A stretch of 51,998 nucleotides of DNA from a virus. The position numbers and the translations under genes were made by a program. The first letter of the stretch is position 1. Every line of letters starts with the position of its first letter. The DNA is taken from the IMG/VR virus record IMGVR_UViG_3300025815_000021, positions 1 to 51,998 of that record; one strand, written 5' to 3'. The notes beneath the pieces are model-generated. The model did no database searches. It had not been told where the DNA came from and saw only the letters and a list, made by a program, of their open reading frames with translations. Shown in pieces: positions 1-51,998 of this stretch.

Positions 1-99
1 GTCCTCGTGAAATTTATTGGGTACCCCCCTTCATTTAACAATAATTTAACATCTATAAGTTGTAATGGGGTAGGGGGTTATGTTATATTTATTACTTAT
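1..99. repeat. left copy of 99-bp inverted repeat
   Basis: The first 99 bases are the reverse complement of 13159-13257 with a single mismatch. The window starts exactly on the outer boundary of the repeat. The inner part overlaps the stop codon of the leftward gene that ends at 92. The copies could be a true genome end, the borders of an invertible 13-kb segment, or the point where assembly broke on a repeat. Confidence 0.95.
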
Positions 100-1168
100 T
101 CCTTTGAGCAAATTTTTTCGGCATAATTTGTCTTTTGTAATTACCCTTCATAAATTGTTTAAGAACATATTCTGCATTGCCATTTGGCAACCATATTGCA
201 GGCTGTAGTTTAGATCTTCTAACAATTCTATCTAATTCCTTTATAGCTTTAGGATAAGCAGCGGTATCTTTTGGTATATTTGAATTGATCCATTTTCTAA
301 CGCCATCTAAATCTTTTCCATATTTTTTTACAATATGTGAATTATCTAAATCATTTATGTATCTTTCTTGCGCTCTAATTTCTGGGAATATAGTTGAAAG
401 TCTGTCATAAAATTCTGGATCTTCTCTTGCCCACTTGTCTAGCTTCTTAGAGTTTTCTGTGTTAAGTGGAGTAGCCACTCTAAATGTATCGCCTGTCCAT
501 AGTTGATTTTCATACCACGATGTATATCTGTGTCCAGTATCTGCGAAGTATTTAAAAACATCATCAACTTCCCAATCATAAATAGGTTTACATAATTTTA
601 CTCTTGTATTGTTTGGACTCAAAGATATGTAGTTTTCATTTAAAGAATTAACAACAGATCTATACCTTACTAAACTTTCTGAAGCTCTTACACCTGTCAT
701 TATTGCTACACTACCTGTGTAATTACTAGCAATAACATTATCTACCAGGTATTGTGTATAGATTTGTTCAGTATTGTCTAGTGTCTCTGCCCATTCAGGC
801 TTTGGTCTTAACCACTGCCTATCTTTATGTGGTGTCCAAAAAATGATAGATTTTGATTCGCCAAGAATATATTTGGTGCTTCTTAAAGGGATTGCATACC
901 AAGTAAAGTTTGTCCAGGGTTGTTGCATATAGAAAAAGACATTATTTAATACTGCTTGTGGAACTAACTCTTCATCTCTGAAGATTACATTTACTTGATC
1001 TAATCCTCTTTCTTGAGCAACTTCCCAATGTAAGTTGACAAGAACACCCGAATCTTTTCCACCCGAAAAAGAAGAAACAACATTATCATAAACATCGTAA
1101 ATATGGTGTATTCTTTTCTTGGCTTCTTCATATACATTTGTTTCTATAAACTTTCGTTGCCTAGCCAT
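92..1168 (-). CDS. PP-loop ATPase, PAPS reductase-like (IbrA-type)
   Basis: 358 aa. The N-terminal motif SFSGGKDS (residues 33-40) is the PP-loop of the adenine nucleotide alpha-hydrolase superfamily that includes PAPS reductases. TGVRASESLVRYRS (about 158-171) matches the conserved second block of the family, where an arginine-rich loop follows. The length and the long C-terminal region resemble IbrA/DUF3440 proteins, which travel with a ParB-like partner (IbrB). Two ParB-like genes lie just upstream in the same operon, which supports that reading. The gene overlaps the zinc protein upstream by 8 bp and is the last of the leftward operon. The substrate is unknown: nucleotide-activated chemistry on DNA, tRNA or sulfate are all possible. 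Confidence 0.8.
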   Translation of the reverse strand: MARQRKFIETNVYEEAKKRIHHIYDVYDNVVSSFSGGKDSGVLVNLHWEVAQERGLDQVNVIFRDEELVPQAVLNNVFFYMQQPWTNFTWYAIPLRSTKYILGESKSIIFWTPHKDRQWLRPKPEWAETLDNTEQIYTQYLVDNVIASNYTGSVAIMTGVRASESLVRYRSVVNSLNENYISLSPNNTRVKLCKPIYDWEVDDVFKYFADTGHRYTSWYENQLWTGDTFRVATPLNTENSKKLDKWAREDPEFYDRLSTIFPEIRAQERYINDLDNSHIVKKYGKDLDGVRKWINSNIPKDTAAYPKAIKELDRIVRRSKLQPAIWLPNGNAEYVLKQFMKGNYKRQIMPKKFAQRNK

Positions 1169-1409
1169 TTTTAAGATTACGCTTCTTAGCTCTAGCTTTA
1201 TTCACTCTATGTCCAACATGAATATGTCCACATTGTTTACAGTTGTACCAAGTAACTTTTCTAGCTGAAGTTTTTTTTGTAGCATTCATATTTGCTACAT
1301 CTACTTGTGCTTCATATTGTCTTTCGTATTTCTTTTTACCACGACAACTTTTACAATTGAAACACTCACAAGTCTCATCTCCTGAATACTTATACCAACA
1401 AACAGACAT
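1161..1409 (-). CDS. small zinc-ribbon protein
   Basis: 82 aa, with two cysteine pairs (CECFNCKSC near residue 14 and CKQCGHIHVGH near residue 57) that could bind one or two zinc ions, and a basic C-terminus. The ATG overlaps the stop of the ParB-like gene upstream (TAATG), after GAGGAATA as ribosome site, so translation is probably coupled. Its place between ParB-like and PP-loop genes suggests it belongs to the same module. No family recognised. Confidence 0.7.
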   Translation of the reverse strand: MSVCWYKYSGDETCECFNCKSCRGKKKYERQYEAQVDVANMNATKKTSARKVTWYNCKQCGHIHVGHRVNKARAKKRNLKNG

Positions 1410-2053
1410 TATTCCTCAATCATCATCTTTATGTGATTATTCAATCTTTCAGATATTGTATCCCCAGGCATTGAGTTTTTTAAATGTTCTAAGAATTTGA
1501 AAAATATTTCTTGTTGATATTCTTCTTCAAACATTATATCAAAGTAAAGATTGTCTTCTTTAATTGAAAGCTCGTCAATTGTATCAGGCTTAAATGGTTC
1601 TTCGTCCTCTTGTAGCATTAGTTCTATTGTTTCGTTATCAAATCCAATATCGGAGAGATCAGGTGTGCTATCAGATATGTTAGAGATAGCTTCCAATAAC
1701 TCTGGTGTATTCCAGCCACCAAGTTCCTCAAGTCTATTATCTGCAATAATGTAAGCCATAGCGTCTTCTTCGCTTTCAATATTTACGCCTGATACAACAG
1801 GAACTAACCAATCTCCTTCATCTTCTTTTAATTGTTCAGGCATAGTTAATTCTTTCTGTTGCATTAGTTCGAGTGCTTTTTTTCTACCATGACCTGCAAG
1901 TAGTTTCCCTGTATGATAATTTTTAATAAAAGGATTAATAAATCCAAATCTCTCAATGGATAACATTATTTTTTCTACATCATGCTTCTTAGGGTTTTTA
2001 GGCTCTACTTGTAATTCAGATAATTTTACCCATTCTATTTTAAGTTCACTCAT
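1409..2053 (-). CDS. ParB-like domain protein (IbrB-type), copy 1
   Basis: 214 aa. The N-terminal half has the ParB/sulfiredoxin-like signature: NPKKHD near residue 19, ERFGFINPFI near 33 and LLAGHGRKKALELM near 51, the last being the GxxR-type nucleotide-binding loop. Region 95-125 (DAMAYIIADNRLEELGGW) is typical of phage and IbrB-like ParB proteins. The C-terminal third is acidic. It overlaps the next gene of the operon by 8 bp and has the ribosome site AGGAG. ParB folds bind or hydrolyse nucleotides; a role as partner of the PP-loop ATPase downstream is inferred from gene order. Confidence 0.8.
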   Translation of the reverse strand: MSELKIEWVKLSELQVEPKNPKKHDVEKIMLSIERFGFINPFIKNYHTGKLLAGHGRKKALELMQQKELTMPEQLKEDEGDWLVPVVSGVNIESEEDAMAYIIADNRLEELGGWNTPELLEAISNISDSTPDLSDIGFDNETIELMLQEDEEPFKPDTIDELSIKEDNLYFDIMFEEEYQQEIFFKFLEHLKNSMPGDTISERLNNHIKMMIEE

Positions 2054-2675
2054 CAGTTATACTCCTGCAATGTTCAGTTAATCTACCTGCAAAATTTTCA
2101 ATGTCAGAATTGTTATTTAACCATTCTAAAAACTTAAACCAATCAGACTGGTGTTTTTCATTATCAAAAATTAAACGATACTTTATTCTTGGATCTCCTA
2201 AACCTCTGTCTGTATCATCAGCTTCCCAATTACCATCAACATCATTTTGCATAATGTCTATATCATCTAAATCAAAACCAACACCATCTAAATTTTCTAT
2301 ATTTTTAAGCATATTTAATAAAAGATCTTTATCCCAACCACCGATTTCAGTTAATTTATTGTCGGCAATTAAGTAAGATAAAGCTTCTTCTTCGTTTTCA
2401 AAACTTAGACCTGTTAATACAGGGACTAACCACATGTTATCTTCATCAGACAATATACCTTTTGGTACTGAATACTGTGATTTATACATTTTAATAAGTG
2501 CTTCTAATCTTCCATGTCCAGCTACAAGCTTCTGATCAGATTCATTCTGTATTAAAGGTGCATTAAATCCAAATCTTTTTATAGAATTTATAATAACTCC
2601 TATGTCGTGATCTTTTGGGTTTAAATCAGCTCCATAAATCTGATCTAAACGAATATATTTAATTTGTGGCTGCAT
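2046..2675 (-). CDS. ParB-like domain protein (IbrB-type), copy 2
   Basis: 209 aa and clearly paralogous to the gene after it: NPKDHD, KRFGFNAPLI, LVAGHGRLEALIKM and ALSYLIADNKLTEIGGWD occur in the same order and spacing. The C-terminal 60 residues differ and are acidic. Ribosome site AAGGA lies 5 bp before the ATG. Tandem ParB-like copies beside a PP-loop ATPase suggest two subunits or two specificities of one system. Confidence 0.8.
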   Translation of the reverse strand: MQPQIKYIRLDQIYGADLNPKDHDIGVIINSIKRFGFNAPLIQNESDQKLVAGHGRLEALIKMYKSQYSVPKGILSDEDNMWLVPVLTGLSFENEEEALSYLIADNKLTEIGGWDKDLLLNMLKNIENLDGVGFDLDDIDIMQNDVDGNWEADDTDRGLGDPRIKYRLIFDNEKHQSDWFKFLEWLNNNSDIENFAGRLTEHCRSITDE

Positions 2676-3273
2676 TTTGATCCTTCCAAAACTTTCTAGC
2701 TCTGAGTTCTTTTAATTGTAACTTTGCACCCAATGGATTAAAGTTGACTGTCTTAGCTTGTGTGTAATTAGAAAACTTATCCACTTCTGCTTTTTTCATT
2801 AAAAAAAATGCTGAAACTACTTTATTTGTACTAAACCTTGGTCGTTGTTTATGGTTTTTACGATGAATAAGAGCTGAAATGGTACTGAATTTAATACTCA
2901 TGCCTTCACAAAATTTTTCAAACTCATTTTGACCACAATTATACTCACGCCAAAGATTATACCATTCACTAACAGGCACTAAATAAACATATTTATTTTT
3001 TGCTAATAACTCAGGGCAATGTTTAGTTTGGTAATCAACAATTGCATCCGATATTTCTATAACTGAAGTAATAAGAGAATCGTGTTTCCCATGTTTAATC
3101 ATAGAATAAATATTGCTACCTATTTTATTGTAAGTGCTTTTGCCATTAATAGGAGTTCTTATTTGTCTATAGTTAAAATCTTTTACTACTTTAGAAATGT
3201 CGTTTAATATTCCTTGGACATCAGCAGGATCAATAACTCTAAGTGTATTAATCCTTGTCATCTTCTGCTGCAT
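2659..3273 (-). CDS. unknown basic protein of the early operon
   Basis: 204 aa, lysine- and arginine-rich in the last third (IHRKNHKQRPRF near 135-146), without a family I recognise. The central SEWYNLWREYNCGQNEFEKF stretch is rich in aromatics. The operon position upstream of the ParB-like pair and the basic C-terminus suggest nucleic acid binding. A second in-frame ATG lies 4 codons downstream. The start overlaps the preceding micro-ORF by 26 bp. Confidence 0.7.
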   Translation of the reverse strand: MQQKMTRINTLRVIDPADVQGILNDISKVVKDFNYRQIRTPINGKSTYNKIGSNIYSMIKHGKHDSLITSVIEISDAIVDYQTKHCPELLAKNKYVYLVPVSEWYNLWREYNCGQNEFEKFCEGMSIKFSTISALIHRKNHKQRPRFSTNKVVSAFFLMKKAEVDKFSNYTQAKTVNFNPLGAKLQLKELRARKFWKDQNAATN

Positions 3274-3391
3274 ATAAAGCTCTCATTTGTCCTAAAGCTT
3301 CGTCCTCGGTTTCATGACAACCCATAATTTGTTCATCAGTTGTCTTCTGTACGCAGTATTTATTATCTTCTTCAATAATTCTATATGGCAT
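3248..3391 (-). CDS. 47-aa protein of a phage small-protein family
   Basis: Translation begins MPYRIIEEDNKYCVQK and continues QIMGCHETEDEALGQMRALY. It has an AGGAAAATT ribosome site before ATG. The layout (short beta hairpin, GCHET-like motif, then an EDEA...ALYA helix) resembles short proteins or C-terminal tags common in aquatic phage genomes; that resemblance is from memory. It sits in the leftward operon and overlaps the following gene in another frame. Confidence 0.65.
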   Translation of the reverse strand: MPYRIIEEDNKYCVQKTTDEQIMGCHETEDEALGQMRALYAAEDDKD

Positions 3392-3398
3392 AATTTTC

Positions 3399-3599
3399 CT
3401 ATCTAAATTTTGTTATTGGCATTTTACCTGTAGCTTTTGCCCACTGTAAAATGTCTTCTCTGTACCAAAGAGGTGTCTTTTGATTATTAAGATACTTCTG
3501 TGGTATTGGCATTTGCTTTCTGTGAAGCCAAACCGATATTAGATTCGGCTTCACATTCAAAAGCTCTGCTACTTCTGTAGTAGAAACTATATTATCCAT
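3399..3599 (-). CDS. excisionase/AlpA-like helix-turn-helix protein
   Basis: 66 aa. The sequence STTEVAELLNVKPNLISVWL is a helix-turn-helix of the MerR/excisionase type, followed by a short wing (KTPLWYREDILQWA). Such proteins bind DNA as recombination directionality factors or small transcription regulators. There is no integrase gene in the window, so a regulatory role in the early operon is more likely than excision. It directly follows the SSB gene with a 2-bp gap. Confidence 0.8.
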   Translation of the reverse strand: MDNIVSTTEVAELLNVKPNLISVWLHRKQMPIPQKYLNNQKTPLWYREDILQWAKATGKMPITKFR

Positions 3600-3601
3600 T
3601 G

Positions 3602-4072
3602 TTAAAATGGAGCGTCTTCTGGACCTATTTGTTCCATTGGTCTAGCTACAGGAGGTTCTGAGTTCACAGGTTGCTCATAAGTTGTAGTCTCTACAGAGTC
3701 ATTTGATTCTGAATACCCTCTACTTACATTCGCAGCTTGTGCGTACTTAAGAGAAAGACCTACATCCTCAGCTACAATTTGTGTAGACTGTCTTTTAATT
3801 GGGTTACCTTCCGAATCTGTTCCTGATTCGTAAGTATCAATCTCTACTCTTCCTGTTACTACAGCTCTAAAAGATTTACCGCCTGCATTATTAAATGTTT
3901 CTGATACATTTTTTGCAAGATCTCCAAAGGATACAAAGTTAAACCACATAGAGTCTTCATCTGGTCCTTTAGATACTGCTAATCTTCCTCTGCAATAGGC
4001 ATTACCATTGCTAGAGTATTTTAATTCAATGTTAGTTAAGTTACCTTGAAAGGTTCCTTGCGTTACTGCCAT
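3602..4072 (-). CDS. ssb: single-stranded DNA-binding protein
   Basis: 156 aa, the usual length for bacterial-type SSB. The N-terminal OB fold is visible: GTFQGNLTNIELKYSSNGNAYCRGRLAV, the SMWFNFVSFGDLAKN strand and a VVTGRVEIDTYE strand. A flexible linker rich in T, E, P and S follows, ending in the acidic tip GPEDAPF, close to the canonical DDIPF peptide that recruits replication and repair partners. It sits in the replication operon between a nuclease candidate and the helix-turn-helix gene. Confidence 0.93.
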   Translation of the reverse strand: MAVTQGTFQGNLTNIELKYSSNGNAYCRGRLAVSKGPDEDSMWFNFVSFGDLAKNVSETFNNAGGKSFRAVVTGRVEIDTYESGTDSEGNPIKRQSTQIVAEDVGLSLKYAQAANVSRGYSESNDSVETTTYEQPVNSEPPVARPMEQIGPEDAPF

Positions 4073-4626
4073 TATTTCTCCTCGTCAAAGCGATCCCAAT
4101 TATCTTGTATCGCGTCTATTACTTTATTTAATTCGCTTAACCTGAATAATACTAAACCATCACTGGTTCCTTCAGGCATTGCTACCATCATAAATGGCTT
4201 TGATTTATTGCCACCTATTGATTCTTTTACATTTTCCCAAGACTGAGCTTCTGCTTTTAAAAATCTTGTATAAATTGGTCCTACTTGCTTACCACTTTTT
4301 ACCTCGACTCTTACAGAACTATCCCAGTTCTCTTCGTGTGCGTCTGCACCATGAAACTTTCGTGAAGGAATCTTTAATTTTTTCCTTACAGAGTTTTGCT
4401 TTGCTCTACCTTTAGATCTATTCCTTCTGTTAATACAAGTTCTACACTCACATTTTCTTTTAGGAACACCAGTAACTTTGCATTCTCCCTGTTGTTTCTT
4501 TACTGAATTTGGTTGTGAAATACTTTTTACTCCCGATTCAATACTTTTTCTTGCCTTATATTCTTCCCATGTTTCATTCTCAACATCCCAAGCTTTTTTA
4601 TTTGGTTTATCTATTGAAAATGACAT
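4072..4626 (-). CDS. putative PD-(D/E)XK-type nuclease
   Basis: 184 aa. The N-terminal half contains a cysteine cluster (GECKVTGVPKRKCECRTC, about residues 47-64), probably zinc binding, then a basic stretch. The segment EENWDSSVRVEVKSGKQ (about 98-114) carries an acidic residue followed by EVKSG, which fits the ExK half of PD-(D/E)XK nucleases and Holliday-junction-resolvase-like enzymes. Context (SSB, replication protein, annealing protein) fits recombination or repair. On the minus strand TATAAT lies exactly 6 bp before the ATG and no Shine-Dalgarno is present, so a leaderless internal start is possible. Confidence 0.55.
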   Translation of the reverse strand: MSFSIDKPNKKAWDVENETWEEYKARKSIESGVKSISQPNSVKKQQGECKVTGVPKRKCECRTCINRRNRSKGRAKQNSVRKKLKIPSRKFHGADAHEENWDSSVRVEVKSGKQVGPIYTRFLKAEAQSWENVKESIGGNKSKPFMMVAMPEGTSDGLVLFRLSELNKVIDAIQDNWDRFDEEK

Positions 4627-4632
4627 AGTAAT

Positions 4633-4638
4633 ATTATA
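4633..4638 (-). promoter_or_regulatory. -10 box for leaderless transcript
   Basis: TATAAT on the minus strand ends 6 bp before the ATG at 4626. No Shine-Dalgarno lies between. No convincing -35 box is visible. Confidence 0.45.
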
Positions 4639-4652
4639 TTACAACAAAAAAA

Positions 4653-5381
4653 TCAGCTTGTCTTGTTTTCCGCACGAATTTGTTGTTTACGAACTTCTAA
4701 CTCGCTAATTGTATGTTGAGCAGTTCCAGGTTGTACAGTGTCTAAAGCTTCCCACCATTTATCTAAAGCTGCAGGAGTAAGCTCTGCTTTGTTGCTAAAT
4801 CTTTGCTTGTAAAGTCTAGCTCTCCTGTAAACCTCTTCAGGGGTTGCACCTTTTTTCTCTAATTCTTTTATAGACTCATTCCAAGAACCATACATCTTAG
4901 TTTTTTCTTTAGGATCATACCCGCAGACTTCTACCAAAGGTCTCCATAGTGGAGTAATTGTTACAGTTCTTTTTTTCTTAACTTCTACATCTATTTGAAA
5001 ACTATTGTCTTCAACAATTATATTTTTGTTTGGGTGTACCTCTTCAGTCTCAACATCTACTGTTTTAAATACTGGTGGCGCAGTCCATTGTAATATATAT
5101 ATATTACTTTTTTGATGACCATCTTCGTACCTATTTTCAACAACAATACAACCTTTTTCTTTCAATTCGTTAATTCTGTTGATTATAGTTCCACGCGATA
5201 CTTTTAGTCTTTCGGCTAAAGTGCTGTGGGATACAAAAGTAGATTTGGTTTCGTTGCTAGCATATTTTGCCAAAGCACCATAAACCATATAGGCTCCTGG
5301 AGTTATATTTATATCCAAGAGCCATTCAGGTATCATTGAAAACTTGGTTTGGTATTCAACCCCAAAATTTTCTTCTTCCAC
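4653..5381 (-). CDS. winged-helix replication initiator-like protein
   Basis: 242 aa, with a GTG start placed by AAGGAG 9 bp upstream and directly abutting the preceding stop. Residues 20-100 form a helix-turn-helix typical of phage replication proteins (ITPGAYMVYGALAKYAS, then STLAERLKVSRGTIINRINE, then a wing with GCIVVENRY). Residues 145-215 hold a predicted helical domain (LWRPLVEVCGYDP ... LTPAALDKWWEALD) as in phage O-like or DnaD-like loaders. It probably binds the phage origin or brings in helicase. The family name is an inference from layout and operon position. Confidence 0.7.
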   Translation of the reverse strand: MEEENFGVEYQTKFSMIPEWLLDINITPGAYMVYGALAKYASNETKSTFVSHSTLAERLKVSRGTIINRINELKEKGCIVVENRYEDGHQKSNIYILQWTAPPVFKTVDVETEEVHPNKNIIVEDNSFQIDVEVKKKRTVTITPLWRPLVEVCGYDPKEKTKMYGSWNESIKELEKKGATPEEVYRRARLYKQRFSNKAELTPAALDKWWEALDTVQPGTAQHTISELEVRKQQIRAENKTS

Positions 5382-5810
5382 TTATGAAATCTCCTTAAGA
5401 TCTATGTTTAAATCTTTTGCTAATTGTACATCTAGAAAGTACTGATCTTGCGCCCAAAGGTGTAATCCTACACCTAATTTGGCAGCAGCTCTTTTAAATG
5501 CGTCAGATTCCATCTTCTTAATTTTTTCTCCTGTACTGTCTTTATCAAAGGTTTCAGTACCTGCACCAGAAACAGTAACTTCTGTACCATCTACTTTAGC
5601 AGTTATCATTCCTTTAACAGCTACAACTTTATCAGCTTCATAAACTACTTCCCAATCCCAACTATAAGCACCAACAACTTGTAAAAGTCTCTGTGCAATA
5701 ACTGCATGGTTAATGTAGTCTTCTTGCCTAGTTCCCTTTTTTATAGTTCTAATAAGCTGGCTAGGGAACTTTTTAGCCAATCTTAAAATTTGTGATTTGC
5801 TCTCACTCAT
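5382..5810 (-). CDS. Rad52/Sak-type single-strand annealing protein
   Basis: 142 aa from the ATG at 5810, chosen because AAGGAGACAAAG precedes it; a longer frame to 5858 lacks such a site. Motifs fit the Rad52/Sak family: DYINHAVIAQRLLQVVG (the start of the fold), WDWEVV, GAGTETFDKD, then MESDAFKRAAAKLGVGLHLW, the signature helix of the family. These proteins anneal complementary DNA strands in phage recombination. The neighbouring SSB is the usual functional partner. The protein is short but contains the whole core. Confidence 0.85.
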   Translation of the reverse strand: MSESKSQILRLAKKFPSQLIRTIKKGTRQEDYINHAVIAQRLLQVVGAYSWDWEVVYEADKVVAVKGMITAKVDGTEVTVSGAGTETFDKDSTGEKIKKMESDAFKRAAAKLGVGLHLWAQDQYFLDVQLAKDLNIDLKEIS

Positions 5811-6339
5811 CTTTGTCTCCTTCGTCTTTTTTGGATAAGTCAATGACTTCTCCATCATCTAGTTCTTGCATATACTTCGGTGCTTTGTATGCAGGAAGTA
5901 TGTTAACTCCAGGTGTCTCTACTTGTTCAAATAATGATTCAAGTATTACCCAAGGATCTTGTCCTCGCCTTTGTGCTACAGCTTTTATTCCTGTAATCCT
6001 AAAGCTAGGATTTACAACAAGCTCCCAATCATCTCCTAAATAGTCGATAACTTTTTTCTTGTCGTAAGGCTTCCAAGTAAATTTTGGTTTGCCAATTATT
6101 ATATCATCTCCAATTCTCTTTGCAGAGTTATAAAGATTTCCTGATAATGCGTCTCCCAAAACTTTTTTAGCTTGGCGTAAATTAGAACTTATATTATCTA
6201 TCCCTTTAATGATTTGATATATCTCTTCATTGGACATTTCTCTAAGACCTTCAACTTCTATCTGTTCTTCTTCTCCGAATTGCAGTATTTGATCTTGAAC
6301 TTCTTGTTCTACTTTAAATGCTTTTTCCCTGTTGTTCAT
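5803..6339 (-). CDS. unknown early protein
   Basis: 178 aa, acidic at both ends, with a middle region of mixed charge (KPKFTWKPYDKKKVIDYLGDDWELV). I recognise no family. It overlaps the annealing-protein start by 8 bp and the upstream gene by 4 bp (ATGA), so it is translated as part of the recombination operon. Phage annealing genes often sit beside an exonuclease or host-nuclease inhibitor; no catalytic motif is visible here. Confidence 0.7.
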   Translation of the reverse strand: MNNREKAFKVEQEVQDQILQFGEEEQIEVEGLREMSNEEIYQIIKGIDNISSNLRQAKKVLGDALSGNLYNSAKRIGDDIIIGKPKFTWKPYDKKKVIDYLGDDWELVVNPSFRITGIKAVAQRRGQDPWVILESLFEQVETPGVNILPAYKAPKYMQELDDGEVIDLSKKDEGDKDE

Positions 6340-6665
6340 ATTGCCCTCGCAAACAATTGAACTTGTTTTTCATAAGCTGAACCTACATCAGTTCCAACTC
6401 TTGTTCTCACAGTTGTCTCTAAGTTGCCATAAGTTTCTCTTGCATACTTACCACGCATATAGAGATTAAGCCTTGTCTTTCTCAACATATCTTGACCTAA
6501 TGTCCCATTCTTAGAAACAACAATCCAATTACTTGACTCAACAATATGCCATTCATTTTTAGCGTTCCTTAAAGTGTCTAAGACTTCTTTAGTAAAGACT
6601 TTATTAGTTCTACCAGATCCGCCACGACTAACTTCAGGTAAGCTGTCTACTTTTTCTATTGTCAT
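6336..6665 (-). CDS. unknown first gene of the leftward operon
   Basis: 109 aa, basic. The ATG follows AAAGGAGACT, a strong ribosome site. The SNWIVVSKNGTLGQDMLRKTRL segment suggests a small alpha/beta DNA-binding fold, but no family is recognised. As the first gene after the divergent promoter region it could be a regulator. Confidence 0.7.
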   Translation of the reverse strand: MTIEKVDSLPEVSRGGSGRTNKVFTKEVLDTLRNAKNEWHIVESSNWIVVSKNGTLGQDMLRKTRLNLYMRGKYARETYGNLETTVRTRVGTDVGSAYEKQVQLFARAI

Positions 6666-6749
6666 AGTCTCCTTTATTTGTAATCAATTATTACATAAAC
6701 TATTTTATAATGCAAACTATTTGTACAGAAAAAGATGTACAATTAATAT
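6666..6749. promoter_or_regulatory. divergent promoter region with palindromic operator candidate
   Basis: This 84-bp AT-rich gap separates the leftward and rightward early operons. TTGTAC (6721-6726) and GTACAA (6737-6742) form an inverted repeat with a 10-bp gap. TACAAT (6738-6743) stands exactly 6 bp before the rightward ATG, and TATAAT lies at 6706-6711. No Shine-Dalgarno precedes the ATG at 6750, so that gene may be leaderless and controlled through the palindrome that overlaps its -10 box. Confidence 0.55.
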
Positions 6750-7271
6750 ATGGAAGAATTTAATCAAGACTCTTGGATCTGGATAGATGTATCAGATACA
6801 CAAGATGACTGTGTCTTTTGTGGCACTGTTTTTAAAAATGATCACTTAGCTACATGTCCCTCTAATATAATTTCTTACCATGAAGGTGCTACAAGATTGT
6901 GGACAAGATTATTTGATGACGAAAAGACGACAGAAGATTATTATTCCGATATTGGAAAACAGCTTATGATGGCTGCTGATCAAATACTTAAAGCACAACA
7001 AGTATGGACAGATAAAACCATACTTCAAAAAATGGACGAAGTTTTTAACAATTGGGGTATATTAACAGAGTTTGCTGAAGTACTTTATGAATTAAAAATA
7101 GTACAAACTCCTACAGAAATAATTGATTATTACAAAAACCCTACAATGTATGAAAGAGAATTTACTATTTGGTCTGAATTTGATTACCCATTTGTTGATG
7201 AAGATACTTGGCAAGATTTCATTTCTAGACTAAACTTACAAAACAATGGAGAAGACACTACAAGATACTAA
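6750..7271 (+). CDS. unknown protein with N-terminal zinc motif
   Basis: 173 aa. CVFCGTVFKNDHLATC (about residues 21-36) resembles a CxxC...H...C zinc finger. The rest is acidic and aromatic, with predicted helices. It is the first gene of the rightward early operon, probably leaderless, and overlaps the next gene by 26 bp. Function unknown. Confidence 0.7.
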   Translation: MEEFNQDSWIWIDVSDTQDDCVFCGTVFKNDHLATCPSNIISYHEGATRLWTRLFDDEKTTEDYYSDIGKQLMMAADQILKAQQVWTDKTILQKMDEVFNNWGILTEFAEVLYELKIVQTPTEIIDYYKNPTMYEREFTIWSEFDYPFVDEDTWQDFISRLNLQNNGEDTTRY

Positions 7272-8412
7272 ATTTGATTCTAAATTAGATTTAGTAATTG
7301 ATCTATTAAATGATCACGATATAAATATTTTTAAAGTAATTGATACTTATGAAGACTCCAAATTAGTTAAAAAAATACTGGGTTTAGATTCTACAATGTC
7401 TGAAGCAGACATGATTCAACTTGAGAATAAACTAATTGGCAATGAACATCACAAAGACTATAGAACCACTTTACAATTTGCCAGAAATCTTGTTATGAAT
7501 TGGTTAATAGAAGATTTTGTATATTACATGTTGCGTAAACAAGACATAGAAGTGAAAAGAACTGGTAAAGATGGTCATAGAAAACTTCTTAAAGGTTGGA
7601 ATGCAAGTTCTGATCCAGACTTACAGTGCAAAATTAATAACAATAATCTTTGGATTGAAGTCATAGCTAATTACCCGACACAATCTTTTGATTCTTTTTG
7701 GGAGTCTGAAGGGTACTATGATCTTAGGGATTATAAATTAAAAAATTTAAAATCTAAAAGCTACAAAGATAAAACAATTGTTTTGGGTGTAAATGTTAAA
7801 CAAAAAAAATATTTTACTATGCAGATAACACCTGATCTACAATCTTTAGATTATTCTCCTGAAGAAAAATTTGGGAATAAGCTTACAAAAAAAGTTATGT
7901 TTCCAGGCGGTAAACCTACCCTAACTGATTTTAGCAAGCTTCATTATTCAGTTAGAAATATGTTGAGACAAATAGCTTACCACCCACTAACAGAGGGTAA
8001 AGAAATGGAATCTTTAATAACCCAATATTTTGAGACACAAAGAGGATTCTGCGTAGCTACACAAAATACAGATAAAAATTTAATACATGTTAAAACTAAA
8101 GTAGTTACAGATGAAGCGCAGATTTATTATGTGTACTACCAAGAAGGAAAAAATAGTAGTGAAATAGAAATCCCAGTAGATCATATTATGAATGATTATG
8201 ACTATGGTTTTCAATTTAGTTTTGACAATAAGTCAAAATTATATTGTTGGGAGGGATCAGTTTTGAAACACTATATCCAATATAATTTAAAAGATAAAAA
8301 AGTATGGGAAGCATATTTGAACAAAGATAGGGATACTTTAATTCTACCTGCAAAATATGTACCTAACATTAAAGAAATAAAACTCTCTCAAAAATTTCAA
8401 GAAATACTGTAA
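7246..8412 (+). CDS. PD-(D/E)XK-like protein, nuclease or degenerate nuclease
   Basis: 388 aa. Residues about 88-145 resemble a restriction-endonuclease-like core: a helix ending in IEDFVYYML, then basic KRTGKDGHRKLLKG, then ASSDPDLQCKINNNNLWIEVIANY. The DPDL and IEV elements occupy the positions of PD and (D/E)XK, but the expected lysine after IEV is replaced, so catalysis is uncertain. The C-terminal 200 residues match nothing I know. It overlaps the upstream gene by 26 bp. It could be a homing-type or host-DNA nuclease, or a structural relic. Confidence 0.55.
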   Translation: MEKTLQDTKFDSKLDLVIDLLNDHDINIFKVIDTYEDSKLVKKILGLDSTMSEADMIQLENKLIGNEHHKDYRTTLQFARNLVMNWLIEDFVYYMLRKQDIEVKRTGKDGHRKLLKGWNASSDPDLQCKINNNNLWIEVIANYPTQSFDSFWESEGYYDLRDYKLKNLKSKSYKDKTIVLGVNVKQKKYFTMQITPDLQSLDYSPEEKFGNKLTKKVMFPGGKPTLTDFSKLHYSVRNMLRQIAYHPLTEGKEMESLITQYFETQRGFCVATQNTDKNLIHVKTKVVTDEAQIYYVYYQEGKNSSEIEIPVDHIMNDYDYGFQFSFDNKSKLYCWEGSVLKHYIQYNLKDKKVWEAYLNKDRDTLILPAKYVPNIKEIKLSQKFQEIL

Positions 8413-8437
8413 CCTTTTTTACATTATAGTAGTCTAA
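8409..8437 (+). promoter_or_regulatory. ECF-type promoter P1
   Basis: GTAACC 8409-8414, 17-bp spacer beginning TTTTTT, GTCTAA 8432-8437. The predicted start near 8443 coincides with the 5' edge of the tRNA-like RNA. The -35 box overlaps the stop codon of the preceding gene. Confidence 0.8.
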
Positions 8438-8442
8438 GTAGT

Positions 8443-8592
8443 AAGGGCTTGAAAGGTTTAGACTTATCAAGTGTTGCGGGACAGTTGGTAAGTAACGAGG
8501 GTTCGATTCCCTCCAAGTCCACTAGAAAGCCTAGGAGAAAATTCGTTATTTAGATAATGATAGTATATGTACGATACCTAGGCTTTCTTAAC
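8443..8592 (+). ncRNA. tRNA-like small RNA
   Basis: GGGCTTG (8445-8451) pairs with CAAGTCC (8514-8520) as a 7-bp acceptor-like stem with one G-U pair. GAGGG-TTCGATT-CCCTC (8497-8513) is a perfect T arm with the canonical loop. Between them ACTTATC (8462-8468) pairs with GGTAAGT (8487-8493), leaving an 18-nt loop and no D stem. This resembles the tRNA-like domain of tmRNA more than a decoding tRNA. The 3' end reads ACTA, so no CCA is encoded. A 12-bp hairpin (8524-8588) closes the unit. It has its own promoter and P2 restarts transcription immediately after. Confidence 0.65.
8524..8588 (+). terminator. large hairpin ending the tRNA-like RNA
   Basis: AGAAAGCCTAGG (8524-8535) pairs perfectly with CCTAGGCTTTCT (8577-8588) around a 41-nt loop that itself can pair TTAT with ATAA. 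Only a short T run follows, so it may be a processing or stability element rather than a strong terminator. Confidence 0.55.
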
Positions 8593-8599
8593 TTTCTAT

Positions 8600-8628
8600 G
8601 TAACCTTTTTACAGGTTATGTAGTCTAA
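8600..8628 (+). promoter_or_regulatory. ECF-type promoter P2
   Basis: GTAACC 8600-8605, 17-bp spacer, GTCTAA 8623-8628. TAACC and GGTTA inside the spacer form a small inverted repeat. It drives the 32-aa gene at 8645 through an AAAGGAG site. Confidence 0.8.
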
Positions 8629-8644
8629 GTAATAAAGGAGAAAA

Positions 8645-8743
8645 ATGACAGACGAAGAGTTCCAAGAGGAGTTCGGTATGACAATCGCTGAGTTTGACGA
8701 TTATGTCGAAAATGGGGATTGGTTTATAGAAGGAGAAAAATGA
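8645..8743 (+). CDS. 32-aa acidic micro-protein
   Basis: Begins MTDEEFQEEFGMTIAEFDDY and is strongly acidic. AAAGGAGAAAA precedes the ATG, and the stop overlaps the next start (ATGA). First gene after promoter P2. Function unknown. Confidence 0.7.
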   Translation: MTDEEFQEEFGMTIAEFDDYVENGDWFIEGEK

Positions 8744-8991
8744 GAGAAATAAAAGCAAACTTCTCCATTACAGGAGAATATATTGTTAATCTTTTTGCAG
8801 AAGATTGGGAAGCTCCTAACGAGGAGAGTGTCAATCGTAAGATTGTTATGCAAAAGATCGATAGGAAATTAAAAGAAAAAGGTATTGACGCTTTTGATTT
8901 TCAAATGGCTATAAGAGTAAGAGAACAAGAAGTTGAGGAAGTTAATCCTGTTAACGATAACTTTGCTGAACTAGAAGAGCCACCATTCTAA
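8740..8991 (+). CDS. unknown small acidic protein
   Basis: 83 aa from ATG 8740, chosen for AAGGAGAAAA just upstream; a TTG seven codons earlier is less likely. The protein starts MREIKANFSITGEYIVNLFA. Its beta-rich start and acidic tail (EEVNPVNDNFAELEEPPF) recall small phage proteins with an SSB-like acidic tip, but no family is certain. It overlaps both neighbours by 1-4 bp. Confidence 0.7.
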   Translation: MREIKANFSITGEYIVNLFAEDWEAPNEESVNRKIVMQKIDRKLKEKGIDAFDFQMAIRVREQEVEEVNPVNDNFAELEEPPF

Positions 8992-9176
8992 TGAAGATAA
9001 TGGTTACTTTTGACACAACTGAAGATTATATTCTTGAAGCAAATTCTGTTCAGGAAGCTTTAGATCTTGTTAATAAAATATATACTTTTAAACAAGAAGC
9101 TCAAGAAGATTTATTGAAACAGTACAACATAGAACTACATGTAGATATTGTTAAAACATATATGGAAGAAGAATAA
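8991..9176 (+). CDS. unknown small protein
   Basis: 61 aa, starts MKIMVTFDTTEDYILEANS. A beta-alpha-beta pattern with an EALDLVNKIY helix is visible. The start overlaps the previous stop by one base (TAATG), indicating coupled translation. Function unknown. Confidence 0.65.
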   Translation: MKIMVTFDTTEDYILEANSVQEALDLVNKIYTFKQEAQEDLLKQYNIELHVDIVKTYMEEE

Positions 9177-9287
9177 ATGGAAAAATGTAAATTATGTGAT
9201 GAAGTATTTTCTAAAGGTAACAATGCTGTTTTATGTGAAATGTGTAAATATGAAATGCGATTCAGCATAATGGAAGCTATTAAATGA
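9177..9287 (+). CDS. 36-aa zinc-ribbon micro-protein
   Basis: Two CxxC pairs, CKLC at residues 4-7 and CEMC at about 20-23, separated by a short turn, form a minimal zinc ribbon. It starts directly after the preceding stop, and its stop overlaps the next ATG (ATGA). Tight spacing on both sides argues that it is real despite its size. Confidence 0.65.
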   Translation: MEKCKLCDEVFSKGNNAVLCEMCKYEMRFSIMEAIK

Positions 9288-9691
9288 TAGAAGATTCATT
9301 TGAAGCAGAACTTTATTGGGATCTAAAGGAACTAAACCCTGATGCAATTATATACCCTGAGTATCATCAAGCATACTTAGGGTTTGCATATAGAGGAGAA
9401 AAGTATGTTGCTGTTTATGACAATACAGAAATAGAAAACATATTGGCTGGGGATCTACTCATGAATCAAAGTTTTGTTAATGAATGTTTAAAAAAATTAA
9501 GCGGCAAAGTAGAAAATGATAGAGTGCAGGAAGGTGTTGGAAGACTGGCTAAAATAGAAGCTATTAAATTAGCTACAGATCTTTTGAACGATTGGGACAG
9601 CCCTAATCATCCTTTAATGCTATTTTATCCTAAAATTGTTGAATTAGAAATTGAACAAAACAAAAATGAAATATTTAAATATGAAGAATGA
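9284..9691 (+). CDS. unknown acidic protein
   Basis: 135 aa, acidic, with the segment PDAIIYPEYHQAYLGFAYRGEKYVAVYD near the N-terminus. This is a beta-rich pattern seen in several phage hypothetical proteins. ATGA overlap with the micro-protein upstream. No motif that assigns a function. Confidence 0.7.
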   Translation: MIEDSFEAELYWDLKELNPDAIIYPEYHQAYLGFAYRGEKYVAVYDNTEIENILAGDLLMNQSFVNECLKKLSGKVENDRVQEGVGRLAKIEAIKLATDLLNDWDSPNHPLMLFYPKIVELEIEQNKNEIFKYEE

Positions 9692-10214
9692 TCCAATAAA
9701 CAATATAATTTGGAAAGAAAGTTCTTCTTTAAATCCAAATGATTGGAACCCAAATAGAGTTTTAAAGGCTGAGTATGATCTACTAGTACACAATATTCTA
9801 ACTATGGGTTGGGTTCAGCCGATAATTATTAACACTAATAGTATAATTATTGATGGCTTCCATAGGTGGCGTATTTCACAAGATGTCGAATCAATCAAAA
9901 AAAAATATGAAGGCAAAGTGCCTGTAGTTGTTTTAGATATTGATGATAGACAAGCAATGATTTATACAATTCGTATGAATAGAGCTAAAGGGGTCCATGC
10001 TTCTAATGGTATGCAAGATATTGCAAAAAAATTAGTTAACGAACACAAAATGACAAAAGAACAACTAGAATATGAATTGGGTATGTCTAGTACTGAAGTA
10101 GATTTATTGTTAAGTGATTCAGTTTTAACTGCAAGGAACTCTAAAGATTGGAAGTACAACAAAGCCTGGTATCCAATAGAAGATGGAAAAAAATATGGCA
10201 ACACGACCAAATAA
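9666..10214 (+). CDS. ParB-like domain protein, third copy
   Basis: About 182 aa from ATG 9666; ATG 9681 is an alternative, and both overlap the preceding gene. Conserved ParB elements are NPNDWNPNRV, ILTMGWVQPIIIN, IIIDGFHRWRIS (the GxHR loop) and MNRAKGVHAS, followed by a helical region with a helix-turn-helix look (MTKEQLEYELGMSSTEVDLLL). It is more ParB-like, with a DNA-binding domain, than the IbrB-type pair on the left. Phage ParB-like proteins of this kind are usually regulators or partners of modification enzymes. Confidence 0.8.
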   Translation: MKYLNMKNDPINNIIWKESSSLNPNDWNPNRVLKAEYDLLVHNILTMGWVQPIIINTNSIIIDGFHRWRISQDVESIKKKYEGKVPVVVLDIDDRQAMIYTIRMNRAKGVHASNGMQDIAKKLVNEHKMTKEQLEYELGMSSTEVDLLLSDSVLTARNSKDWKYNKAWYPIEDGKKYGNTTK

Positions 10215-10524
10215 TATTTATTCCTGGGCATTAGCCAGGACATATCATCACAATGCAAGATTTAAAGATAATAAAAAAGTAGATTTTAAAAATATTTATA
10301 AAATTATAGATCGTGGAAAACAATGGGTTGTAGATACCTCAGTAAATAAAGCTGAGTATAAACATATACTTGATAATCAAGTTTGGAGATTGAAAAAATA
10401 TTTTAGAGTTATAAGAGAGAATAGTATTAAATTTGATATGACAGATAATCAAAGTCATTTAGATTATGATCTTTTGCCTACAGAGCACCCATTTTATTTA
10501 AAGAAAGGAAAAAATAGTGGCTAA
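10195..10524 (+). CDS. unknown basic protein
   Basis: About 109 aa from ATG 10195, or 113 from ATG 10183. Rich in lysine and aromatics, with IYKIIDRGKQWVVDTS and WRLKKYFRVIREN. It overlaps the ParB-like gene. No family recognised; the charge suggests nucleic acid or membrane-surface binding. Confidence 0.65.
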   Translation: MATRPNNIYSWALARTYHHNARFKDNKKVDFKNIYKIIDRGKQWVVDTSVNKAEYKHILDNQVWRLKKYFRVIRENSIKFDMTDNQSHLDYDLLPTEHPFYLKKGKNSG

Positions 10525-10618
10525 AAGTGAATACCATATATGGACATATAGGCTTAAATGTGAAAATTGTGGAGCAGGTTTTAAAAATAGGAAACATGAT
10601 AGGGAGCATAAATGTTGA
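10517..10618 (+). CDS. 33-aa zinc-finger micro-protein (GTG start)
   Basis: GTG start after AAAGGAAAAA. The peptide contains CENCGAGF and then HDREHKC, a CxxC...H...C arrangement that could hold zinc. It overlaps the preceding stop and the next start. Probably a coupled micro-protein. Confidence 0.55.
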   Translation: MAKSEYHIWTYRLKCENCGAGFKNRKHDREHKC

Positions 10619-10845
10619 CAATGAATAATGAAGAAAATGTATGCGGAAGATGTGGCAAAAATGACAGTGGAATTGTTCATTCTGGAACTGATGGGATATT
10701 GCTTGGAGTTTTAGATGAGCTTCACAAAATTTGTTATGACTGTGGAAATAAAGTTATGCTAGGAGAAACTGTAAACGAAGATAGGGATTGGAATCAATGG
10801 TTAAAAGATAACCCAACTGATGACGATCATAAAGAAGAGGAATAA
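10612..10845 (+). CDS. zinc-ribbon protein
   Basis: 77 aa, or 74 from the second ATG. CGRC near residue 11 and CYDC near 41 form a treble-clef or ribbon pattern with GIVHSGTDGILLG between them. Acidic tail. Overlaps upstream and downstream genes by 7 and 1 bp. One of several zinc micro-proteins in this operon. Confidence 0.7.
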   Translation: MLTMNNEENVCGRCGKNDSGIVHSGTDGILLGVLDELHKICYDCGNKVMLGETVNEDRDWNQWLKDNPTDDDHKEEE

Positions 10846-11093
10846 TGGATTACGAATATTTAACCGAAACAGACATAAAGGCAATCTTATTGGATCAAGC
10901 TAGACAAATTGAAACTATGTTGTTTCAACACAACTTATTTGTTCCTAGCAAATTAGAAAATAATAATGGGGCTTACATAGAGTGGCAAAATAAAAAAGTT
11001 GTTATAGAAAAAAGTTTAAAAGCTGTTAAAAAAGCTATCAATGAACAAGGTTTTAAGAAAGAAGATCTTTTAGAATTATTAGAAAAAAAATAA
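10845..11093 (+). CDS. unknown helical protein
   Basis: 82 aa, largely helical with a lysine-rich C-terminal half (KKVVIEKSLKAVKKAINE). Start overlaps the previous stop (TAATG). Last gene before promoter P3. Confidence 0.65.
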   Translation: MDYEYLTETDIKAILLDQARQIETMLFQHNLFVPSKLENNNGAYIEWQNKKVVIEKSLKAVKKAINEQGFKKEDLLELLEKK

Positions 11094-11102
11094 AAAAAAC
11101 CT

Positions 11103-11130
11103 GTAACCTTTTTAAAGATAGGTAGTCTAA
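11103..11130 (+). promoter_or_regulatory. ECF-type promoter P3, leaderless
   Basis: GTAACC 11103-11108, 16-bp spacer, GTCTAA 11125-11130. The ATG at 11136 begins 6 bp after the -10 box with no ribosome site, so the transcript should be leaderless. This case pins the likely start point of all promoters of this class. Confidence 0.8.
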
Positions 11131-11135
11131 TAAGT

Positions 11136-11540
11136 ATGGAATGGAAAAAATGTGTATGGGAAGACATTGCTGAACTTGAAAAAGTAGCAAAATCTACCAA
11201 AAACACAGTAAAAAACAGCAAAAATACAGTTTGGTGGGGTTTATTTGATGATAATAAACCTGTAGGCTGTATAGGTTTGTATCTTATGTCTAATGCTAGA
11301 GGTAGGATTAAATCCATTTATATTAAAACTAAATACAGACATCAAGGATATGGCAATGAAGCTAGCGATATTGTTGAGTATTTTGCGTTTGATATATTAA
11401 ATTTAGCTTCTTTAAGTGCAATAACTAGACATTTAGATTATTGGAACAAGAGGGGTTATACAATGACAAATAGAAGAGAGACTTCTAAAGGAAATAAATA
11501 TGTAATGCAAATTACAAAGGAGAATTATGATAAACACTAG
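11136..11540 (+). CDS. GNAT family N-acetyltransferase
   Basis: 134 aa. The GNAT core is visible: VWWGLFDDNKPVGCIGLYLM (beta 2-4), RIKSIYIKTKYRHQGYGNEA (motif A with the Q/RxxGxG-type acetyl-CoA loop), and a C-terminal RHLDYWNKRGYTMTNRR segment matching the usual 'fyeklGF' region. It probably acetylates a small molecule or protein amine. It has its own leaderless ECF-type promoter and overlaps the next gene. Confidence 0.85.
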   Translation: MEWKKCVWEDIAELEKVAKSTKNTVKNSKNTVWWGLFDDNKPVGCIGLYLMSNARGRIKSIYIKTKYRHQGYGNEASDIVEYFAFDILNLASLSAITRHLDYWNKRGYTMTNRRETSKGNKYVMQITKENYDKH

Positions 11541-12126
11541 TAATACAGTGAAACCAAAATCTGAAACACTTTACAAAACAGAAGATGTTTCAGACAAAAT
11601 GAAAATTAGACAAAAGAATATTGAAAATGCTCAAAAGCTTTTAGACAAGTATGGGTATTTTGGTGGTAAACGACTATTGGGCAAAAATGAGAATGGTACA
11701 GAAGTATGGATTTCTTTTAAAGCTACCGATAAAACTATAGAAATTGACTGCACACACGATATGTGGAGTGTTATGCCTGAAAATGGTGGAGAGTATGCTG
11801 CTGAAAGAGCTAGTTATTTCTTGACTAAGCCTATTAGTAAAGAAACTACATTTTCTTATTATGATGGCGATCGAGGTAATGTTCGTAGACATGGAATGAT
11901 AACCAAAAATACATTGTTACATTTAGATAGAATCATTGATGAATGCGAGAGGTTTACTAGAAGTAACCAAACACCACCTAGAGATATTTATAGGTTACTT
12001 GCGTGGAATATTTTTAGTAGTACACACAATGATAGCTACACTTACCCTGCAACTAATTGGGATTTTTGTGCAGATATTCAAGGGTACACAAGTCCTGAAG
12101 GATATTACTTTACAGGTCAAATCTAA
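11527..12126 (+). CDS. unknown protein
   Basis: 199 aa. Starts at ATG 11527 after AAGGAGAATT, overlapping the acetyltransferase by 14 bp. Tryptophan- and aromatic-rich segments (THDMWSVMPENGGEYAAE, LAWNIFSSTHNDSYTYPATNW) suggest a globular enzyme, but I recognise no catalytic motif. Co-transcription with acetyltransferase and kinase-like genes suggests a small modification pathway. Confidence 0.65.
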   Translation: MINTSNTVKPKSETLYKTEDVSDKMKIRQKNIENAQKLLDKYGYFGGKRLLGKNENGTEVWISFKATDKTIEIDCTHDMWSVMPENGGEYAAERASYFLTKPISKETTFSYYDGDRGNVRRHGMITKNTLLHLDRIIDECERFTRSNQTPPRDIYRLLAWNIFSSTHNDSYTYPATNWDFCADIQGYTSPEGYYFTGQI

Positions 12127-12132
12127 TAAGTA

Positions 12133-12987
12133 ATGGGTAATAGAATCAACAAAGCTTTAAGTAAATCTTGGGAAGAGATCGAACATCTCTTCCCAAATAC
12201 TTATTTTGAAGATTACCGAAAAAACGCAATAAGAATAAAAAGCGACACTAACATAAATTTTGCATATAAAAATTACTTTATAAGAGTACCCTACAAAGAA
12301 CTATCAGTATTCTTTAACAGACAAGCAGAATATAACAATATACAACTTGTCAACAGCCAATTAGAATTGACACCTCTTCCTGTTTACTACAATATCCAAA
12401 CTGGTCTCATGGTTAATATAAGAACTTCGCCTGAAATATATTTAGACGAAAAATTTATTGATACAGAATCATTTAATAATTGCGTTAAAAACTTGAATAC
12501 ACTCAATGGATCTGGACTAGATGGTGCTAATGCTTTCAATTATGAAATAGCATTTGCTTATTTTAGGACACAAAACCATATATTAGATGAATATATAATG
12601 TGGGCGGAAAAATTTTACAACAGTTTTTTTGCTACTGTTGATAAAAATAGATTAGAGTTTTCTCACAATGATCCAGATTTTAGAAATTTTACAATAACAA
12701 ATAATATAATTGACTTTGAATATTCTGGAATGTCTCCAGTATTATCAGATCTAAGTAATATGATCTCTATGTATTACAGTTCAAGTATTGTTAAAAAATA
12801 TTTAGTTAATATTAAAGCACCAAATAAAGAAATGGAACCATTAACAATATTTTGGCTTTTATTTTGGGGTATGTGGGGACTTTCTAAAGATCAAGAAACT
12901 ATATCAGACAAAAACTATTTTATAAGAGCAGGTAAATTATTTGACAGAGGAATTACTAGATTAGATCGTTTTAGACAAAATCTTTAA
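12133..12987 (+). CDS. choline-kinase/APH-type phosphotransferase
   Basis: 284 aa. FSHNDPDFRNFT (about residues 176-187) is the Brenner-type catalytic loop (HxDxxxxN) with HND in place, and IIDFEYSG (about 192-199) is the following DFE metal-binding motif of choline kinases and LicA-like enzymes. The N-terminal lobe (KNYFIRVPYKE) is short. In this family the enzyme transfers phosphate from ATP to choline, ethanolamine or an antibiotic. It could alter host surface phosphocholine or phospholipid precursors. A perfect 12-bp hairpin lies in its first codons. Confidence 0.75.
   Translation: MGNRINKALSKSWEEIEHLFPNTYFEDYRKNAIRIKSDTNINFAYKNYFIRVPYKELSVFFNRQAEYNNIQLVNSQLELTPLPVYYNIQTGLMVNIRTSPEIYLDEKFIDTESFNNCVKNLNTLNGSGLDGANAFNYEIAFAYFRTQNHILDEYIMWAEKFYNSFFATVDKNRLEFSHNDPDFRNFTITNNIIDFEYSGMSPVLSDLSNMISMYYSSSIVKKYLVNIKAPNKEMEPLTIFWLLFWGMWGLSKDQETISDKNYFIRAGKLFDRGITRLDRFRQNL
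12168..12196 (+). promoter_or_regulatory. perfect hairpin inside start of kinase-like gene
   Basis: TTGGGAAGAGAT (12168-12179) pairs fully with ATCTCTTCCCAA (12185-12196) around a 5-nt loop, at codons 12-22 of the gene. In RNA it could slow translation or attenuate transcription. Confidence 0.5.
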
Positions 12988-13160
12988 GGTAAATCATCCT
13001 CAGTTAATTTGTAAAAAATTACATGAAAGTTTGCGTGTGAAGAAATAGCTTTTATTTTTTTGTTTTTCTTTCTAAGCTTCCCATATTTTGCATAATACAT
13101 TTTGTTATTACTAACCATACCTGCAGACATTTTGCCTAGATAACTTTGTAAATCGTACAT
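12984..13160 (-). CDS. 58-aa basic protein next to inverted repeat
   Basis: Starts MYDLQSYLGKMSAGMVSNNK. Its ATG lies on the inner edge of the right inverted-repeat copy, so its promoter would have to lie inside the repeat. TATTTA stands 6 bp before the ATG, and no Shine-Dalgarno is seen. The central segment is lysine-rich. It converges with the kinase-like gene, overlapping by 4 bp. Function unknown. Confidence 0.55.
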   Translation of the reverse strand: MYDLQSYLGKMSAGMVSNNKMYYAKYGKLRKKNKKIKAISSHANFHVIFYKLTEDDLP

Positions 13161-13257
13161 AAGTAATAAATATAACATAACCCCCTACCCCATTACAACT
13201 TATAGATGTTAAATTATTGTTAAATGAAGGGGGGTACCCTATAAATTTCACGAGGAC
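13159..13257. repeat. right copy of 99-bp inverted repeat
   Basis: Reverse complement of 1-99 with one mismatch (CCCTATAAAT here against CCCAATAAAT in the reversed left copy). It contains the palindrome GGGTACC and a C-rich run on one strand. Confidence 0.95.
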
Positions 13258-13306
13258 CCGCCTTTGTGAAAAATAATTCACAATCACACAATTTTGTGAA
13301 AGTATC

Positions 13307-13328
13307 TGACTCTTTTTAGGCATAATGA
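13307..13328 (+). promoter_or_regulatory. second-class element C1
   Basis: TGACTC 13307-13312, 10-bp gap, TAATGA 13323-13328, then an ATATATA run. Confidence 0.5.
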
Positions 13329-13397
13329 AATAAAAATATATATATAAACTTTAGATCCAGATAAAAATATGGATCTCTACTTTAGGTTTAGATTGTC

Positions 13398-13420
13398 TGA
13401 CTAATTTAAAGTCTTAATGA
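13398..13420 (+). promoter_or_regulatory. second-class element C2
   Basis: TGACTA 13398-13403, 11-bp gap, TAATGA 13415-13420, then A-rich and ATATAT. Confidence 0.55.
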
Positions 13421-13438
13421 AATAAAAAAATATATATC

Positions 13439-13461
13439 TGACTATTTTTTGATCATAATGA
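13439..13461 (+). promoter_or_regulatory. second-class element C3
   Basis: TGACTA 13439-13444, 11-bp gap containing GATC, TAATGA 13456-13461. Confidence 0.55.
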
Positions 13462-13554
13462 GATAAAATATGTACTACTTTCTTTCTCCTGGATCATTAT
13501 CTGGATCAACATATATATATGATTCATAAGTAAAAAAAATAAAATAAAAACTAT

Positions 13555-13582
13555 GTAACCTTTTTAATATGATATAGTCTAA
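13555..13582 (+). promoter_or_regulatory. ECF-type promoter P4
   Basis: GTAACC 13555-13560, 16-bp spacer, GTCTAA 13577-13582. Drives 13611 through AAAGGAG. Confidence 0.8.
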
Positions 13583-13610
13583 ATAGTACAGACAAAACAA
13601 AGGAGTAATA

Positions 13611-13832
13611 ATGACAAAAATAAAAACATATAAGCCAAACAAAAACAGTTGGAAATATAATTTTGTTGCGAATCTAGATAATGGAAAAGTAGTTGATTAT
13701 ATAACAATTGTTACAGAATATGGGAAAGAATATGCCGAAGATTGTTTTAGAAGATCTTTAGAAGAACAATTAGAACGATTTAACGCTGATTGGTTTTCTT
13801 TTCATTTGGTTAGTAAGACAAAGGAGAAATAA
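13611..13832 (+). CDS. unknown small protein
   Basis: 73 aa, starts MTKIKTYKPNKNSWKYNFVA. A beta-rich N-terminus precedes an amphipathic helix (YAEDCFRRSLEEQLERF). First gene of the small-gene block after the inverted repeat. The next ATG overlaps its stop by one base. Function unknown. Confidence 0.65.
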   Translation: MTKIKTYKPNKNSWKYNFVANLDNGKVVDYITIVTEYGKEYAEDCFRRSLEEQLERFNADWFSFHLVSKTKEK

Positions 13833-13975
13833 TGGCTATATATGCAAAGTTTGACTTCAATGTTTATATTGATGTTCAAGACATACATGATAGTAATGAG
13901 ATTAAAGACGCATTAATTGACTGGTGGACTAGCACAACAGACTTACCAGATTATGAAATATTAGAGGAGGAATAA
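13832..13975 (+). CDS. 47-aa acidic protein
   Basis: Starts MAIYAKFDFNVYIDVQDIHD and ends EILEEE. AAAGGAGAAATA precedes the ATG, and start and stop both overlap neighbours by one base. The pattern (beta strand, helix with DWW, acidic tail) recurs in other small genes of this block. Confidence 0.65.
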   Translation: MAIYAKFDFNVYIDVQDIHDSNEIKDALIDWWTSTTDLPDYEILEEE

Positions 13976-14271
13976 TGGCTATTAAAGACACTTTAGATGA
14001 GTATTCATTTGTTAGTAGATTTTTAGAACGCAGAGATAATTTTAGCCCAAACGCATTACAAACACTTTATCATTATTTTGATGATCTAAGCGAAGGTATA
14101 GGAGAGGATATAGAATTTGATCCTATAGCAATTTGTTGCGATTGGACAGAGTACGAAAACGAAAAAGAGTGCCTGGAAGATTATGACTTTGTAGAAGACA
14201 TGGAAGAAATAAGAACAAGTACAGTTGTATTGCCAGTCCATGGCGGGTCAATACTTGTTCAAAATTATTAA
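13975..14271 (+). CDS. phage small protein with FDPIAICCDW motif
   Basis: 98 aa. The segment EFDPIAICCDWTEYEN is a motif I recognise from a widespread phage hypothetical family of unknown role. N-terminal helix and acidic centre. GAGGAGGAAT supplies the ribosome site inside the previous gene. Early expression from P4 is likely. Confidence 0.7.
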   Translation: MAIKDTLDEYSFVSRFLERRDNFSPNALQTLYHYFDDLSEGIGEDIEFDPIAICCDWTEYENEKECLEDYDFVEDMEEIRTSTVVLPVHGGSILVQNY

Positions 14272-14278
14272 AAACTAT

Positions 14279-14307
14279 GTAACCTTTAGACCTCTTCGGA
14301 GGTCTAA
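14279..14307 (+). promoter_or_regulatory. ECF-type promoter P5
   Basis: GTAACC 14279-14284, 17-bp spacer, GTCTAA 14302-14307. AGACCTC-TTCG-GAGGTCT spans the spacer and most of the -10 box, a perfect hairpin or operator. Confidence 0.8.
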
Positions 14308-14324
14308 GAGTTAAAGGAGAAAAA

Positions 14325-14585
14325 ATGATACAAGTTAAAAGTCCAAACACAGGACAGGTGCTAAACATAGAAGGAGAGTTATTAAACCTCGTAGAAGGGG
14401 TAAATTACATTGAAAATGCTTATTATGATCAAGAAGGATTCACACAAGACAATATTTTAAAAGCTGTCTTTAAAGTCCTGGAAATTGAAAGATTAAGAGG
14501 CATTTGGGATGGAACATATAATATTGATACTTTTATTAGAGAAAATGTTTTTGACATAATCTCTAGAGAAATGGAGAAAGCATAA
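14325..14585 (+). CDS. unknown small protein
   Basis: 86 aa, starts MIQVKSPNTGQVLNIEGELL, with an acidic helical C-terminus. Ribosome site AAAGGAGAAAAA. It stands alone between promoter P5 and a hairpin terminator. Function unknown. Confidence 0.65.
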   Translation: MIQVKSPNTGQVLNIEGELLNLVEGVNYIENAYYDQEGFTQDNILKAVFKVLEIERLRGIWDGTYNIDTFIRENVFDIISREMEKA

Positions 14586-14590
14586 ACAAA

Positions 14591-14611
14591 TGGGGATCGG
14601 AAAGATCCCCA
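14591..14611 (+). terminator. hairpin terminator candidate
   Basis: TGGGGATC pairs with GATCCCCA around GGAAA, followed by ACTTTC. The T tract is weak. Confidence 0.55.
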
Positions 14612-14625
14612 ACTTTCAAAAAATC

Positions 14626-14648
14626 TGACTATTTTTGATCAATAATGA
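14626..14648 (+). promoter_or_regulatory. second-class element C4
   Basis: TGACTA 14626-14631, 11-bp gap, TAATGA 14643-14648. It lies directly before the ribosome site of 14671 with no ECF-type promoter between. This is the best evidence that the element is itself a promoter. Confidence 0.6.
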
Positions 14649-14670
14649 ATAAATATATAAGGAGAATTAA

Positions 14671-14859
14671 ATGGCGTGGGAAGAAATATCACTAAATGAA
14701 CAGAATTATGTTTTGTTTAGACACGAACATAATGTTGTTTTAAATGAAAAAGAATACCTATTAAGCGAAGATGGGAGTTTAAGAACCTTCACTTATGAAG
14801 ATGGAATTAAATTTGCTGAAAGCATAGGTTTAAGCGAAGAAAATTTAGAACACCTGTAA
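14671..14859 (+). CDS. unknown small acidic protein
   Basis: 62 aa, starts MAWEEISLNEQNYVLFRHEH. Ribosome site AAGGAGAATTAA. The only small gene with a second-class element alone in front of it. Function unknown. Confidence 0.65.
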   Translation: MAWEEISLNEQNYVLFRHEHNVVLNEKEYLLSEDGSLRTFTYEDGIKFAESIGLSEENLEHL

Positions 14860-14884
14860 CCTTTTTCTCTTTTGTGAAGTCTAA
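14856..14884 (+). promoter_or_regulatory. ECF-type promoter P6
   Basis: GTAACC 14856-14861, 17-bp spacer, GTCTAA 14879-14884. The -35 box overlaps the stop codon of the preceding gene. Confidence 0.8.
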
Positions 14885-14907
14885 TTAGTACAACACAAAG
14901 GAGAAAA

Positions 14908-15267
14908 ATGAACAAAGAGATTACTTACAAAGAATGGGTGGATACATATAAGCCAATACTAAATAAAAATAAGTATGGGCAGAATTATGTTTCTGTACAG
15001 GGCGAAGAAAGTTATGGCGCATTCGATGTATATGACGATGATGACAAAGAAATGTTACAGAACACAGAGTACCAATATATTTGGACTTTAACTAATGAAG
15101 ATAATCATGATTATCTTTTAAGTGGCGTCCACTATGTCAACAGAATGGAGTATTACATTTGTGAAGTGCCATTTGCCGAAGGAGAAGATATCACGATAGA
15201 CATGGGCTGTTGTTGTGATAGCGATGAAGGCGAAAGTTGTGAAGATTGCACAGAGGAGGAAGAATGA
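14908..15267 (+). CDS. unknown acidic protein with cysteine-rich tail
   Basis: 119 aa. Acidic throughout, ending in a cluster MGCCCDSDEGESCEDCTEE that could bind metal. The centre (YIWTLTNEDNHDYLLSGVHYVNRMEYYICEVPF) resembles a small beta-barrel seen in phage hypothetical proteins. It precedes two further coupled genes. Function unknown. Confidence 0.65.
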   Translation: MNKEITYKEWVDTYKPILNKNKYGQNYVSVQGEESYGAFDVYDDDDKEMLQNTEYQYIWTLTNEDNHDYLLSGVHYVNRMEYYICEVPFAEGEDITIDMGCCCDSDEGESCEDCTEEEE

Positions 15268-15425
15268 AAAAATTTACAGTGTTTGAAAATCTAACTTATG
15301 GATATGAGATAGAGGCAAAAGACGAAGACCACGCAGAAGAAATCTTTTATGGAGAGGCTGAAGGTTTAGTAGGCAAGGGTTATCTATGTGAGGGTACAGA
15401 AATAACAATAGTAGAGGAGGAATAA
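15264..15425 (+). CDS. 53-aa acidic protein
   Basis: Starts MKKFTVFENLTYGYEIEAKD and ends TIVEEE. GAGGAGGAAGA precedes the ATG, and both ends overlap neighbours. The beta-alpha-beta layout with an E-rich tail resembles the gene at 13832. Confidence 0.65.
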   Translation: MKKFTVFENLTYGYEIEAKDEDHAEEIFYGEAEGLVGKGYLCEGTEITIVEEE

Positions 15426-15634
15426 TGGAGTACGAATACACAGCAAGTATCAATTTAAAACTAGACAGCACAGCGCAGAAATTTTTAAGTGCGCATGAAT
15501 TAGGACCTGATGTCTTAGACATAGAGCCTGACCAGGCTGATGTTTGGCTAGCTTTACATAACGAAATACATTCATGGTTAAATGATTTGGGTATTGAGGT
15601 AGAGTTAGATTTGAAAGATGTAGTAGCTCAATGA
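15425..15634 (+). CDS. unknown small protein
   Basis: 69 aa, starts MEYEYTASINLKLDSTAQKF. Acidic, helical centre with DVWLALHNEIHSWL. GAGGAGGAAT ribosome site inside the previous gene. Function unknown. Confidence 0.65.
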   Translation: MEYEYTASINLKLDSTAQKFLSAHELGPDVLDIEPDQADVWLALHNEIHSWLNDLGIEVELDLKDVVAQ

Positions 15635-15702
15635 TTGGGCTACTCATCAGATTCTTAGAAGGGCAGCCTAAGAAAAAACGAAAACCAAATAAAAAAAACT
15701 GA
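15631..15702 (+). CDS. possible 23-aa basic peptide
   Basis: The ATG overlaps the previous stop (ATGA). A hydrophobic start MIGLLIRFLEG is followed by a lysine-rich tail. It may be translated by coupling, but it is so short that chance is possible. Confidence 0.3.
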   Translation: MIGLLIRFLEGQPKKKRKPNKKN

Positions 15703-15723
15703 CTAATTCATAATTCTTAATGA
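15700..15723 (+). promoter_or_regulatory. second-class element C5
   Basis: TGACTA 15700-15705, 12-bp gap, TAATGA 15718-15723, then GATATATA. Confidence 0.55.
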
Positions 15724-15793
15724 GAATATAGATATATAAAAAAAAAGATCTTCAAGTAGATCCAAATAGGATCAAAAAAAATATTTAAAATAT

Positions 15794-15821
15794 GTAACCT
15801 TTTCGTATCTAAGTAGTCTAA
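15794..15821 (+). promoter_or_regulatory. ECF-type promoter P7
   Basis: GTAACC 15794-15799, 16-bp spacer, GTCTAA 15816-15821, serving 15849. Confidence 0.8.
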
Positions 15822-15848
15822 TAAGTGTAAGCAAACAAAGGATATGAA

Positions 15849-15980
15849 ATGATTATACATGATATGGCTTCAGGTAAAGTTACTGAGACTACACCTGAAG
15901 AGTTTATGAAACACATAGCTCCAAATATCGAAGAGTTTAAAAAACTCCAAGAAAAATTTGCCAGCTACGAAGAGGAGTAA
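15849..15980 (+). CDS. 43-aa helical protein
   Basis: Starts MIIHDMASGKVTETTPEEFM and continues in a helix EEFKKLQEKFASYEEE. AAAGGATATGAA lies upstream. Precedes 15985 by 4 bp. Function unknown. Confidence 0.55.
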   Translation: MIIHDMASGKVTETTPEEFMKHIAPNIEEFKKLQEKFASYEEE

Positions 15981-15984
15981 ATAC

Positions 15985-16155
15985 ATGAGAGACATAACAG
16001 AATATATTGATGATTATGTAGAAGATAATTATGGACATACTAATTGGGGATATGCGAGTACATATTCCCCAGTTGAATTAAATTCAAATGATCAATACGA
16101 TATGGAACTTAATAATACGATTGTTATTTGGTACAACTCAATAGAAGAAGAATAA
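15985..16155 (+). CDS. 56-aa acidic protein
   Basis: ATG 15985 lies 12 bp after an AGAGGAG site inside the previous gene. Starts MRDITEYIDDYVEDNYGHTN and is rich in D, E, Y and W. Function unknown. Confidence 0.55.
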   Translation: MRDITEYIDDYVEDNYGHTNWGYASTYSPVELNSNDQYDMELNNTIVIWYNSIEEE

Positions 16156-16167
16156 TATAAAAACTAT

Positions 16168-16196
16168 GTAACCTTTTTATCTTTTTAAAAGTCTAA
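16168..16196 (+). promoter_or_regulatory. ECF-type promoter P8
   Basis: GTAACC 16168-16173, 17-bp spacer, GTCTAA 16191-16196, serving 16217 through AAAGGAG. Confidence 0.8.
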
Positions 16197-16216
16197 GTAG
16201 TAACAAAGGAGAAAAT

Positions 16217-16480
16217 ATGAAAGTTAAAGATGTAATTGAGTATTTAAAAGAATACAAAGAAGATGAAGAAATACTTATTGCATGGTTAGATTACGAGATG
16301 TTTGATGACCATGAAGATGTTTCTTACGAAGCATGGGTACAAACCTGTAGAGACTGGATAGATAGCGACCATAGTTTATATGAGCTAGTTTCTAATTACT
16401 ATTTAGTTAGAGACAGAGACTTAGCTAACAGAGAGAAGGCACAAGCTAATCAAAAAATTAGGCAAAAGCCAAAAATATAA
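16217..16480 (+). CDS. unknown small protein
   Basis: 87 aa. MKVKDVIEYLKEYKEDEEILIAW resembles the start of small phage proteins often found near regulatory genes. Acidic first two thirds, basic tail (QKIRQKPKI). Single gene between P8 and P9. Confidence 0.65.
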   Translation: MKVKDVIEYLKEYKEDEEILIAWLDYEMFDDHEDVSYEAWVQTCRDWIDSDHSLYELVSNYYLVRDRDLANREKAQANQKIRQKPKI

Positions 16481-16488
16481 AATACTAT

Positions 16489-16516
16489 GTAACCTTTTTG
16501 AAGGTAGATAGTCTAA
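16489..16516 (+). promoter_or_regulatory. ECF-type promoter P9
   Basis: GTAACC 16489-16494, 16-bp spacer, GTCTAA 16511-16516. The predicted start coincides with the first helix of the structured RNA at 16521. Confidence 0.8.
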
Positions 16517-16520
16517 GTAT

Positions 16521-16800
16521 TGTAAGCGAGAACGCATAAGGTTGGAAACTCTAGCTTAGAACTAGAGGCGTGAAATACCATATAAACAATGTAATTCCAG
16601 TGTGGTACGCTAATCGCTTACATAAAGCTACTTATATTATAGAACTAGCTGACCTCTCGCTTAGAGTACTCAAAGTATGATAACGAACTAAGGCATACAC
16701 GAAGTCAGTTGTCTCAGACTTGTAGGTAGCTTGTAGCACATAAGGTTAATATCGTAATAAATTGCAAGCCCTTGTGCGTTACAAGCTATCTATTCAAACA
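16521..16800 (+). ncRNA. structured RNA, two domains, related to 17.8-kb RNA
   Basis: No ORF fills this stretch. TGTAAGCGA (16521-16529) pairs with TCGCTTACA (16614-16622) and closes a domain with a CTCTAG-CTTAGAA-CTAGAG hairpin, a TGGAA/TTCCA pairing, and a TACCA/TGGTA pairing that would cross it as a pseudoknot. AAGCTACTTA near 16625 can pair with TAGGTAGCTT near 16723. TAGCTTGTAGCACA (from 16727) pairs with TGTGCGTTACAAGCTA (16773-16788), leaving a 2-nt bulge. These arms recur in the 17.8-kb RNA. The RNA ends just before the ribosome site of 16813, so it may be a leader or be processed off. Confidence 0.7.
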
Positions 16801-16812
16801 AAGGAGAAAAAC

Positions 16813-16965
16813 ATGAAAGATCTAGATTTCGTAAACATGATCTTTAATGACTGGAACGAAAATTTGTGTGATAACGATGAAGATAGTGTCAAGTGTCAAG
16901 AACTGAGATATTTAATCTTAGGACTTATGGCGGACACAGTTGAAGGTAAAAAATTATTTAATTAA
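16813..16965 (+). CDS. 50-aa acidic protein downstream of structured RNA
   Basis: ATG 16813 follows AAAGGAGAAAAAC; a longer frame from 16762 runs through the RNA hairpin and is unlikely. Starts MKDLDFVNMIFNDWNENLCD. It could be controlled by folding of the RNA in front of it. Function unknown. Confidence 0.6.
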   Translation: MKDLDFVNMIFNDWNENLCDNDEDSVKCQELRYLILGLMADTVEGKKLFN

Positions 16966-16968
16966 TAT

Positions 16969-16996
16969 GTAACCTTTTACACAATTTGTAGTCTAA
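16969..16996 (+). promoter_or_regulatory. ECF-type promoter P10
   Basis: GTAACC 16969-16974, 16-bp spacer, GTCTAA 16991-16996, serving 17026. Confidence 0.8.
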
Positions 16997-17025
16997 GTTA
17001 TAGAAGCAAAAACAAAGGAGAATAT

Positions 17026-17625
17026 ATGCCAAATGTATGTACGAATACAATATTTATAGAAGGTAACGCAGAGAGTATAGACCTTATATGGAACATGGGA
17101 CAAAGTGAAGGACACGAAGGTCGTTTTAACTTTGAAGACACTTTAGTTAAAACATTTGATTTAGCTAAGTGTTACGCAGTTCCAGAAGAGTTAACTTATA
17201 TACATTGCGGTAGCACAACTATAAATGGCGAACAATTTAATAACTGGAAATATGTAGATAAGACAACAGGAGAAGTTGTACGCTACAACATTCTAGATGG
17301 GAAAGATGACAATATTGAAATGGTTGGTCTTACTGAAGAAGAAGTAGATGAACTAAAAGAGAAATATGGAAGTGAAAACGCTTATGAGTGGACTTACGCT
17401 AATTGGGATACAAAGTGGATAACTGAAGTTGATGTAGACAATGTTGAGTTTGATGAATACAAACCAGACAATTACAAGTCAATGGAGTTTGAAGTTGACA
17501 CAGCGTGGTCGCCACCAGTATCACTTTTACAACACTTATGCGATTGTTATGATTTAAAAATCAGCTGTCGTTGGTGGGAAGAAGGTGGTAACGCAGGTTG
17601 GGAACACTTGCACCCAAATAGTTAA
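17026..17625 (+). CDS. Api92/YubB-like ferredoxin-fold protein
   Basis: 199 aa. It begins MPNVCTNTIFIEGNAESID, and its later blocks YANWDTKWI, FEVDTAWSPPVSLLQHL and RWWEEGGNAGWE match the layout of Api92-like / DUF1281 proteins of phages and plasmids (P-N-w-c-x-N, N-W-G-T-K-W, D-T-A-W-S-P-P). The family has a ferredoxin-like fold and no settled function. It is a single-gene unit behind P10, followed by three hairpins and then the large RNA. Confidence 0.75.
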   Translation: MPNVCTNTIFIEGNAESIDLIWNMGQSEGHEGRFNFEDTLVKTFDLAKCYAVPEELTYIHCGSTTINGEQFNNWKYVDKTTGEVVRYNILDGKDDNIEMVGLTEEEVDELKEKYGSENAYEWTYANWDTKWITEVDVDNVEFDEYKPDNYKSMEFEVDTAWSPPVSLLQHLCDCYDLKISCRWWEEGGNAGWEHLHPNS

Positions 17626-17634
17626 CTAACAAGA

Positions 17635-17662
17635 AGGAGTATTAGTTTTAACATATACTCCT
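17635..17662 (+). terminator. hairpin 1 of three after 17026 gene
   Basis: AGGAGTAT pairs with ATACTCCT around a 12-nt loop. No T tract follows. Confidence 0.5.
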
Positions 17663-17673
17663 ATGTTGCTGAA

Positions 17674-17701
17674 GTAGTGGTAGAGGAAACTCTACCACTA
17701 C
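17674..17701 (+). terminator. perfect GNRA hairpin 2 of three
   Basis: GTAGTGGTAGAG and CTCTACCACTAC form a perfect 12-bp stem closed by a GAAA tetraloop. ATCTCAATTGAGAT follows as a third self-complementary element. Without a T tract, this may be an RNA protein-binding or processing site rather than a terminator. Confidence 0.6.
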
Positions 17702-17734
17702 GAAGATCTCAATTGAGATTAAATAAAAAACTAT

Positions 17735-17763
17735 GTAACCTTTTATACATAGAAGTAGTCTAA
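17735..17763 (+). promoter_or_regulatory. ECF-type promoter P11
   Basis: GTAACC 17735-17740, 17-bp spacer, GTCTAA 17758-17763. The predicted start near 17769 coincides with the first pairing arm of the large RNA. Confidence 0.8.
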
Positions 17764-17769
17764 GTATTG

Positions 17770-18480
17770 TAGACAGCTTAAAGGTAACAGCTGAACAGTT
17801 TTAGTTTAAGTACGAACGCAGACATTAATTGTTTAGAAATAAACAAGCTATCGATAGTTTCAGCCACATGTTTTGCTGTCGTGGAGAAAGTAAGCTCGTT
17901 GCCTTTAAGCTATCTATAAGTAGGTAGCTTGTAGCACATAAGAGAGAGAAGATGACAACTAGGCATAAGCTGTCTCTCTTAGTTCGGTAGTAGGAAGTTG
18001 GAAACGCTACCAATGAACAAGTAAAATCAACTTGTGTGTTACAAGCTATTTATAAAGCCCTCACTTATTAAAGAGAGCCTTGAACGATTAGTAGGGGTAA
18101 GGAAACGCTAATCGGTAGGTAGCTTGTAGCACATACTAATGTTGAAAGAAAGGTTGGAACTCGTGTACAAAACGAGGAAAGGCGATATAAACATACAAAA
18201 CTTCCAGTTTCGTCCACTATGTGTGTGTTACAAGCTATTTATGTTCCACAAATGAAATGAAAGCAAATGGTTGGATAAGTAGGTAGCTCGTAGCACATAG
18301 TAAGGTCTTACAAACTAAGCGAAAGCATTTTGTAATAGGTTTTCTAGGCAACCTCAAACTGTGTGTTACAAGCTACTTATAAAGGATAAGCAAGGGGAAA
18401 TTTGAACTTACTAAACCTTGCCCGATACGAAAGTATTTGGTATATCCAAGTTCTGTAGGTAGCTTGTAGCACATAATAGA
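17770..18480 (+). ncRNA. large ornate non-coding RNA with repeated pairing arms
   Basis: About 710 nt with no credible ORF. AGCTTAAAGGTAAC (17775) pairs with GTTGCCTTTAAGCT (17898-17911). Four later left arms, TAGCTTGTAGCACA or one variant (17934, 18119, 18284, 18461), alternate with three right arms, TGTGTGTTACAAGCTA (18034, 18220, 18360). Left and right arms pair over 14 bp with a conserved 2-nt bulge, whether read left-to-right or right-to-left. The inserts differ and fold separately: AAGAGAGA/TCTCTCTT, GGTAG/CTACC and CGATTAG/CTAATCG with similar 16-nt loops ending GGAAACG, a GCGAAAGC tetraloop, and GCAAGG/CCTTGC. The insert at 18151 shares GGTTGGAA, GGCG, ATATAAACA and TTCCAGT with the 16.5-kb RNA. 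GOLLD and ROOL RNAs are comparable in size and phage location, but I cannot assign this to either. Confidence 0.72.
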
Positions 18481-18493
18481 TCAACAAAAAATC

Positions 18494-18516
18494 TGACTAT
18501 TTCAGATCCATAATGT
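18494..18516 (+). promoter_or_regulatory. second-class element C6
   Basis: TGACTA 18494-18499, 11-bp gap, TAATGT 18511-18516, immediately after the large RNA. Confidence 0.5.
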
Positions 18517-18566
18517 AGTAAAGAATATCTATAAAAATAAAAGATCAAAAAAAAATAAATTTACTT

Positions 18567-18595
18567 GTAACCTTTTTTATTTATTGAGTGTCTAA
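18567..18595 (+). promoter_or_regulatory. ECF-type promoter P12
   Basis: GTAACC 18567-18572, 17-bp spacer, GTCTAA 18590-18595, serving 18622. Confidence 0.8.
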
Positions 18596-18621
18596 TAGGT
18601 ACAGACAATAAAGGAGAGAAA

Positions 18622-18855
18622 TTGTTAGGAACACATAACTCAATAGACGAATTAGATAATCTAGTAGGACTAACTATTACTGGTTGGAAAGAAGTAACGA
18701 TAGATTGGGGACACTCATTTATCATGCTCAAGACTGATCAAAAGTTTGATAGTGGCGAACCTGTTTATCTATTACTATCACAAGACGCTGAATTAAACGA
18801 AGGCGGTTATTTAGGTTTTGTCGATAGCGACTTTGAAAAAATGATAAAGGAGTAA
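18622..18855 (+). CDS. unknown small acidic protein (TTG start)
   Basis: 77 aa with a TTG start fixed by AAAGGAGAGAAA. Starts MLGTHNSIDELDNLVGLTIT. The pattern of short beta strands (GWKEVTIDWGHSFIMLKTD, GEPVYLLLSQDAEL) suggests a small beta-barrel. Coupled to 18859. Function unknown. Confidence 0.6.
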   Translation: MLGTHNSIDELDNLVGLTITGWKEVTIDWGHSFIMLKTDQKFDSGEPVYLLLSQDAELNEGGYLGFVDSDFEKMIKE

Positions 18856-18858
18856 TAA

Positions 18859-19053
18859 ATGGGATTAAAAGAGATAATACCTAATATAACTGATGAAGAA
18901 ATTGTATTAGTAAATAAGATCGAAAATACAAGAGAACGCATTAATGAAGCTAGAGAGTATGGAGATGATACACAATCTTTATACGATAGAATGCGCGAAC
19001 TTAAAAAAGATCTTGAAGTAGCTAAAGCAAAAAGAAGAGCTACAGAAAACTAA
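18859..19053 (+). CDS. small coiled-coil protein
   Basis: 64 aa. From residue 16 onward it is a charged heptad-like helix (NKIENTRERINEAREYG ... RMRELKKDLEVAKAKRR). AAGGAGTAATAA precedes the ATG. Probably forms a dimer; role unknown. Confidence 0.6.
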   Translation: MGLKEIIPNITDEEIVLVNKIENTRERINEAREYGDDTQSLYDRMRELKKDLEVAKAKRRATEN

Positions 19054-19070
19054 AAAATTTTAGATTATGT

Positions 19071-19099
19071 GTAACCTTTTATGGTTACGCATAGTCTAA
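19071..19099 (+). promoter_or_regulatory. ECF-type promoter P13
   Basis: GTAACC 19071-19076, 17-bp spacer, GTCTAA 19094-19099. GTAACC and GGTTAC form an inverted repeat from -35 into the spacer. Confidence 0.8.
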
Positions 19100-19128
19100 G
19101 TAGTACAAGCAATAAAGGAGAAAACATT

Positions 19129-19557
19129 ATGGCAACTAGAGGATTATATAAATTCTATAGTGATACAGAACAATTAGAAAATAATAGACCTAATGCGACT
19201 ATATATCGTCATTGGGATAACTATTTAGAAGGTGGGGGAGCTGACCTTGTAGAGTTTTTAACAACTCTTAGAGATAGCGACTTTGATAACAGATTTCTCG
19301 ATAGCTCATATTTAGCAAGTAAGTTTGTAGTTTACTTAGCTAGAGAGTTTGCTAATGATTGGAATGAAGAGCCACTTGATTTTCTAAGTGTAGGGGTTGT
19401 ACACAACGATGATGACTGGGGAGCGGAATACACCTATCACATAGTAAGTGAGATAGGAGTAGACAACATACCAAAAGTCTTTGTTGATAGTTACAATTAC
19501 GACAAAACAGAATTATCAGAAGCATTTAAACAAGAACAAGAACAAGAAGTTTTATAA
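19129..19557 (+). CDS. unknown acidic protein
   Basis: 142 aa from ATG 19129, which has AAAGGAGAAAACATT before it; an earlier in-frame start lies inside the promoter. The start MATRGLYKFYSDTEQLENNR and IYRHWDNYLEGGGADLVEFL recall a phage hypothetical family with an 'RG-Y-F ... HWDGYP' pattern. It ends in a Q/E-rich tail. Single gene between P13 and a strong terminator. Confidence 0.65.
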   Translation: MATRGLYKFYSDTEQLENNRPNATIYRHWDNYLEGGGADLVEFLTTLRDSDFDNRFLDSSYLASKFVVYLAREFANDWNEEPLDFLSVGVVHNDDDWGAEYTYHIVSEIGVDNIPKVFVDSYNYDKTELSEAFKQEQEQEVL

Positions 19558-19580
19558 ACTACCTTGTTGTTAGTGAAGAG

Positions 19581-19612
19581 ATCAGGGGAAGAAATATCCC
19601 CTGATTTTTTTT
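19581..19612 (+). terminator. intrinsic terminator
   Basis: ATCAGGGGA pairs with TCCCCTGAT around a short loop, followed by eight T. A textbook Rho-independent terminator. Confidence 0.85.
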
Positions 19613-19621
19613 GGATCTTTC

Positions 19622-19645
19622 TGACTAATTTAAATTTGATAATGA
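19622..19645 (+). promoter_or_regulatory. second-class element C7
   Basis: TGACTA 19622-19627, 12-bp gap, TAATGA 19640-19645, then ATATATA. Confidence 0.55.
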
Positions 19646-19685
19646 TGATAGAAATATATATAGAAATAAAAATCTTAAAAATTAT

Positions 19686-19714
19686 GTAACCTTTTAAAGG
19701 TTATTGAAGTCTAA
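19686..19714 (+). promoter_or_regulatory. ECF-type promoter P14
   Basis: GTAACC 19686-19691, 17-bp spacer containing GGTTA, GTCTAA 19709-19714. Confidence 0.8.
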
Positions 19715-19743
19715 GTATCACAAGCAATAAAGGAGAATAAAAA

Positions 19744-20067
19744 ATGGGTTATCAAACAGCTCAAGCGTTAGCGTTAATGGATACGATTAACTTAAAAAAT
19801 CAAATAAAAAATCATTTATTAGGTAACTTTTATCCACGACACGATGTTCGCTTAGTATCGGTATGCGTAGAAGCGCTAGAAATTTATAGAGACAATATTG
19901 GAGATATTGAGTATGGATTTTTAGATATATGGGATACCTATATCGAATTACCAGATGAGCTTGAATATAAGAACTCTAATAAAATATCGGTAGGAGATTG
20001 TATTGAGACACTTAGATTAAGTGCATGGGTAGACATCTTTTACTCAGAATTTTTAGAAGAGGAATAA
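19744..20067 (+). CDS. unknown protein
   Basis: 107 aa, starts MGYQTAQALALMDTINLKNQ. Helical and acidic toward the C-terminus. AAGGAGAATAAAA before ATG. Single-gene unit between P14 and P15. Confidence 0.65.
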   Translation: MGYQTAQALALMDTINLKNQIKNHLLGNFYPRHDVRLVSVCVEALEIYRDNIGDIEYGFLDIWDTYIELPDELEYKNSNKISVGDCIETLRLSAWVDIFYSEFLEEE

Positions 20068-20085
20068 AAAAAATTAGATCTTCGT

Positions 20086-20114
20086 GTAACCTTTTTAGGT
20101 TACATGAAGTCTAA
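20086..20114 (+). promoter_or_regulatory. ECF-type promoter P15
   Basis: GTAACC 20086-20091, 17-bp spacer, GTCTAA 20109-20114. TGTAACC and GGTTACA form an inverted repeat inside the promoter. Confidence 0.8.
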
Positions 20115-20137
20115 GTAGGGAGAACAAAAGGAGATAT

Positions 20138-20386
20138 ATGAACGACTTAAAAGAACTATCTATACAAGAAATAGCGAGTTTAATCTATATGGATTGGACT
20201 ATGGAAAAAGTTAGCTATTCAGCTCGACCTTATCTAGACGCTATGACTTATCTCGATTCAATTGACGATAAGTATATGTTAGATAGTGGAAAATCTATTG
20301 TTACATATTTTCTATCGAACGCTAGTGCATGGCGTGGCGATGTAGCTAAAGAAGTAAAAGCTGAATTAAAGAAGAGAATAAAATAA
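20138..20386 (+). CDS. unknown small helical protein
   Basis: 82 aa, starts MNDLKELSIQEIASLIYMDW. Helical, basic end (ELKKRIK). Ribosome site AAAAGGAGATAT. Single gene between P15 and P16. Confidence 0.65.
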   Translation: MNDLKELSIQEIASLIYMDWTMEKVSYSARPYLDAMTYLDSIDDKYMLDSGKSIVTYFLSNASAWRGDVAKEVKAELKKRIK

Positions 20387-20405
20387 AAAATATTTTAGAT
20401 TTCAT

Positions 20406-20434
20406 GTAACCTTTTATGGTTACATGAAGTCTAA
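20406..20434 (+). promoter_or_regulatory. ECF-type promoter P16
   Basis: GTAACC 20406-20411, 17-bp spacer, GTCTAA 20429-20434. ATGTAACC and GGTTACAT form an 8-bp inverted repeat. Confidence 0.8.
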
Positions 20435-20461
20435 GTATTACAAGCTAACAAGGAGAATATT

Positions 20462-20716
20462 ATGTTCGTACCACGAACTAGAAAAATCGATACTAAAGAT
20501 AGTAGCGTTATTGATGTAATTTATTACATGAGTACATTTAAAGAACAAACACTATTTGTACAATTTAACAATGGTGCAATGTATACCTATGATGATGTAC
20601 CTTTTAAACATTTTAAAAGTTTAAGAAGTGCTAATCGTAGAAATAAAAGTGTAGGAAGTTTATTTAACGACTTAGTTAAAAAAAGTGGTTATGCGTATAG
20701 GAAGATTTCACGATGA
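20462..20716 (+). CDS. KTSC-domain protein
   Basis: 84 aa. TLFVQFNNGAMYTYDDVPFKHF followed by SVGSLFNDLVKKSGYAYRKI matches the KTSC domain (beta-rich 'l-V-F-nG-vY-Y-dVP' plus 'S-hG-fFn--I-----y'). KTSC domains occur beside RNA-binding and lysyl-tRNA synthetase-like proteins and in many phages; nucleic acid binding is assumed, not proven. The next ATG overlaps its stop (ATGA). Confidence 0.75.
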   Translation: MFVPRTRKIDTKDSSVIDVIYYMSTFKEQTLFVQFNNGAMYTYDDVPFKHFKSLRSANRRNKSVGSLFNDLVKKSGYAYRKISR

Positions 20717-20886
20717 AGTCTTCTTATGCAAGAGAACTACACAAAGCAACAACTATTCTTTTAAATACACTTATGGTATTAGGAGAGCCATTCGAATTTG
20801 ACAGCGATTTAATATGCGCTGATGAATTATTTGATGAGTGCTTATGCCCCAATTGTATTTATAAGAGTGTTAAAGGAGAAATATGA
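20713..20886 (+). CDS. 57-aa protein with C-terminal CxxC
   Basis: Starts MKSSYARELHKATTILLNTL. An acidic middle leads to CLCPNC near residue 45. Coupled to the KTSC gene (ATGA) and to the next gene, whose ribosome site AAAGGAG lies inside it. Function unknown. Confidence 0.6.
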   Translation: MKSSYARELHKATTILLNTLMVLGEPFEFDSDLICADELFDECLCPNCIYKSVKGEI

Positions 20887-21050
20887 GTGAGCCATTTTTA
20901 TACAATACAAAGTTATACGAAATTTTAGATATTTCTGGTAATGGAGTATTTAACACACTAGATATCATATTGTATTGGTGTTATTTCGTAACAGTTGTAT
21001 TTTTTTACAAAACTGTTGTTAGCAAAGTAATTAAGAAGAGTGGCAAATAA
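20883..21050 (+). CDS. small single-pass membrane protein
   Basis: 55 aa. The segment TLDIILYWCYFVTVVFFYK forms one membrane span, followed by a basic tail KVIKKSGK, so the C-terminus should be cytoplasmic. ATGA overlap upstream. The end of the gene forms one side of a terminator hairpin. Could be a holin-like or superinfection-exclusion protein, but nothing assigns it. Confidence 0.6.
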   Translation: MSEPFLYNTKLYEILDISGNGVFNTLDIILYWCYFVTVVFFYKTVVSKVIKKSGK

Positions 21051-21068
21051 GCTACTCTTCTTAATTTT
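21033..21068 (+). terminator. intrinsic terminator overlapping CDS end
   Basis: AAGAAGAGT and ACTCTTCTT form a stem with a further GC pair, followed by AATTTTTA. Confidence 0.75.
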
Positions 21069-21104
21069 TACAGCTGATCTAATTTAATTATTTCGGATCT
21101 AATC

Positions 21105-21128
21105 TGACTATTTTAGATTTCGTAATGA
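21105..21128 (+). promoter_or_regulatory. second-class element C8
   Basis: TGACTA 21105-21110, 12-bp gap, TAATGA 21123-21128, then AT-rich. Confidence 0.55.
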
Positions 21129-21167
21129 TTAAAAAAATATATGCAAAAAATAAGTTATAAAATACCT

Positions 21168-21196
21168 GTAACCTTTTAGCGTTATAGGGTGTCTAA
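21168..21196 (+). promoter_or_regulatory. ECF-type promoter P17
   Basis: GTAACC 21168-21173, 17-bp spacer, GTCTAA 21191-21196, serving 21214. Confidence 0.8.
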
Positions 21197-21213
21197 TCGT
21201 AAAGGAGAAAAAA

Positions 21214-21336
21214 ATGATTATAGGAATGTTAGATAAATTCTTAAAAGAATTAAAAAAAGAACAACAACTTAAAGAACACATTGAAAGAGAAAACGATAAC
21301 CCTGATAGCGTTTTTTATACTGGCGATAAAAAATAA
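21214..21336 (+). CDS. 40-aa charged helical micro-protein
   Basis: Starts MIIGMLDKFLKELKKEQQLK, an amphipathic helix with alternating K and E. AAAGGAGAAAAAA before ATG. It has its own promoter. Function unknown. Confidence 0.6.
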   Translation: MIIGMLDKFLKELKKEQQLKEHIERENDNPDSVFYTGDKK

Positions 21337-21344
21337 AATTAGGT

Positions 21345-21373
21345 GTAACCTTTTTACTTTTAAAGGTGTCTAA
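21345..21373 (+). promoter_or_regulatory. ECF-type promoter P18
   Basis: GTAACC 21345-21350, 17-bp spacer, GTCTAA 21368-21373, serving 21400. Confidence 0.8.
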
Positions 21374-21399
21374 TAAGTACAAGCTAACAAGGAGAAAAT

Positions 21400-21579
21400 A
21401 TGACCGATAAAGAGTTCTTTAGTGCTATTAGTGGCGTGGAAGATACTGAATTAACTGGCGATGAGCTTATTGATTGCGGTAACTGTATGGTACGAATACC
21501 TAAAGAAATATTGCAAGACGCGGGAGATTACATTTTTTTAAATGAATACACTTGCGAAAATTGTAACGAGCCATATTAA
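21400..21579 (+). CDS. 59-aa zinc-binding acidic protein
   Basis: CGNC near residue 26 and CENC near 52 form a two-pair zinc ribbon in an acidic protein that starts MTDKEFFSAISGVEDTELTG. AAGGAGAAAAT ribosome site. Followed after 11 bp by another zinc-ribbon gene. Confidence 0.65.
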   Translation: MTDKEFFSAISGVEDTELTGDELIDCGNCMVRIPKEILQDAGDYIFLNEYTCENCNEPY

Positions 21580-21590
21580 AGGAGTAAATA

Positions 21591-21923
21591 ATGGACATGT
21601 ATGATATTGAAGACAGCGTCATTGAAAAAATAGCGCTAGATATTTTAAAATCTAAACTCGAATGGAATAGAGCTGAAGATTTTAGAACATTGTTTAGTTA
21701 CGATAGTAAAAATGTAGAAGTTACATTTTCATTATCAGCTACGATTGATGAAACTGATTTAGAAGTATGGAATGATAGAAATAACTATTACCCCAATTGT
21801 TACAGCTGTAACAAAGTCCTACTGGATAGCCATGACGAAATCGATTGTATTGATGATGAGCCATTCTGTAGGGAGTGCTATAGCAAACAAGAAGCAAAAC
21901 AAGAATTAGCAATTGATAATTAA
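21591..21923 (+). CDS. zinc-ribbon acidic protein
   Basis: 110 aa. CYSCNKVLLDSHDEIDCIDD and CRECYSK give a CxxC ... CxxC treble-clef pattern near the C-terminus. The N-terminus MDMYDI is shared with the protein at 22681, which suggests distant kinship or a common start. Ends in a terminator-like hairpin. Confidence 0.65.
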   Translation: MDMYDIEDSVIEKIALDILKSKLEWNRAEDFRTLFSYDSKNVEVTFSLSATIDETDLEVWNDRNNYYPNCYSCNKVLLDSHDEIDCIDDEPFCRECYSKQEAKQELAIDN

Positions 21924-21940
21924 TTCAATTGCTAATTCTT
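21901..21940 (+). terminator. 15-bp hairpin at CDS end
   Basis: AAGAATTAGCAATTG pairs perfectly with CAATTGCTAATTCTT. No T run follows, so it may act in RNA stability or as a bidirectional pause. Confidence 0.55.
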
Positions 21941-21957
21941 AAAATGTATTATATAAT
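21929..21957 (+). promoter_or_regulatory. sigma70-like promoter
   Basis: TTGCTA, 17-bp spacer, TATAAT (21952-21957), before the gene at 21983. One of the few small genes here without the ECF-type element. Confidence 0.5.
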
Positions 21958-21982
21958 TAGAAAAAACAACATAGGAGAAAAA

Positions 21983-22243
21983 ATGAACGCAAACTTAATT
22001 ACTGAGAATGTAGAGCAACAAAAAAAAGAACAGCTTAAAAAATTAGCTAGTCATTTTAATTACTCTACATGTGATGAGTTAGAAAAGCCATTACCTGAAT
22101 TTGAGCAATTCATAATTAGAGATGGATTTGTTTTTCAATTAGATACAATAATTGAAAATAATTCTAAAACTTGTCCAAAAAAACACAATAGCGATACAGC
22201 AGTGTATAAATTATTTAATGGCGCTATCGGATACGATAGTTAA
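21983..22243 (+). CDS. paralogous small protein A
   Basis: 86 aa from ATG 21983 after TAGGAGAAAAA. FQLDTIIENNSKTCPKKHNS and AVYKLFNGAIGYDS at the C-terminus are closely matched by the protein at 23611. Conserved cysteine and histidines (TCPKKHN) may bind metal. Function unknown. Followed by a strong terminator. Confidence 0.7.
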   Translation: MNANLITENVEQQKKEQLKKLASHFNYSTCDELEKPLPEFEQFIIRDGFVFQLDTIIENNSKTCPKKHNSDTAVYKLFNGAIGYDS

Positions 22244-22264
22244 GTAAATATAATACATGGACTA

Positions 22265-22294
22265 AAGGCGGGTATTTATTACCCGCCTTTTTTT
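22265..22294 (+). terminator. intrinsic terminator
   Basis: AAGGCGGGTA and TACCCGCCTT form a 10-bp stem with a 5-nt loop and a T tract. Confidence 0.88.
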
Positions 22295-22303
22295 ATTTAA
22301 TTC

Positions 22304-22326
22304 TGACTAATTCTGTTCCTTGATGA
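22304..22326 (+). promoter_or_regulatory. second-class element C9
   Basis: TGACTA 22304-22309, 11-bp gap, TGATGA 22321-22326. Confidence 0.5.
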
Positions 22327-22402
22327 TAAAAGAAATAAATATAAATTTTAAAAAAGTTAGATCGTAATTTTTGATTCTAAAACCCCATGAAATCTAATCA
22401 TC

Positions 22403-22426
22403 TGACTATTTTTTTTTCGGTAATGA
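22403..22426 (+). promoter_or_regulatory. second-class element C10
   Basis: TGACTA 22403-22408, 12-bp T-rich gap, TAATGA 22421-22426. A LexA-type box lies 31 bp downstream. Confidence 0.55.
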
Positions 22427-22456
22427 GCAAAGTTATAAATACCATTTTGATCGTTT

Positions 22457-22472
22457 TCGAACACCTGTTCGA
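22457..22472. promoter_or_regulatory. LexA-type SOS box 1
   Basis: TCGAAC-ACCT-GTTCGA is a perfect match to the Gram-positive/mycobacterial LexA operator. It sits 31 bp downstream of element C10, where a bound repressor could block it. Confidence 0.65.
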
Positions 22473-22560
22473 TTTGTGAAAATTTTCACATTCTCGTAAA
22501 AATCTAAATGTAAAGTTTAGGTTTAGATTTTACCAATTAAAAAAAAATTAAAAAAAATAT

Positions 22561-22589
22561 GTAACCTTCTTGTATTCAATGCGGTCTAA
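22561..22589 (+). promoter_or_regulatory. ECF-type promoter P19
   Basis: GTAACC 22561-22566, 17-bp spacer, GTCTAA 22584-22589. Confidence 0.75.
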
Positions 22590-22596
22590 GTATTTG

Positions 22597-22652
22597 AGCG
22601 GGTAAAGTTGCAAACTTACCTTAGGGTTAGATAACAAAAACTTTAACCCGCT
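22597..22652 (+). ncRNA. folded leader RNA
   Basis: AGCGGGTAAAGT pairs with ACTTTAACCCGCT, with one bulged A, and the loop can form a competing GGTAAAGTT/AACTTACC hairpin. The leader lies between P19 and the ribosome site of 22681. Two mutually exclusive folds suggest control of that gene. Confidence 0.55.
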
Positions 22653-22680
22653 TAACTAACAACATAAGGAGAATAAAAAA

Positions 22681-22884
22681 ATGGATATGTACGATATCGA
22701 TCAATTAACTCATGAAATAATTGAATTAGTTGACGCTCTAAAATTAATTAAAAGATATAGCAATGATGAGATAGCTTTTAATAATTTAAAAGAAGATATG
22801 TTAATTAATTATAAAATGAGTAAAAAGAATGAATTAAATACACTTATATTAGATTTATTCGATGATAAAAAAGGAGAGTTATAA
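22681..22884 (+). CDS. unknown small helical protein
   Basis: 67 aa, starts MDMYDIDQLTHEIIELVDAL. Helical and charged. AAGGAGAATAAAAAA before ATG, behind the folded leader. Followed immediately by 22886. Confidence 0.65.
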   Translation: MDMYDIDQLTHEIIELVDALKLIKRYSNDEIAFNNLKEDMLINYKMSKKNELNTLILDLFDDKKGEL

Positions 22885-22885
22885 A

Positions 22886-23104
22886 ATGACTAGGAAAGAT
22901 TATATAACTTTGGCGGGTATTTTTTCTATATCTAGATTAGAAATAGAAGAATTAAATATTCCAGAAGATCAAAAAAAATTAATATTAAAAGAGGTTAGAA
23001 ATATTATTTCTAATTTAGGCGGTGTATTAGCTGAAGATAATCATCGTTTTGATTATGAGCGTTTTATAACCGCTTGCAAATATAATGATATTTCTTATAA
23101 ATGA
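22886..23104 (+). CDS. unknown small protein
   Basis: 72 aa from ATG 22886, chosen for AAAGGAGAGTTATAAA. Starts MTRKDYITLAGIFSISRLEI. Helical, with a C-terminal FDYERFITACKYN. This resembles small phage proteins of about 60-70 aa with a 'KDY..iA..i' start, function unknown. Confidence 0.65.
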   Translation: MTRKDYITLAGIFSISRLEIEELNIPEDQKKLILKEVRNIISNLGGVLAEDNHRFDYERFITACKYNDISYK

Positions 23105-23186
23105 AATATTAAAAAATATTGAAGAAGATAAAATTCAAAAAGGTCTTAAAAAAAGAAAAAGAAAAACACGAAGAAAATCTTCTTAA
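23085..23186 (+). CDS. possible 33-aa basic peptide
   Basis: Starts MIFLINEILKNIEEDKIQKG and ends in a K/R-rich tail. It overlaps the previous gene by 20 bp, lacks a clear ribosome site and ends just before a strong terminator. Coupled translation is possible. Confidence 0.4.
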   Translation: MIFLINEILKNIEEDKIQKGLKKRKRKTRRKSS

Positions 23187-23190
23187 AATT

Positions 23191-23226
23191 AACCCGATAA
23201 CTTTAAAAGGTTATCGGGTTTTTTTT
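23191..23226 (+). terminator. intrinsic terminator
   Basis: AACCCGATAAC and GTTATCGGGTT form an 11-bp stem followed by eight T. Confidence 0.9.
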
Positions 23227-23311
23227 GGATCTGTGTGACTCTTGATCCCAATAGGAAATTTTAAATAACTTTCCGCTAGTAATACATAGAAGAAAAAATA
23301 TTTAAATATAC

Positions 23312-23340
23312 TTTACATATTTAAAAAAGGTTTATATAAT
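23312..23340 (+). promoter_or_regulatory. sigma70-type promoter
   Basis: TTTACA 23312-23317, 17-bp spacer, TATAAT 23335-23340. It drives the four-gene group starting at 23369. Confidence 0.75.
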
Positions 23341-23368
23341 AATTAAAAAGAACATAGGAGAAGAAAAA

Positions 23369-23608
23369 ATGAAAAATACATTAACAGTAGAACCGATTAA
23401 ATTCGAATCTAAAAGTTATGTAAATTATCATTGTGAATATTGCAATAATGAAATAGAAGAAAATTACTATTTCTTTATTCTAGATCATAAGCATATATAC
23501 AAAGAATTAATGATATGCGGGTTAGATCTTGAAGACGCGATAAACACAATAGTAATGAAATATGATAAATTACAACTAATTCATAATATAAATAAAAGGA
23601 GTATATAA
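23369..23608 (+). CDS. unknown protein with CxxC
   Basis: 79 aa, starts MKNTLTVEPIKFESKSYVNY. CEYCNNEIEENYYF is half a zinc ribbon, and one more cysteine follows (MICGLD). Driven by a clear sigma70-type promoter. Function unknown. Confidence 0.65.
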   Translation: MKNTLTVEPIKFESKSYVNYHCEYCNNEIEENYYFFILDHKHIYKELMICGLDLEDAINTIVMKYDKLQLIHNINKRSI

Positions 23609-23610
23609 AC

Positions 23611-23892
23611 ATGGATAAAGAAAATAACATTCTAGAAAATGCGGAGCTTGTAACCGCATACACTAGCAAACTAAAAAAACAACAAAGAGAGTATGGAAAT
23701 AAATTTCACAATGGCAGTTGTGAAGAATTAGATCGTCCGCAGTCTAATTTTGATGAAATAATAGTTAGAGATAACTTAATATTTGAATTAGTGGAAATTA
23801 TTCCTAACAAGTCAAAGAGTTGTAAAAATAGGCACAATGGAGCTACTGGAGTGTATAAAATCTTTAATGGAGCTCTAGGATACGATATATAG
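23611..23892 (+). CDS. paralogous small protein B
   Basis: 93 aa. The C-terminal half (FDEIIVRDNLIFELVEIIPN, then SCKNRHNGATGVYKIFNGAL) matches the protein at 21983, residue pattern and length alike. N-terminal helix charged. The two copies use the same class of sigma70-like promoter, unlike most neighbours. Confidence 0.7.
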   Translation: MDKENNILENAELVTAYTSKLKKQQREYGNKFHNGSCEELDRPQSNFDEIIVRDNLIFELVEIIPNKSKSCKNRHNGATGVYKIFNGALGYDI

Positions 23893-23895
23893 AAC

Positions 23896-24078
23896 ATGAA
23901 TAGAAAAACATTCATATTAGAAGATAACAAACCAGTTAGAAGAAATATAAAAGAATTATATATTCAATGGTTACAGCTTCAATATGGTAATAATTTACAC
24001 ATTCATGAAATGAGCGCTAACCATTTTAAATTGGTTAGCGTTTCATTAATGGATAGTAGAAGAAATGGAGAAAATTAA
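23896..24078 (+). CDS. unknown small basic protein
   Basis: 60 aa, starts MNRKTFILEDNKPVRRNIKE. Basic, with IQWLQLQYGNN in the centre. Begins 3 bp after the previous stop and lacks a strong ribosome site. It overlaps the next start by 14 bp. Confidence 0.6.
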   Translation: MNRKTFILEDNKPVRRNIKELYIQWLQLQYGNNLHIHEMSANHFKLVSVSLMDSRRNGEN

Positions 24079-24349
24079 AATAATGAAGGTTAAAGAATTA
24101 AAAAATACATTAGATGATATTTTTTATATACTCGGAGACGATGAACTTTTTGGAGATATGTTAGAACATGGAGAATTTGAATTTCATTCTAACCATTCAA
24201 AGAATGGCGGTTATGAATGTCAATTATGTTATTTAAATCTTCCAAAAGGTAAATTAACTATTAATGATCTTTTATATTCCTATGAAGAAATAAAAGATTT
24301 TAAAATAGGTTTCGAGCGTAACATAGAAGATTATCTACAAGGTATTTAA
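24065..24349 (+). CDS. unknown acidic protein
   Basis: 94 aa, or 88 from the second ATG at 24083. MKVKELKNTLDDIFYILGDD resembles the start of the protein at 16217. CQLC in the centre. Last gene of the small-gene block, closed by a terminator. Confidence 0.65.
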   Translation: MEKIKIMKVKELKNTLDDIFYILGDDELFGDMLEHGEFEFHSNHSKNGGYECQLCYLNLPKGKLTINDLLYSYEEIKDFKIGFERNIEDYLQGI

Positions 24350-24360
24350 AAAAACTCATT

Positions 24361-24400
24361 AAAAGATCTAGAAGATTAATTTCTTCTAGATCTTTTTTTT
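24361..24400 (+). terminator. intrinsic terminator
   Basis: AAAAGATCTAGAAG and its complement form a long stem followed by T8. Works in either direction by sequence. Confidence 0.88.
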
Positions 24401-24603
24401 ATTTGCTGGGTTAGGTTACCTTATTAAAATATAAATAAAATATGAATGTAAACTTTAGGTTTAGATTTTTTTTGATGATAACCCATTTTCAAAATCAAGA
24501 AAAAATTTTTTTTCTGTGGCATATAGCACTGCGAACGCTAATGACACTTTGCAATGACAGAAAATATTTCACGCATTAATTTGGATCTTCTTTATACTCA
24601 GTA

Positions 24604-24685
24604 TTGCTTAAATAAAGATGTTTAAGCGTTGAGGGTACATTAATACTAATGTAGGGAAATAAAGGAGTCCTGTGAGGCTCCTTTT
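24604..24685 (+). ncRNA. three-hairpin small RNA candidate
   Basis: TATACT (24593-24598) is followed 7 bp later by GCTTAAA/TTTAAGC (24606-24627), then TACATTA-ATAC-TAATGTA (24636-24653), then a terminator hairpin AAGGAG...CTCCTTTT. The first helix starts at the expected transcription start. No -35 box at good spacing is seen. Confidence 0.5.
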
Positions 24686-24768
24686 CCTATTGGGTAGCCC
24701 TTTTCTCTCCTGGCATAGCATTTTCTTTGAAAATCGGCACCCCCTACTTATATTTTTACTTACTGTTA

Positions 24769-24798
24769 TTGACATACAATATTTCGACTTTCTCTATT
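24769..24798 (+). promoter_or_regulatory. sigma70-like promoter for terminase small subunit
   Basis: TTGACA 24769-24774, 18-bp spacer, TCTATT 24793-24798. The ATG at 24804 lies 5 bp further on, so the transcript would be leaderless. Confidence 0.45.
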
Positions 24799-24803
24799 TA
24801 CCT

Positions 24804-25220
24804 ATGGTAGAATTAAGAGTAGATATGGGTAGACCAATAAAATTAAATGAAGATAAACTGCAACAGATCTGTAAGTGGCTAACTGCAGGACATTTTATTG
24901 AACAAGCTGCTTCTTTGAGTGGTGTTTCTTCAGCCAGTATATACAATTGGTTGTCTAGAGGCAAAGAAGATTCCAACAATGGAGAACAAACAATTTATTC
25001 AGAGTTTTTAGAGAGGGTAGTAGAATCTAAAGCTAAAGCTGAAGCATTGTTTTTAAACACAGTAAGACAGGCTGCACAAAATGGTGTATGGCAGGCTGCA
25101 ACCTGGTATTTGGAGAGATCTAACCCATCTTGGAATAAAGAACTTCAGAAACAGATCCTAGAAGATCAACAACTTGCACTTCAAGAAGAAGAAGTCATTG
25201 TTGTAGAATATTCTAAATAA
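24804..25220 (+). CDS. probable small terminase subunit (HTH protein)
   Basis: 138 aa from ATG 24804; ATG 24825 (MGRPIKLN) is an alternative. The N-terminal part GRPIKLNEDKLQQICKWL then AASLSGVSSASIYNWLSRGK is the helix-turn-helix seen in many phage small terminases and related DNA-recognition proteins. Then come an ERVVESKAKAEALFLNTVR helix and AATWYLERSNPSWNK, a 'tWyLer' motif common to this group. It would recognise the packaging site and bring DNA to the large terminase at 28279. The 3-kb separation from that gene is unusual. Confidence 0.7.
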   Translation: MVELRVDMGRPIKLNEDKLQQICKWLTAGHFIEQAASLSGVSSASIYNWLSRGKEDSNNGEQTIYSEFLERVVESKAKAEALFLNTVRQAAQNGVWQAATWYLERSNPSWNKELQKQILEDQQLALQEEEVIVVEYSK

Positions 25221-25383
25221 CCTCGAATCGCGCCCCCATAATGAGTCGAATTTATGTAATATTTGATGACAAAAAATTTTTTTATCCCCTGGACAGATAA
25301 TTATATTGTGGCATACTGTTTCCCAAGGAAAAATGGATCTCTAAAGCAAAGAGGACCTGGAAAACCAGATCCCCTTAGCCAAC

Positions 25384-25473
25384 AAAGGAGGACACTATGA
25401 GTACACAATAAGAGAAATACGAATGTCTCTTAGATCATATTGTCTTACTCTTATTATATAGGCTAGTAAGAGT
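25384..25473 (+). promoter_or_regulatory. four-codon leader ORF with tandem hairpins
   Basis: AAAGGAGG (25384-25391), a full Shine-Dalgarno, precedes ATG-AGT-ACA-CAA-TAA (25397-25411). The stop lies in hairpin TAAGAGA/TCTCTTA (25409-25432), and a second hairpin ACTCTTA/TAAGAGT follows (25447-25473). This fits a translation-coupled attenuator or a ribosome trap. Confidence 0.5.
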
Positions 25474-25510
25474 GTATTACAAGTTTTTTAAGCCGAGTTT
25501 TTTTAGGCAC

Positions 25511-25623
25511 CACTATATGTAGTGTTATTTGAGTGTAGACACACTATATATAGTGTCGAACAAATGTTCGATTATCCATACATACTATATGTAGTATGTC
25601 AATGTGCTAATACCACTATATGT
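25511..25623. repeat. four phased palindromes CACTATATGTAGTG
   Basis: Sites at 25511-25524, 25542-25555, 25581-25598 (CATACTATATGTAGTATG) and a partial one at 25614-25623. Centres are 31, 41 and 31 bp apart, close to whole helical turns, so a bound protein would sit on one face of the DNA. Confidence 0.75.
25556..25571. promoter_or_regulatory. LexA-type SOS box 2
   Basis: TCGAAC-AAAT-GTTCGA, a perfect Gram-positive/mycobacterial LexA site between phased palindromes 2 and 3. Confidence 0.65.
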
Positions 25624-25638
25624 TGGGTGTTCAAATTC

Positions 25639-25681
25639 TTGGATCCCTAGGGGTACAATATTTTGGATCCCTAGGGGTACA
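25639..25681. repeat. two 19-bp direct repeats
   Basis: TTGGATCCCTAGGGGTACA occurs at 25639-25657 and 25663-25681, a 24-bp period. Each copy contains the near-palindrome CCCTAGGGG. Confidence 0.85.
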
Positions 25682-25694
25682 GTGGATTGTACAC

Positions 25695-25734
25695 TAACTA
25701 TACCTAATTAACTATACCTATTTAACATAGACCT
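25695..25734. repeat. 14-bp-period iteron-like repeats
   Basis: TAACTATACCTA at 25695-25706 and 25709-25720, with a diverged third copy TAACATAGACCTA after it. Confidence 0.7.
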
Positions 25735-25784
25735 ATTGCAGAGAGAGTAGTTATGTCAGGTAAGTATCTTTTTTTAAAAAGTGT

Positions 25785-25813
25785 GTAACCTTTTTCTATG
25801 AATAGTAGTCAAA
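25785..25813 (+). promoter_or_regulatory. ECF-type promoter P20 (variant -10)
   Basis: GTAACC 25785-25790, 17-bp spacer, GTCAAA 25808-25813. The only copy with a changed -10 box and the rightmost one. Confidence 0.6.
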
Positions 25814-25833
25814 TAAATATAAATAAATAAAAT

Positions 25834-25862
25834 TTCACATAAAAACATATATGTGATATAGT
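25834..25862 (+). promoter_or_regulatory. sigma70-like promoter
   Basis: TTCACA, 17-bp spacer, TATAGT (25857-25862), before 25887. CACATA and TATATGTG in it form an imperfect inverted repeat. Confidence 0.45.
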
Positions 25863-25886
25863 TATAAAAATAAATAAAGGAGAAGA

Positions 25887-26219
25887 ATGAGTAATTTATT
25901 AAAAAAGCCTATAGTCGTAGGTAAGTTACCAAAATCTACAGTTCAAAGAGGAGCTAAAAGTATCTACATTGATGGCGAAGCAATGCTACTTGCTTTAGGA
26001 AGTAAAAATGAATGGGTACATTGCTATTCTTTTGAAAGCGAAGATTCTAGACAAAGAAGAAATAAAGGCAGTGCTATGAGAATAGCAGGTAAAAGTTTCT
26101 GTAGTAGAAATAATGAAGGTTCTCAGTTTAATTACTGGCAATTTAAAGTGATTACTGTAGAAAACACAGTTAATCTTTACATTATTTGTGAAAATAGAGA
26201 AGGAACTGATTGGCAATGA
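25887..26219 (+). CDS. unknown basic protein
   Basis: 110 aa, starts MSNLLKKPIVVGKLPKSTVQ. Basic centre (EDSRQRRNKGSAMRIAGK) and beta-rich C-terminus. AAGGAGAAGA before ATG. First gene of a four-gene operon ahead of the structural genes. No family recognised. Confidence 0.65.
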   Translation: MSNLLKKPIVVGKLPKSTVQRGAKSIYIDGEAMLLALGSKNEWVHCYSFESEDSRQRRNKGSAMRIAGKSFCSRNNEGSQFNYWQFKVITVENTVNLYIICENREGTDWQ

Positions 26220-26929
26220 GTGATTTAGAACACATTGGCGATGACCAAATGGACTTTAGAGAATTAGCACAACATCAACCAAAGCGTATTGATGAAAACA
26301 CTCGTGGTTTTAAAGGTATGCAACAAGATGAATGGTATGAAATAGTACAATGGTTGCAGTTAAGAATGGATGACGCAGCGAATTGGTCAATGACAAAGAT
26401 CGATGTTATGTATTCTGACCTTAAAAACTACACAAAAGGCGATGTTTTTTATGCGATTCAGAAATTATATGAAGAAGGAAGACATAAAGCACCTGATGGC
26501 GGTATGATTTTAGCTAAATTAAAAGCTTTAAGCATACCTAAGGTAAGATCTTCTGTTACAAATGTAGAAAATATAACAAATATAGATAGAAATAGTGGAT
26601 TTTGTGATATCCCAGGGTATTCTTGTTCATTTTTTGATAGTGCTTGGTTTTCAGATGATTATGGCAACTGGCATTTTGAAGACCTGTGTACAGCTAATGG
26701 TCCAAAAGGTTTATGTGAAGCTAGAAAAAAAGCTGTTCCTAATGAACACCAGATTAGGACAAAGCCAAAAAAATCTACTAGAGCAGAAATGTATGCACAG
26801 CTTTGTAAAATGAAGACAATGAACGAAGTTATGAAGAAAAAAGTATGGAAAACTTACGATAAGTATGTTGATGGCGACTTAGAAGAAGTTATAAGTACTT
26901 ATGGTAAAAAGGATTGGTACGATGGATAG
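26216..26929 (+). CDS. unknown protein, possible helicase-loader-like
   Basis: 237 aa from ATG 26216, overlapping the previous stop (ATGA). The block VMYSDLKNYTKGDVFYAIQKL then APDGGMILAKLKAL resembles the small helical domain of helicase-loader/inhibitor proteins (a Y-x-x-L then a proline and I-x-x-x-L pattern). Cysteines and histidines follow (CDIPGYSC, WHFEDLC). The resemblance is weak. Neighbours give no functional clue beyond proximity to the repeat-rich region. Confidence 0.5.
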   Translation: MSDLEHIGDDQMDFRELAQHQPKRIDENTRGFKGMQQDEWYEIVQWLQLRMDDAANWSMTKIDVMYSDLKNYTKGDVFYAIQKLYEEGRHKAPDGGMILAKLKALSIPKVRSSVTNVENITNIDRNSGFCDIPGYSCSFFDSAWFSDDYGNWHFEDLCTANGPKGLCEARKKAVPNEHQIRTKPKKSTRAEMYAQLCKMKTMNEVMKKKVWKTYDKYVDGDLEEVISTYGKKDWYDG

Positions 26930-27860
26930 CGAAAATTATGATATAGAAGAAGGACACGAGGAAATAGAAAACTTTCTAGGATCTGAATTAGTTCTTTATG
27001 GAGAAACATTTAATTATTATATAGAAAAAAGTTTTAACTCAACTTTTATGGCTAATCAATTTATTGATTCTGCAGCAGAAAAATTAAATATCAACACTCA
27101 TTATGATATAGATCTGCCTACGACTGTTGTTTTAGGAAACTACGATAACAAAGATCAATTTATGGTGTTAACATTTTTTACTTATGACTATGAGTTAGAT
27201 GAAGATGAAGATTTATCAATTACAGTCGAAAAGTTAAAAAAACATTTATATAGAACTAAAGGTATTACAAAAGATTTTGATTTTTGTATGATTTCTTATC
27301 CTATTTTAAAAGAAAGTAGTGATTTCACAGAAGATTGTGTTTACGAATATGCTTTAGAAAGTATTATTTTTAATACAACTGATTTTATTGGAGGAGCTGT
27401 TTCCAAAAGAGCAGTTGACCACAATTGTGAAGAGTGTGAAAAGTGTTACAATTTTCAAGTCCAGTACCTTTTAAACAGCAATGGTAATATGTCTCATAGG
27501 CAACTAAGAAAAATAGCGCATAAAAACTCTAGAGAAGAATCTTATGCTTTTTCTACTGTTGTAGAAAACTATTTTAAATTACCGAGCATTGCAAGTAAAG
27601 AATCTCTTTATGAATTTATAGAAGACATAAAAAAAGATAGATTAAAAGTAATAACAAGCAAAGAATCTATCTTAGATGAGCTTGTTAATGAAGTAGTTTC
27701 ACTTCCTTTGGAAGGGTTTATACTATCAGACGAAGCGGGTAAATCAAGAGAAGAAATTATGGATACAATGAAAACTTTAATTGCTGCTACAGATTTTGAT
27801 GGTGCAGAAGGTCAGTTTTTTATTGATTCATTAAATGACCTATTAGGAGAAGAAGAATGA
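26922..27860 (+). CDS. unknown acidic protein with CxxC
   Basis: 312 aa from ATG 26922, overlapping the previous gene by 8 bp. Acidic N-terminal half, one possible zinc half-site (HNCEECEKC, about residue 168), helical C-terminus. No family recognised. Together with its neighbours it may form a late-regulation or DNA-replication group. Confidence 0.6.
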   Translation: MDSENYDIEEGHEEIENFLGSELVLYGETFNYYIEKSFNSTFMANQFIDSAAEKLNINTHYDIDLPTTVVLGNYDNKDQFMVLTFFTYDYELDEDEDLSITVEKLKKHLYRTKGITKDFDFCMISYPILKESSDFTEDCVYEYALESIIFNTTDFIGGAVSKRAVDHNCEECEKCYNFQVQYLLNSNGNMSHRQLRKIAHKNSREESYAFSTVVENYFKLPSIASKESLYEFIEDIKKDRLKVITSKESILDELVNEVVSLPLEGFILSDEAGKSREEIMDTMKTLIAATDFDGAEGQFFIDSLNDLLGEEE

Positions 27861-28138
27861 GAGTACTAGATAAATATCCAGCAGTTAAACAACAATTAAA
27901 AGAAATTTATGAAAAAGAATTTTTTGACAACATTGTAGGTTTAACTGATGCTCAAGCAAATTATATACAAAGAGAAGAAGCAGAGATCTCTAGAACTGAA
28001 AGAGATTTTCTATTCTTAAAAGAAAATACAAGTCATTGGAAAAAAATGCTTTCTGATGATTGCGAAGATAAGCACAGTACAATATATAAAGCTTATGTGG
28101 ACCTCTTTGGATTGCCTGAGGGATTAAACATAGATTAA
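27857..28138 (+). CDS. unknown helical protein
   Basis: 93 aa, starts MRVLDKYPAVKQQLKEIYEK. All-helical charged protein with KENTSHWKKMLSDDCEDKHS. ATGA overlap upstream and AGGAGAAGAAG ribosome site. Its place just before the large terminase is compatible with a packaging accessory, but nothing shows it. Confidence 0.6.
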   Translation: MRVLDKYPAVKQQLKEIYEKEFFDNIVGLTDAQANYIQREEAEISRTERDFLFLKENTSHWKKMLSDDCEDKHSTIYKAYVDLFGLPEGLNID

Positions 28139-28278
28139 AGATAGCTATCGTGGGTAGTCCACACGATAAAGTTGAAATCTGTCAACAAGGAAGTATAGAC
28201 TTAAGTAGTCGGCTTCCTTGCTGACAAGCCCTCCCATCAACGCCTATCTCTTCGGAGATAGGTGTATATACTATTATT
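28139..28278 (+). ncRNA. hairpin-rich intergenic segment before terminase
   Basis: Three helices follow each other: ATCGTG/CACGAT (28147-28167), CAAGGAAG/CTTCCTTG extended by GTCA/TGAC (28181-28225), and CGCCTATCTC-TTCG-GAGATAGGTG (28241-28264), the last with a UUCG tetraloop. TATACT (28267-28272) ends 6 bp before the terminase ATG. It could be the end of the upstream transcript or a packaging-site element. Confidence 0.5.
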
Positions 28279-29544
28279 ATGGAAGATCCTAAATTTCAAA
28301 AACTTCTTGAAGAGAAGAAGGCAAAAGACAAAAAAATAAAACTTCCTAAATTACACGAAAACCAAAAAATAGTTTCTGAGTCTGAAGCTCGTTGGAAAAT
28401 ACTTTGTGCAGGTAGAAGATTTGGAAAAACAAGATTAGGTGTCCAGTCTTGTTTAGAAGTTGCATTAGAAGGTAAAAGAGCTTGGTGGGTAGCACCAACA
28501 TTCTCAATTGCAAGGGTTGGTTGGAGAGATATTATGTCAGCAGGATATGATCTTGGCTCTAAAGTAGGTGTTGATGTAAAAATGGGGGACATGACAGTTA
28601 ATTTTGCCAATGGTGGTTTTATTGCTGTTAAATCTGCTGACAATCCACAAAGACTTCGTGGAGAAGGTTTGGATTTCCTGGTTATGGACGAGGCTGCTTT
28701 TATTAAAGAAGAAACTTGGACTGAGGTTCTTAGACCTACCTTAACTGAAAGAAAAGGTTCTGCTTTATTCATTAGTACACCTCGTGGTATGAACAATTGG
28801 TTCTATCGTTTATGGCAAGACGCAGATGATAGAGCGGATTGGGCTAAGTTTAAATTCTCTACAGTAGATAATCCAGCAATTGATCCTGAAGAATTAGAAA
28901 TGGCAAAGCAGGAAATTGGTTCTCTGACATTTGCACAGGAGTATGAAGCAGAATTTGTAAATGAAGGAACTCAGCTTTTCAAATCAGATTGGTTTAAATA
29001 CTATCAACCTGCTGTTCGTGGTGCCAAAATAGATGGTTTCTTGTATGAATTTGATAATATGCCTAAGTTTGCAACTGTTGACTTAGCAACTTCTACCAAA
29101 CAAACTGCCGACTACACAGTATTTACAGCATTTGCACAAGATCCTGTAGAAGATAAATTGTTTGTCGTTGATATGTTAAGAAAAAGAATGGAAGCTCCAG
29201 ACATAATTCCTGCAATGAAACAGTTCTATAAAAAAAATAATCTTGATTGGATAGGAATTGAAAGAGCAGGATTTCAGTTATCGATTATTCAGTTTGCCAG
29301 AAGAGAAGGAATCCAAGTCCGAGAGTTAAAAGCTGACAAAGACAAACGCAGTCGTGCCATACCTTTGTCTGCTAAAATGGAAGGTGGACAAGTATTCTTT
29401 CCTGATGACCCAATGGTTGATTGGGTACACGAAGCTGAAAGAGAATTATTGACTTTTCCCTTAGGAGCACATGACGATATTGTTGATACGCTAGCTTATG
29501 GTGTATTAAACTTAACTAAGAGAGTGAATTGGAAAGCGTACTAG
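28279..29544 (+). CDS. terL: terminase large subunit
   Basis: 421 aa. Walker A is AGRRFGKT (about residues 39-46), Walker B is FLVMDEAA (about 133-140), and a coupling motif lies at LFISTPRG. The nuclease half begins at FATVDLATST with the first acidic residue and ends at HDDIVDTLAYG, the conserved C-terminal metal-binding block. The protein pumps DNA into the prohead and cuts it. TATACT 6 bp before the ATG and no Shine-Dalgarno point to a leaderless start. The ATG of the portal gene follows directly. Confidence 0.95.
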   Translation: MEDPKFQKLLEEKKAKDKKIKLPKLHENQKIVSESEARWKILCAGRRFGKTRLGVQSCLEVALEGKRAWWVAPTFSIARVGWRDIMSAGYDLGSKVGVDVKMGDMTVNFANGGFIAVKSADNPQRLRGEGLDFLVMDEAAFIKEETWTEVLRPTLTERKGSALFISTPRGMNNWFYRLWQDADDRADWAKFKFSTVDNPAIDPEELEMAKQEIGSLTFAQEYEAEFVNEGTQLFKSDWFKYYQPAVRGAKIDGFLYEFDNMPKFATVDLATSTKQTADYTVFTAFAQDPVEDKLFVVDMLRKRMEAPDIIPAMKQFYKKNNLDWIGIERAGFQLSIIQFARREGIQVRELKADKDKRSRAIPLSAKMEGGQVFFPDDPMVDWVHEAERELLTFPLGAHDDIVDTLAYGVLNLTKRVNWKAY

Positions 29545-32121
29545 ATGGCAGAAAATAAAAGTTTTTACAGACGAGCAGTAGAATATCTTCAGGCTCCACC
29601 ACAAAGAACACAACAAAAAAGTTTTTTAGGATCAACCTCTTCGGTTGATTCAAGTATCTATGGATACAATACACAATCAGGTTTTATGCCTGACAAACTC
29701 ATTAAAGAGATTGGAGATGGAACAGGCAACTCTGCTGTAGTCGCTTGTTTGAATGTACTCTCTACTTCATTCGCTGAACCAAGACTAAAAGTTTATAGAG
29801 AGATAGGGGATTCAGATTATGAAATGGTTGATAGCCACCCTGTAACTACTTTAATTAACAGACCTAATCCTTACACTTCAGGTTCTTTATTAGCACACTA
29901 CATTGTTACAGCACTAAATGCTGAAGGCGATGCTTATTTATTGAAGAACAAAAATAAAGCAGGCAGAGTTATTGAACTTGTTCCTCTTATGCCTCACTAC
30001 ATAAAACCAAGAGGTAACGAAAAACAATTAATTACTCACTACGAATATTATGTTAAAGACTCTAACTCACTCAACCAAAATGAATTTGTTGTAATCCCTG
30101 CAAATGACATTGTTCATATTCGACAAGGTGTTGATCCTAATAATCACAGAAAAGGATTTGCACCACTTAAAGCTGTATTAAGAGAAATTTTAGGAGACGA
30201 GGCTGCAGGTCAGTACGCAGCTGCTTTGTTACACAACATGGCAGTACCTGGTGTTATTCTTTCTCCTAAAGATGACGCAATGGGTGGACCTAGCCAAGAT
30301 GAGGCTGAAGCGATTGCTCAAATATACAAACAAAAATTTGGTGGTTCTAATAGAGGAGCACCAATGATACTTACAGGTGCAATGGATGTAAAAGTAGTAT
30401 CTTGGTCTCCAGAACAATTAAACCTTAACCAACTAAGGAGATTGCCTGAGGAAAGAGTTTCTGCAGTTTTAGGTGTCCCAGCAATTCTCGCTGGACTCGG
30501 AGCTGGACTGGAATCGGCGACATACAACAATACGAGAGAATTGAGAGAGTTCTTTACTGAACAAAAACTTATTCCTCTATGGCAAACAGTAGCTAATGAA
30601 ATTACTCATCAGTTATTGCAATCAGACTTTACTGCAGATCCAAAAATATTATGTAAGTATGACCTTAATGAAGTTAGAGCTTTGGATGTAGATAAAGGCG
30701 AAATATTTAAAAGAATGCAAACAGGTGTTACAGGTGGTTGGATAACAGTAGCTGAGGCTAGAAAAGCTGTTGGTCTTGAATTTGGAGATGAACATGATGT
30801 GTTTTTACGACCACTCAACCTCGAACCTACATTACCTGAAAATTATAACAAGCCATTAGTAATGGAAGAACCTAAAGATGAGCCTGAAGATGAAATGGGC
30901 GAAGAACCAAATCCTAGAGAGGAAGAAAATGAACTGCTCATGGCTGATGGATATGACGAAGCCATCACAATTAAAGCTGTATTAGATACAACGAGTACAG
31001 AAGCTGAAGTTACAAGAGAAGGCAACATTGTTATGACACCAACTTATCTTGATAATGAAAAAGCACCTGCAATATCAGAAAAAGTCAAAAAAACTTTAAA
31101 AGACAAAGTAGCAAAACACAATGCTTCTAATCCTAAATACAGAGCTACTTATGGAATGTTAGCTGCAGTATTTAGAAGAGGTGTCGGTGCTTATCGTACT
31201 AACCCTGCCTCAGTGAGAGGTAATGTTACAAGTGCAACCCAGTGGGGAATAGCTAGAGTGAACGCTTTTATAAAAGGACTTAAAGGTTCTTTCCCAAGAA
31301 AACCATTTGACCAAGACTTACTACCTGCAGGACATCCAAAAAGTTCTAAAGGTATTGAACTTATTGACGAATTAAAAGTATCTTACGAAGAAGCTGAAAC
31401 ATTATTTGAACAGGCTTTTGAAATAGAACCTGAGAATATAAAAGCAGAATCAGTAAAAGTAGGACAAGCTGTTAGTTGGTCAATAAATAAAGATCCTGAT
31501 CCTCCCTCAACAGTCCATGGAATTGTAGTTTCTGTTTCTAAAGAAAATGCAACAATGAATGTTTGGGCAATCATGGAAGATGGTTCTCACAAGAAAACAG
31601 ATAGAAATGTTACTATGCCAATTTCTAAACTTACTGTTATAAAAGATTTCAGAAAAGGAGATAAAGCTCCTAATGATGTTACAAATTTTCCAGGCAGTGG
31701 CGATAATCAAAAGATAAGTATGTCGAACTCTAAGTTCAGACAGTTCCCTGATTACGCTTATGTTAAAAATCTAAAAGAAAATTATCCTGAGATATGGAGA
31801 AGAGCAGGTACAGGTGGAAACCCTCCTACTTCTTTTACAGGAAATGATGCTTTTAGAAATTGGACTAAATACAAAGCAGGAGACCGAAGTGCCTCAGTAC
31901 TTTCGTGGGTAAAAAGAAGAGAACGATTTATGAATCGACACCAAGGTAACAACCGACTCAATGGAACTATTGCAGTTATGAAGTGGGGTGGTGTTACTAA
32001 GTCTGGTGTATCTGCTATGAAAAAAATTGTCAATGAACAAAAGAAGAAAATTGACGAGCGTAAAAAAAAGGCAGAACAACTCGTAGATCAGTCTGTTAAA
32101 ATAAATAGTACAGAAAGTTAA
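29545..32121 (+). CDS. portal protein with long multi-domain C-terminal fusion
   Basis: 858 aa, about twice the usual portal length. Residues 1-425 are an HK97-type portal: SAVVACLNVLSTSFAEPRL, HPVTTLINRPNPYTSGSLLA, DIVHIRQGVDPNNHRKGFAP and LGVPAILAGLGAGLESATYN. After an acidic linker come extra blocks: PKYRATYGMLAAVFRRGVGA ... WGIARVNAFIKG (about 520-580), a small beta-barrel (GQAVSWSINKDPDPPSTVHG, about 635-700), and a repeat of the first block type (FRNWTKYKAGDRSASVLSWV, RFMNRHQGNNRLNGTIAVMK, about 770-830). Such blocks occur as separate or fused modules in aquatic phages. The extension may form part of the neck or an internal head protein. Confidence 0.88.
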   Translation: MAENKSFYRRAVEYLQAPPQRTQQKSFLGSTSSVDSSIYGYNTQSGFMPDKLIKEIGDGTGNSAVVACLNVLSTSFAEPRLKVYREIGDSDYEMVDSHPVTTLINRPNPYTSGSLLAHYIVTALNAEGDAYLLKNKNKAGRVIELVPLMPHYIKPRGNEKQLITHYEYYVKDSNSLNQNEFVVIPANDIVHIRQGVDPNNHRKGFAPLKAVLREILGDEAAGQYAAALLHNMAVPGVILSPKDDAMGGPSQDEAEAIAQIYKQKFGGSNRGAPMILTGAMDVKVVSWSPEQLNLNQLRRLPEERVSAVLGVPAILAGLGAGLESATYNNTRELREFFTEQKLIPLWQTVANEITHQLLQSDFTADPKILCKYDLNEVRALDVDKGEIFKRMQTGVTGGWITVAEARKAVGLEFGDEHDVFLRPLNLEPTLPENYNKPLVMEEPKDEPEDEMGEEPNPREEENELLMADGYDEAITIKAVLDTTSTEAEVTREGNIVMTPTYLDNEKAPAISEKVKKTLKDKVAKHNASNPKYRATYGMLAAVFRRGVGAYRTNPASVRGNVTSATQWGIARVNAFIKGLKGSFPRKPFDQDLLPAGHPKSSKGIELIDELKVSYEEAETLFEQAFEIEPENIKAESVKVGQAVSWSINKDPDPPSTVHGIVVSVSKENATMNVWAIMEDGSHKKTDRNVTMPISKLTVIKDFRKGDKAPNDVTNFPGSGDNQKISMSNSKFRQFPDYAYVKNLKENYPEIWRRAGTGGNPPTSFTGNDAFRNWTKYKAGDRSASVLSWVKRRERFMNRHQGNNRLNGTIAVMKWGGVTKSGVSAMKKIVNEQKKKIDERKKKAEQLVDQSVKINSTES

Positions 32122-32173
32122 ATTTGATACTGTAGTATCTACAGTATTAATATAGATTAAGAGGTATAGGTTA

Positions 32174-33475
32174 ATGGATAAAGAAATTAAAAGTTTCGAC
32201 CTCTCCATCAAAGAAGATGGAGAAGAGAAAGGTAGTGTTGAAGCTGTCTTCTCAGTATATAATAATCTCGACAGCGATGGCGATGTTGTAGTTCCTGGTG
32301 CTGTCAAATCAGGTTTCAAAGATAATCAAGTTCCAATGGTATTCGCACATAAGTGGGATCAACCAATTGGTAAAGGTGTTATCGTAGAAGGCGAAGATTC
32401 TGCTGTGTTTAAAGGTTCATTTTTTATGGACACAGAAGCAGGAAAAGAAGCATATAACTTAGTTAAATCAATGGGCGATCTTCAACAATGGTCTTTTGGT
32501 TTTAGAGTCAATGATTCAGAAGTTGGTAAATTTCAAAAAGACGATTCTGAATCTGATGTTCGCTTTCTTAAAGATTTAACTGTTTACGAAGTATCTCCTG
32601 TCCTTGTTGGTGCAAATCAAGAAACCTATACCCTTGCAATCAAATCAGGCGAAGATACAGTTTACGAGAAAAAAGAAGAAAAAGAACCTGTTGCTTTTAT
32701 GGACGACCACTTCACAACAGAAGATGAAGCTATGGCTCGTGCAAAAGAACTAGGTTGTGATGGTATTCACTCTGTCGATAGAAATGGCACTACTTACTAT
32801 ATGCCATGTAAAACTCACGAAGATTATGAAAAAATGTCAGCAGGTAAAGAAGCTGATGTTGAAGTAGAGAATACTGAAGAATCATCTTGCAACTGCGGTT
32901 GCAAAAAAGACGCAAAAGAAATGCACTGCTCTTATGGAGATGGTGGCAAATGTGCAAAAGAGATGGAAGATGATAAAAAAGATTTAGAAGTTTCAGAAGA
33001 CGATTCCAGCGTGTCAGGAAAGCGTTTCTCTGATGAAGTCAAAGATGTGCTTGCTGCATTAGAAGACTTAATCGTTAGGTCCAAAGCTATTGGATTGTTA
33101 CGAGAGAAAGATGGTAGGAAATTGTCAGAAAAGGCTACACAGGCTTTAAGGGCGATTCAAGAAGACCTTAATGATGCTTGGGAAGAGATTGATGAAGTCA
33201 TTTCTCAAGTTGGTACTGTCCCAGAAGTAGAAGAAGAAGTTGAAGCTATTGCTGAAGCTGAGGCTACAGAAGTTGAAGCACCTGAAGAAATATCTGAAGA
33301 TGTTGAAATTGAAGAAGCAGAAGCAGAAGTTGTAGAAGAAGCTACTGAAGAAGTTTCTGAGGAAGAAGTAACTGAGGAAGAAGTTGATGAAGGTATAGAC
33401 GAAGTAATTCTCGAAGCCCAAGTTAACATTACAGAATCGTTAATAGCCGAACAAGAACTAGAAGAAGAAATTTAA
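32174..33475 (+). CDS. prohead protease (U35/HK97 type) fused to acidic scaffold-like tail
   Basis: 433 aa. The protease domain (about 1-155) has the SVEAVFSVYNNLDSDGDVV start, catalytic histidine in MVFAHKW and catalytic serine in WSFGFRV, plus YEVSPVLVGAN. A second small block, DHFTTEDEAMARAKELGCDG ... TYYMPCKTHEDYEKM, is a module I know from other aquatic phage proteases. Residues 225-270 are cysteine-rich, and 300-433 are helical and extremely acidic, as expected of a scaffold (delta) domain. It would cleave capsid and scaffold during maturation. Confidence 0.9.
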   Translation: MDKEIKSFDLSIKEDGEEKGSVEAVFSVYNNLDSDGDVVVPGAVKSGFKDNQVPMVFAHKWDQPIGKGVIVEGEDSAVFKGSFFMDTEAGKEAYNLVKSMGDLQQWSFGFRVNDSEVGKFQKDDSESDVRFLKDLTVYEVSPVLVGANQETYTLAIKSGEDTVYEKKEEKEPVAFMDDHFTTEDEAMARAKELGCDGIHSVDRNGTTYYMPCKTHEDYEKMSAGKEADVEVENTEESSCNCGCKKDAKEMHCSYGDGGKCAKEMEDDKKDLEVSEDDSSVSGKRFSDEVKDVLAALEDLIVRSKAIGLLREKDGRKLSEKATQALRAIQEDLNDAWEEIDEVISQVGTVPEVEEEVEAIAEAEATEVEAPEEISEDVEIEEAEAEVVEEATEEVSEEEVTEEEVDEGIDEVILEAQVNITESLIAEQELEEEI

Positions 33476-33493
33476 GCTATATAGGAGATTATC

Positions 33494-34753
33494 GTGTCAG
33501 ATATAAAAGACCTCCGAGAAAAGCTTGCTGCTAAAAGAGTTGAATTAAAAGAACTTTTTGAATCTGCAGAAGATGGCAAGTACACCTCTGAACAAAAAGA
33601 GGAAATTTCCAAAAGAAATGAAGAACTTGCTGGACTTGTAGAACAAGTAAATCTTAAATCAGCTCAAACAAAAAATGAGAAAGCTATGGAAGTAGATTCT
33701 CAACCACAAGAGCAAGCTTATCCATCGGAAAAAGCTGCACCTAAAACTCTTGGAGAGCAATTTGTTAATTCAGATGCTTACAATAATTACAAGAGCAATG
33801 GTGTAAAAGGCATTGATTCCAAAGCTAACTTTAGCCCAATGGAATACAAAGCATCTCTTACAACCACAGGTTATCCACCAGAGGTTTTAAGAGAACCAGG
33901 CATACTTGAAACTGCCTTAAGAGATCCTAATGCTGTTATTAGTTTATTCGATCAAATCGAATCTACTCAAAACGCATTTTCATATCTCGAAGAGACAACA
34001 TTCTCAGACAGCGTAGCTGTTGAAAAAGCTGAGGGTGCTGCTGTTGCTGAAGGCGAACTTGCTTTCACAGAGCAAACCGAAGCTATCAGAAAAATTGGTG
34101 TTTATTTACCAGTTACTGATGAATTGTTGTCCGATGTTGCAGGTATCCAAGGATATGTCAACTCAAGATTACAAACAATGATCCGACTTCGTTTGGACAG
34201 CCAACTCCTCGTTGGAGATGGTACTGCTCCTAACTTAGAAGGTATCTTAGATGCAGGTAAAAGTTCTGTAGGTTCCACAGACTTCTCAGCTTACGCAGGT
34301 AACTTAGGAAGACTTGGAGCTCTATATGGAGCAATTACCAACATTCGTGTTAACGCTTTCACAGAGCCTGACGCAATTGTCATGCACCCAAATAACTGGA
34401 ATCAAGTTGTAACAGACTTAACAGGATTCGCAGGTACAGACTCTGCAGGATATGCAGCTAATGTTCCTCTATTCATAGCATCTGGTGCTATGGGTAACGC
34501 ACCTGTTGCTTCCATTTGGGGATTAAAAGTAGTTCCTACTACTGCTATCACTGAGAACACAGTTCTCGTTGGTAAATTCGGTGGTGGAGAAGCTGCTCAT
34601 GTTGTTATGAGACAAGGTATTGATTTAGCTGTCTCAGATAGCCACTCAGATTACTTTATTAAGAATCAATTAGCTATCAGAGCAACTATGAGAGTCGGTT
34701 TCCCTGTTTACAGGCAAGCTGCTTTCCATAAGATTACAGCTTTCAATAGCTAA
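33494..34753 (+). CDS. major capsid protein, HK97 fold
   Basis: 419 aa with a GTG start after TAGGAGATTATC. Residues 1-65 form a charged coiled coil (delta domain) likely removed by the protease upstream. The mature part contains LREPGILETALRDPNAVISL, TFSDSVAVEKAEGAAVAEGE (E-loop region), TEQTEAIRKIGVYLPVTDEL, LLVGDGTAPNLEGIL and DAIVMHPNNW, all typical HK97-family landmarks. The C-terminus GFPVYRQAAFHKI is also usual. A perfect 11-bp hairpin follows the stop. Confidence 0.95.
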   Translation: MSDIKDLREKLAAKRVELKELFESAEDGKYTSEQKEEISKRNEELAGLVEQVNLKSAQTKNEKAMEVDSQPQEQAYPSEKAAPKTLGEQFVNSDAYNNYKSNGVKGIDSKANFSPMEYKASLTTTGYPPEVLREPGILETALRDPNAVISLFDQIESTQNAFSYLEETTFSDSVAVEKAEGAAVAEGELAFTEQTEAIRKIGVYLPVTDELLSDVAGIQGYVNSRLQTMIRLRLDSQLLVGDGTAPNLEGILDAGKSSVGSTDFSAYAGNLGRLGALYGAITNIRVNAFTEPDAIVMHPNNWNQVVTDLTGFAGTDSAGYAANVPLFIASGAMGNAPVASIWGLKVVPTTAITENTVLVGKFGGGEAAHVVMRQGIDLAVSDSHSDYFIKNQLAIRATMRVGFPVYRQAAFHKITAFNS

Positions 34754-34766
34754 TAATCAATCGTTC

Positions 34767-34792
34767 GATAAGGGGTGGTAACACCCCTTATC
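34767..34792 (+). terminator. perfect hairpin after capsid gene
   Basis: GATAAGGGGTG and CACCCCTTATC pair perfectly around a GTAA (GNRA) tetraloop. Without a T tract it is more likely an mRNA-stability element that keeps capsid mRNA abundant than a full terminator. Confidence 0.6.
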
Positions 34793-34822
34793 AAACTTAA
34801 CAAATTTTTAAGAAGGAAAATA

Positions 34823-35074
34823 ATGTCAGAATTTACAAAAGTTGAAAAGAATGTCTACAAGATGAAAGATGGTTCTATTTGGGAAGGTGTCCCTGCTGAT
34901 TTACCAAGATCAGGTGCTTCTTTAATTGCTAAAGCAGGAAAAGAATATCCTACAGAATGGTTAAAAGAACAAGGTTGGGGTAAAAAAGCTCCTGCTAAGA
35001 AAAAAGCAGAACCTAAAAAATCATCAAAGAAAAAAGTAGAAACTAAAGCTGTAAAACCATCAGAAGATAAGTAG
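34823..35074 (+). CDS. small head protein with lysine-rich tail
   Basis: 83 aa from ATG 34823 after AAGGAAAATA. The front half YKMKDGSIWEGVPADLPRSG looks globular, and the last third is a K/P/A-rich tail (KKAPAKKKAEPKKSSKKK). Its position between capsid and connector suggests a head decoration or DNA-contacting protein. Confidence 0.65.
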   Translation: MSEFTKVEKNVYKMKDGSIWEGVPADLPRSGASLIAKAGKEYPTEWLKEQGWGKKAPAKKKAEPKKSSKKKVETKAVKPSEDK

Positions 35075-35081
35075 GTCCTAA

Positions 35082-35768
35082 ATGGCACTTTGTACTGTTT
35101 CTGATGTAGAGAAAGTGCTAGGTATTGACTTAGGATCAACAGACGAATCTGCAGTTACTAACCTATTCATTCCTACTGTAGAAGATTCTATCGCTAATTA
35201 CATTGGGTATAACCCAAAATACTCTGCTTCAATTACTGAAATATTTGATGGAGACAAAACAGAAGATTTATTTTTAAGTCGTTCTCCTGTTATCTCTGTA
35301 TCTTCAGTTACTGAAGATGGCAATGCACTCGTATCAGGTAATGATAATGATTATGTTGTCTATGCTTCATTAGGAAGACTTCGTAAAGTAGGTAGAGAAA
35401 AATGGTCTTCTGCTAAATTACAAAACATTACAGTTGTTTATTCTGCAGGTTATTCTGATGACGAAGCATCAGCAGAGGATATTCCAAAAGATATGAAGTT
35501 TATCTGTGCAAGGGCTGCAGGAAGACTAATTGTTTCTGCATTATCACTATCTTCACAACAAAGCACAGGAGAAGTAAATACAAACATTGCAGACAATACA
35601 ACAGATTCAAAATTCCAAATGGTAAGAAATGAAGGAATTGGAGATTACCAGGTTACTTATGAATCTGTATTAGATCAACTTAACGCTGAAGTATTAAATC
35701 AAAATGACAAAATGATACTTAACAAGTATAAGAGACAATATTTCACTTCAGCAGGTATACTAGACTAA
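35082..35768 (+). CDS. head-tail connector (HK97 gp6-like)
   Basis: 228 aa. CTVSDVEKVLGIDL then FIPTVEDSIANYIGYNPKYS and SRSPVISVSSVTEDG match the phage connector family, in which N-terminal helices form the ring under the portal. The C-terminal half is longer than in HK97. The stop overlaps the next ATG (TAATG). Confidence 0.8.
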   Translation: MALCTVSDVEKVLGIDLGSTDESAVTNLFIPTVEDSIANYIGYNPKYSASITEIFDGDKTEDLFLSRSPVISVSSVTEDGNALVSGNDNDYVVYASLGRLRKVGREKWSSAKLQNITVVYSAGYSDDEASAEDIPKDMKFICARAAGRLIVSALSLSSQQSTGEVNTNIADNTTDSKFQMVRNEGIGDYQVTYESVLDQLNAEVLNQNDKMILNKYKRQYFTSAGILD

Positions 35769-35959
35769 TGAGTGAAATTAATTTTCCAGAGGGTACTAAG
35801 CGAGAAGACGCTGTTAATGAACTTATTGATGACGAACAGTTCAAAGAAATGGTGTTAAAGCAATTCAATTATATGCGTATCAAAGGAATTAATCTTGTAG
35901 AAGATGCAGATGATATGGTAAATCTTTATCTTAAAATCTGTAAAGCTCTTGATGAATAA
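35768..35959 (+). CDS. unknown small acidic protein
   Basis: 63 aa, starts MSEINFPEGTKREDAVNELI. Acidic, helical. Coupled to both neighbours by 1-bp overlaps. Possibly a small neck or head accessory. Confidence 0.6.
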   Translation: MSEINFPEGTKREDAVNELIDDEQFKEMVLKQFNYMRIKGINLVEDADDMVNLYLKICKALDE

Positions 35960-36198
35960 TGGCTAGATACGACTACAAGTGTTCTAAATGTGAACACATC
36001 TTTGAAGTTACCCATTCAATACACGAAGAACCAAAGGTAAAATGTGAAAAATGTAAAGCACTATCTAATAGACAAATTAGCAGTAGGGTTAATCTCTATG
36101 GAACTGTTGGCATTGATTGGAATACTGATCCTAGTAAAGTTTCTCAATCTATGAGAGATAAGGCTAAAAAAGCCTCTAAAAGAAAAGTTAAGTTTTAA
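35959..36198 (+). CDS. FmdB-type zinc-ribbon protein
   Basis: 79 aa. The start MARYDYKCSKCEHIFEVTHS with CKCEKCKA at about 31-38 matches the FmdB/CxxC regulatory ribbon (Y-x-Y-x-C-x-x-C-g). The basic C-terminus ends KKASKRKVKF. Small ribbons of this type occur in head gene clusters of several phages; their task there is unclear. It converges with the leftward SET gene, overlapping by 11 bp. Confidence 0.8.
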   Translation: MARYDYKCSKCEHIFEVTHSIHEEPKVKCEKCKALSNRQISSRVNLYGTVGIDWNTDPSKVSQSMRDKAKKASKRKVKF

Positions 36199-36517
36199 CT
36201 TTGTACATTTTGTACTTTAAAGTTATTTCCTCTAATGGTTCTATGTCTCTGTTAGCAATTAAGTAATTTATATTATCTATTTCTAACAAACGACAGTTAG
36301 GTGTATCACTATGATTTATAAATCCACCCAATGGCGTTCTAATAGGTTCATTTTCTCTTCCTTTGTTAAAAATATGTGTTTTTCCTAATGAAATATCTTT
36401 ATGTATTTTTTTAAGTGCAAACAAACCTAGACCTTCTATTTTGCTAGGCATAATAGTTAAACTATCTGGTAAAGGTCTGTAGGTCTTAGACTCCACAATA
36501 ACCCTCACATTCATCAT
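36188..36517 (-). CDS. SET-domain protein, putative lysine methyltransferase
   Basis: About 109 aa from ATG 36517; the start is uncertain and upstream extension overlaps the previous gene. Core motifs are SKIEGLGLFALKKI (the GxG loop), GGFINHSDTPNCRL (the NHSxxPN knot) and YLIANRDIEPLEEITLKY (the E-x-T-x-x-Y end motif). These are the hallmarks of SET methyltransferases, which transfer methyl from S-adenosylmethionine to lysine. The protein is small and lacks a visible substrate domain. Targets could be ribosomal or host DNA-binding proteins. It overlaps the PP-loop gene and should be co-transcribed with it. Confidence 0.78.
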   Translation of the reverse strand: MMNVRVIVESKTYRPLPDSLTIMPSKIEGLGLFALKKIHKDISLGKTHIFNKGRENEPIRTPLGGFINHSDTPNCRLLEIDNINYLIANRDIEPLEEITLKYKMYKVKT

Positions 36518-37364
36518 CGAATAAACTACCTTGAAACTCCTCAGATGATACTTCATCAAAGCTAGCATCTTTCAATGGTATTCTTTCTTTATATAAAAAC
36601 AATTCACTATCTAATTTATTAACAAATTGGCTTCGTGATCCACTCTCTCTTAATTTTTTATCAAAATTTACTGCGTATTCAAACTCATTTGGGCTTTCAT
36701 TTTTTAACTTCCTCCACTCTTGTTGGTTGTGATAAGGACATATTATACAAGCTGATCTTGGTGGTTGTGGCATACCTAACTTACCAAAGTATTCCAGGCA
36801 TTGATGTCTTGATATGTTATTTTCTACTAATGGATAACAGTTTACTTGCCATTTATTAGGTGGGTACTTTGCTCTTTGGATCTCATCAGAAGATATACCC
36901 ATTACAATTTCAACTACTTTTCCCCTAAGGCTTCCTACTTCTAATATTTCTCTAACTTTTTCTTGTATTGGTCTAATTTTATATCTATCAGTACAGGTTC
37001 TTAAAGTAATACCTTTTTTTTCTGTTTCTTTATTTTTTGTGTAAACAGGAATGCTTGCAAAAAACCCAACTTCAGTTAAAAGATCTTCAGCTATATTACC
37101 TGTGTTTCTTTCGTTCTTAACAATAATTATTTTAATTTTGTCTTTAACTTTTTCTTTTAAAAATTCAAACCAATCATAAACTTCTTGAGGTTCGTTACCA
37201 GTATCAGCAAATATTGCATAGTCAACAGGAGCGATTTCTCCATTGTATATTTTCATTAACAAAGTAGAACTTTGCACTCCAGCACCTAATGAAAGTATTC
37301 TTAAATCTGGCTTTTTTTCAGAAATGCTTTCATCTGAAAGTCTCATTTCTGCAAGATAATTCAT
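36486..37364 (-). CDS. PP-loop ATPase, PAPS reductase-like, second type
   Basis: 292 aa. ILSLGAGVQSSTLLMKI (about residues 24-40) carries the SxGxxS-type PP-loop of a phage-typical branch. DYAIFADTGNEPQEVYDWFE follows, and CTDRYKIRPIQ (about 134) and CIICPYHNQQEWR (about 206) supply conserved cysteines that may hold a metal cluster. It differs in motif spacing from the PP-loop protein at 92-1168 and lacks a ParB-like neighbour. Substrate unknown. Its stop region overlaps the SET gene. Confidence 0.8.
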   Translation of the reverse strand: MNYLAEMRLSDESISEKKPDLRILSLGAGVQSSTLLMKIYNGEIAPVDYAIFADTGNEPQEVYDWFEFLKEKVKDKIKIIIVKNERNTGNIAEDLLTEVGFFASIPVYTKNKETEKKGITLRTCTDRYKIRPIQEKVREILEVGSLRGKVVEIVMGISSDEIQRAKYPPNKWQVNCYPLVENNISRHQCLEYFGKLGMPQPPRSACIICPYHNQQEWRKLKNESPNEFEYAVNFDKKLRESGSRSQFVNKLDSELFLYKERIPLKDASFDEVSSEEFQGSLFDDECEGYCGV

Positions 37365-37459
37365 AACTTATCTCCATAAACACATTTATCACAAATTATG
37401 AGAACATCTGATACTTTGAGTTCTTGTTTACATAACCTGCAAAAATATTTTTCTATCAT
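37361..37459 (-). CDS. 32-aa zinc-ribbon micro-protein
   Basis: CRLC near residue 8 and CDKC near 24 make a minimal zinc ribbon in a peptide starting MIEKYFCRLCKQELKVSDVL. The stop overlaps the ATG of the PP-loop gene (ATGA). The fourth such micro-protein by layout in this genome. Confidence 0.6.
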   Translation of the reverse strand: MIEKYFCRLCKQELKVSDVLIICDKCVYGDKL

Positions 37460-37599
37460 TCTTCAAACCATTCTTCAGGAAAAGATTTATTTCTTTTTTC
37501 CACTTCCCACTCTTTAGCTTCCACATAGTAATCCAAGCGAACAATAAACCAACTAGATATTTTATCTATGATTTTACTTGTAGACCTAGCTAATTCCAT
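37456..37599 (-). CDS. small protein, possibly membrane-associated
   Basis: 47 aa from ATG 37599, starts MELARSTSKIIDKISSWFIV. An amphipathic segment and a charged C-terminus (WEVEKRNKSFPEEWFEE). It overlaps the micro-protein start. The reading frame is open further upstream to 37638, but no better start is seen. Confidence 0.5.
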   Translation of the reverse strand: MELARSTSKIIDKISSWFIVRLDYYVEAKEWEVEKRNKSFPEEWFEE

Positions 37600-37610
37600 A
37601 ATCTTAACTT

Positions 37611-37850
37611 CTAAGGTTGCTGTAATCCAAAACCACATGATCCATCTTCCTCACTTTCTGTTGTACAATCTTCAGGTATTCCTGTAAATCCACCATGACC
37701 TTCTTCATCACACCTTACACCTGCACACCAAAAATTATAATGTTCTTGATATCCCATATTATGAACTAAGTCTGCAAATAAGTGATCTGGCATAGAAGGT
37801 TGTGGGATTGCAGTTCCACCCATCAATATAACAATTATAAATCCAATCAT
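37611..37850 (-). CDS. small secreted or membrane-anchored cysteine-containing protein
   Basis: 79 aa. A hydrophobic N-terminus MIGFIIVILMGGTAIPQP can act as signal peptide or anchor. The rest is acidic with four cysteines (FWCAGVRCDEEG, DCTTESEEDGSC) that could form disulphides outside the cytoplasm. Coupled to the gene upstream (ATGA). May alter the host surface or assist lysis. Confidence 0.6.
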   Translation of the reverse strand: MIGFIIVILMGGTAIPQPSMPDHLFADLVHNMGYQEHYNFWCAGVRCDEEGHGGFTGIPEDCTTESEEDGSCGFGLQQP

Positions 37851-37996
37851 TCTTCCTCTCCCTTAACACCACTAACTTCTAAATTGAATTTAGGGTGCAT
37901 ATATTTAATGTCTTCTTCTGCAAGAGCTATTGCTCTTTCTTCTGTATCTACTAGGTAAGTAAGCTTACCTAATAAATATACTGTATGTTTTTTCAT
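37847..37996 (-). CDS. 49-aa protein
   Basis: Starts MKKHTVYLLGKLTYLVDTEE with a beta-alpha-beta pattern (EERAIALAEEDI helix). It resembles other small acidic proteins of this genome in layout. Overlaps both neighbours by 4 bp. Confidence 0.6.
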   Translation of the reverse strand: MKKHTVYLLGKLTYLVDTEERAIALAEEDIKYMHPKFNLEVSGVKGEEE

Positions 37997-38100
37997 TCTT
38001 CTTCCTCCACTACTTCAACTTCAAGTTCTAAATCTAAAGGAGCATTTTCAAACTTTATGTCTTGAAATTCTCCATATCTTGTTATTATTTTAATTTTCAT
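37993..38100 (-). CDS. 35-aa acidic peptide
   Basis: From ATG 38100: MKIKIITRYGEFQDIKFENA, then an E/V-rich tail. It overlaps the end of the lysozyme-like gene by 11 bp. A longer frame to 38208 lies inside that gene and is unlikely. Confidence 0.45.
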   Translation of the reverse strand: MKIKIITRYGEFQDIKFENAPLDLELEVEVVEEEE

Positions 38101-38629
38101 TTTTCCACTTTCTTTCCCATTTTTTTTCATTACTCCAGCACCATTTGCTAGAACTCCAATCATCCCATTGTACTCTTTTATATATATCTTGTGATAACAG
38201 TGATGCAAATAAAATATTGTAATATGGAGTTAATTGAGCTTTTTTAAATTCAAAACCTAGATCTGTTTTAGATGTAGGTCCTGTGTAAGGTCTACCATAA
38301 CGCATCACTATCCATTCATCCCACATTGGCAAATCGTATTCTTCAGCAATCCAATTCCATGTCCAAGGCACAAACTGAAATACCCCAGAGTCATTATTGC
38401 CTTCAGCAGTTCTAACTGCGTCAGCTTTTCCTCTTGATTCACACCAACTAATACGAACAGCAGTATCAATATTTTCAAAATTAAAATGCTCTAAGAACAA
38501 ATCTGAGTGATCACGCATTGATTGAGGTACTTCTCTCCTACATTCAATAGCAGTGTTAATAAATTGAGTTTCATTACCTATCAGGGGTGTAGAAAAACTT
38601 GCTAAGAATAGCATACATTCAGCTATCAC
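38090..38629 (-). CDS. lytic transglycosylase/lysozyme-like protein
   Basis: 179 aa. AVRISWCESRGKADAV carries the catalytic glutamate of goose-lysozyme/transglycosylase folds, and NNDSGVFQFVPWTWNWIAEE is the following conserved G-x-Q-F/W segment. The tail (LFASLLSQDIYKRVQWDDWSSSKW) matches the end of actinobacterial transglycosylase-like domains. The N-terminus MIAECMLFLASFSTP may be a weak export signal. It would cut host peptidoglycan for lysis or entry; the place in an inverted cassette and lack of an obvious holin leave this open. Confidence 0.8.
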   Translation of the reverse strand: MIAECMLFLASFSTPLIGNETQFINTAIECRREVPQSMRDHSDLFLEHFNFENIDTAVRISWCESRGKADAVRTAEGNNDSGVFQFVPWTWNWIAEEYDLPMWDEWIVMRYGRPYTGPTSKTDLGFEFKKAQLTPYYNILFASLLSQDIYKRVQWDDWSSSKWCWSNEKKWERKWKNEN

Positions 38630-38651
38630 ATCTCTCCTTTGTTTGTTTAGC

Positions 38652-38876
38652 TTATATTAATTTTTTAGCGTCATCTACAGCTAAGTTTTTAGACTTACCT
38701 GCTCCTGTACCAATCAAAACATAGCTTTGCTTAGTACCAACTGATTTAACTTTAAATAAATCAGCTTCATGACTGCTCATATATGGATTCCACCTAACAT
38801 GGATCATATAATCTCCAAAATGAATTTCTTCGTCTTGAAGTGCTTTTGCAGTATCGACATAAGGTACATTTACCAA
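38652..38876 (-). CDS. unknown small protein (TTG start)
   Basis: 74 aa with TTG start after GAGGAGATATA. VNVPYVDTAKALQDEEIHFG starts it, and a glycine-rich VLIGTGAGKSKN is near the end; despite the look of a P-loop it lacks the full GxxxxGK[ST] spacing. First gene of the leftward cassette. Confidence 0.55.
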   Translation of the reverse strand: MVNVPYVDTAKALQDEEIHFGDYMIHVRWNPYMSSHEADLFKVKSVGTKQSYVLIGTGAGKSKNLAVDDAKKLI

Positions 38877-38894
38877 TATATCTCCTCTTCTATC

Positions 38895-38947
38895 TGATAC
38901 TTAATTATAAACATAAAATTTGCAATTGTGCAATCTTATGTTACAAT
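38895..38947. promoter_or_regulatory. divergent overlapping promoters with shared palindrome
   Basis: Rightward: TTGCAA 38920-38925, 16-bp spacer, TACAAT 38942-38947. Leftward: TTGCAC on the minus strand (38933-38928) and TATAAT at an 18-bp distance. Both -35 boxes lie in TTGCAATTGTGCAA, so the two transcripts should compete. Confidence 0.6.
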
Positions 38948-38976
38948 TTTATTATTGTAACAAACAAAAGGACATT

Positions 38977-39768
38977 ATGAAAGTAATAAAGTATACACCG
39001 AAAAAATTAACTAAAGATCAATTAGTTGAATTATTTAATCAAACGCCATCTAAGACCAATATGGATTTAGGTAAAGAACTAGGGATTTCACGAGAAAGGG
39101 TTAGACAGCTTAGAAATCAATTTGGATTACCTAGCGTTAAGGAATTTAATCAAGATACATTTAGAAGAGCATTAGTAGCTATTGAAAATGGTTATGGAAC
39201 ATTAAATAGTAATTTATTTAAAGATATTCCTAATTTTTCAATTAAAAAACTAAGAAGCTGGATGGAAGCTGATCCTGAAGTAAAAAGGCAAGTAAGAATT
39301 GCGAATACTAAAGCGTATCAAAAAAGTTATCAACCTGATTATAAAGTATGTAAAGTTTGCAATGTAAATAAACCTATTGACGAATTTTATGTTTCAAAAA
39401 TAGGAAGAGATAAAAGAAATAGAAAATGTAATCCTTGTAATATAAAGACTGTTCATAGTTACTATGAGAAAAGATACACACCTGAACCAATTGTTACAGA
39501 AAAAACTTGCAGTATGTTGAAAGAGTTTGGACCTTTGCCTGCAAGTTTCTTTTACAAATCTAGAAAGACAAGTACAGGATTGCAATATTCTTGTAAACAA
39601 TATCAATATGCTTATGACAAATATAGGAATATGTATAAAAAAATTATGAATAATCCAAACGAAACAGAAAGAAATTTACAGCTTTCACAACTTGGTAATT
39701 GGAAAGCAAAAGCATTAGTAGAAGCACGAGTGGCTGTAAAAACAGATCTAGCAAAGCTGGAATCTTAA
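38977..39768 (+). CDS. HTH/zinc protein with sigma region-4-like helix-turn-helix
   Basis: 263 aa from ATG 38977 after AAAGGACATT. MDLGKELGISRERVRQLRNQ (about residues 30-49) closely resembles the region 4.2 helix-turn-helix of sigma70-family factors. CKVCNVNKPIDEFYVS then CNPCN (about 127-156) is a zinc motif as in phage HNH proteins, but no HNH catalytic residues are visible. The C-terminal third is basic. No region 2 is present, so it is not a complete sigma factor. It may be a transcription regulator or a DNA-recognition module of a degenerate homing nuclease. It stands alone behind a sigma70-type promoter. Confidence 0.6.
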   Translation: MKVIKYTPKKLTKDQLVELFNQTPSKTNMDLGKELGISRERVRQLRNQFGLPSVKEFNQDTFRRALVAIENGYGTLNSNLFKDIPNFSIKKLRSWMEADPEVKRQVRIANTKAYQKSYQPDYKVCKVCNVNKPIDEFYVSKIGRDKRNRKCNPCNIKTVHSYYEKRYTPEPIVTEKTCSMLKEFGPLPASFFYKSRKTSTGLQYSCKQYQYAYDKYRNMYKKIMNNPNETERNLQLSQLGNWKAKALVEARVAVKTDLAKLES

Positions 39769-39811
39769 TAAATATTCGGCTAGTATTATATATACTATCT
39801 GATTTGAAAAT

Positions 39812-39870
39812 AGTCGGTGGGTTATTTAGTTAGACCAATCTAATTCCCCCCTGCCGACTGTTTTCTTTTA
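39812..39870 (+). terminator. terminator candidate
   Basis: AGTCGG and CCGACT pair with additional GGG/CCC pairs around a long loop, followed by TTTTCTTTT. Confidence 0.6.
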
Positions 39871-39888
39871 TCCCACAATTCTCAATGT

Positions 39889-39894
39889 TATAAT
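39889..39894 (+). promoter_or_regulatory. -10 box of leaderless tail operon
   Basis: TATAAT ends 6 bp before the ATG at 39901. No Shine-Dalgarno fits between. Confidence 0.55.
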
Positions 39895-39900
39895 TGAGGT

Positions 39901-40248
39901 ATGCCTAAATTAACCACTGCTCTTTTAAATGATTCTATAGATATTGAAAGATATTCAAGTACCGATACATTAGACGATAGAGGTAATATTTCTCAAGACT
40001 TTTCCTCTAGTTCAACAAGTGTCCAAGCAAGAATAGTATCTGCAAAAGATAGGACAGAAAGAGAAGATGATTTTTTATCTTCTGATCAGAAAAGATTGAG
40101 AATAACAATACCTTCAGATACAGATGTAACTGTAAGAGATCGGGTTGTTTATGATTCTATAACTTGGAACATAAGAGGAGTAGAACAGGTTAAAGATAGA
40201 TTTGGAAATATATTTTATAAACAATTAATTGTTGAAAGTGGATATTAA
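39901..40248 (+). CDS. head-tail joining protein
   Basis: 115 aa. LNDSIDIERYSSTDTLDDRG, SVQARIVSAKDRTERED and DRVVYDSITWNIRGVEQ follow the pattern of the phage head-tail joining family (beta-barrel head stopper). The protein closes the portal and docks the tail. First gene of the right-hand structural block, likely leaderless. Coupled to 40248 (TAATG). Confidence 0.8.
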   Translation: MPKLTTALLNDSIDIERYSSTDTLDDRGNISQDFSSSSTSVQARIVSAKDRTEREDDFLSSDQKRLRITIPSDTDVTVRDRVVYDSITWNIRGVEQVKDRFGNIFYKQLIVESGY

Positions 40249-41396
40249 TGGCTTCTAAAAAAATTTACAAAAACGAGGTACAACAATCTTTAAAAGGAGC
40301 TTCTTTAAGAAGTTTTAGAATTACTGATACTTTGCGTAGAGCTAATAGGTATGCAGTGTATTCAGATCGTAAAATTAACGAAGTGGGATTACCTGGAGAT
40401 GTAAATGAATTAAGAAGTTTTCTTTATACATTTTCTATCATTAGCAACGATACAAGAGCTTTGTTGCCTAATAATTTTTTAGATTCTTTAAATAGAACAA
40501 ATTTAAGATTAGGTAAAGCAGTTGGAGACTTTAACGCTATTAGAAATACTTTGACAGGAAAATCTAGAGATTTTGATGTTGCAGGTATAGGGGAAAGAGC
40601 TGTGCGAAGAGTTGGAGGAAGAATTTCAGGAAGGCTAATGAATACTATTATTCCTAGTGGTAACGATGTTTTTAGTAGATCAGTATTTAGATCTATAAGG
40701 TCTGTTGCGGGTGCAAACTTAACAATAGAAATGGATAGATTTATTAAAGGTCAAAATGGTAGAGAAACTGCTTCTTCAAAATTAGCTGCCGATTTTTCTG
40801 GCTTAGTAGAAATGGGAGAGAATGCTTCATTGCAAGTTGCAGAATACATAAGACTAAAAGTTCAAGAAAACACCCCTATAGATACAGGTGCTCTTTTAAA
40901 ATCACTTAAATTAAGAAAAGGTAGAAAAGGTGGGAATACAAAAAGACATACACCAGACTATACAGTTTCTATAGGAAATGTAAAACCAATGCCAGATCCT
41001 AAAGTACCTTATCCATGGATAGTTGAATTTGGTATTAACGAAGGTTATGGAAAAACTAAAATACCTTTTGAAAGCGTTTTCCCAACACCACTAAAATTCA
41101 GATTTTTATCAAGTGTTTCTGGACCAACACCAGAAGATAATACTTATTATGATGATTATAGCGAAGATAATAGAAGTCCTTATGATCGTGGACCTGGAAA
41201 CTGGGGTAAAGGCGCAATGGTTAGAACTGCTCTTTGGAAGATTGTAAAAGATGCTAACAAGTATAAAACATTCTCAGTTGGTATACCTAAATATAAAACT
41301 AATCCAATGAAGGAAATTGTTTGGGATGTTGCGCAAAAGAAAGTAGATGAATATGAAAGATCAAAATCTATGAGAAACTGGGGAGTACCTTTCTAA
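40248..41396 (+). CDS. neck/minor tail protein with HK97 gp10-like domain
   Basis: 382 aa, larger than the usual 120-200 aa. The block about residues 180-230 (ADFSGLVEMGENASLQVAEY, then RLKVQENTPIDTGALLKSLK) is the gp10-type core 'A-x-x-a-P-v-d-T-G-x-L-r-x-S'. The N-terminal 170 residues and the C-terminal extension are extra and basic. It sits between head-stopper and tail-completion genes. Confidence 0.75.
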   Translation: MASKKIYKNEVQQSLKGASLRSFRITDTLRRANRYAVYSDRKINEVGLPGDVNELRSFLYTFSIISNDTRALLPNNFLDSLNRTNLRLGKAVGDFNAIRNTLTGKSRDFDVAGIGERAVRRVGGRISGRLMNTIIPSGNDVFSRSVFRSIRSVAGANLTIEMDRFIKGQNGRETASSKLAADFSGLVEMGENASLQVAEYIRLKVQENTPIDTGALLKSLKLRKGRKGGNTKRHTPDYTVSIGNVKPMPDPKVPYPWIVEFGINEGYGKTKIPFESVFPTPLKFRFLSSVSGPTPEDNTYYDDYSEDNRSPYDRGPGNWGKGAMVRTALWKIVKDANKYKTFSVGIPKYKTNPMKEIVWDVAQKKVDEYERSKSMRNWGVPF

Positions 41397-41845
41397 TGGC
41401 AATTGTTTTACCTGATTCGGAAATATTATTTAGAACTTGGGCTTTAGAACAATCTATAATCACTGATCAAGTTAGCACAAGAATAGCTACTAGATTGCCT
41501 TCTAATGCAACTCTACCTTTTGCGGTTATTAATTTAATGAGTTCTTCTGCAGAAAATATAGATAGCGCTCCTTTATGGATTTCAATGATAGAAGTTAGTT
41601 GTTATGGAGGTAAATATGGATCTAACAATAATAAGCCGAATCCTGATTTTGCTTCTGCTTTTAATTTAGCAAATGCTTTTGTAAGAAGTGCTTTTGATTT
41701 TGCTGGAAAAAAATACACTATCAATGGCGTAGAATCAAGACTGGTTGGATTCAACCCAATAGAAGGTCCATACAGAATAGAAGATACAGACACAGAATTA
41801 GCACGCTATAATGTAAGTATTGGAATGTATTATGGAGAAGCATAA
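41396..41845 (+). CDS. tail terminator/completion protein
   Basis: 149 aa. Position, length and segments LFRTWALEQSIITDQVSTRI, ATLPFAVINLMS and ARYNVSIGMYYGEA fit tail terminator proteins that cap the tube at the neck. Coupled to both neighbours by 1-bp overlap. Confidence 0.7.
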   Translation: MAIVLPDSEILFRTWALEQSIITDQVSTRIATRLPSNATLPFAVINLMSSSAENIDSAPLWISMIEVSCYGGKYGSNNNKPNPDFASAFNLANAFVRSAFDFAGKKYTINGVESRLVGFNPIEGPYRIEDTDTELARYNVSIGMYYGEA

Positions 41846-42129
41846 TGAAAAAAATTAAATTAAATCCATTAATAAGAGTTTTCGATGCTATAAGAGATGA
41901 AAAACTTGATCTTATCATAGGAAAAGATTGGGTAGAAGTAACTGAATCTGATTGGAAGAGAATGAAAGAAGCTCAGACCAAACAGGGAGATATTTTACTT
42001 CCTACTTTTACAGCAGAAAATGATGGTATGGGCGAAATTAAATCACTTGTTAGTGAGAAAATTGCTGTGAGTGATGAGATGGAAGAGCTAGAAGAGGAAG
42101 CCTACGAAGTAGTAAAAGAAGAGGAATGA
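41845..42129 (+). CDS. unknown tail-region acidic protein
   Basis: 94 aa, starts MKKIKLNPLIRVFDAIRDEK and ends in a highly acidic EEEAYEVVKEEE tail. Lies between terminator and tube genes. Function unknown. Confidence 0.6.
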   Translation: MKKIKLNPLIRVFDAIRDEKLDLIIGKDWVEVTESDWKRMKEAQTKQGDILLPTFTAENDGMGEIKSLVSEKIAVSDEMEELEEEAYEVVKEEE

Positions 42130-42163
42130 CAAGTTCCTCATAAGTTATAGGTAGGTATAAGTA

Positions 42164-42769
42164 ATGGCACAAAGTATTACAGAAGTTCTTTTGGGAACAG
42201 GTACGCTATACACTGTGTTGGAATCAGATTTAAATGGAGGTAGCCCAACTGCTAGCTTCCCTGCAGATCCTGATGAAACACCAAATAGCTCATATTTCAC
42301 TGATATCGGATATTCCGAAGGTGGATTCTCATTAGAATATGACAAGACATTTGAAGATGTCATGGTTGCAGAAGAGATTGATCCAATTAAGACAATCAAA
42401 ACTGCACAAGAAGTAAGAATCACAGGAGAATTAGCTCAAGCTTCTCTTGCTAACTTGAAGTTAGCAATGGCTGGTGGAACAATCACACCATCAAGTCCAG
42501 AAGCTGGTTATTCAACAATGGTTCCTCCAACAACAGACTCATTCTTAGAGTATGGTCTTTTGTTAAGAGTTAACGCACCAGGTACAGATGAAGCTGGAAC
42601 TGCTAAAGCTAGAGACATTCAAGTCCCTAGAGCAGTTAACATTGGAGCTTTCTCTATGGTTCATGCTAAAGCACCTCAGAAGGTAACAATCACTATTGAA
42701 TATAAAGTGTTGAAGCCAAACTCTGATGCACCATTTAGCAATATATTTAAAGTAATTGATGCTGTCTAA
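42164..42769 (+). CDS. major tail tube protein
   Basis: 201 aa. Beta-rich sequence with FTDIGYSEGGFSLEYDKTFE, AEEIDPIKTIKTAQEVRITG and QASLANLKLAMAGG. This is the layout of siphovirus tube proteins (a strand pair, an 'EVRITGELA' strand, a helix, then VTITIEYKVLKPN). Located upstream of the frameshifted chaperones, as in other siphoviruses. Confidence 0.85.
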   Translation: MAQSITEVLLGTGTLYTVLESDLNGGSPTASFPADPDETPNSSYFTDIGYSEGGFSLEYDKTFEDVMVAEEIDPIKTIKTAQEVRITGELAQASLANLKLAMAGGTITPSSPEAGYSTMVPPTTDSFLEYGLLLRVNAPGTDEAGTAKARDIQVPRAVNIGAFSMVHAKAPQKVTITIEYKVLKPNSDAPFSNIFKVIDAV

Positions 42770-42791
42770 CAGCATTTAAGATAGGAGAGTT

Positions 42792-43142
42792 ATGTCAGAA
42801 TTTAAGGATTTCGATAAAGCTTACGAAGAGCTTACAGAAAAAACGCTAGACTTTAAGGTAGCTGGAAAGAAATATAGTATTCCTGGACAGCTACCAGCTA
42901 GTGTCGTTTTAGGACAATTGTCAATTTTGAATGATCAAGGTTTAGTTGATCCTAAGATGATAGGTAAATTCTTGGAGCAATTGTTAGGAGAAGAAGTTCT
43001 CAAGGATATGATGGATAATAAAGTATCTTGGAAACAATTGGAAGAATTATTAAATTGGCTTTTGATTCAGTATCAAGTTATTGCTGATCCAAATGCTCCT
43101 GCTGAAGAAGCAGTTGAGGGAGACGAAGACTCCCCAAAATAA
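42792..43142 (+). CDS. tail assembly chaperone, G form
   Basis: 116 aa, starts MSEFKDFDKAYEELTEKTLD. Ends just after CCCAAAA (43133-43139). The position between tube and tape measure is that of lambda gpG-type chaperones, which coat the tape measure during tail assembly. A -1 shift extends it into the GT form. Confidence 0.8.
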   Translation: MSEFKDFDKAYEELTEKTLDFKVAGKKYSIPGQLPASVVLGQLSILNDQGLVDPKMIGKFLEQLLGEEVLKDMMDNKVSWKQLEELLNWLLIQYQVIADPNAPAEEAVEGDEDSPK

Positions 43143-43423
43143 GTATCTCTATTGATGATGTCTTAAATAGATTTTCAGCAGTAGAGGCAGATTTCCATCG
43201 TTTCTATAAACTTGATCCGATGATTATCTCTTGGCGAAAGTTTAAAGTGCTTTTGTTCTCATTAGTGTCTCAAGAATCATCCTTTTATGCTCCATATCAC
43301 GCAGAAATGTATGAGGAAATGAAAGAAAAAAGTAGCAAAGAATCTGATTTCACAAAAAATAAACAAAAGACAAAAGTTTCTTTAGATGTTGCTATGGGCG
43401 AACTTGGATTAGAGAAAGAGTAA
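42792..43423 (+). CDS. tail assembly chaperone, GT form by -1 frameshift
   Basis: The 0 frame reads TCC-CCA-AAA-TAA at 43131-43142. C-CCA-AAA is a canonical X-XXY-YYZ slippery site, and the -1 frame stays open to 43423, giving about 210 aa in total. The extension includes EADFHRFYKLDPMIISWRKF and ends GELGLEKE. No independent ribosome site precedes the downstream frame, which favours frameshifting over separate initiation. Start and end bound both frames; coding is joined at 43139. Confidence 0.75.
43133..43139 (+). promoter_or_regulatory. -1 frameshift slippery site
   Basis: CCCAAAA read as C-CCA-AAA, directly before the 0-frame stop TAA. Confidence 0.75.
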
Positions 43424-43426
43424 AAT

Positions 43427-46400
43427 ATGGCTAGATTTGATATTGTAGTTGGCGTAACTACAATGCTTAAAAAAGCGGCAGGAGAAGTTTCTGCTTTTGC
43501 TGGTAAAGCTTCACAAGATATAGCCAAAATAGGAAAATCAATGTCTAGTGCTGCAGGCACAGCAGCTTTGGCTTCTTTTGCTGGTTTATCATTAGCATTA
43601 GCAGGTTCTGCTGTTGCAGCAGTTAGATTTGAAAATGAATTTGCAAATGTTAAAAAAACAATGTCTGATGTTCAAGATCCAGTTGTTTTTAAATCAATTC
43701 AAGATGACTTAGTTAAACTATCAACACAGATTCCGATCTTTGCAGGAGAGTTAGCACAAATAGCAACTGTTGGTGGACAGCTTGGAATTGGCGCTGATGA
43801 CATTACTCAATTTACTGAAGTAGTAGCTAAATTAGGTGGTGCTACAAATATGAGTTCCGAACAAGCTGCTACAGGTATGGCTAGGTTCTTAAATGTAACC
43901 AATGAACAAATGGATACAATTGGTAAATATGCCTCTGTTCTTGTTGAGCTTGGAAACAATACTGCTGCTACTGAAGGAGAAATATTACTTCTTGCACAAA
44001 ACTTTGGTGCTACAGGCGAAATTACAGGATTAGCAACAGAAGAAATACTTGCATTCTCAGCAGCTATGAGAGAAACAGGTCAGCAATCCCAGGCAGGTGC
44101 TACTGCTTTAGGTAAATTATTTTTAAACTTGTCTGACGCTGCCAAAATTGGTGGTAAAGAAATGGCAGTATTTGCTCAAGTTGCAGGACAAGATGTTCAT
44201 CAATTTAGAAGGTTAATAGAAACAGATATAGGATCTGCTGCACAAATATTCTTAGGTGGATTAAATAGAATGACTGCAGATGGTAGATCTACTACTGCTA
44301 CCTTAGAAGAGTTAGGTTTAGGTACTATTCGTGTTCAAAGAGCTTTGCTCTCACTAGCTAACAACGAAGAAGGATTAGCAGAAGCTAGACAAAGAGCCAA
44401 TAAAGAAGCCATTACACAAAATGCTTTGAACGAAGAAGCTGCACAAAAATTTGATACTGTAGCTATGCAAATGCAACAGTTTAAATCAACTATGGGTGCT
44501 GCTGCTATAACTTTGGGGCAAACACTTATGCCTTTACTTCATGCTTTAGTCAAAATTTTAGTTGTAGTAGCTGATGTTCTATTTGGTTTAGCACAATTTT
44601 TTGAAGATTTTCCTATAGTTCTTTATGCAACAATGGCTGCGTTAGGTATTCTTTCAACAGTACATTTACGAAATGTTGCAAAAGAAACCTCTATGTTATT
44701 GAAGCTTGGTGGAAAATTAAAAAATCTATTTTTAGGTATTGCCAGTATAGGCGGAATAGTAACAGTAGCTGTAGGTGCTATGGCTTTAGCGTATAAAAAA
44801 TATAGAGATGATGTAAAGCATGCAAATGAAGTAACAGCAGAAGCAGGCAATATCATGTCAGAATTAAAAGTTAATTTAGAAAAAGGTTTCCAAGCAGAAC
44901 CTATAACAGAAAATCAATGGGAATCTTTTTTAATGAATTTACCAGATGCAACAAGAAAAGCTCTTTTAAAAGGTGTAGAAGAGGGGTTAATGGGAAGAGA
45001 AACTTTTGATGCTATAACAAAAGCTGCGCCAATGATGTCTGAACAATTTAGTAAAGAATTTGAAAATCTTTTAGATATTGATGAAGGGTTCTTTACTGGA
45101 GAGAGATCAGCAGTGGGTAAAAGAATCCAAATAGATAATATTATTAAAGAAATTGAAGGTGCTGGTTTAGGTGGGGATAACGAATTAGGACCATTGGTAG
45201 ATACTTTAACACAATATAGATCAGTAGTGGGTGCAGTAGTTGGAGAACAAAAAGAATTAAAAGAAGAATTAGAAGAAATTTTAAGAGTACAATTTGGAAT
45301 CTTTCAATCAGTTGAAGCAGAATACACCTTAAGAGATAAAGATATCTCAAAAGCTTTAAATAAACATTTTGAAGGTGTCGCAAAAATAGATCGTAGATCT
45401 GCAAGCCTTATGAGAACAGAAGCAGGTAGATTAAAACTTGCAAGAGAACTAGCTAGTGGACCTAATGGTATACAAAAATTTAAAGATATTCTTGGAGATG
45501 TAGTAGACGATGCAGAAGACCTAGGAGAAGAATTTGAAGCTGTTGAAACTAACCTAGATTCTCTTCTTAGAATAGTTAATGATTTCAGAACTCAAATAGA
45601 TAATTTATTTGCTCCTACTGAAGCACAATTTAAAGCAGGTATGAATGAGCGTGAATTGATGAAAGCTCATAAAGAACACGCAGATTTACACAAAGAACAA
45701 TCAGATTTAACTCAGGAAGAATTAGATTTAGCTCAGGAAAAAATAGATTTAGCTAATAAAGAACTTGCTACTGCTGAAGAAAAACTTGAAATACAAGAAT
45801 TAGAAAACGAAGCTCTTGAAATAGAGAAAAAAATTAGAGAAGGCAATGCTATAAGTGCTGATGACTTTTTAAAGAAAGAAAAACTTAAAAAAGAACTTGC
45901 TAGAGTTAATGCAGCTATTGCTCAAGGTTCCTTGGAGTTCCCTGAAAAAGAACGACAATATATACAAGATCAGATTGATGCTATTGATGAAAAAGCACTT
46001 ACACAAAAAGATGCTGATGATAAAAGAAAGAAAGCACAAGAAATTATTGCTACTGTAGAAGAGCGTAGACAGGAACGACTTGCTGCAATAGATACTAGAA
46101 GATTAGAAATCCAAGAAAGACTTGCTGAAATTCCTGATGAAATTTACGCAAAACACTATGACATACACAAACTACAAAGAGATGGTGTCAATGCACAGTT
46201 AGATATGATACAAGCACAAGCAGATTTTAATACTCTTAAAGAAACTGAGTTAAGAATGACTGCTGAATTGCTTGGTCTTAATATGGCTCAAATTGATGGA
46301 ATGATGACACTAATGAACCATGCAAGGGTTGAATCAGGACCTATGGGACAAAGTTATCTTTCTAAGTTATTACAAAACTTACCGATTTTACAAATGTTGC

Positions 46401-46765
46401 TTGGATATACCCAAACAAACTCTGCTACAGGTCCCCAAATGGAAGAATTGTATGATGCTTTCAAATCTAGTGGATCAAGTTTTGGAAATATGAAACCTGT
46501 ATATAGGCACATGGGAGGTAACTTTAAGCCTGGACAAAATTATGTTGTTGGAGAATATGGACCTGAAATGATGAAAGCATTTCCTGGTGGTGGTGGAATG
46601 ATTACACCTATGGGAAATAGAGGAGGAGGCGACACTATAAATCATGTTACACTTAATGTAACAGGGCTTCCTTCTGATCCAATTGCTGCAAGAAGAACTG
46701 CTCAGTTAATTCAAAAAGAACTTAACAAGCTTAAGTCTGATGGTAGGAGTGGAATTGTTAGATAA
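43427..46765 (+). CDS. tape measure protein
   Basis: 1112 aa. The N-terminal 340 residues match the TP901-type core: FENEFANVKKTMSDVQDP, STQIPIFAGELAQIATVGGQ, ATNMSSEQAATGMARFLN and RETGQQSQAGATALGKLFLN. Hydrophobic membrane-like segments lie around 365-410 and 430-460 (LGIASIGGIVTVAVGAMALA). Residues about 740-960 form long charged coiled coils. The C-terminus GGNFKPGQNYVVGEYGPEMM is a common ending. At about 0.15 nm per residue the tail would be near 165 nm. AAGAGTAAAAT precedes the ATG, 3 bp after the GT stop. Confidence 0.93.
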   Translation: MARFDIVVGVTTMLKKAAGEVSAFAGKASQDIAKIGKSMSSAAGTAALASFAGLSLALAGSAVAAVRFENEFANVKKTMSDVQDPVVFKSIQDDLVKLSTQIPIFAGELAQIATVGGQLGIGADDITQFTEVVAKLGGATNMSSEQAATGMARFLNVTNEQMDTIGKYASVLVELGNNTAATEGEILLLAQNFGATGEITGLATEEILAFSAAMRETGQQSQAGATALGKLFLNLSDAAKIGGKEMAVFAQVAGQDVHQFRRLIETDIGSAAQIFLGGLNRMTADGRSTTATLEELGLGTIRVQRALLSLANNEEGLAEARQRANKEAITQNALNEEAAQKFDTVAMQMQQFKSTMGAAAITLGQTLMPLLHALVKILVVVADVLFGLAQFFEDFPIVLYATMAALGILSTVHLRNVAKETSMLLKLGGKLKNLFLGIASIGGIVTVAVGAMALAYKKYRDDVKHANEVTAEAGNIMSELKVNLEKGFQAEPITENQWESFLMNLPDATRKALLKGVEEGLMGRETFDAITKAAPMMSEQFSKEFENLLDIDEGFFTGERSAVGKRIQIDNIIKEIEGAGLGGDNELGPLVDTLTQYRSVVGAVVGEQKELKEELEEILRVQFGIFQSVEAEYTLRDKDISKALNKHFEGVAKIDRRSASLMRTEAGRLKLARELASGPNGIQKFKDILGDVVDDAEDLGEEFEAVETNLDSLLRIVNDFRTQIDNLFAPTEAQFKAGMNERELMKAHKEHADLHKEQSDLTQEELDLAQEKIDLANKELATAEEKLEIQELENEALEIEKKIREGNAISADDFLKKEKLKKELARVNAAIAQGSLEFPEKERQYIQDQIDAIDEKALTQKDADDKRKKAQEIIATVEERRQERLAAIDTRRLEIQERLAEIPDEIYAKHYDIHKLQRDGVNAQLDMIQAQADFNTLKETELRMTAELLGLNMAQIDGMMTLMNHARVESGPMGQSYLSKLLQNLPILQMLLGYTQTNSATGPQMEELYDAFKSSGSSFGNMKPVYRHMGGNFKPGQNYVVGEYGPEMMKAFPGGGGMITPMGNRGGGDTINHVTLNVTGLPSDPIAARRTAQLIQKELNKLKSDGRSGIVR

Positions 46766-46868
46766 TAAATCAGGAAAAGATTTAGAACCTTGTGATGGAT
46801 GTGGCGATTATTATTATAAAATGCCAAGTAATGAAATATGTGTAAAGTGCAGGTTAAGAAGTGGCTAA
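46755..46868 (+). CDS. 37-aa zinc-ribbon micro-protein in tail operon
   Basis: TTG start after AGGAGTGGAA, overlapping the tape measure stop. CDGC near residue 13 and CVKC near 29 form a minimal ribbon. Its stop overlaps the GTG of the next gene. Similar in layout to the micro-proteins at 9177 and 37361. Confidence 0.6.
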   Translation: MLDNKSGKDLEPCDGCGDYYYKMPSNEICVKCRLRSG

Positions 46869-48132
46869 TACAATAACAATAGGAAGAATAACATTTACCT
46901 CTCCAAATTCTATTTCTGAAAGTTCTATTCAAACAGGACAAAGAAACTCTTTGGATAGAAGTTTTAGTTTTGATGGAATATTATGTGGAACAGGCACAGG
47001 TCAAGACTACATAGATAGTTCTAAAAAATTAAGAGACGAGTTGATTTCTATGGGCAACTCAGACTTATTGTTACCTATTACTTACGAAGGAGACACAACC
47101 ATGGCAGGATTTGGAAAGATTACTTCCATGGATGTGTCCCCAGTAAAATTAGCAACAGGTTATTTTTCTTATTCAATAGGTTTTGAAATGAAGGGTAGAC
47201 CTTCTGAAATGATGTTTGAAAGTAATATGTCAGGAGCTTTGCTAACTAACTCGCACAGTTTAACAACAAGCGATACTACTTATGGACCTTTTCACGCAGT
47301 TCCTGTTAATACTTATAACTACAAACACGATTCAAGACCTGCAAGAGGTTTAAGAAATACTGAGAATGGAAATGTTTCTGTATTTTATGCTTCTGATCTT
47401 AGAGATAATGCTGCTAATTGGATTTGTGAACCTGCAGATTTTTACAAAGGTGCAGTACAGATAACAATAGATAGCACAGTTAAAACAGGTTACTTAACTA
47501 GAAATCTACCTACAGGGGTAGAAATATCTAATGGATTAATAAAGATTACTTCAGGTAGCACTGCTTCTGAAAGTAGATTTGATTTACAGTTTTATGACAA
47601 TGGTACTTGGTCAAGTGCAAGAGAGATTGCAGTATCGTTAGGATCAGCCGAAACAGAATGGAATGTTTGGAAAACAGTTCAAATACTTAGAAATGAACCA
47701 CAAGAATGTGTAGTAAGATTTACCACATATTCAGAAGATAGTTTTGGAGATGGGACATTAACAGTTGATGTTTCTGTTAAAAGAGGAGCACACCACGCAA
47801 CATTAATTATTAGTGATGAAGGAACTCCAGATAGAGCTCCTACTTCAAGAAAGAATTTAAAAGTTATTGACTTTAATGATATGACTGACGACACAGGGTA
47901 TATGATTGAAGATACTGCTGATAGTGATGGACAAAAGTTCCTTATTGGCAGTCCTCAAGGTTACACAGCAGATGCTACAAATGGATTAATATATCTTGGA
48001 ACTGAGCAGTTTAAGACTTTCGTTGGTTATGTTTATAACTCAGCAGATCCAGAACTTTATGATTCAGCAGACGCTATAAGAGATCAATACTTAGAAGGAT
48101 TATACGAGAATATTAGATTAGTGAGGGCATAG
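46861..48132 (+). CDS. distal tail (Dit-like) protein
   Basis: 423 aa with GTG start. The N-terminal 120 residues (beta-rich, FDGILCGTGTGQDYIDSSKK, GFGKITSMDVSPVKLATGYF) fit the ring-forming part of distal tail proteins. Residues 150-423 look like added beta domains (carbohydrate-binding or spacer). Located after the tape measure and before the giant tip protein, as expected. Stop and next start overlap (TAGTG). Confidence 0.75.
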   Translation: MANTITIGRITFTSPNSISESSIQTGQRNSLDRSFSFDGILCGTGTGQDYIDSSKKLRDELISMGNSDLLLPITYEGDTTMAGFGKITSMDVSPVKLATGYFSYSIGFEMKGRPSEMMFESNMSGALLTNSHSLTTSDTTYGPFHAVPVNTYNYKHDSRPARGLRNTENGNVSVFYASDLRDNAANWICEPADFYKGAVQITIDSTVKTGYLTRNLPTGVEISNGLIKITSGSTASESRFDLQFYDNGTWSSAREIAVSLGSAETEWNVWKTVQILRNEPQECVVRFTTYSEDSFGDGTLTVDVSVKRGAHHATLIISDEGTPDRAPTSRKNLKVIDFNDMTDDTGYMIEDTADSDGQKFLIGSPQGYTADATNGLIYLGTEQFKTFVGYVYNSADPELYDSADAIRDQYLEGLYENIRLVRA

Positions 48133-51100
48133 TGGCAGTTACTGAAAGATTAATGGGTGTAGGTAACTTCTCTGTTACTTTCTCACAAGAATTTACACCA
48201 ACAGAAATTATTGAATCTATCAAGGAATGGGGACATATTGTTATTACCCCACAAGAAGTAGATGTAAACACTTTATCAGATACTGATATTTTAGATACTT
48301 CAAGGTACACAGGTATTGTTCTAAATCGTTCTCTTGAAGAAGGTATTGTTTCTATCAATGGACAAGGACTTCAGCTTTATCTAGGAGATGGAAACTCTAA
48401 AGGTATGGTCATTGCCGAATCTAAAAACATAGGTAAAGTTCGTGTCTTTACAAATACAACTTTATCTGAAACATTATTTAACTCGACAGTAAGCTCAGGA
48501 AAACCATTTGGAATTATGCGTAATGAAAGTGGTAATACGCAAGCAATAACTCAAGGAACAATATACGAACCTAGTGGGACTTACATTGGTCAACACTTCG
48601 TACAAACTGCACTAGCTGCACTTAAAGAGGTATCAGAATTTTTAAATGTTGAATACAGAATTAATGCAAATGCAACTATAGACGCAGGACCTCCTGCGAA
48701 TTTATTTAATGGTGTCAATGTAAACCCAAGCACAATAGTTGTTAAAACAGGATATGGAGAAGATCCTAACTTTGATGGTGTTGTACCACAAGGATTGAGA
48801 ACAGAGTTTGATGCAACTGATTGGGTTTCTAGAGTAGACTTTATTGGCGAGGTTGGTTATTTTGACAGTGCTACAGATGTCGCAGGAGAGGCTAACTTAG
48901 CGTCAAACCCATATAGAGATTTGCATGGTAATAACTTAACTCGTGTTGGATTAGTTCAACAACCTGAAATTGCAATAAATCAATTAAATTCAAGAGCACA
49001 GTTAATGTTAAATGAATTAGCTCGTGTGAAAAAAGTTCTTAACTTAGACCTTGAACAATATGAAGTATCAGGCGATATGAAAGCAGGAGATTACATATTT
49101 GCTTTTGATCCTGATATTGGATTCGTAGATACTTCAACAGAAGCAGCTGCAGATAGCAGAAACTTATACGAAGTAACATTTAGAGGTCAAGTTATTACCC
49201 CTGTAAAAGTTCGTGTTGTTGGACTTACATTCCCAATCACAAATGGAATGGGTGTTTACTTTAGAGATAAAGATGGAAACTATACAGACCTAACACAGTA
49301 TGTTCAGTTTGAATCAGGTTCTGCTCAGGTAGAACTAGGAGATGTCATAAGGTTTATCGGAGACGATATGAGATTTGACGAATACTCATTGAACAAAACA
49401 ACTGCAGGTGTTTTTTCTATTCCAGATTTACCTGATACACCAACACTACAATCAGGATCATATTTAGATACAACAGGAAATTCAAAAGGATTTATTAGAG
49501 TAACAGTGGATAAACCAACTAATGTTGATGGTTCTCAAATTACAGATGGTAGCCATTACCGAGTTAGATATAAAAAAGTTGGGGACTCACAATATTCTTA
49601 TCAAAACTTTCCATTTACAGGTGTAACCACCGAAAGTTTATTACTACAAGATTTAACGATTGGATATGTTTATCAAATAGGTGTAGCTGTTGTAGATAAA
49701 TCAGGATTTAAAAAAATGTCTGCATACGATGGCACAGGAGAAGATTTATATACTGATAGTTCTAGTATCAACCCTAGCTTTGCTACAAATGCTAGAGTTG
49801 AAATAGAAAAAGATGGACAAGCTCCTTCTCAACCTAAACAAGCACAATCAATTGCAGCAGGTCCACTTCGTGTCCAGGTTACTCATTATCTAGGAAAAGC
49901 AGGAACAGATAGTGGTGGTAATCCTTATGGAAACTTTACTCTTGAAGGAGACTTAGATTACCTAGCTGTTCACGCAGTTACACAAGATGGTAATACTGCA
50001 AATTTTACTATTGACGAAGATAACAAAATAGGAGAGATAAGAGTTACAGCAGGTAACTTACTTCAATCTATCCCTGTTATTGGAACTATGGAATTAGAAG
50101 ATAGCGAAGACTATTACTTTAGGTTTGTTGCTGTCGATAAATCAGGAAATGCTTCTGATCCTTCTGATGGACAAGCAGCAACTGCAGATTTGATTCAGGA
50201 AGCACACATAGGAGATGCTACCATAACAACTGCAAAAATTGGTACTGCACAGATTACAAATGCAAAGATAGCTGACGCAACAATAACTTCTGCAAAAATA
50301 AATGATCTATCAGCAGATAAGATTACTTCAGGAACTATCACAGGTGGAGAAATAACTGTTGGTGGTGTTTCAAATACTGCAGGATTTATTAAGTCTTATA
50401 ACTATTCAGCAGGTTCAGCAGGTTGGATTATTAACTCTGATGGTAGTGCTGAGTTCCAAAATATTACTCTTGGAGAATATTTACAAGTGGGAGACGCAGC
50501 AGGAGATGTCAATAGTGGTGGTACAACAATTAGTGGTACAAAAATTACTGACGATACTATCACTTCAGATAAAATTGTCGCCAATACAATAACTGCAACT
50601 GAGATTGCTTCAAACACTATCACAGCTACTGAAATAGCTTCAAACACTATCACGACTTCTGAAATAAACTTTACACCTTATGTTGATGGAGAAGATATAG
50701 ACAATGGAACAATAGGTGGAATAACTATTAATACAGACAGTATTAGTGGTGGACCTGATGGCGATGGCTATGTAGCAGGATCAAAAGGATTTATTATATA
50801 CAATGATGGAGAAGCTGAGTTTGATGAGATAACAGTTAGAGGAAACCTCAGTGGTACTATTTATCAAGCTACAAGTGCTACTGCACCTATTACTACAGGT
50901 ACAGGTGGAAAAATCAGAACAGCAACTTCTGGTGCGAGAGTTGAAATTAGTTCTGCTTCTTCTGAACCATATATAAACTTTTACAATAGCTCAGGTGCAG
51001 GAAAGTTTGATGTTGGTCTGAATAACTCTACAGGGTTAGGTTATATTGCTAGCAACAATGCAGGTATGCTAATTAACACTTCTGGAACAAGTAATGCTGG

Positions 51101-51998
51101 AACAGTAAATTCAAATTCAAATCTTATGCTTGCCTCTGATGTTATAGACCTTACAACACAAGGTCAAACAGGAAGACCTTTCTTATTATTAGATGGTGGA
51201 ACTGGAACTACTACCTTAAATAAAGCATTAGGTATTGATGCTAATGGAAGAATAGGTTTTGGAACTGTATCTTCTGGCTATACAGATTGGGAGATATTTA
51301 CTAGCGATACTTACAGAGCAGCAGTAACAAGTGGAGAAAGAGTTACTTGGAATGCAGGAAGTGGTTTGAGTGTAGGGTTCAATGCTACTAATCAAGTAAT
51401 AACCTATAGTGCAAATATTGGTACTAACTCTGGACAAGTTGCTGAAGGAAATCACTCTCATGGAAGCCATAACCACGATGGAGAATATGTAGACACTGTT
51501 AGTGGTTCAACAGATGCTTTAACTATTAGTGGTAGAAACATAACATTAAACTTTGGAACAACAGGAACTAGAGTTGCTGCTGGAAACCATGACCACGATG
51601 GGGATTATGCAGCAGCTGCACATGGTACTCATGTAAGTTCTTCTACAGCAGTACAGGCTATTTATCCTGGTGGATTAAGAGGAAGTGTTACATTCTCTAC
51701 AAGTTCAGGTGGTAGATTTCTTGATTATTTAGGTCAATCAGGTCAAACTCTAAATATTTATACAACAAACTATGCAGGAACTACTCTCTACACAAGAGAC
51801 ATATATCCTGATAGCAACGCAGATGAAGATATAGGAAACAACTTTGGTAGTGGTAGGTATAGAAGTATATATCTTATTAATGCACCTAATTACACTTCTG
51901 ATGAAAGATTAAAAAACACCATAGAAGATATTCCTTATGGTATAGATTATTTAAATACATTAAGACCTGTTCAGTATGAATGGAACAGGAGAACAAGA
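48132..51998 (+). CDS. giant tail tip/fibre protein with S74 chaperone, 3' partial
   Basis: At least 1289 codons from GTG 48132, open to the window end. The first 420 residues look like a tail-associated baseplate hub. About 430-660 hold two fibronectin-III-like domains (HYRVRYKKVGDSQYSYQNFP; VQVTHYLGKAG). About 680-850 contain short repeats (DATITTAKIGTAQITNAKIA, NTITATEIASNTITATEIAS), typical of trimeric fibre shafts. HSHGSHNHDGEY near 1106 and NHDHDGDY near 1151 are HxH clusters that can bind iron or zinc as in T4-like short fibres. Near the end SDERLKNTIEDIPYGIDYLN begins the S74 intramolecular chaperone that cleaves itself off. Host recognition is the likely role. Confidence 0.88.
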   Translation, partial: MAVTERLMGVGNFSVTFSQEFTPTEIIESIKEWGHIVITPQEVDVNTLSDTDILDTSRYTGIVLNRSLEEGIVSINGQGLQLYLGDGNSKGMVIAESKNIGKVRVFTNTTLSETLFNSTVSSGKPFGIMRNESGNTQAITQGTIYEPSGTYIGQHFVQTALAALKEVSEFLNVEYRINANATIDAGPPANLFNGVNVNPSTIVVKTGYGEDPNFDGVVPQGLRTEFDATDWVSRVDFIGEVGYFDSATDVAGEANLASNPYRDLHGNNLTRVGLVQQPEIAINQLNSRAQLMLNELARVKKVLNLDLEQYEVSGDMKAGDYIFAFDPDIGFVDTSTEAAADSRNLYEVTFRGQVITPVKVRVVGLTFPITNGMGVYFRDKDGNYTDLTQYVQFESGSAQVELGDVIRFIGDDMRFDEYSLNKTTAGVFSIPDLPDTPTLQSGSYLDTTGNSKGFIRVTVDKPTNVDGSQITDGSHYRVRYKKVGDSQYSYQNFPFTGVTTESLLLQDLTIGYVYQIGVAVVDKSGFKKMSAYDGTGEDLYTDSSSINPSFATNARVEIEKDGQAPSQPKQAQSIAAGPLRVQVTHYLGKAGTDSGGNPYGNFTLEGDLDYLAVHAVTQDGNTANFTIDEDNKIGEIRVTAGNLLQSIPVIGTMELEDSEDYYFRFVAVDKSGNASDPSDGQAATADLIQEAHIGDATITTAKIGTAQITNAKIADATITSAKINDLSADKITSGTITGGEITVGGVSNTAGFIKSYNYSAGSAGWIINSDGSAEFQNITLGEYLQVGDAAGDVNSGGTTISGTKITDDTITSDKIVANTITATEIASNTITATEIASNTITTSEINFTPYVDGEDIDNGTIGGITINTDSISGGPDGDGYVAGSKGFIIYNDGEAEFDEITVRGNLSGTIYQATSATAPITTGTGGKIRTATSGARVEISSASSEPYINFYNSSGAGKFDVGLNNSTGLGYIASNNAGMLINTSGTSNAGTVNSNSNLMLASDVIDLTTQGQTGRPFLLLDGGTGTTTLNKALGIDANGRIGFGTVSSGYTDWEIFTSDTYRAAVTSGERVTWNAGSGLSVGFNATNQVITYSANIGTNSGQVAEGNHSHGSHNHDGEYVDTVSGSTDALTISGRNITLNFGTTGTRVAAGNHDHDGDYAAAAHGTHVSSSTAVQAIYPGGLRGSVTFSTSSGGRFLDYLGQSGQTLNIYTTNYAGTTLYTRDIYPDSNADEDIGNNFGSGRYRSIYLINAPNYTSDERLKNTIEDIPYGIDYLNTLRPVQYEWNRRTR

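Follow-up and report, generated by a model that had tools for sequence, protein, structure and literature searches.

The locus and its surroundings

The window, that is, the whole stretch of 51,998 nt of viral DNA that was analysed, contains at 17769-18475 an array made of a single divergent 149-nt hairpin domain (H1) followed by complementary arms in the order A-B-A-B-A-B-A, with folded inserts between them (Table 1). The two strands of the H1 outer helix, 17767-17788 and 17898-17919, are 86% complementary, and the final arm A (18455-18475) has no B arm downstream of it. There is no plausible open reading frame (ORF) in the array, the sole candidate being a 62-aa minus-strand ORF with a TTG start, and the array folds far better than its shuffled counterparts (-216.9 kcal/mol, z = -6.9; none of 20 shuffles reached so low an energy). 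GAAA tetraloops are present in the inserts, among them AGC-GAAA-GC near 18316 and UAC-GAAA-GUA near 18423. The first-pass annotation, made from the sequence alone, had described alternating pairing arms, a divergent first pair, GNRA tetraloops and two similar 16-nt loops within a stretch that lacks an ORF and starts at a promoter-like sequence. All of these claims held: seven arms are found at 17920-18475, and the two loops, UAGGAAGUUGGAAACG and UAGGGGUAAGGAAACG, belong to a more widespread motif described below. Its proposal of a single 710-nt RNA is not supported as a description of one family, the architecture being modular and very variable in length and content.

The window has 19 plus-strand copies, spread over 8409-22561, of a promoter-like sequence, GTAACC-N-GTCTA, and one of them directly precedes the array. 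These ECF-like copies are mostly located just 5' of small ORFs, and the sequence is essentially missing from the other loci considered here, with the exception of L075. Sigma-70 promoters and simple terminators were counted in the window region at or below the level of shuffled sequence. A repeated intergenic element around ATCTGACTATTT...GATC (window 13437, 14617 and the 18497 region) has one copy just 3' of arm A4, and could conceivably be a phage-specific transcript end. Among the genes of the window phage are three for ParB-like proteins (1409-2675, minus strand; 9651-10214, plus strand) and two phosphoadenosine phosphosulfate reductase-like genes on the minus strand (92-1168 and 36486-37364), the latter possibly serving as auxiliary metabolic or DNA-modification genes.

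The window holds another arm-module RNA at approximately 16519-16793, directly 5' of an ORF.

Table 1. Positions of the elements of the array and of the second arm-module RNA in the window
Feature	Position	Strand	Remarks
ECF-type promoter-like sequence GTAACC-N-GTCTAAG	17735..17766	+	Consensus only, without transcript evidence; just 5' of array
H1 domain: outer helix GUAGACAGCUUAAAGGUAAC / GUUGCCUUUAAGCUAUCUAU enclosing conserved core UUAGUUUAAGUACG	17769..17917	+	Homologues in L036, L107, L113, L115, L163, L172
Arm A1	17920..17940	+	
Module A1-B1, 92 nt, with stem-loop GGUAG-UAGGAAGUUGGAAACG-CUACC	17941..18032	+	89% identity to L166; loop motif
Arm B1	18033..18053	+	
Module B1-A2, 61 nt, with CGAUUAG-UAGGGGUAAGGAAACG-CUAAUCG	18054..18114	+	98-100% identity in L158, L117, L088, L067
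Arm A2	18115..18135	+	
Module A2-B2, 86 nt	18136..18221	+	98-99% identity in L089, L093, L100
Arm B2	18222..18242	+	
Module B2-A3, 36 nt	18243..18278	+	100% identity in L166; occupies A-B interval in L032, L124
Arm A3 GUAGGUAGCUCGUAGCACAUA	18279..18299	+	
Module A3-B3, 60 nt, with GAAA tetraloop	18300..18359	+	100% identity (60/60 bases) in L166, L087
Arm B3	18360..18380	+	
Module B3-A4, 74 nt, with GAAA tetraloop	18381..18454	+	83-88% identity in L079, L109, L039, L116
Arm A4, without a following B	18455..18475	+	Predicted competitor for B1 (P 0.30)
Second RNA: 86-type module inside different stem UUGUAAGCGA / UCGCUUACA	16519..16625	+	Right after promoter copy 16489; up to 94% identity to modules of L020, L151, L110
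Second RNA: short b arm GCUACUUAU	16627..16635	+	
Second RNA: 84-type module	16636..16721	+	99% identity in L086; other phages have it in both interval types (A-B, B-A)
Second RNA: arm A of leader unit	16722..16742	+	
Second RNA: 30-nt module of leader unit	16743..16772	+	100% identity in L096
Second RNA: arm B of leader unit	16773..16793	+	ORF with ATG at 16814 downstream

Arms, modules and their distribution among phages

A scan of IMG/VR with a 16-mer of arm A returned at least 118 stretches, and nearly all of the A arms so found were followed on their own strand by a B arm at a distance of 13-150 nt. At least 185 arm clusters in 161 loci, representing 134 distinct arrays, were assembled from IMG/VR scans. 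Their carriers are many uncultured tailed phages, and 157 of the 161 loci are connected through shared proteins. The window phage and L075 form a separate, siphovirus-like lineage, with protein identity to the others no higher than 44% in the comparisons printed. Judged by the portal protein, the isolates most closely related to the main group are Streptomyces phages, at only ~22% identity, and the host is therefore left open. A search through the genomes of 84,980 species of bacteria and archaea did not find arm A, and arm B had one match only in bacterial genomes, a phage-like MAG contig with terminase and other genes of these phages. Phage-isolate and plasmid records searched for the arms gave no match or matches at chance level only, and the arm sequences were not found in the literature searched.

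The genomic setting is fairly uniform, with 115 of 129 loci situated between two co-directional genes (median gap 402 nt). Forty-nine loci end no more than 45 nt from an ATG preceded by a Shine-Dalgarno (SD) sequence, and in L166 and L145 units occupy three or four gaps of one operon. Arrays reach ~880 nt in length, but many elements consist of one 100-nt unit only, placed between a stop codon and the SD that follows. Terminator-like structures close about a dozen loci and are strong in L107 and L109. For a transcription attenuator, terminator and antiterminator helices with a strand in common would be expected. In L022, L040, L073, L077 and L106, and not in other loci, the outer part of arm B can pair either with A or with CUAGAUAG, which is followed by a U tract; A:B pairing and the terminator-like stem are mutually exclusive in such loci, because the B outer arm is the 5' strand of that stem. 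A DUF1281/Api92-like gene is found upstream of the RNA in many loci. The possibility of a single conserved regulated gene downstream was rejected: neighbouring genes vary, and the inconstancy of the gene just downstream argues against regulation of one target. At a greater distance, 1-1.6 kb downstream, about 70 loci (L041 and L084, for example) carry a conserved gene pair: one product is a MoxR-like AAA ATPase, and the other combines a HELGH motif with a VWA-like end.

Paired with each other, arm A (GUAGGUAGCUUGUAGCACAUA) and arm B (UGUGUGUUACAAGCUAUYUAU) give a 21-bp helix without interruption, in which approximately four positions are G.U. The conserved 2-nt bulge proposed in the first-pass annotation is not supported, since the 'TG' 5' of B pairs with the 'UA' 3' of A (as U.G and A-U). 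Across 113 distinct arm pairs, standard pairing is found in 96.4% of cells, and changes on both sides relative to the commonest pair are found in 162 cells, with 60 further pair types. Whole-arm shuffles, used as a control, gave 86.7% pairing, 25 +/- 6 both-sided changes (maximum 40) and 36 further pair types, and slid arm registers gave 19-48% pairing and 28-43 both-sided changes. The counts take in related sequences, and the events are thus not independent. Both-sided changes are far above those in shuffles (162 versus 25), and it follows that selection acts on the RNA. The outer 9-11 bp of the helix are nearly invariant; the inner 12-bp stems come in 56 distinct forms, 52 of which have no more than one unpaired position. 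Arm order is strict, neighbouring arms alternating 507 times against ~19 exceptions. A short arm is present 5' of most A arms; the short-arm patterns (b and a) were defined by complementary words, of which ~0.01 per 200 nt are expected from base composition by our own estimate.

The intervals between arms are filled by ~164 structured module families, 68 of them with more than one member. A given family can occupy an A-B or a B-A interval and keeps its strand in both, and for 40-45 of 150 families the neighbours are of more than one kind. Each module of the window array, from H1 through B3-A4, and those of the second RNA at 16519-16793 recur with 83-100% nucleotide identity in other phages; in the comparisons printed, the proteins that these phages share with the window phage reach no more than 44% identity. 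Covariation extends into the modules themselves, with both-sided compensatory change in 11 of 50 predicted pairs of H1 (5 sequences), at 6 of 7 pairs of the hairpin GUARGAG-stem-CCCUGUU-stem-ACUGAAA (28 sequences) and at 4 of 10 pairs of a third family, the UUCAUWA hairpin. The 16-17-nt loop UAGG-N-GAAACG, to which the two loops of the window array belong, is carried on 11 distinct stem-loops with different complementary stems, all inside arrays, and some modules have T-loop-like hairpins. Other than the arms, no constant core is common to all arrays.

What is shown by comparison, then, is a structured RNA on the strand of the neighbouring genes, with alternating complementary arms and a different folded module in each interval; that covariation establishes a structured, modular RNA is very likely. 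Complementary changes between arm copies had been read at first pass as evidence of RNA folding, a reading that the absence of homologues with compensatory changes would have refuted; homologues with extensive covariation are present in at least ~160 viral loci, and the reading stands. The simplest account of the shared modules is that they would be swapped between phages through homologous recombination at the constant arms. A single-strand annealing protein family is encoded at 87 loci, the window included, and this annealing protein, present in many such phages, would be a plausible agent assisting the exchange. Both steps are inferred.

Two other sets of noncoding stretches were observed in these phages. 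Beside the arm arrays of L145 (~1980-2320) and L166 (~2640-3080) is another long conserved noncoding stretch without an Rfam match, perhaps one more large structured RNA that these phages carry. Additional long noncoding stretches in L166 (278-505) and L145 (452-730) share the ending AAAACGATACCCCCTTAAAACAGGT, and might represent yet another RNA.

Predicted alternative pairing of the arms

In the partition function of the window array the pairs A1:B1, A2:B2 and A3:B3 have probabilities of 0.64, 0.94 and 0.84, and A4:B1 has a probability of 0.30. Folding of eleven arrays of other phages in which the arms are ordered b, A, B, a indicates that the probability of A:B tracks that of b:a, and that the probability of b:A tracks that of B:a. 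The predicted ensembles of L009, L083 and L105 are mixed, that of L024 is almost wholly b:A plus B:a, and those of the other bABa arrays are A:B plus b:a. The linkage of the two states is partly forced, since one strand pairs once, and the probabilities derive from an energy model without tertiary contacts. Because all arms resemble one another over their outer 9-11 nt, the strands b, A, B and a are predicted to form a four-way junction capable of branch migration, and the model predicts that arms swap partners through this mobile junction, between A:B plus b:a and b:A plus B:a. The near invariance of the outer arms would follow from such an exchange, because any change must suit several partners.

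Independent support comes from a small number of three-strand covariations. In L147, where the b, A and B arms read GCUAUCAAC, GUUGAUAGC and GCUAUUAAU, and in L035/L171, L034/L098 and L049 an atypical A arm is matched by an equally atypical upstream b strand, with the B strand matched also in some. These amount to about four independent cases, and in most of them p is ~0.007-0.06 when random stretches from the contig concerned serve as the control. Two features of the window array itself count against the junction model: the b-strand of H1 is too near A1 for the two to pair, and A4 lacks a B. The first-pass suggestion that each arm can pair forward or backward is thus supported by folding and by few covariations; of its further idea that the RNA could switch or multimerise, partner exchange is predicted by folding and multimers remain inferred.

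Relation to known systems and possible functions

GOLLD and ROOL are large, elaborately folded noncoding RNAs of phages and bacteria, of unknown function and possibly multimeric (PMC12286853). They are often encoded near tRNA islands, and a homo-oligomeric cage is a further criterion for them. The arm arrays are likewise large, elaborately folded phage RNAs for which multimers may be inferred, but they have no Rfam match and no tRNA islands, and they consist of alternating like arms and exchangeable modules, with many single-unit versions between genes. No Rfam 15 covariance model was matched at gathering score in the window and eight related loci; the GOLLD and ROOL models were unmatched at gathering in the window and in the related loci tested; and at E<=5 a search of window 17600-18700 gave no match to GOLLD and nothing of interest from Rfam. 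Assignment to GOLLD, ROOL or any Rfam family was rejected for want of a covariance-model match, which bears out the initial impression that the layout fits neither GOLLD nor ROOL. Neither in the window nor in those related loci that were scanned did ARAGORN call a tRNA, and the idea of tRNA or tmRNA modules was rejected on this ground despite the T-loop-like hairpins. A 78-nt minus-strand element in L046 (7438-7515) has tmRNA-like ends (E 1.7e-14, below gathering) and is tRNA-like, uncalled by ARAGORN. A hammerhead, considered for the CTGATGA words near arrays, was rejected: the words are in upstream sequence, without hammerhead layout or Rfam support.

Three other systems invite comparison. 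Integron attC sites have conserved imperfect inverted arms around a variable middle, in cassette arrays with shuffled contents; the selection on them is on folded single-stranded DNA with extrahelical bases, and an integrase gene is present. The phage arrays share the imperfect inverted arms, variable middle and shuffled contents; however, their modules are folded RNA elements rather than genes and keep their strand, and their arms are longer and alternate, pair in an unbroken helix with G.U at fixed places, and covary at the RNA level. CRISPR arrays alternate constant repeats with variable elements and are transcribed as one RNA. Constant arms alternate with variable elements in the phage arrays also, and a single transcript is probable in the absence of expression data; here, in contrast, the arms alternate in orientation and pair with one another, and the 'spacers' are not targets but members of conserved families with structure. 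Among the proteins scanned, none pointed to a cas gene. T7-type intercistronic RNase III hairpins and the put antiterminators of HK022 are short fixed hairpins in early phage operons or leaders. They resemble the arm elements as structured RNA between genes or in leaders of early phage operons, but lack the universal long helix, the ~164 kinds of insert and the alternating arrays. To our knowledge, a natural RNA system in which constant arms alternate and the folded modules between them can be exchanged has not been described, and we therefore rate the arm-module RNA as a new kind.

The reading that we favour is that of a cis-acting RNA with exchangeable modules and a branch-migrating junction, and it is held with slightly more doubt than conviction, its function being inferred without expression data. 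Comparison shows that a b (short) or B (long) arm is followed by an A or a (short) arm and that the long arms form the 21-bp helix; under this reading the junction of b, A, B and a would work in cis within early phage operons, either as a switch or as a platform for processing. The modules would bind partners, for which there are no binding data, and these would bias which arms pair; the outcome would take effect where the element ends on its 3' side, at an SD or a terminator. The reading is limited in that an SD or a terminator borders the element at some loci only.

Nearly as likely is a trans-acting scaffold, according to which the arrays are stable noncoding RNAs like GOLLD and ROOL in spirit, with modules that dock mutually or with host factors and arms that may pair between molecules into multimers. 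In its favour are the very ordered fold and the arrays of up to ~880 nt, the terminators that end some arrays (L107, L109 and the L022-like loci), the tertiary-type motifs in modules (GAAA tetraloops, T-loop-like hairpins and the recurrent 16-nt loop) and the lack of conservation of the downstream gene. Against it are the many single 100-nt units fitted tightly between stop codon and SD, the lack of any core constant across arrays beyond the arms, the failure to match known ornate RNAs in Rfam, and the absence of nearby tRNAs.

It is unlikely that the elements are only intercistronic processing or stability elements, in which an RNase III-type cut of the two-turn double-stranded helix would separate early mRNAs, or the helix would shield mRNA ends, with modules as fillers that shape the hairpin. 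Unbroken 21-bp helices between co-directional genes, in successive gaps of one operon and near SDs, are consistent with this explanation, for which there are no cleavage data; it leaves unexplained why the outer half of the helix is near-invariant in sequence, why module sequences are conserved and why there are long alternating arrays. Least credible is a DNA-level cassette system, with attC-like arms that serve for recombination or protein binding and an RNA fold that is incidental, which would account for modules of up to 100% identity shared in shuffled order between constant arms by divergent phages, but is contradicted by the RNA pairing retained in the arms with G.U at set positions, by the covariation of inner stems and of the modules themselves, by the constant strand of modules even where the surrounding arms are swapped, and by the failure to find an integrase among the window proteins scanned.

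Returning to the favoured cis-acting RNA, it can be extended to a bolder reading, one that more probably fails than holds, if by a narrow margin: a combinatorial RNA system in which ~160 kinds of folded module are recombined between universal arms, yielding branch-migrating four-way junctions whose choice of partners would control early phage genes or act on host machinery. If this is true, these phages would possess a natural RNA architecture built from interchangeable parts that are shuffled among distant phages, with predicted swapping of partners. The arm arrays offer a ready-made large comparative set for strand-exchange RNA switching and for modular evolution at the level of RNA, the arm sequences are a simple handle for detection in other viromes, and the conserved modules may provide a route to the host components that they touch.
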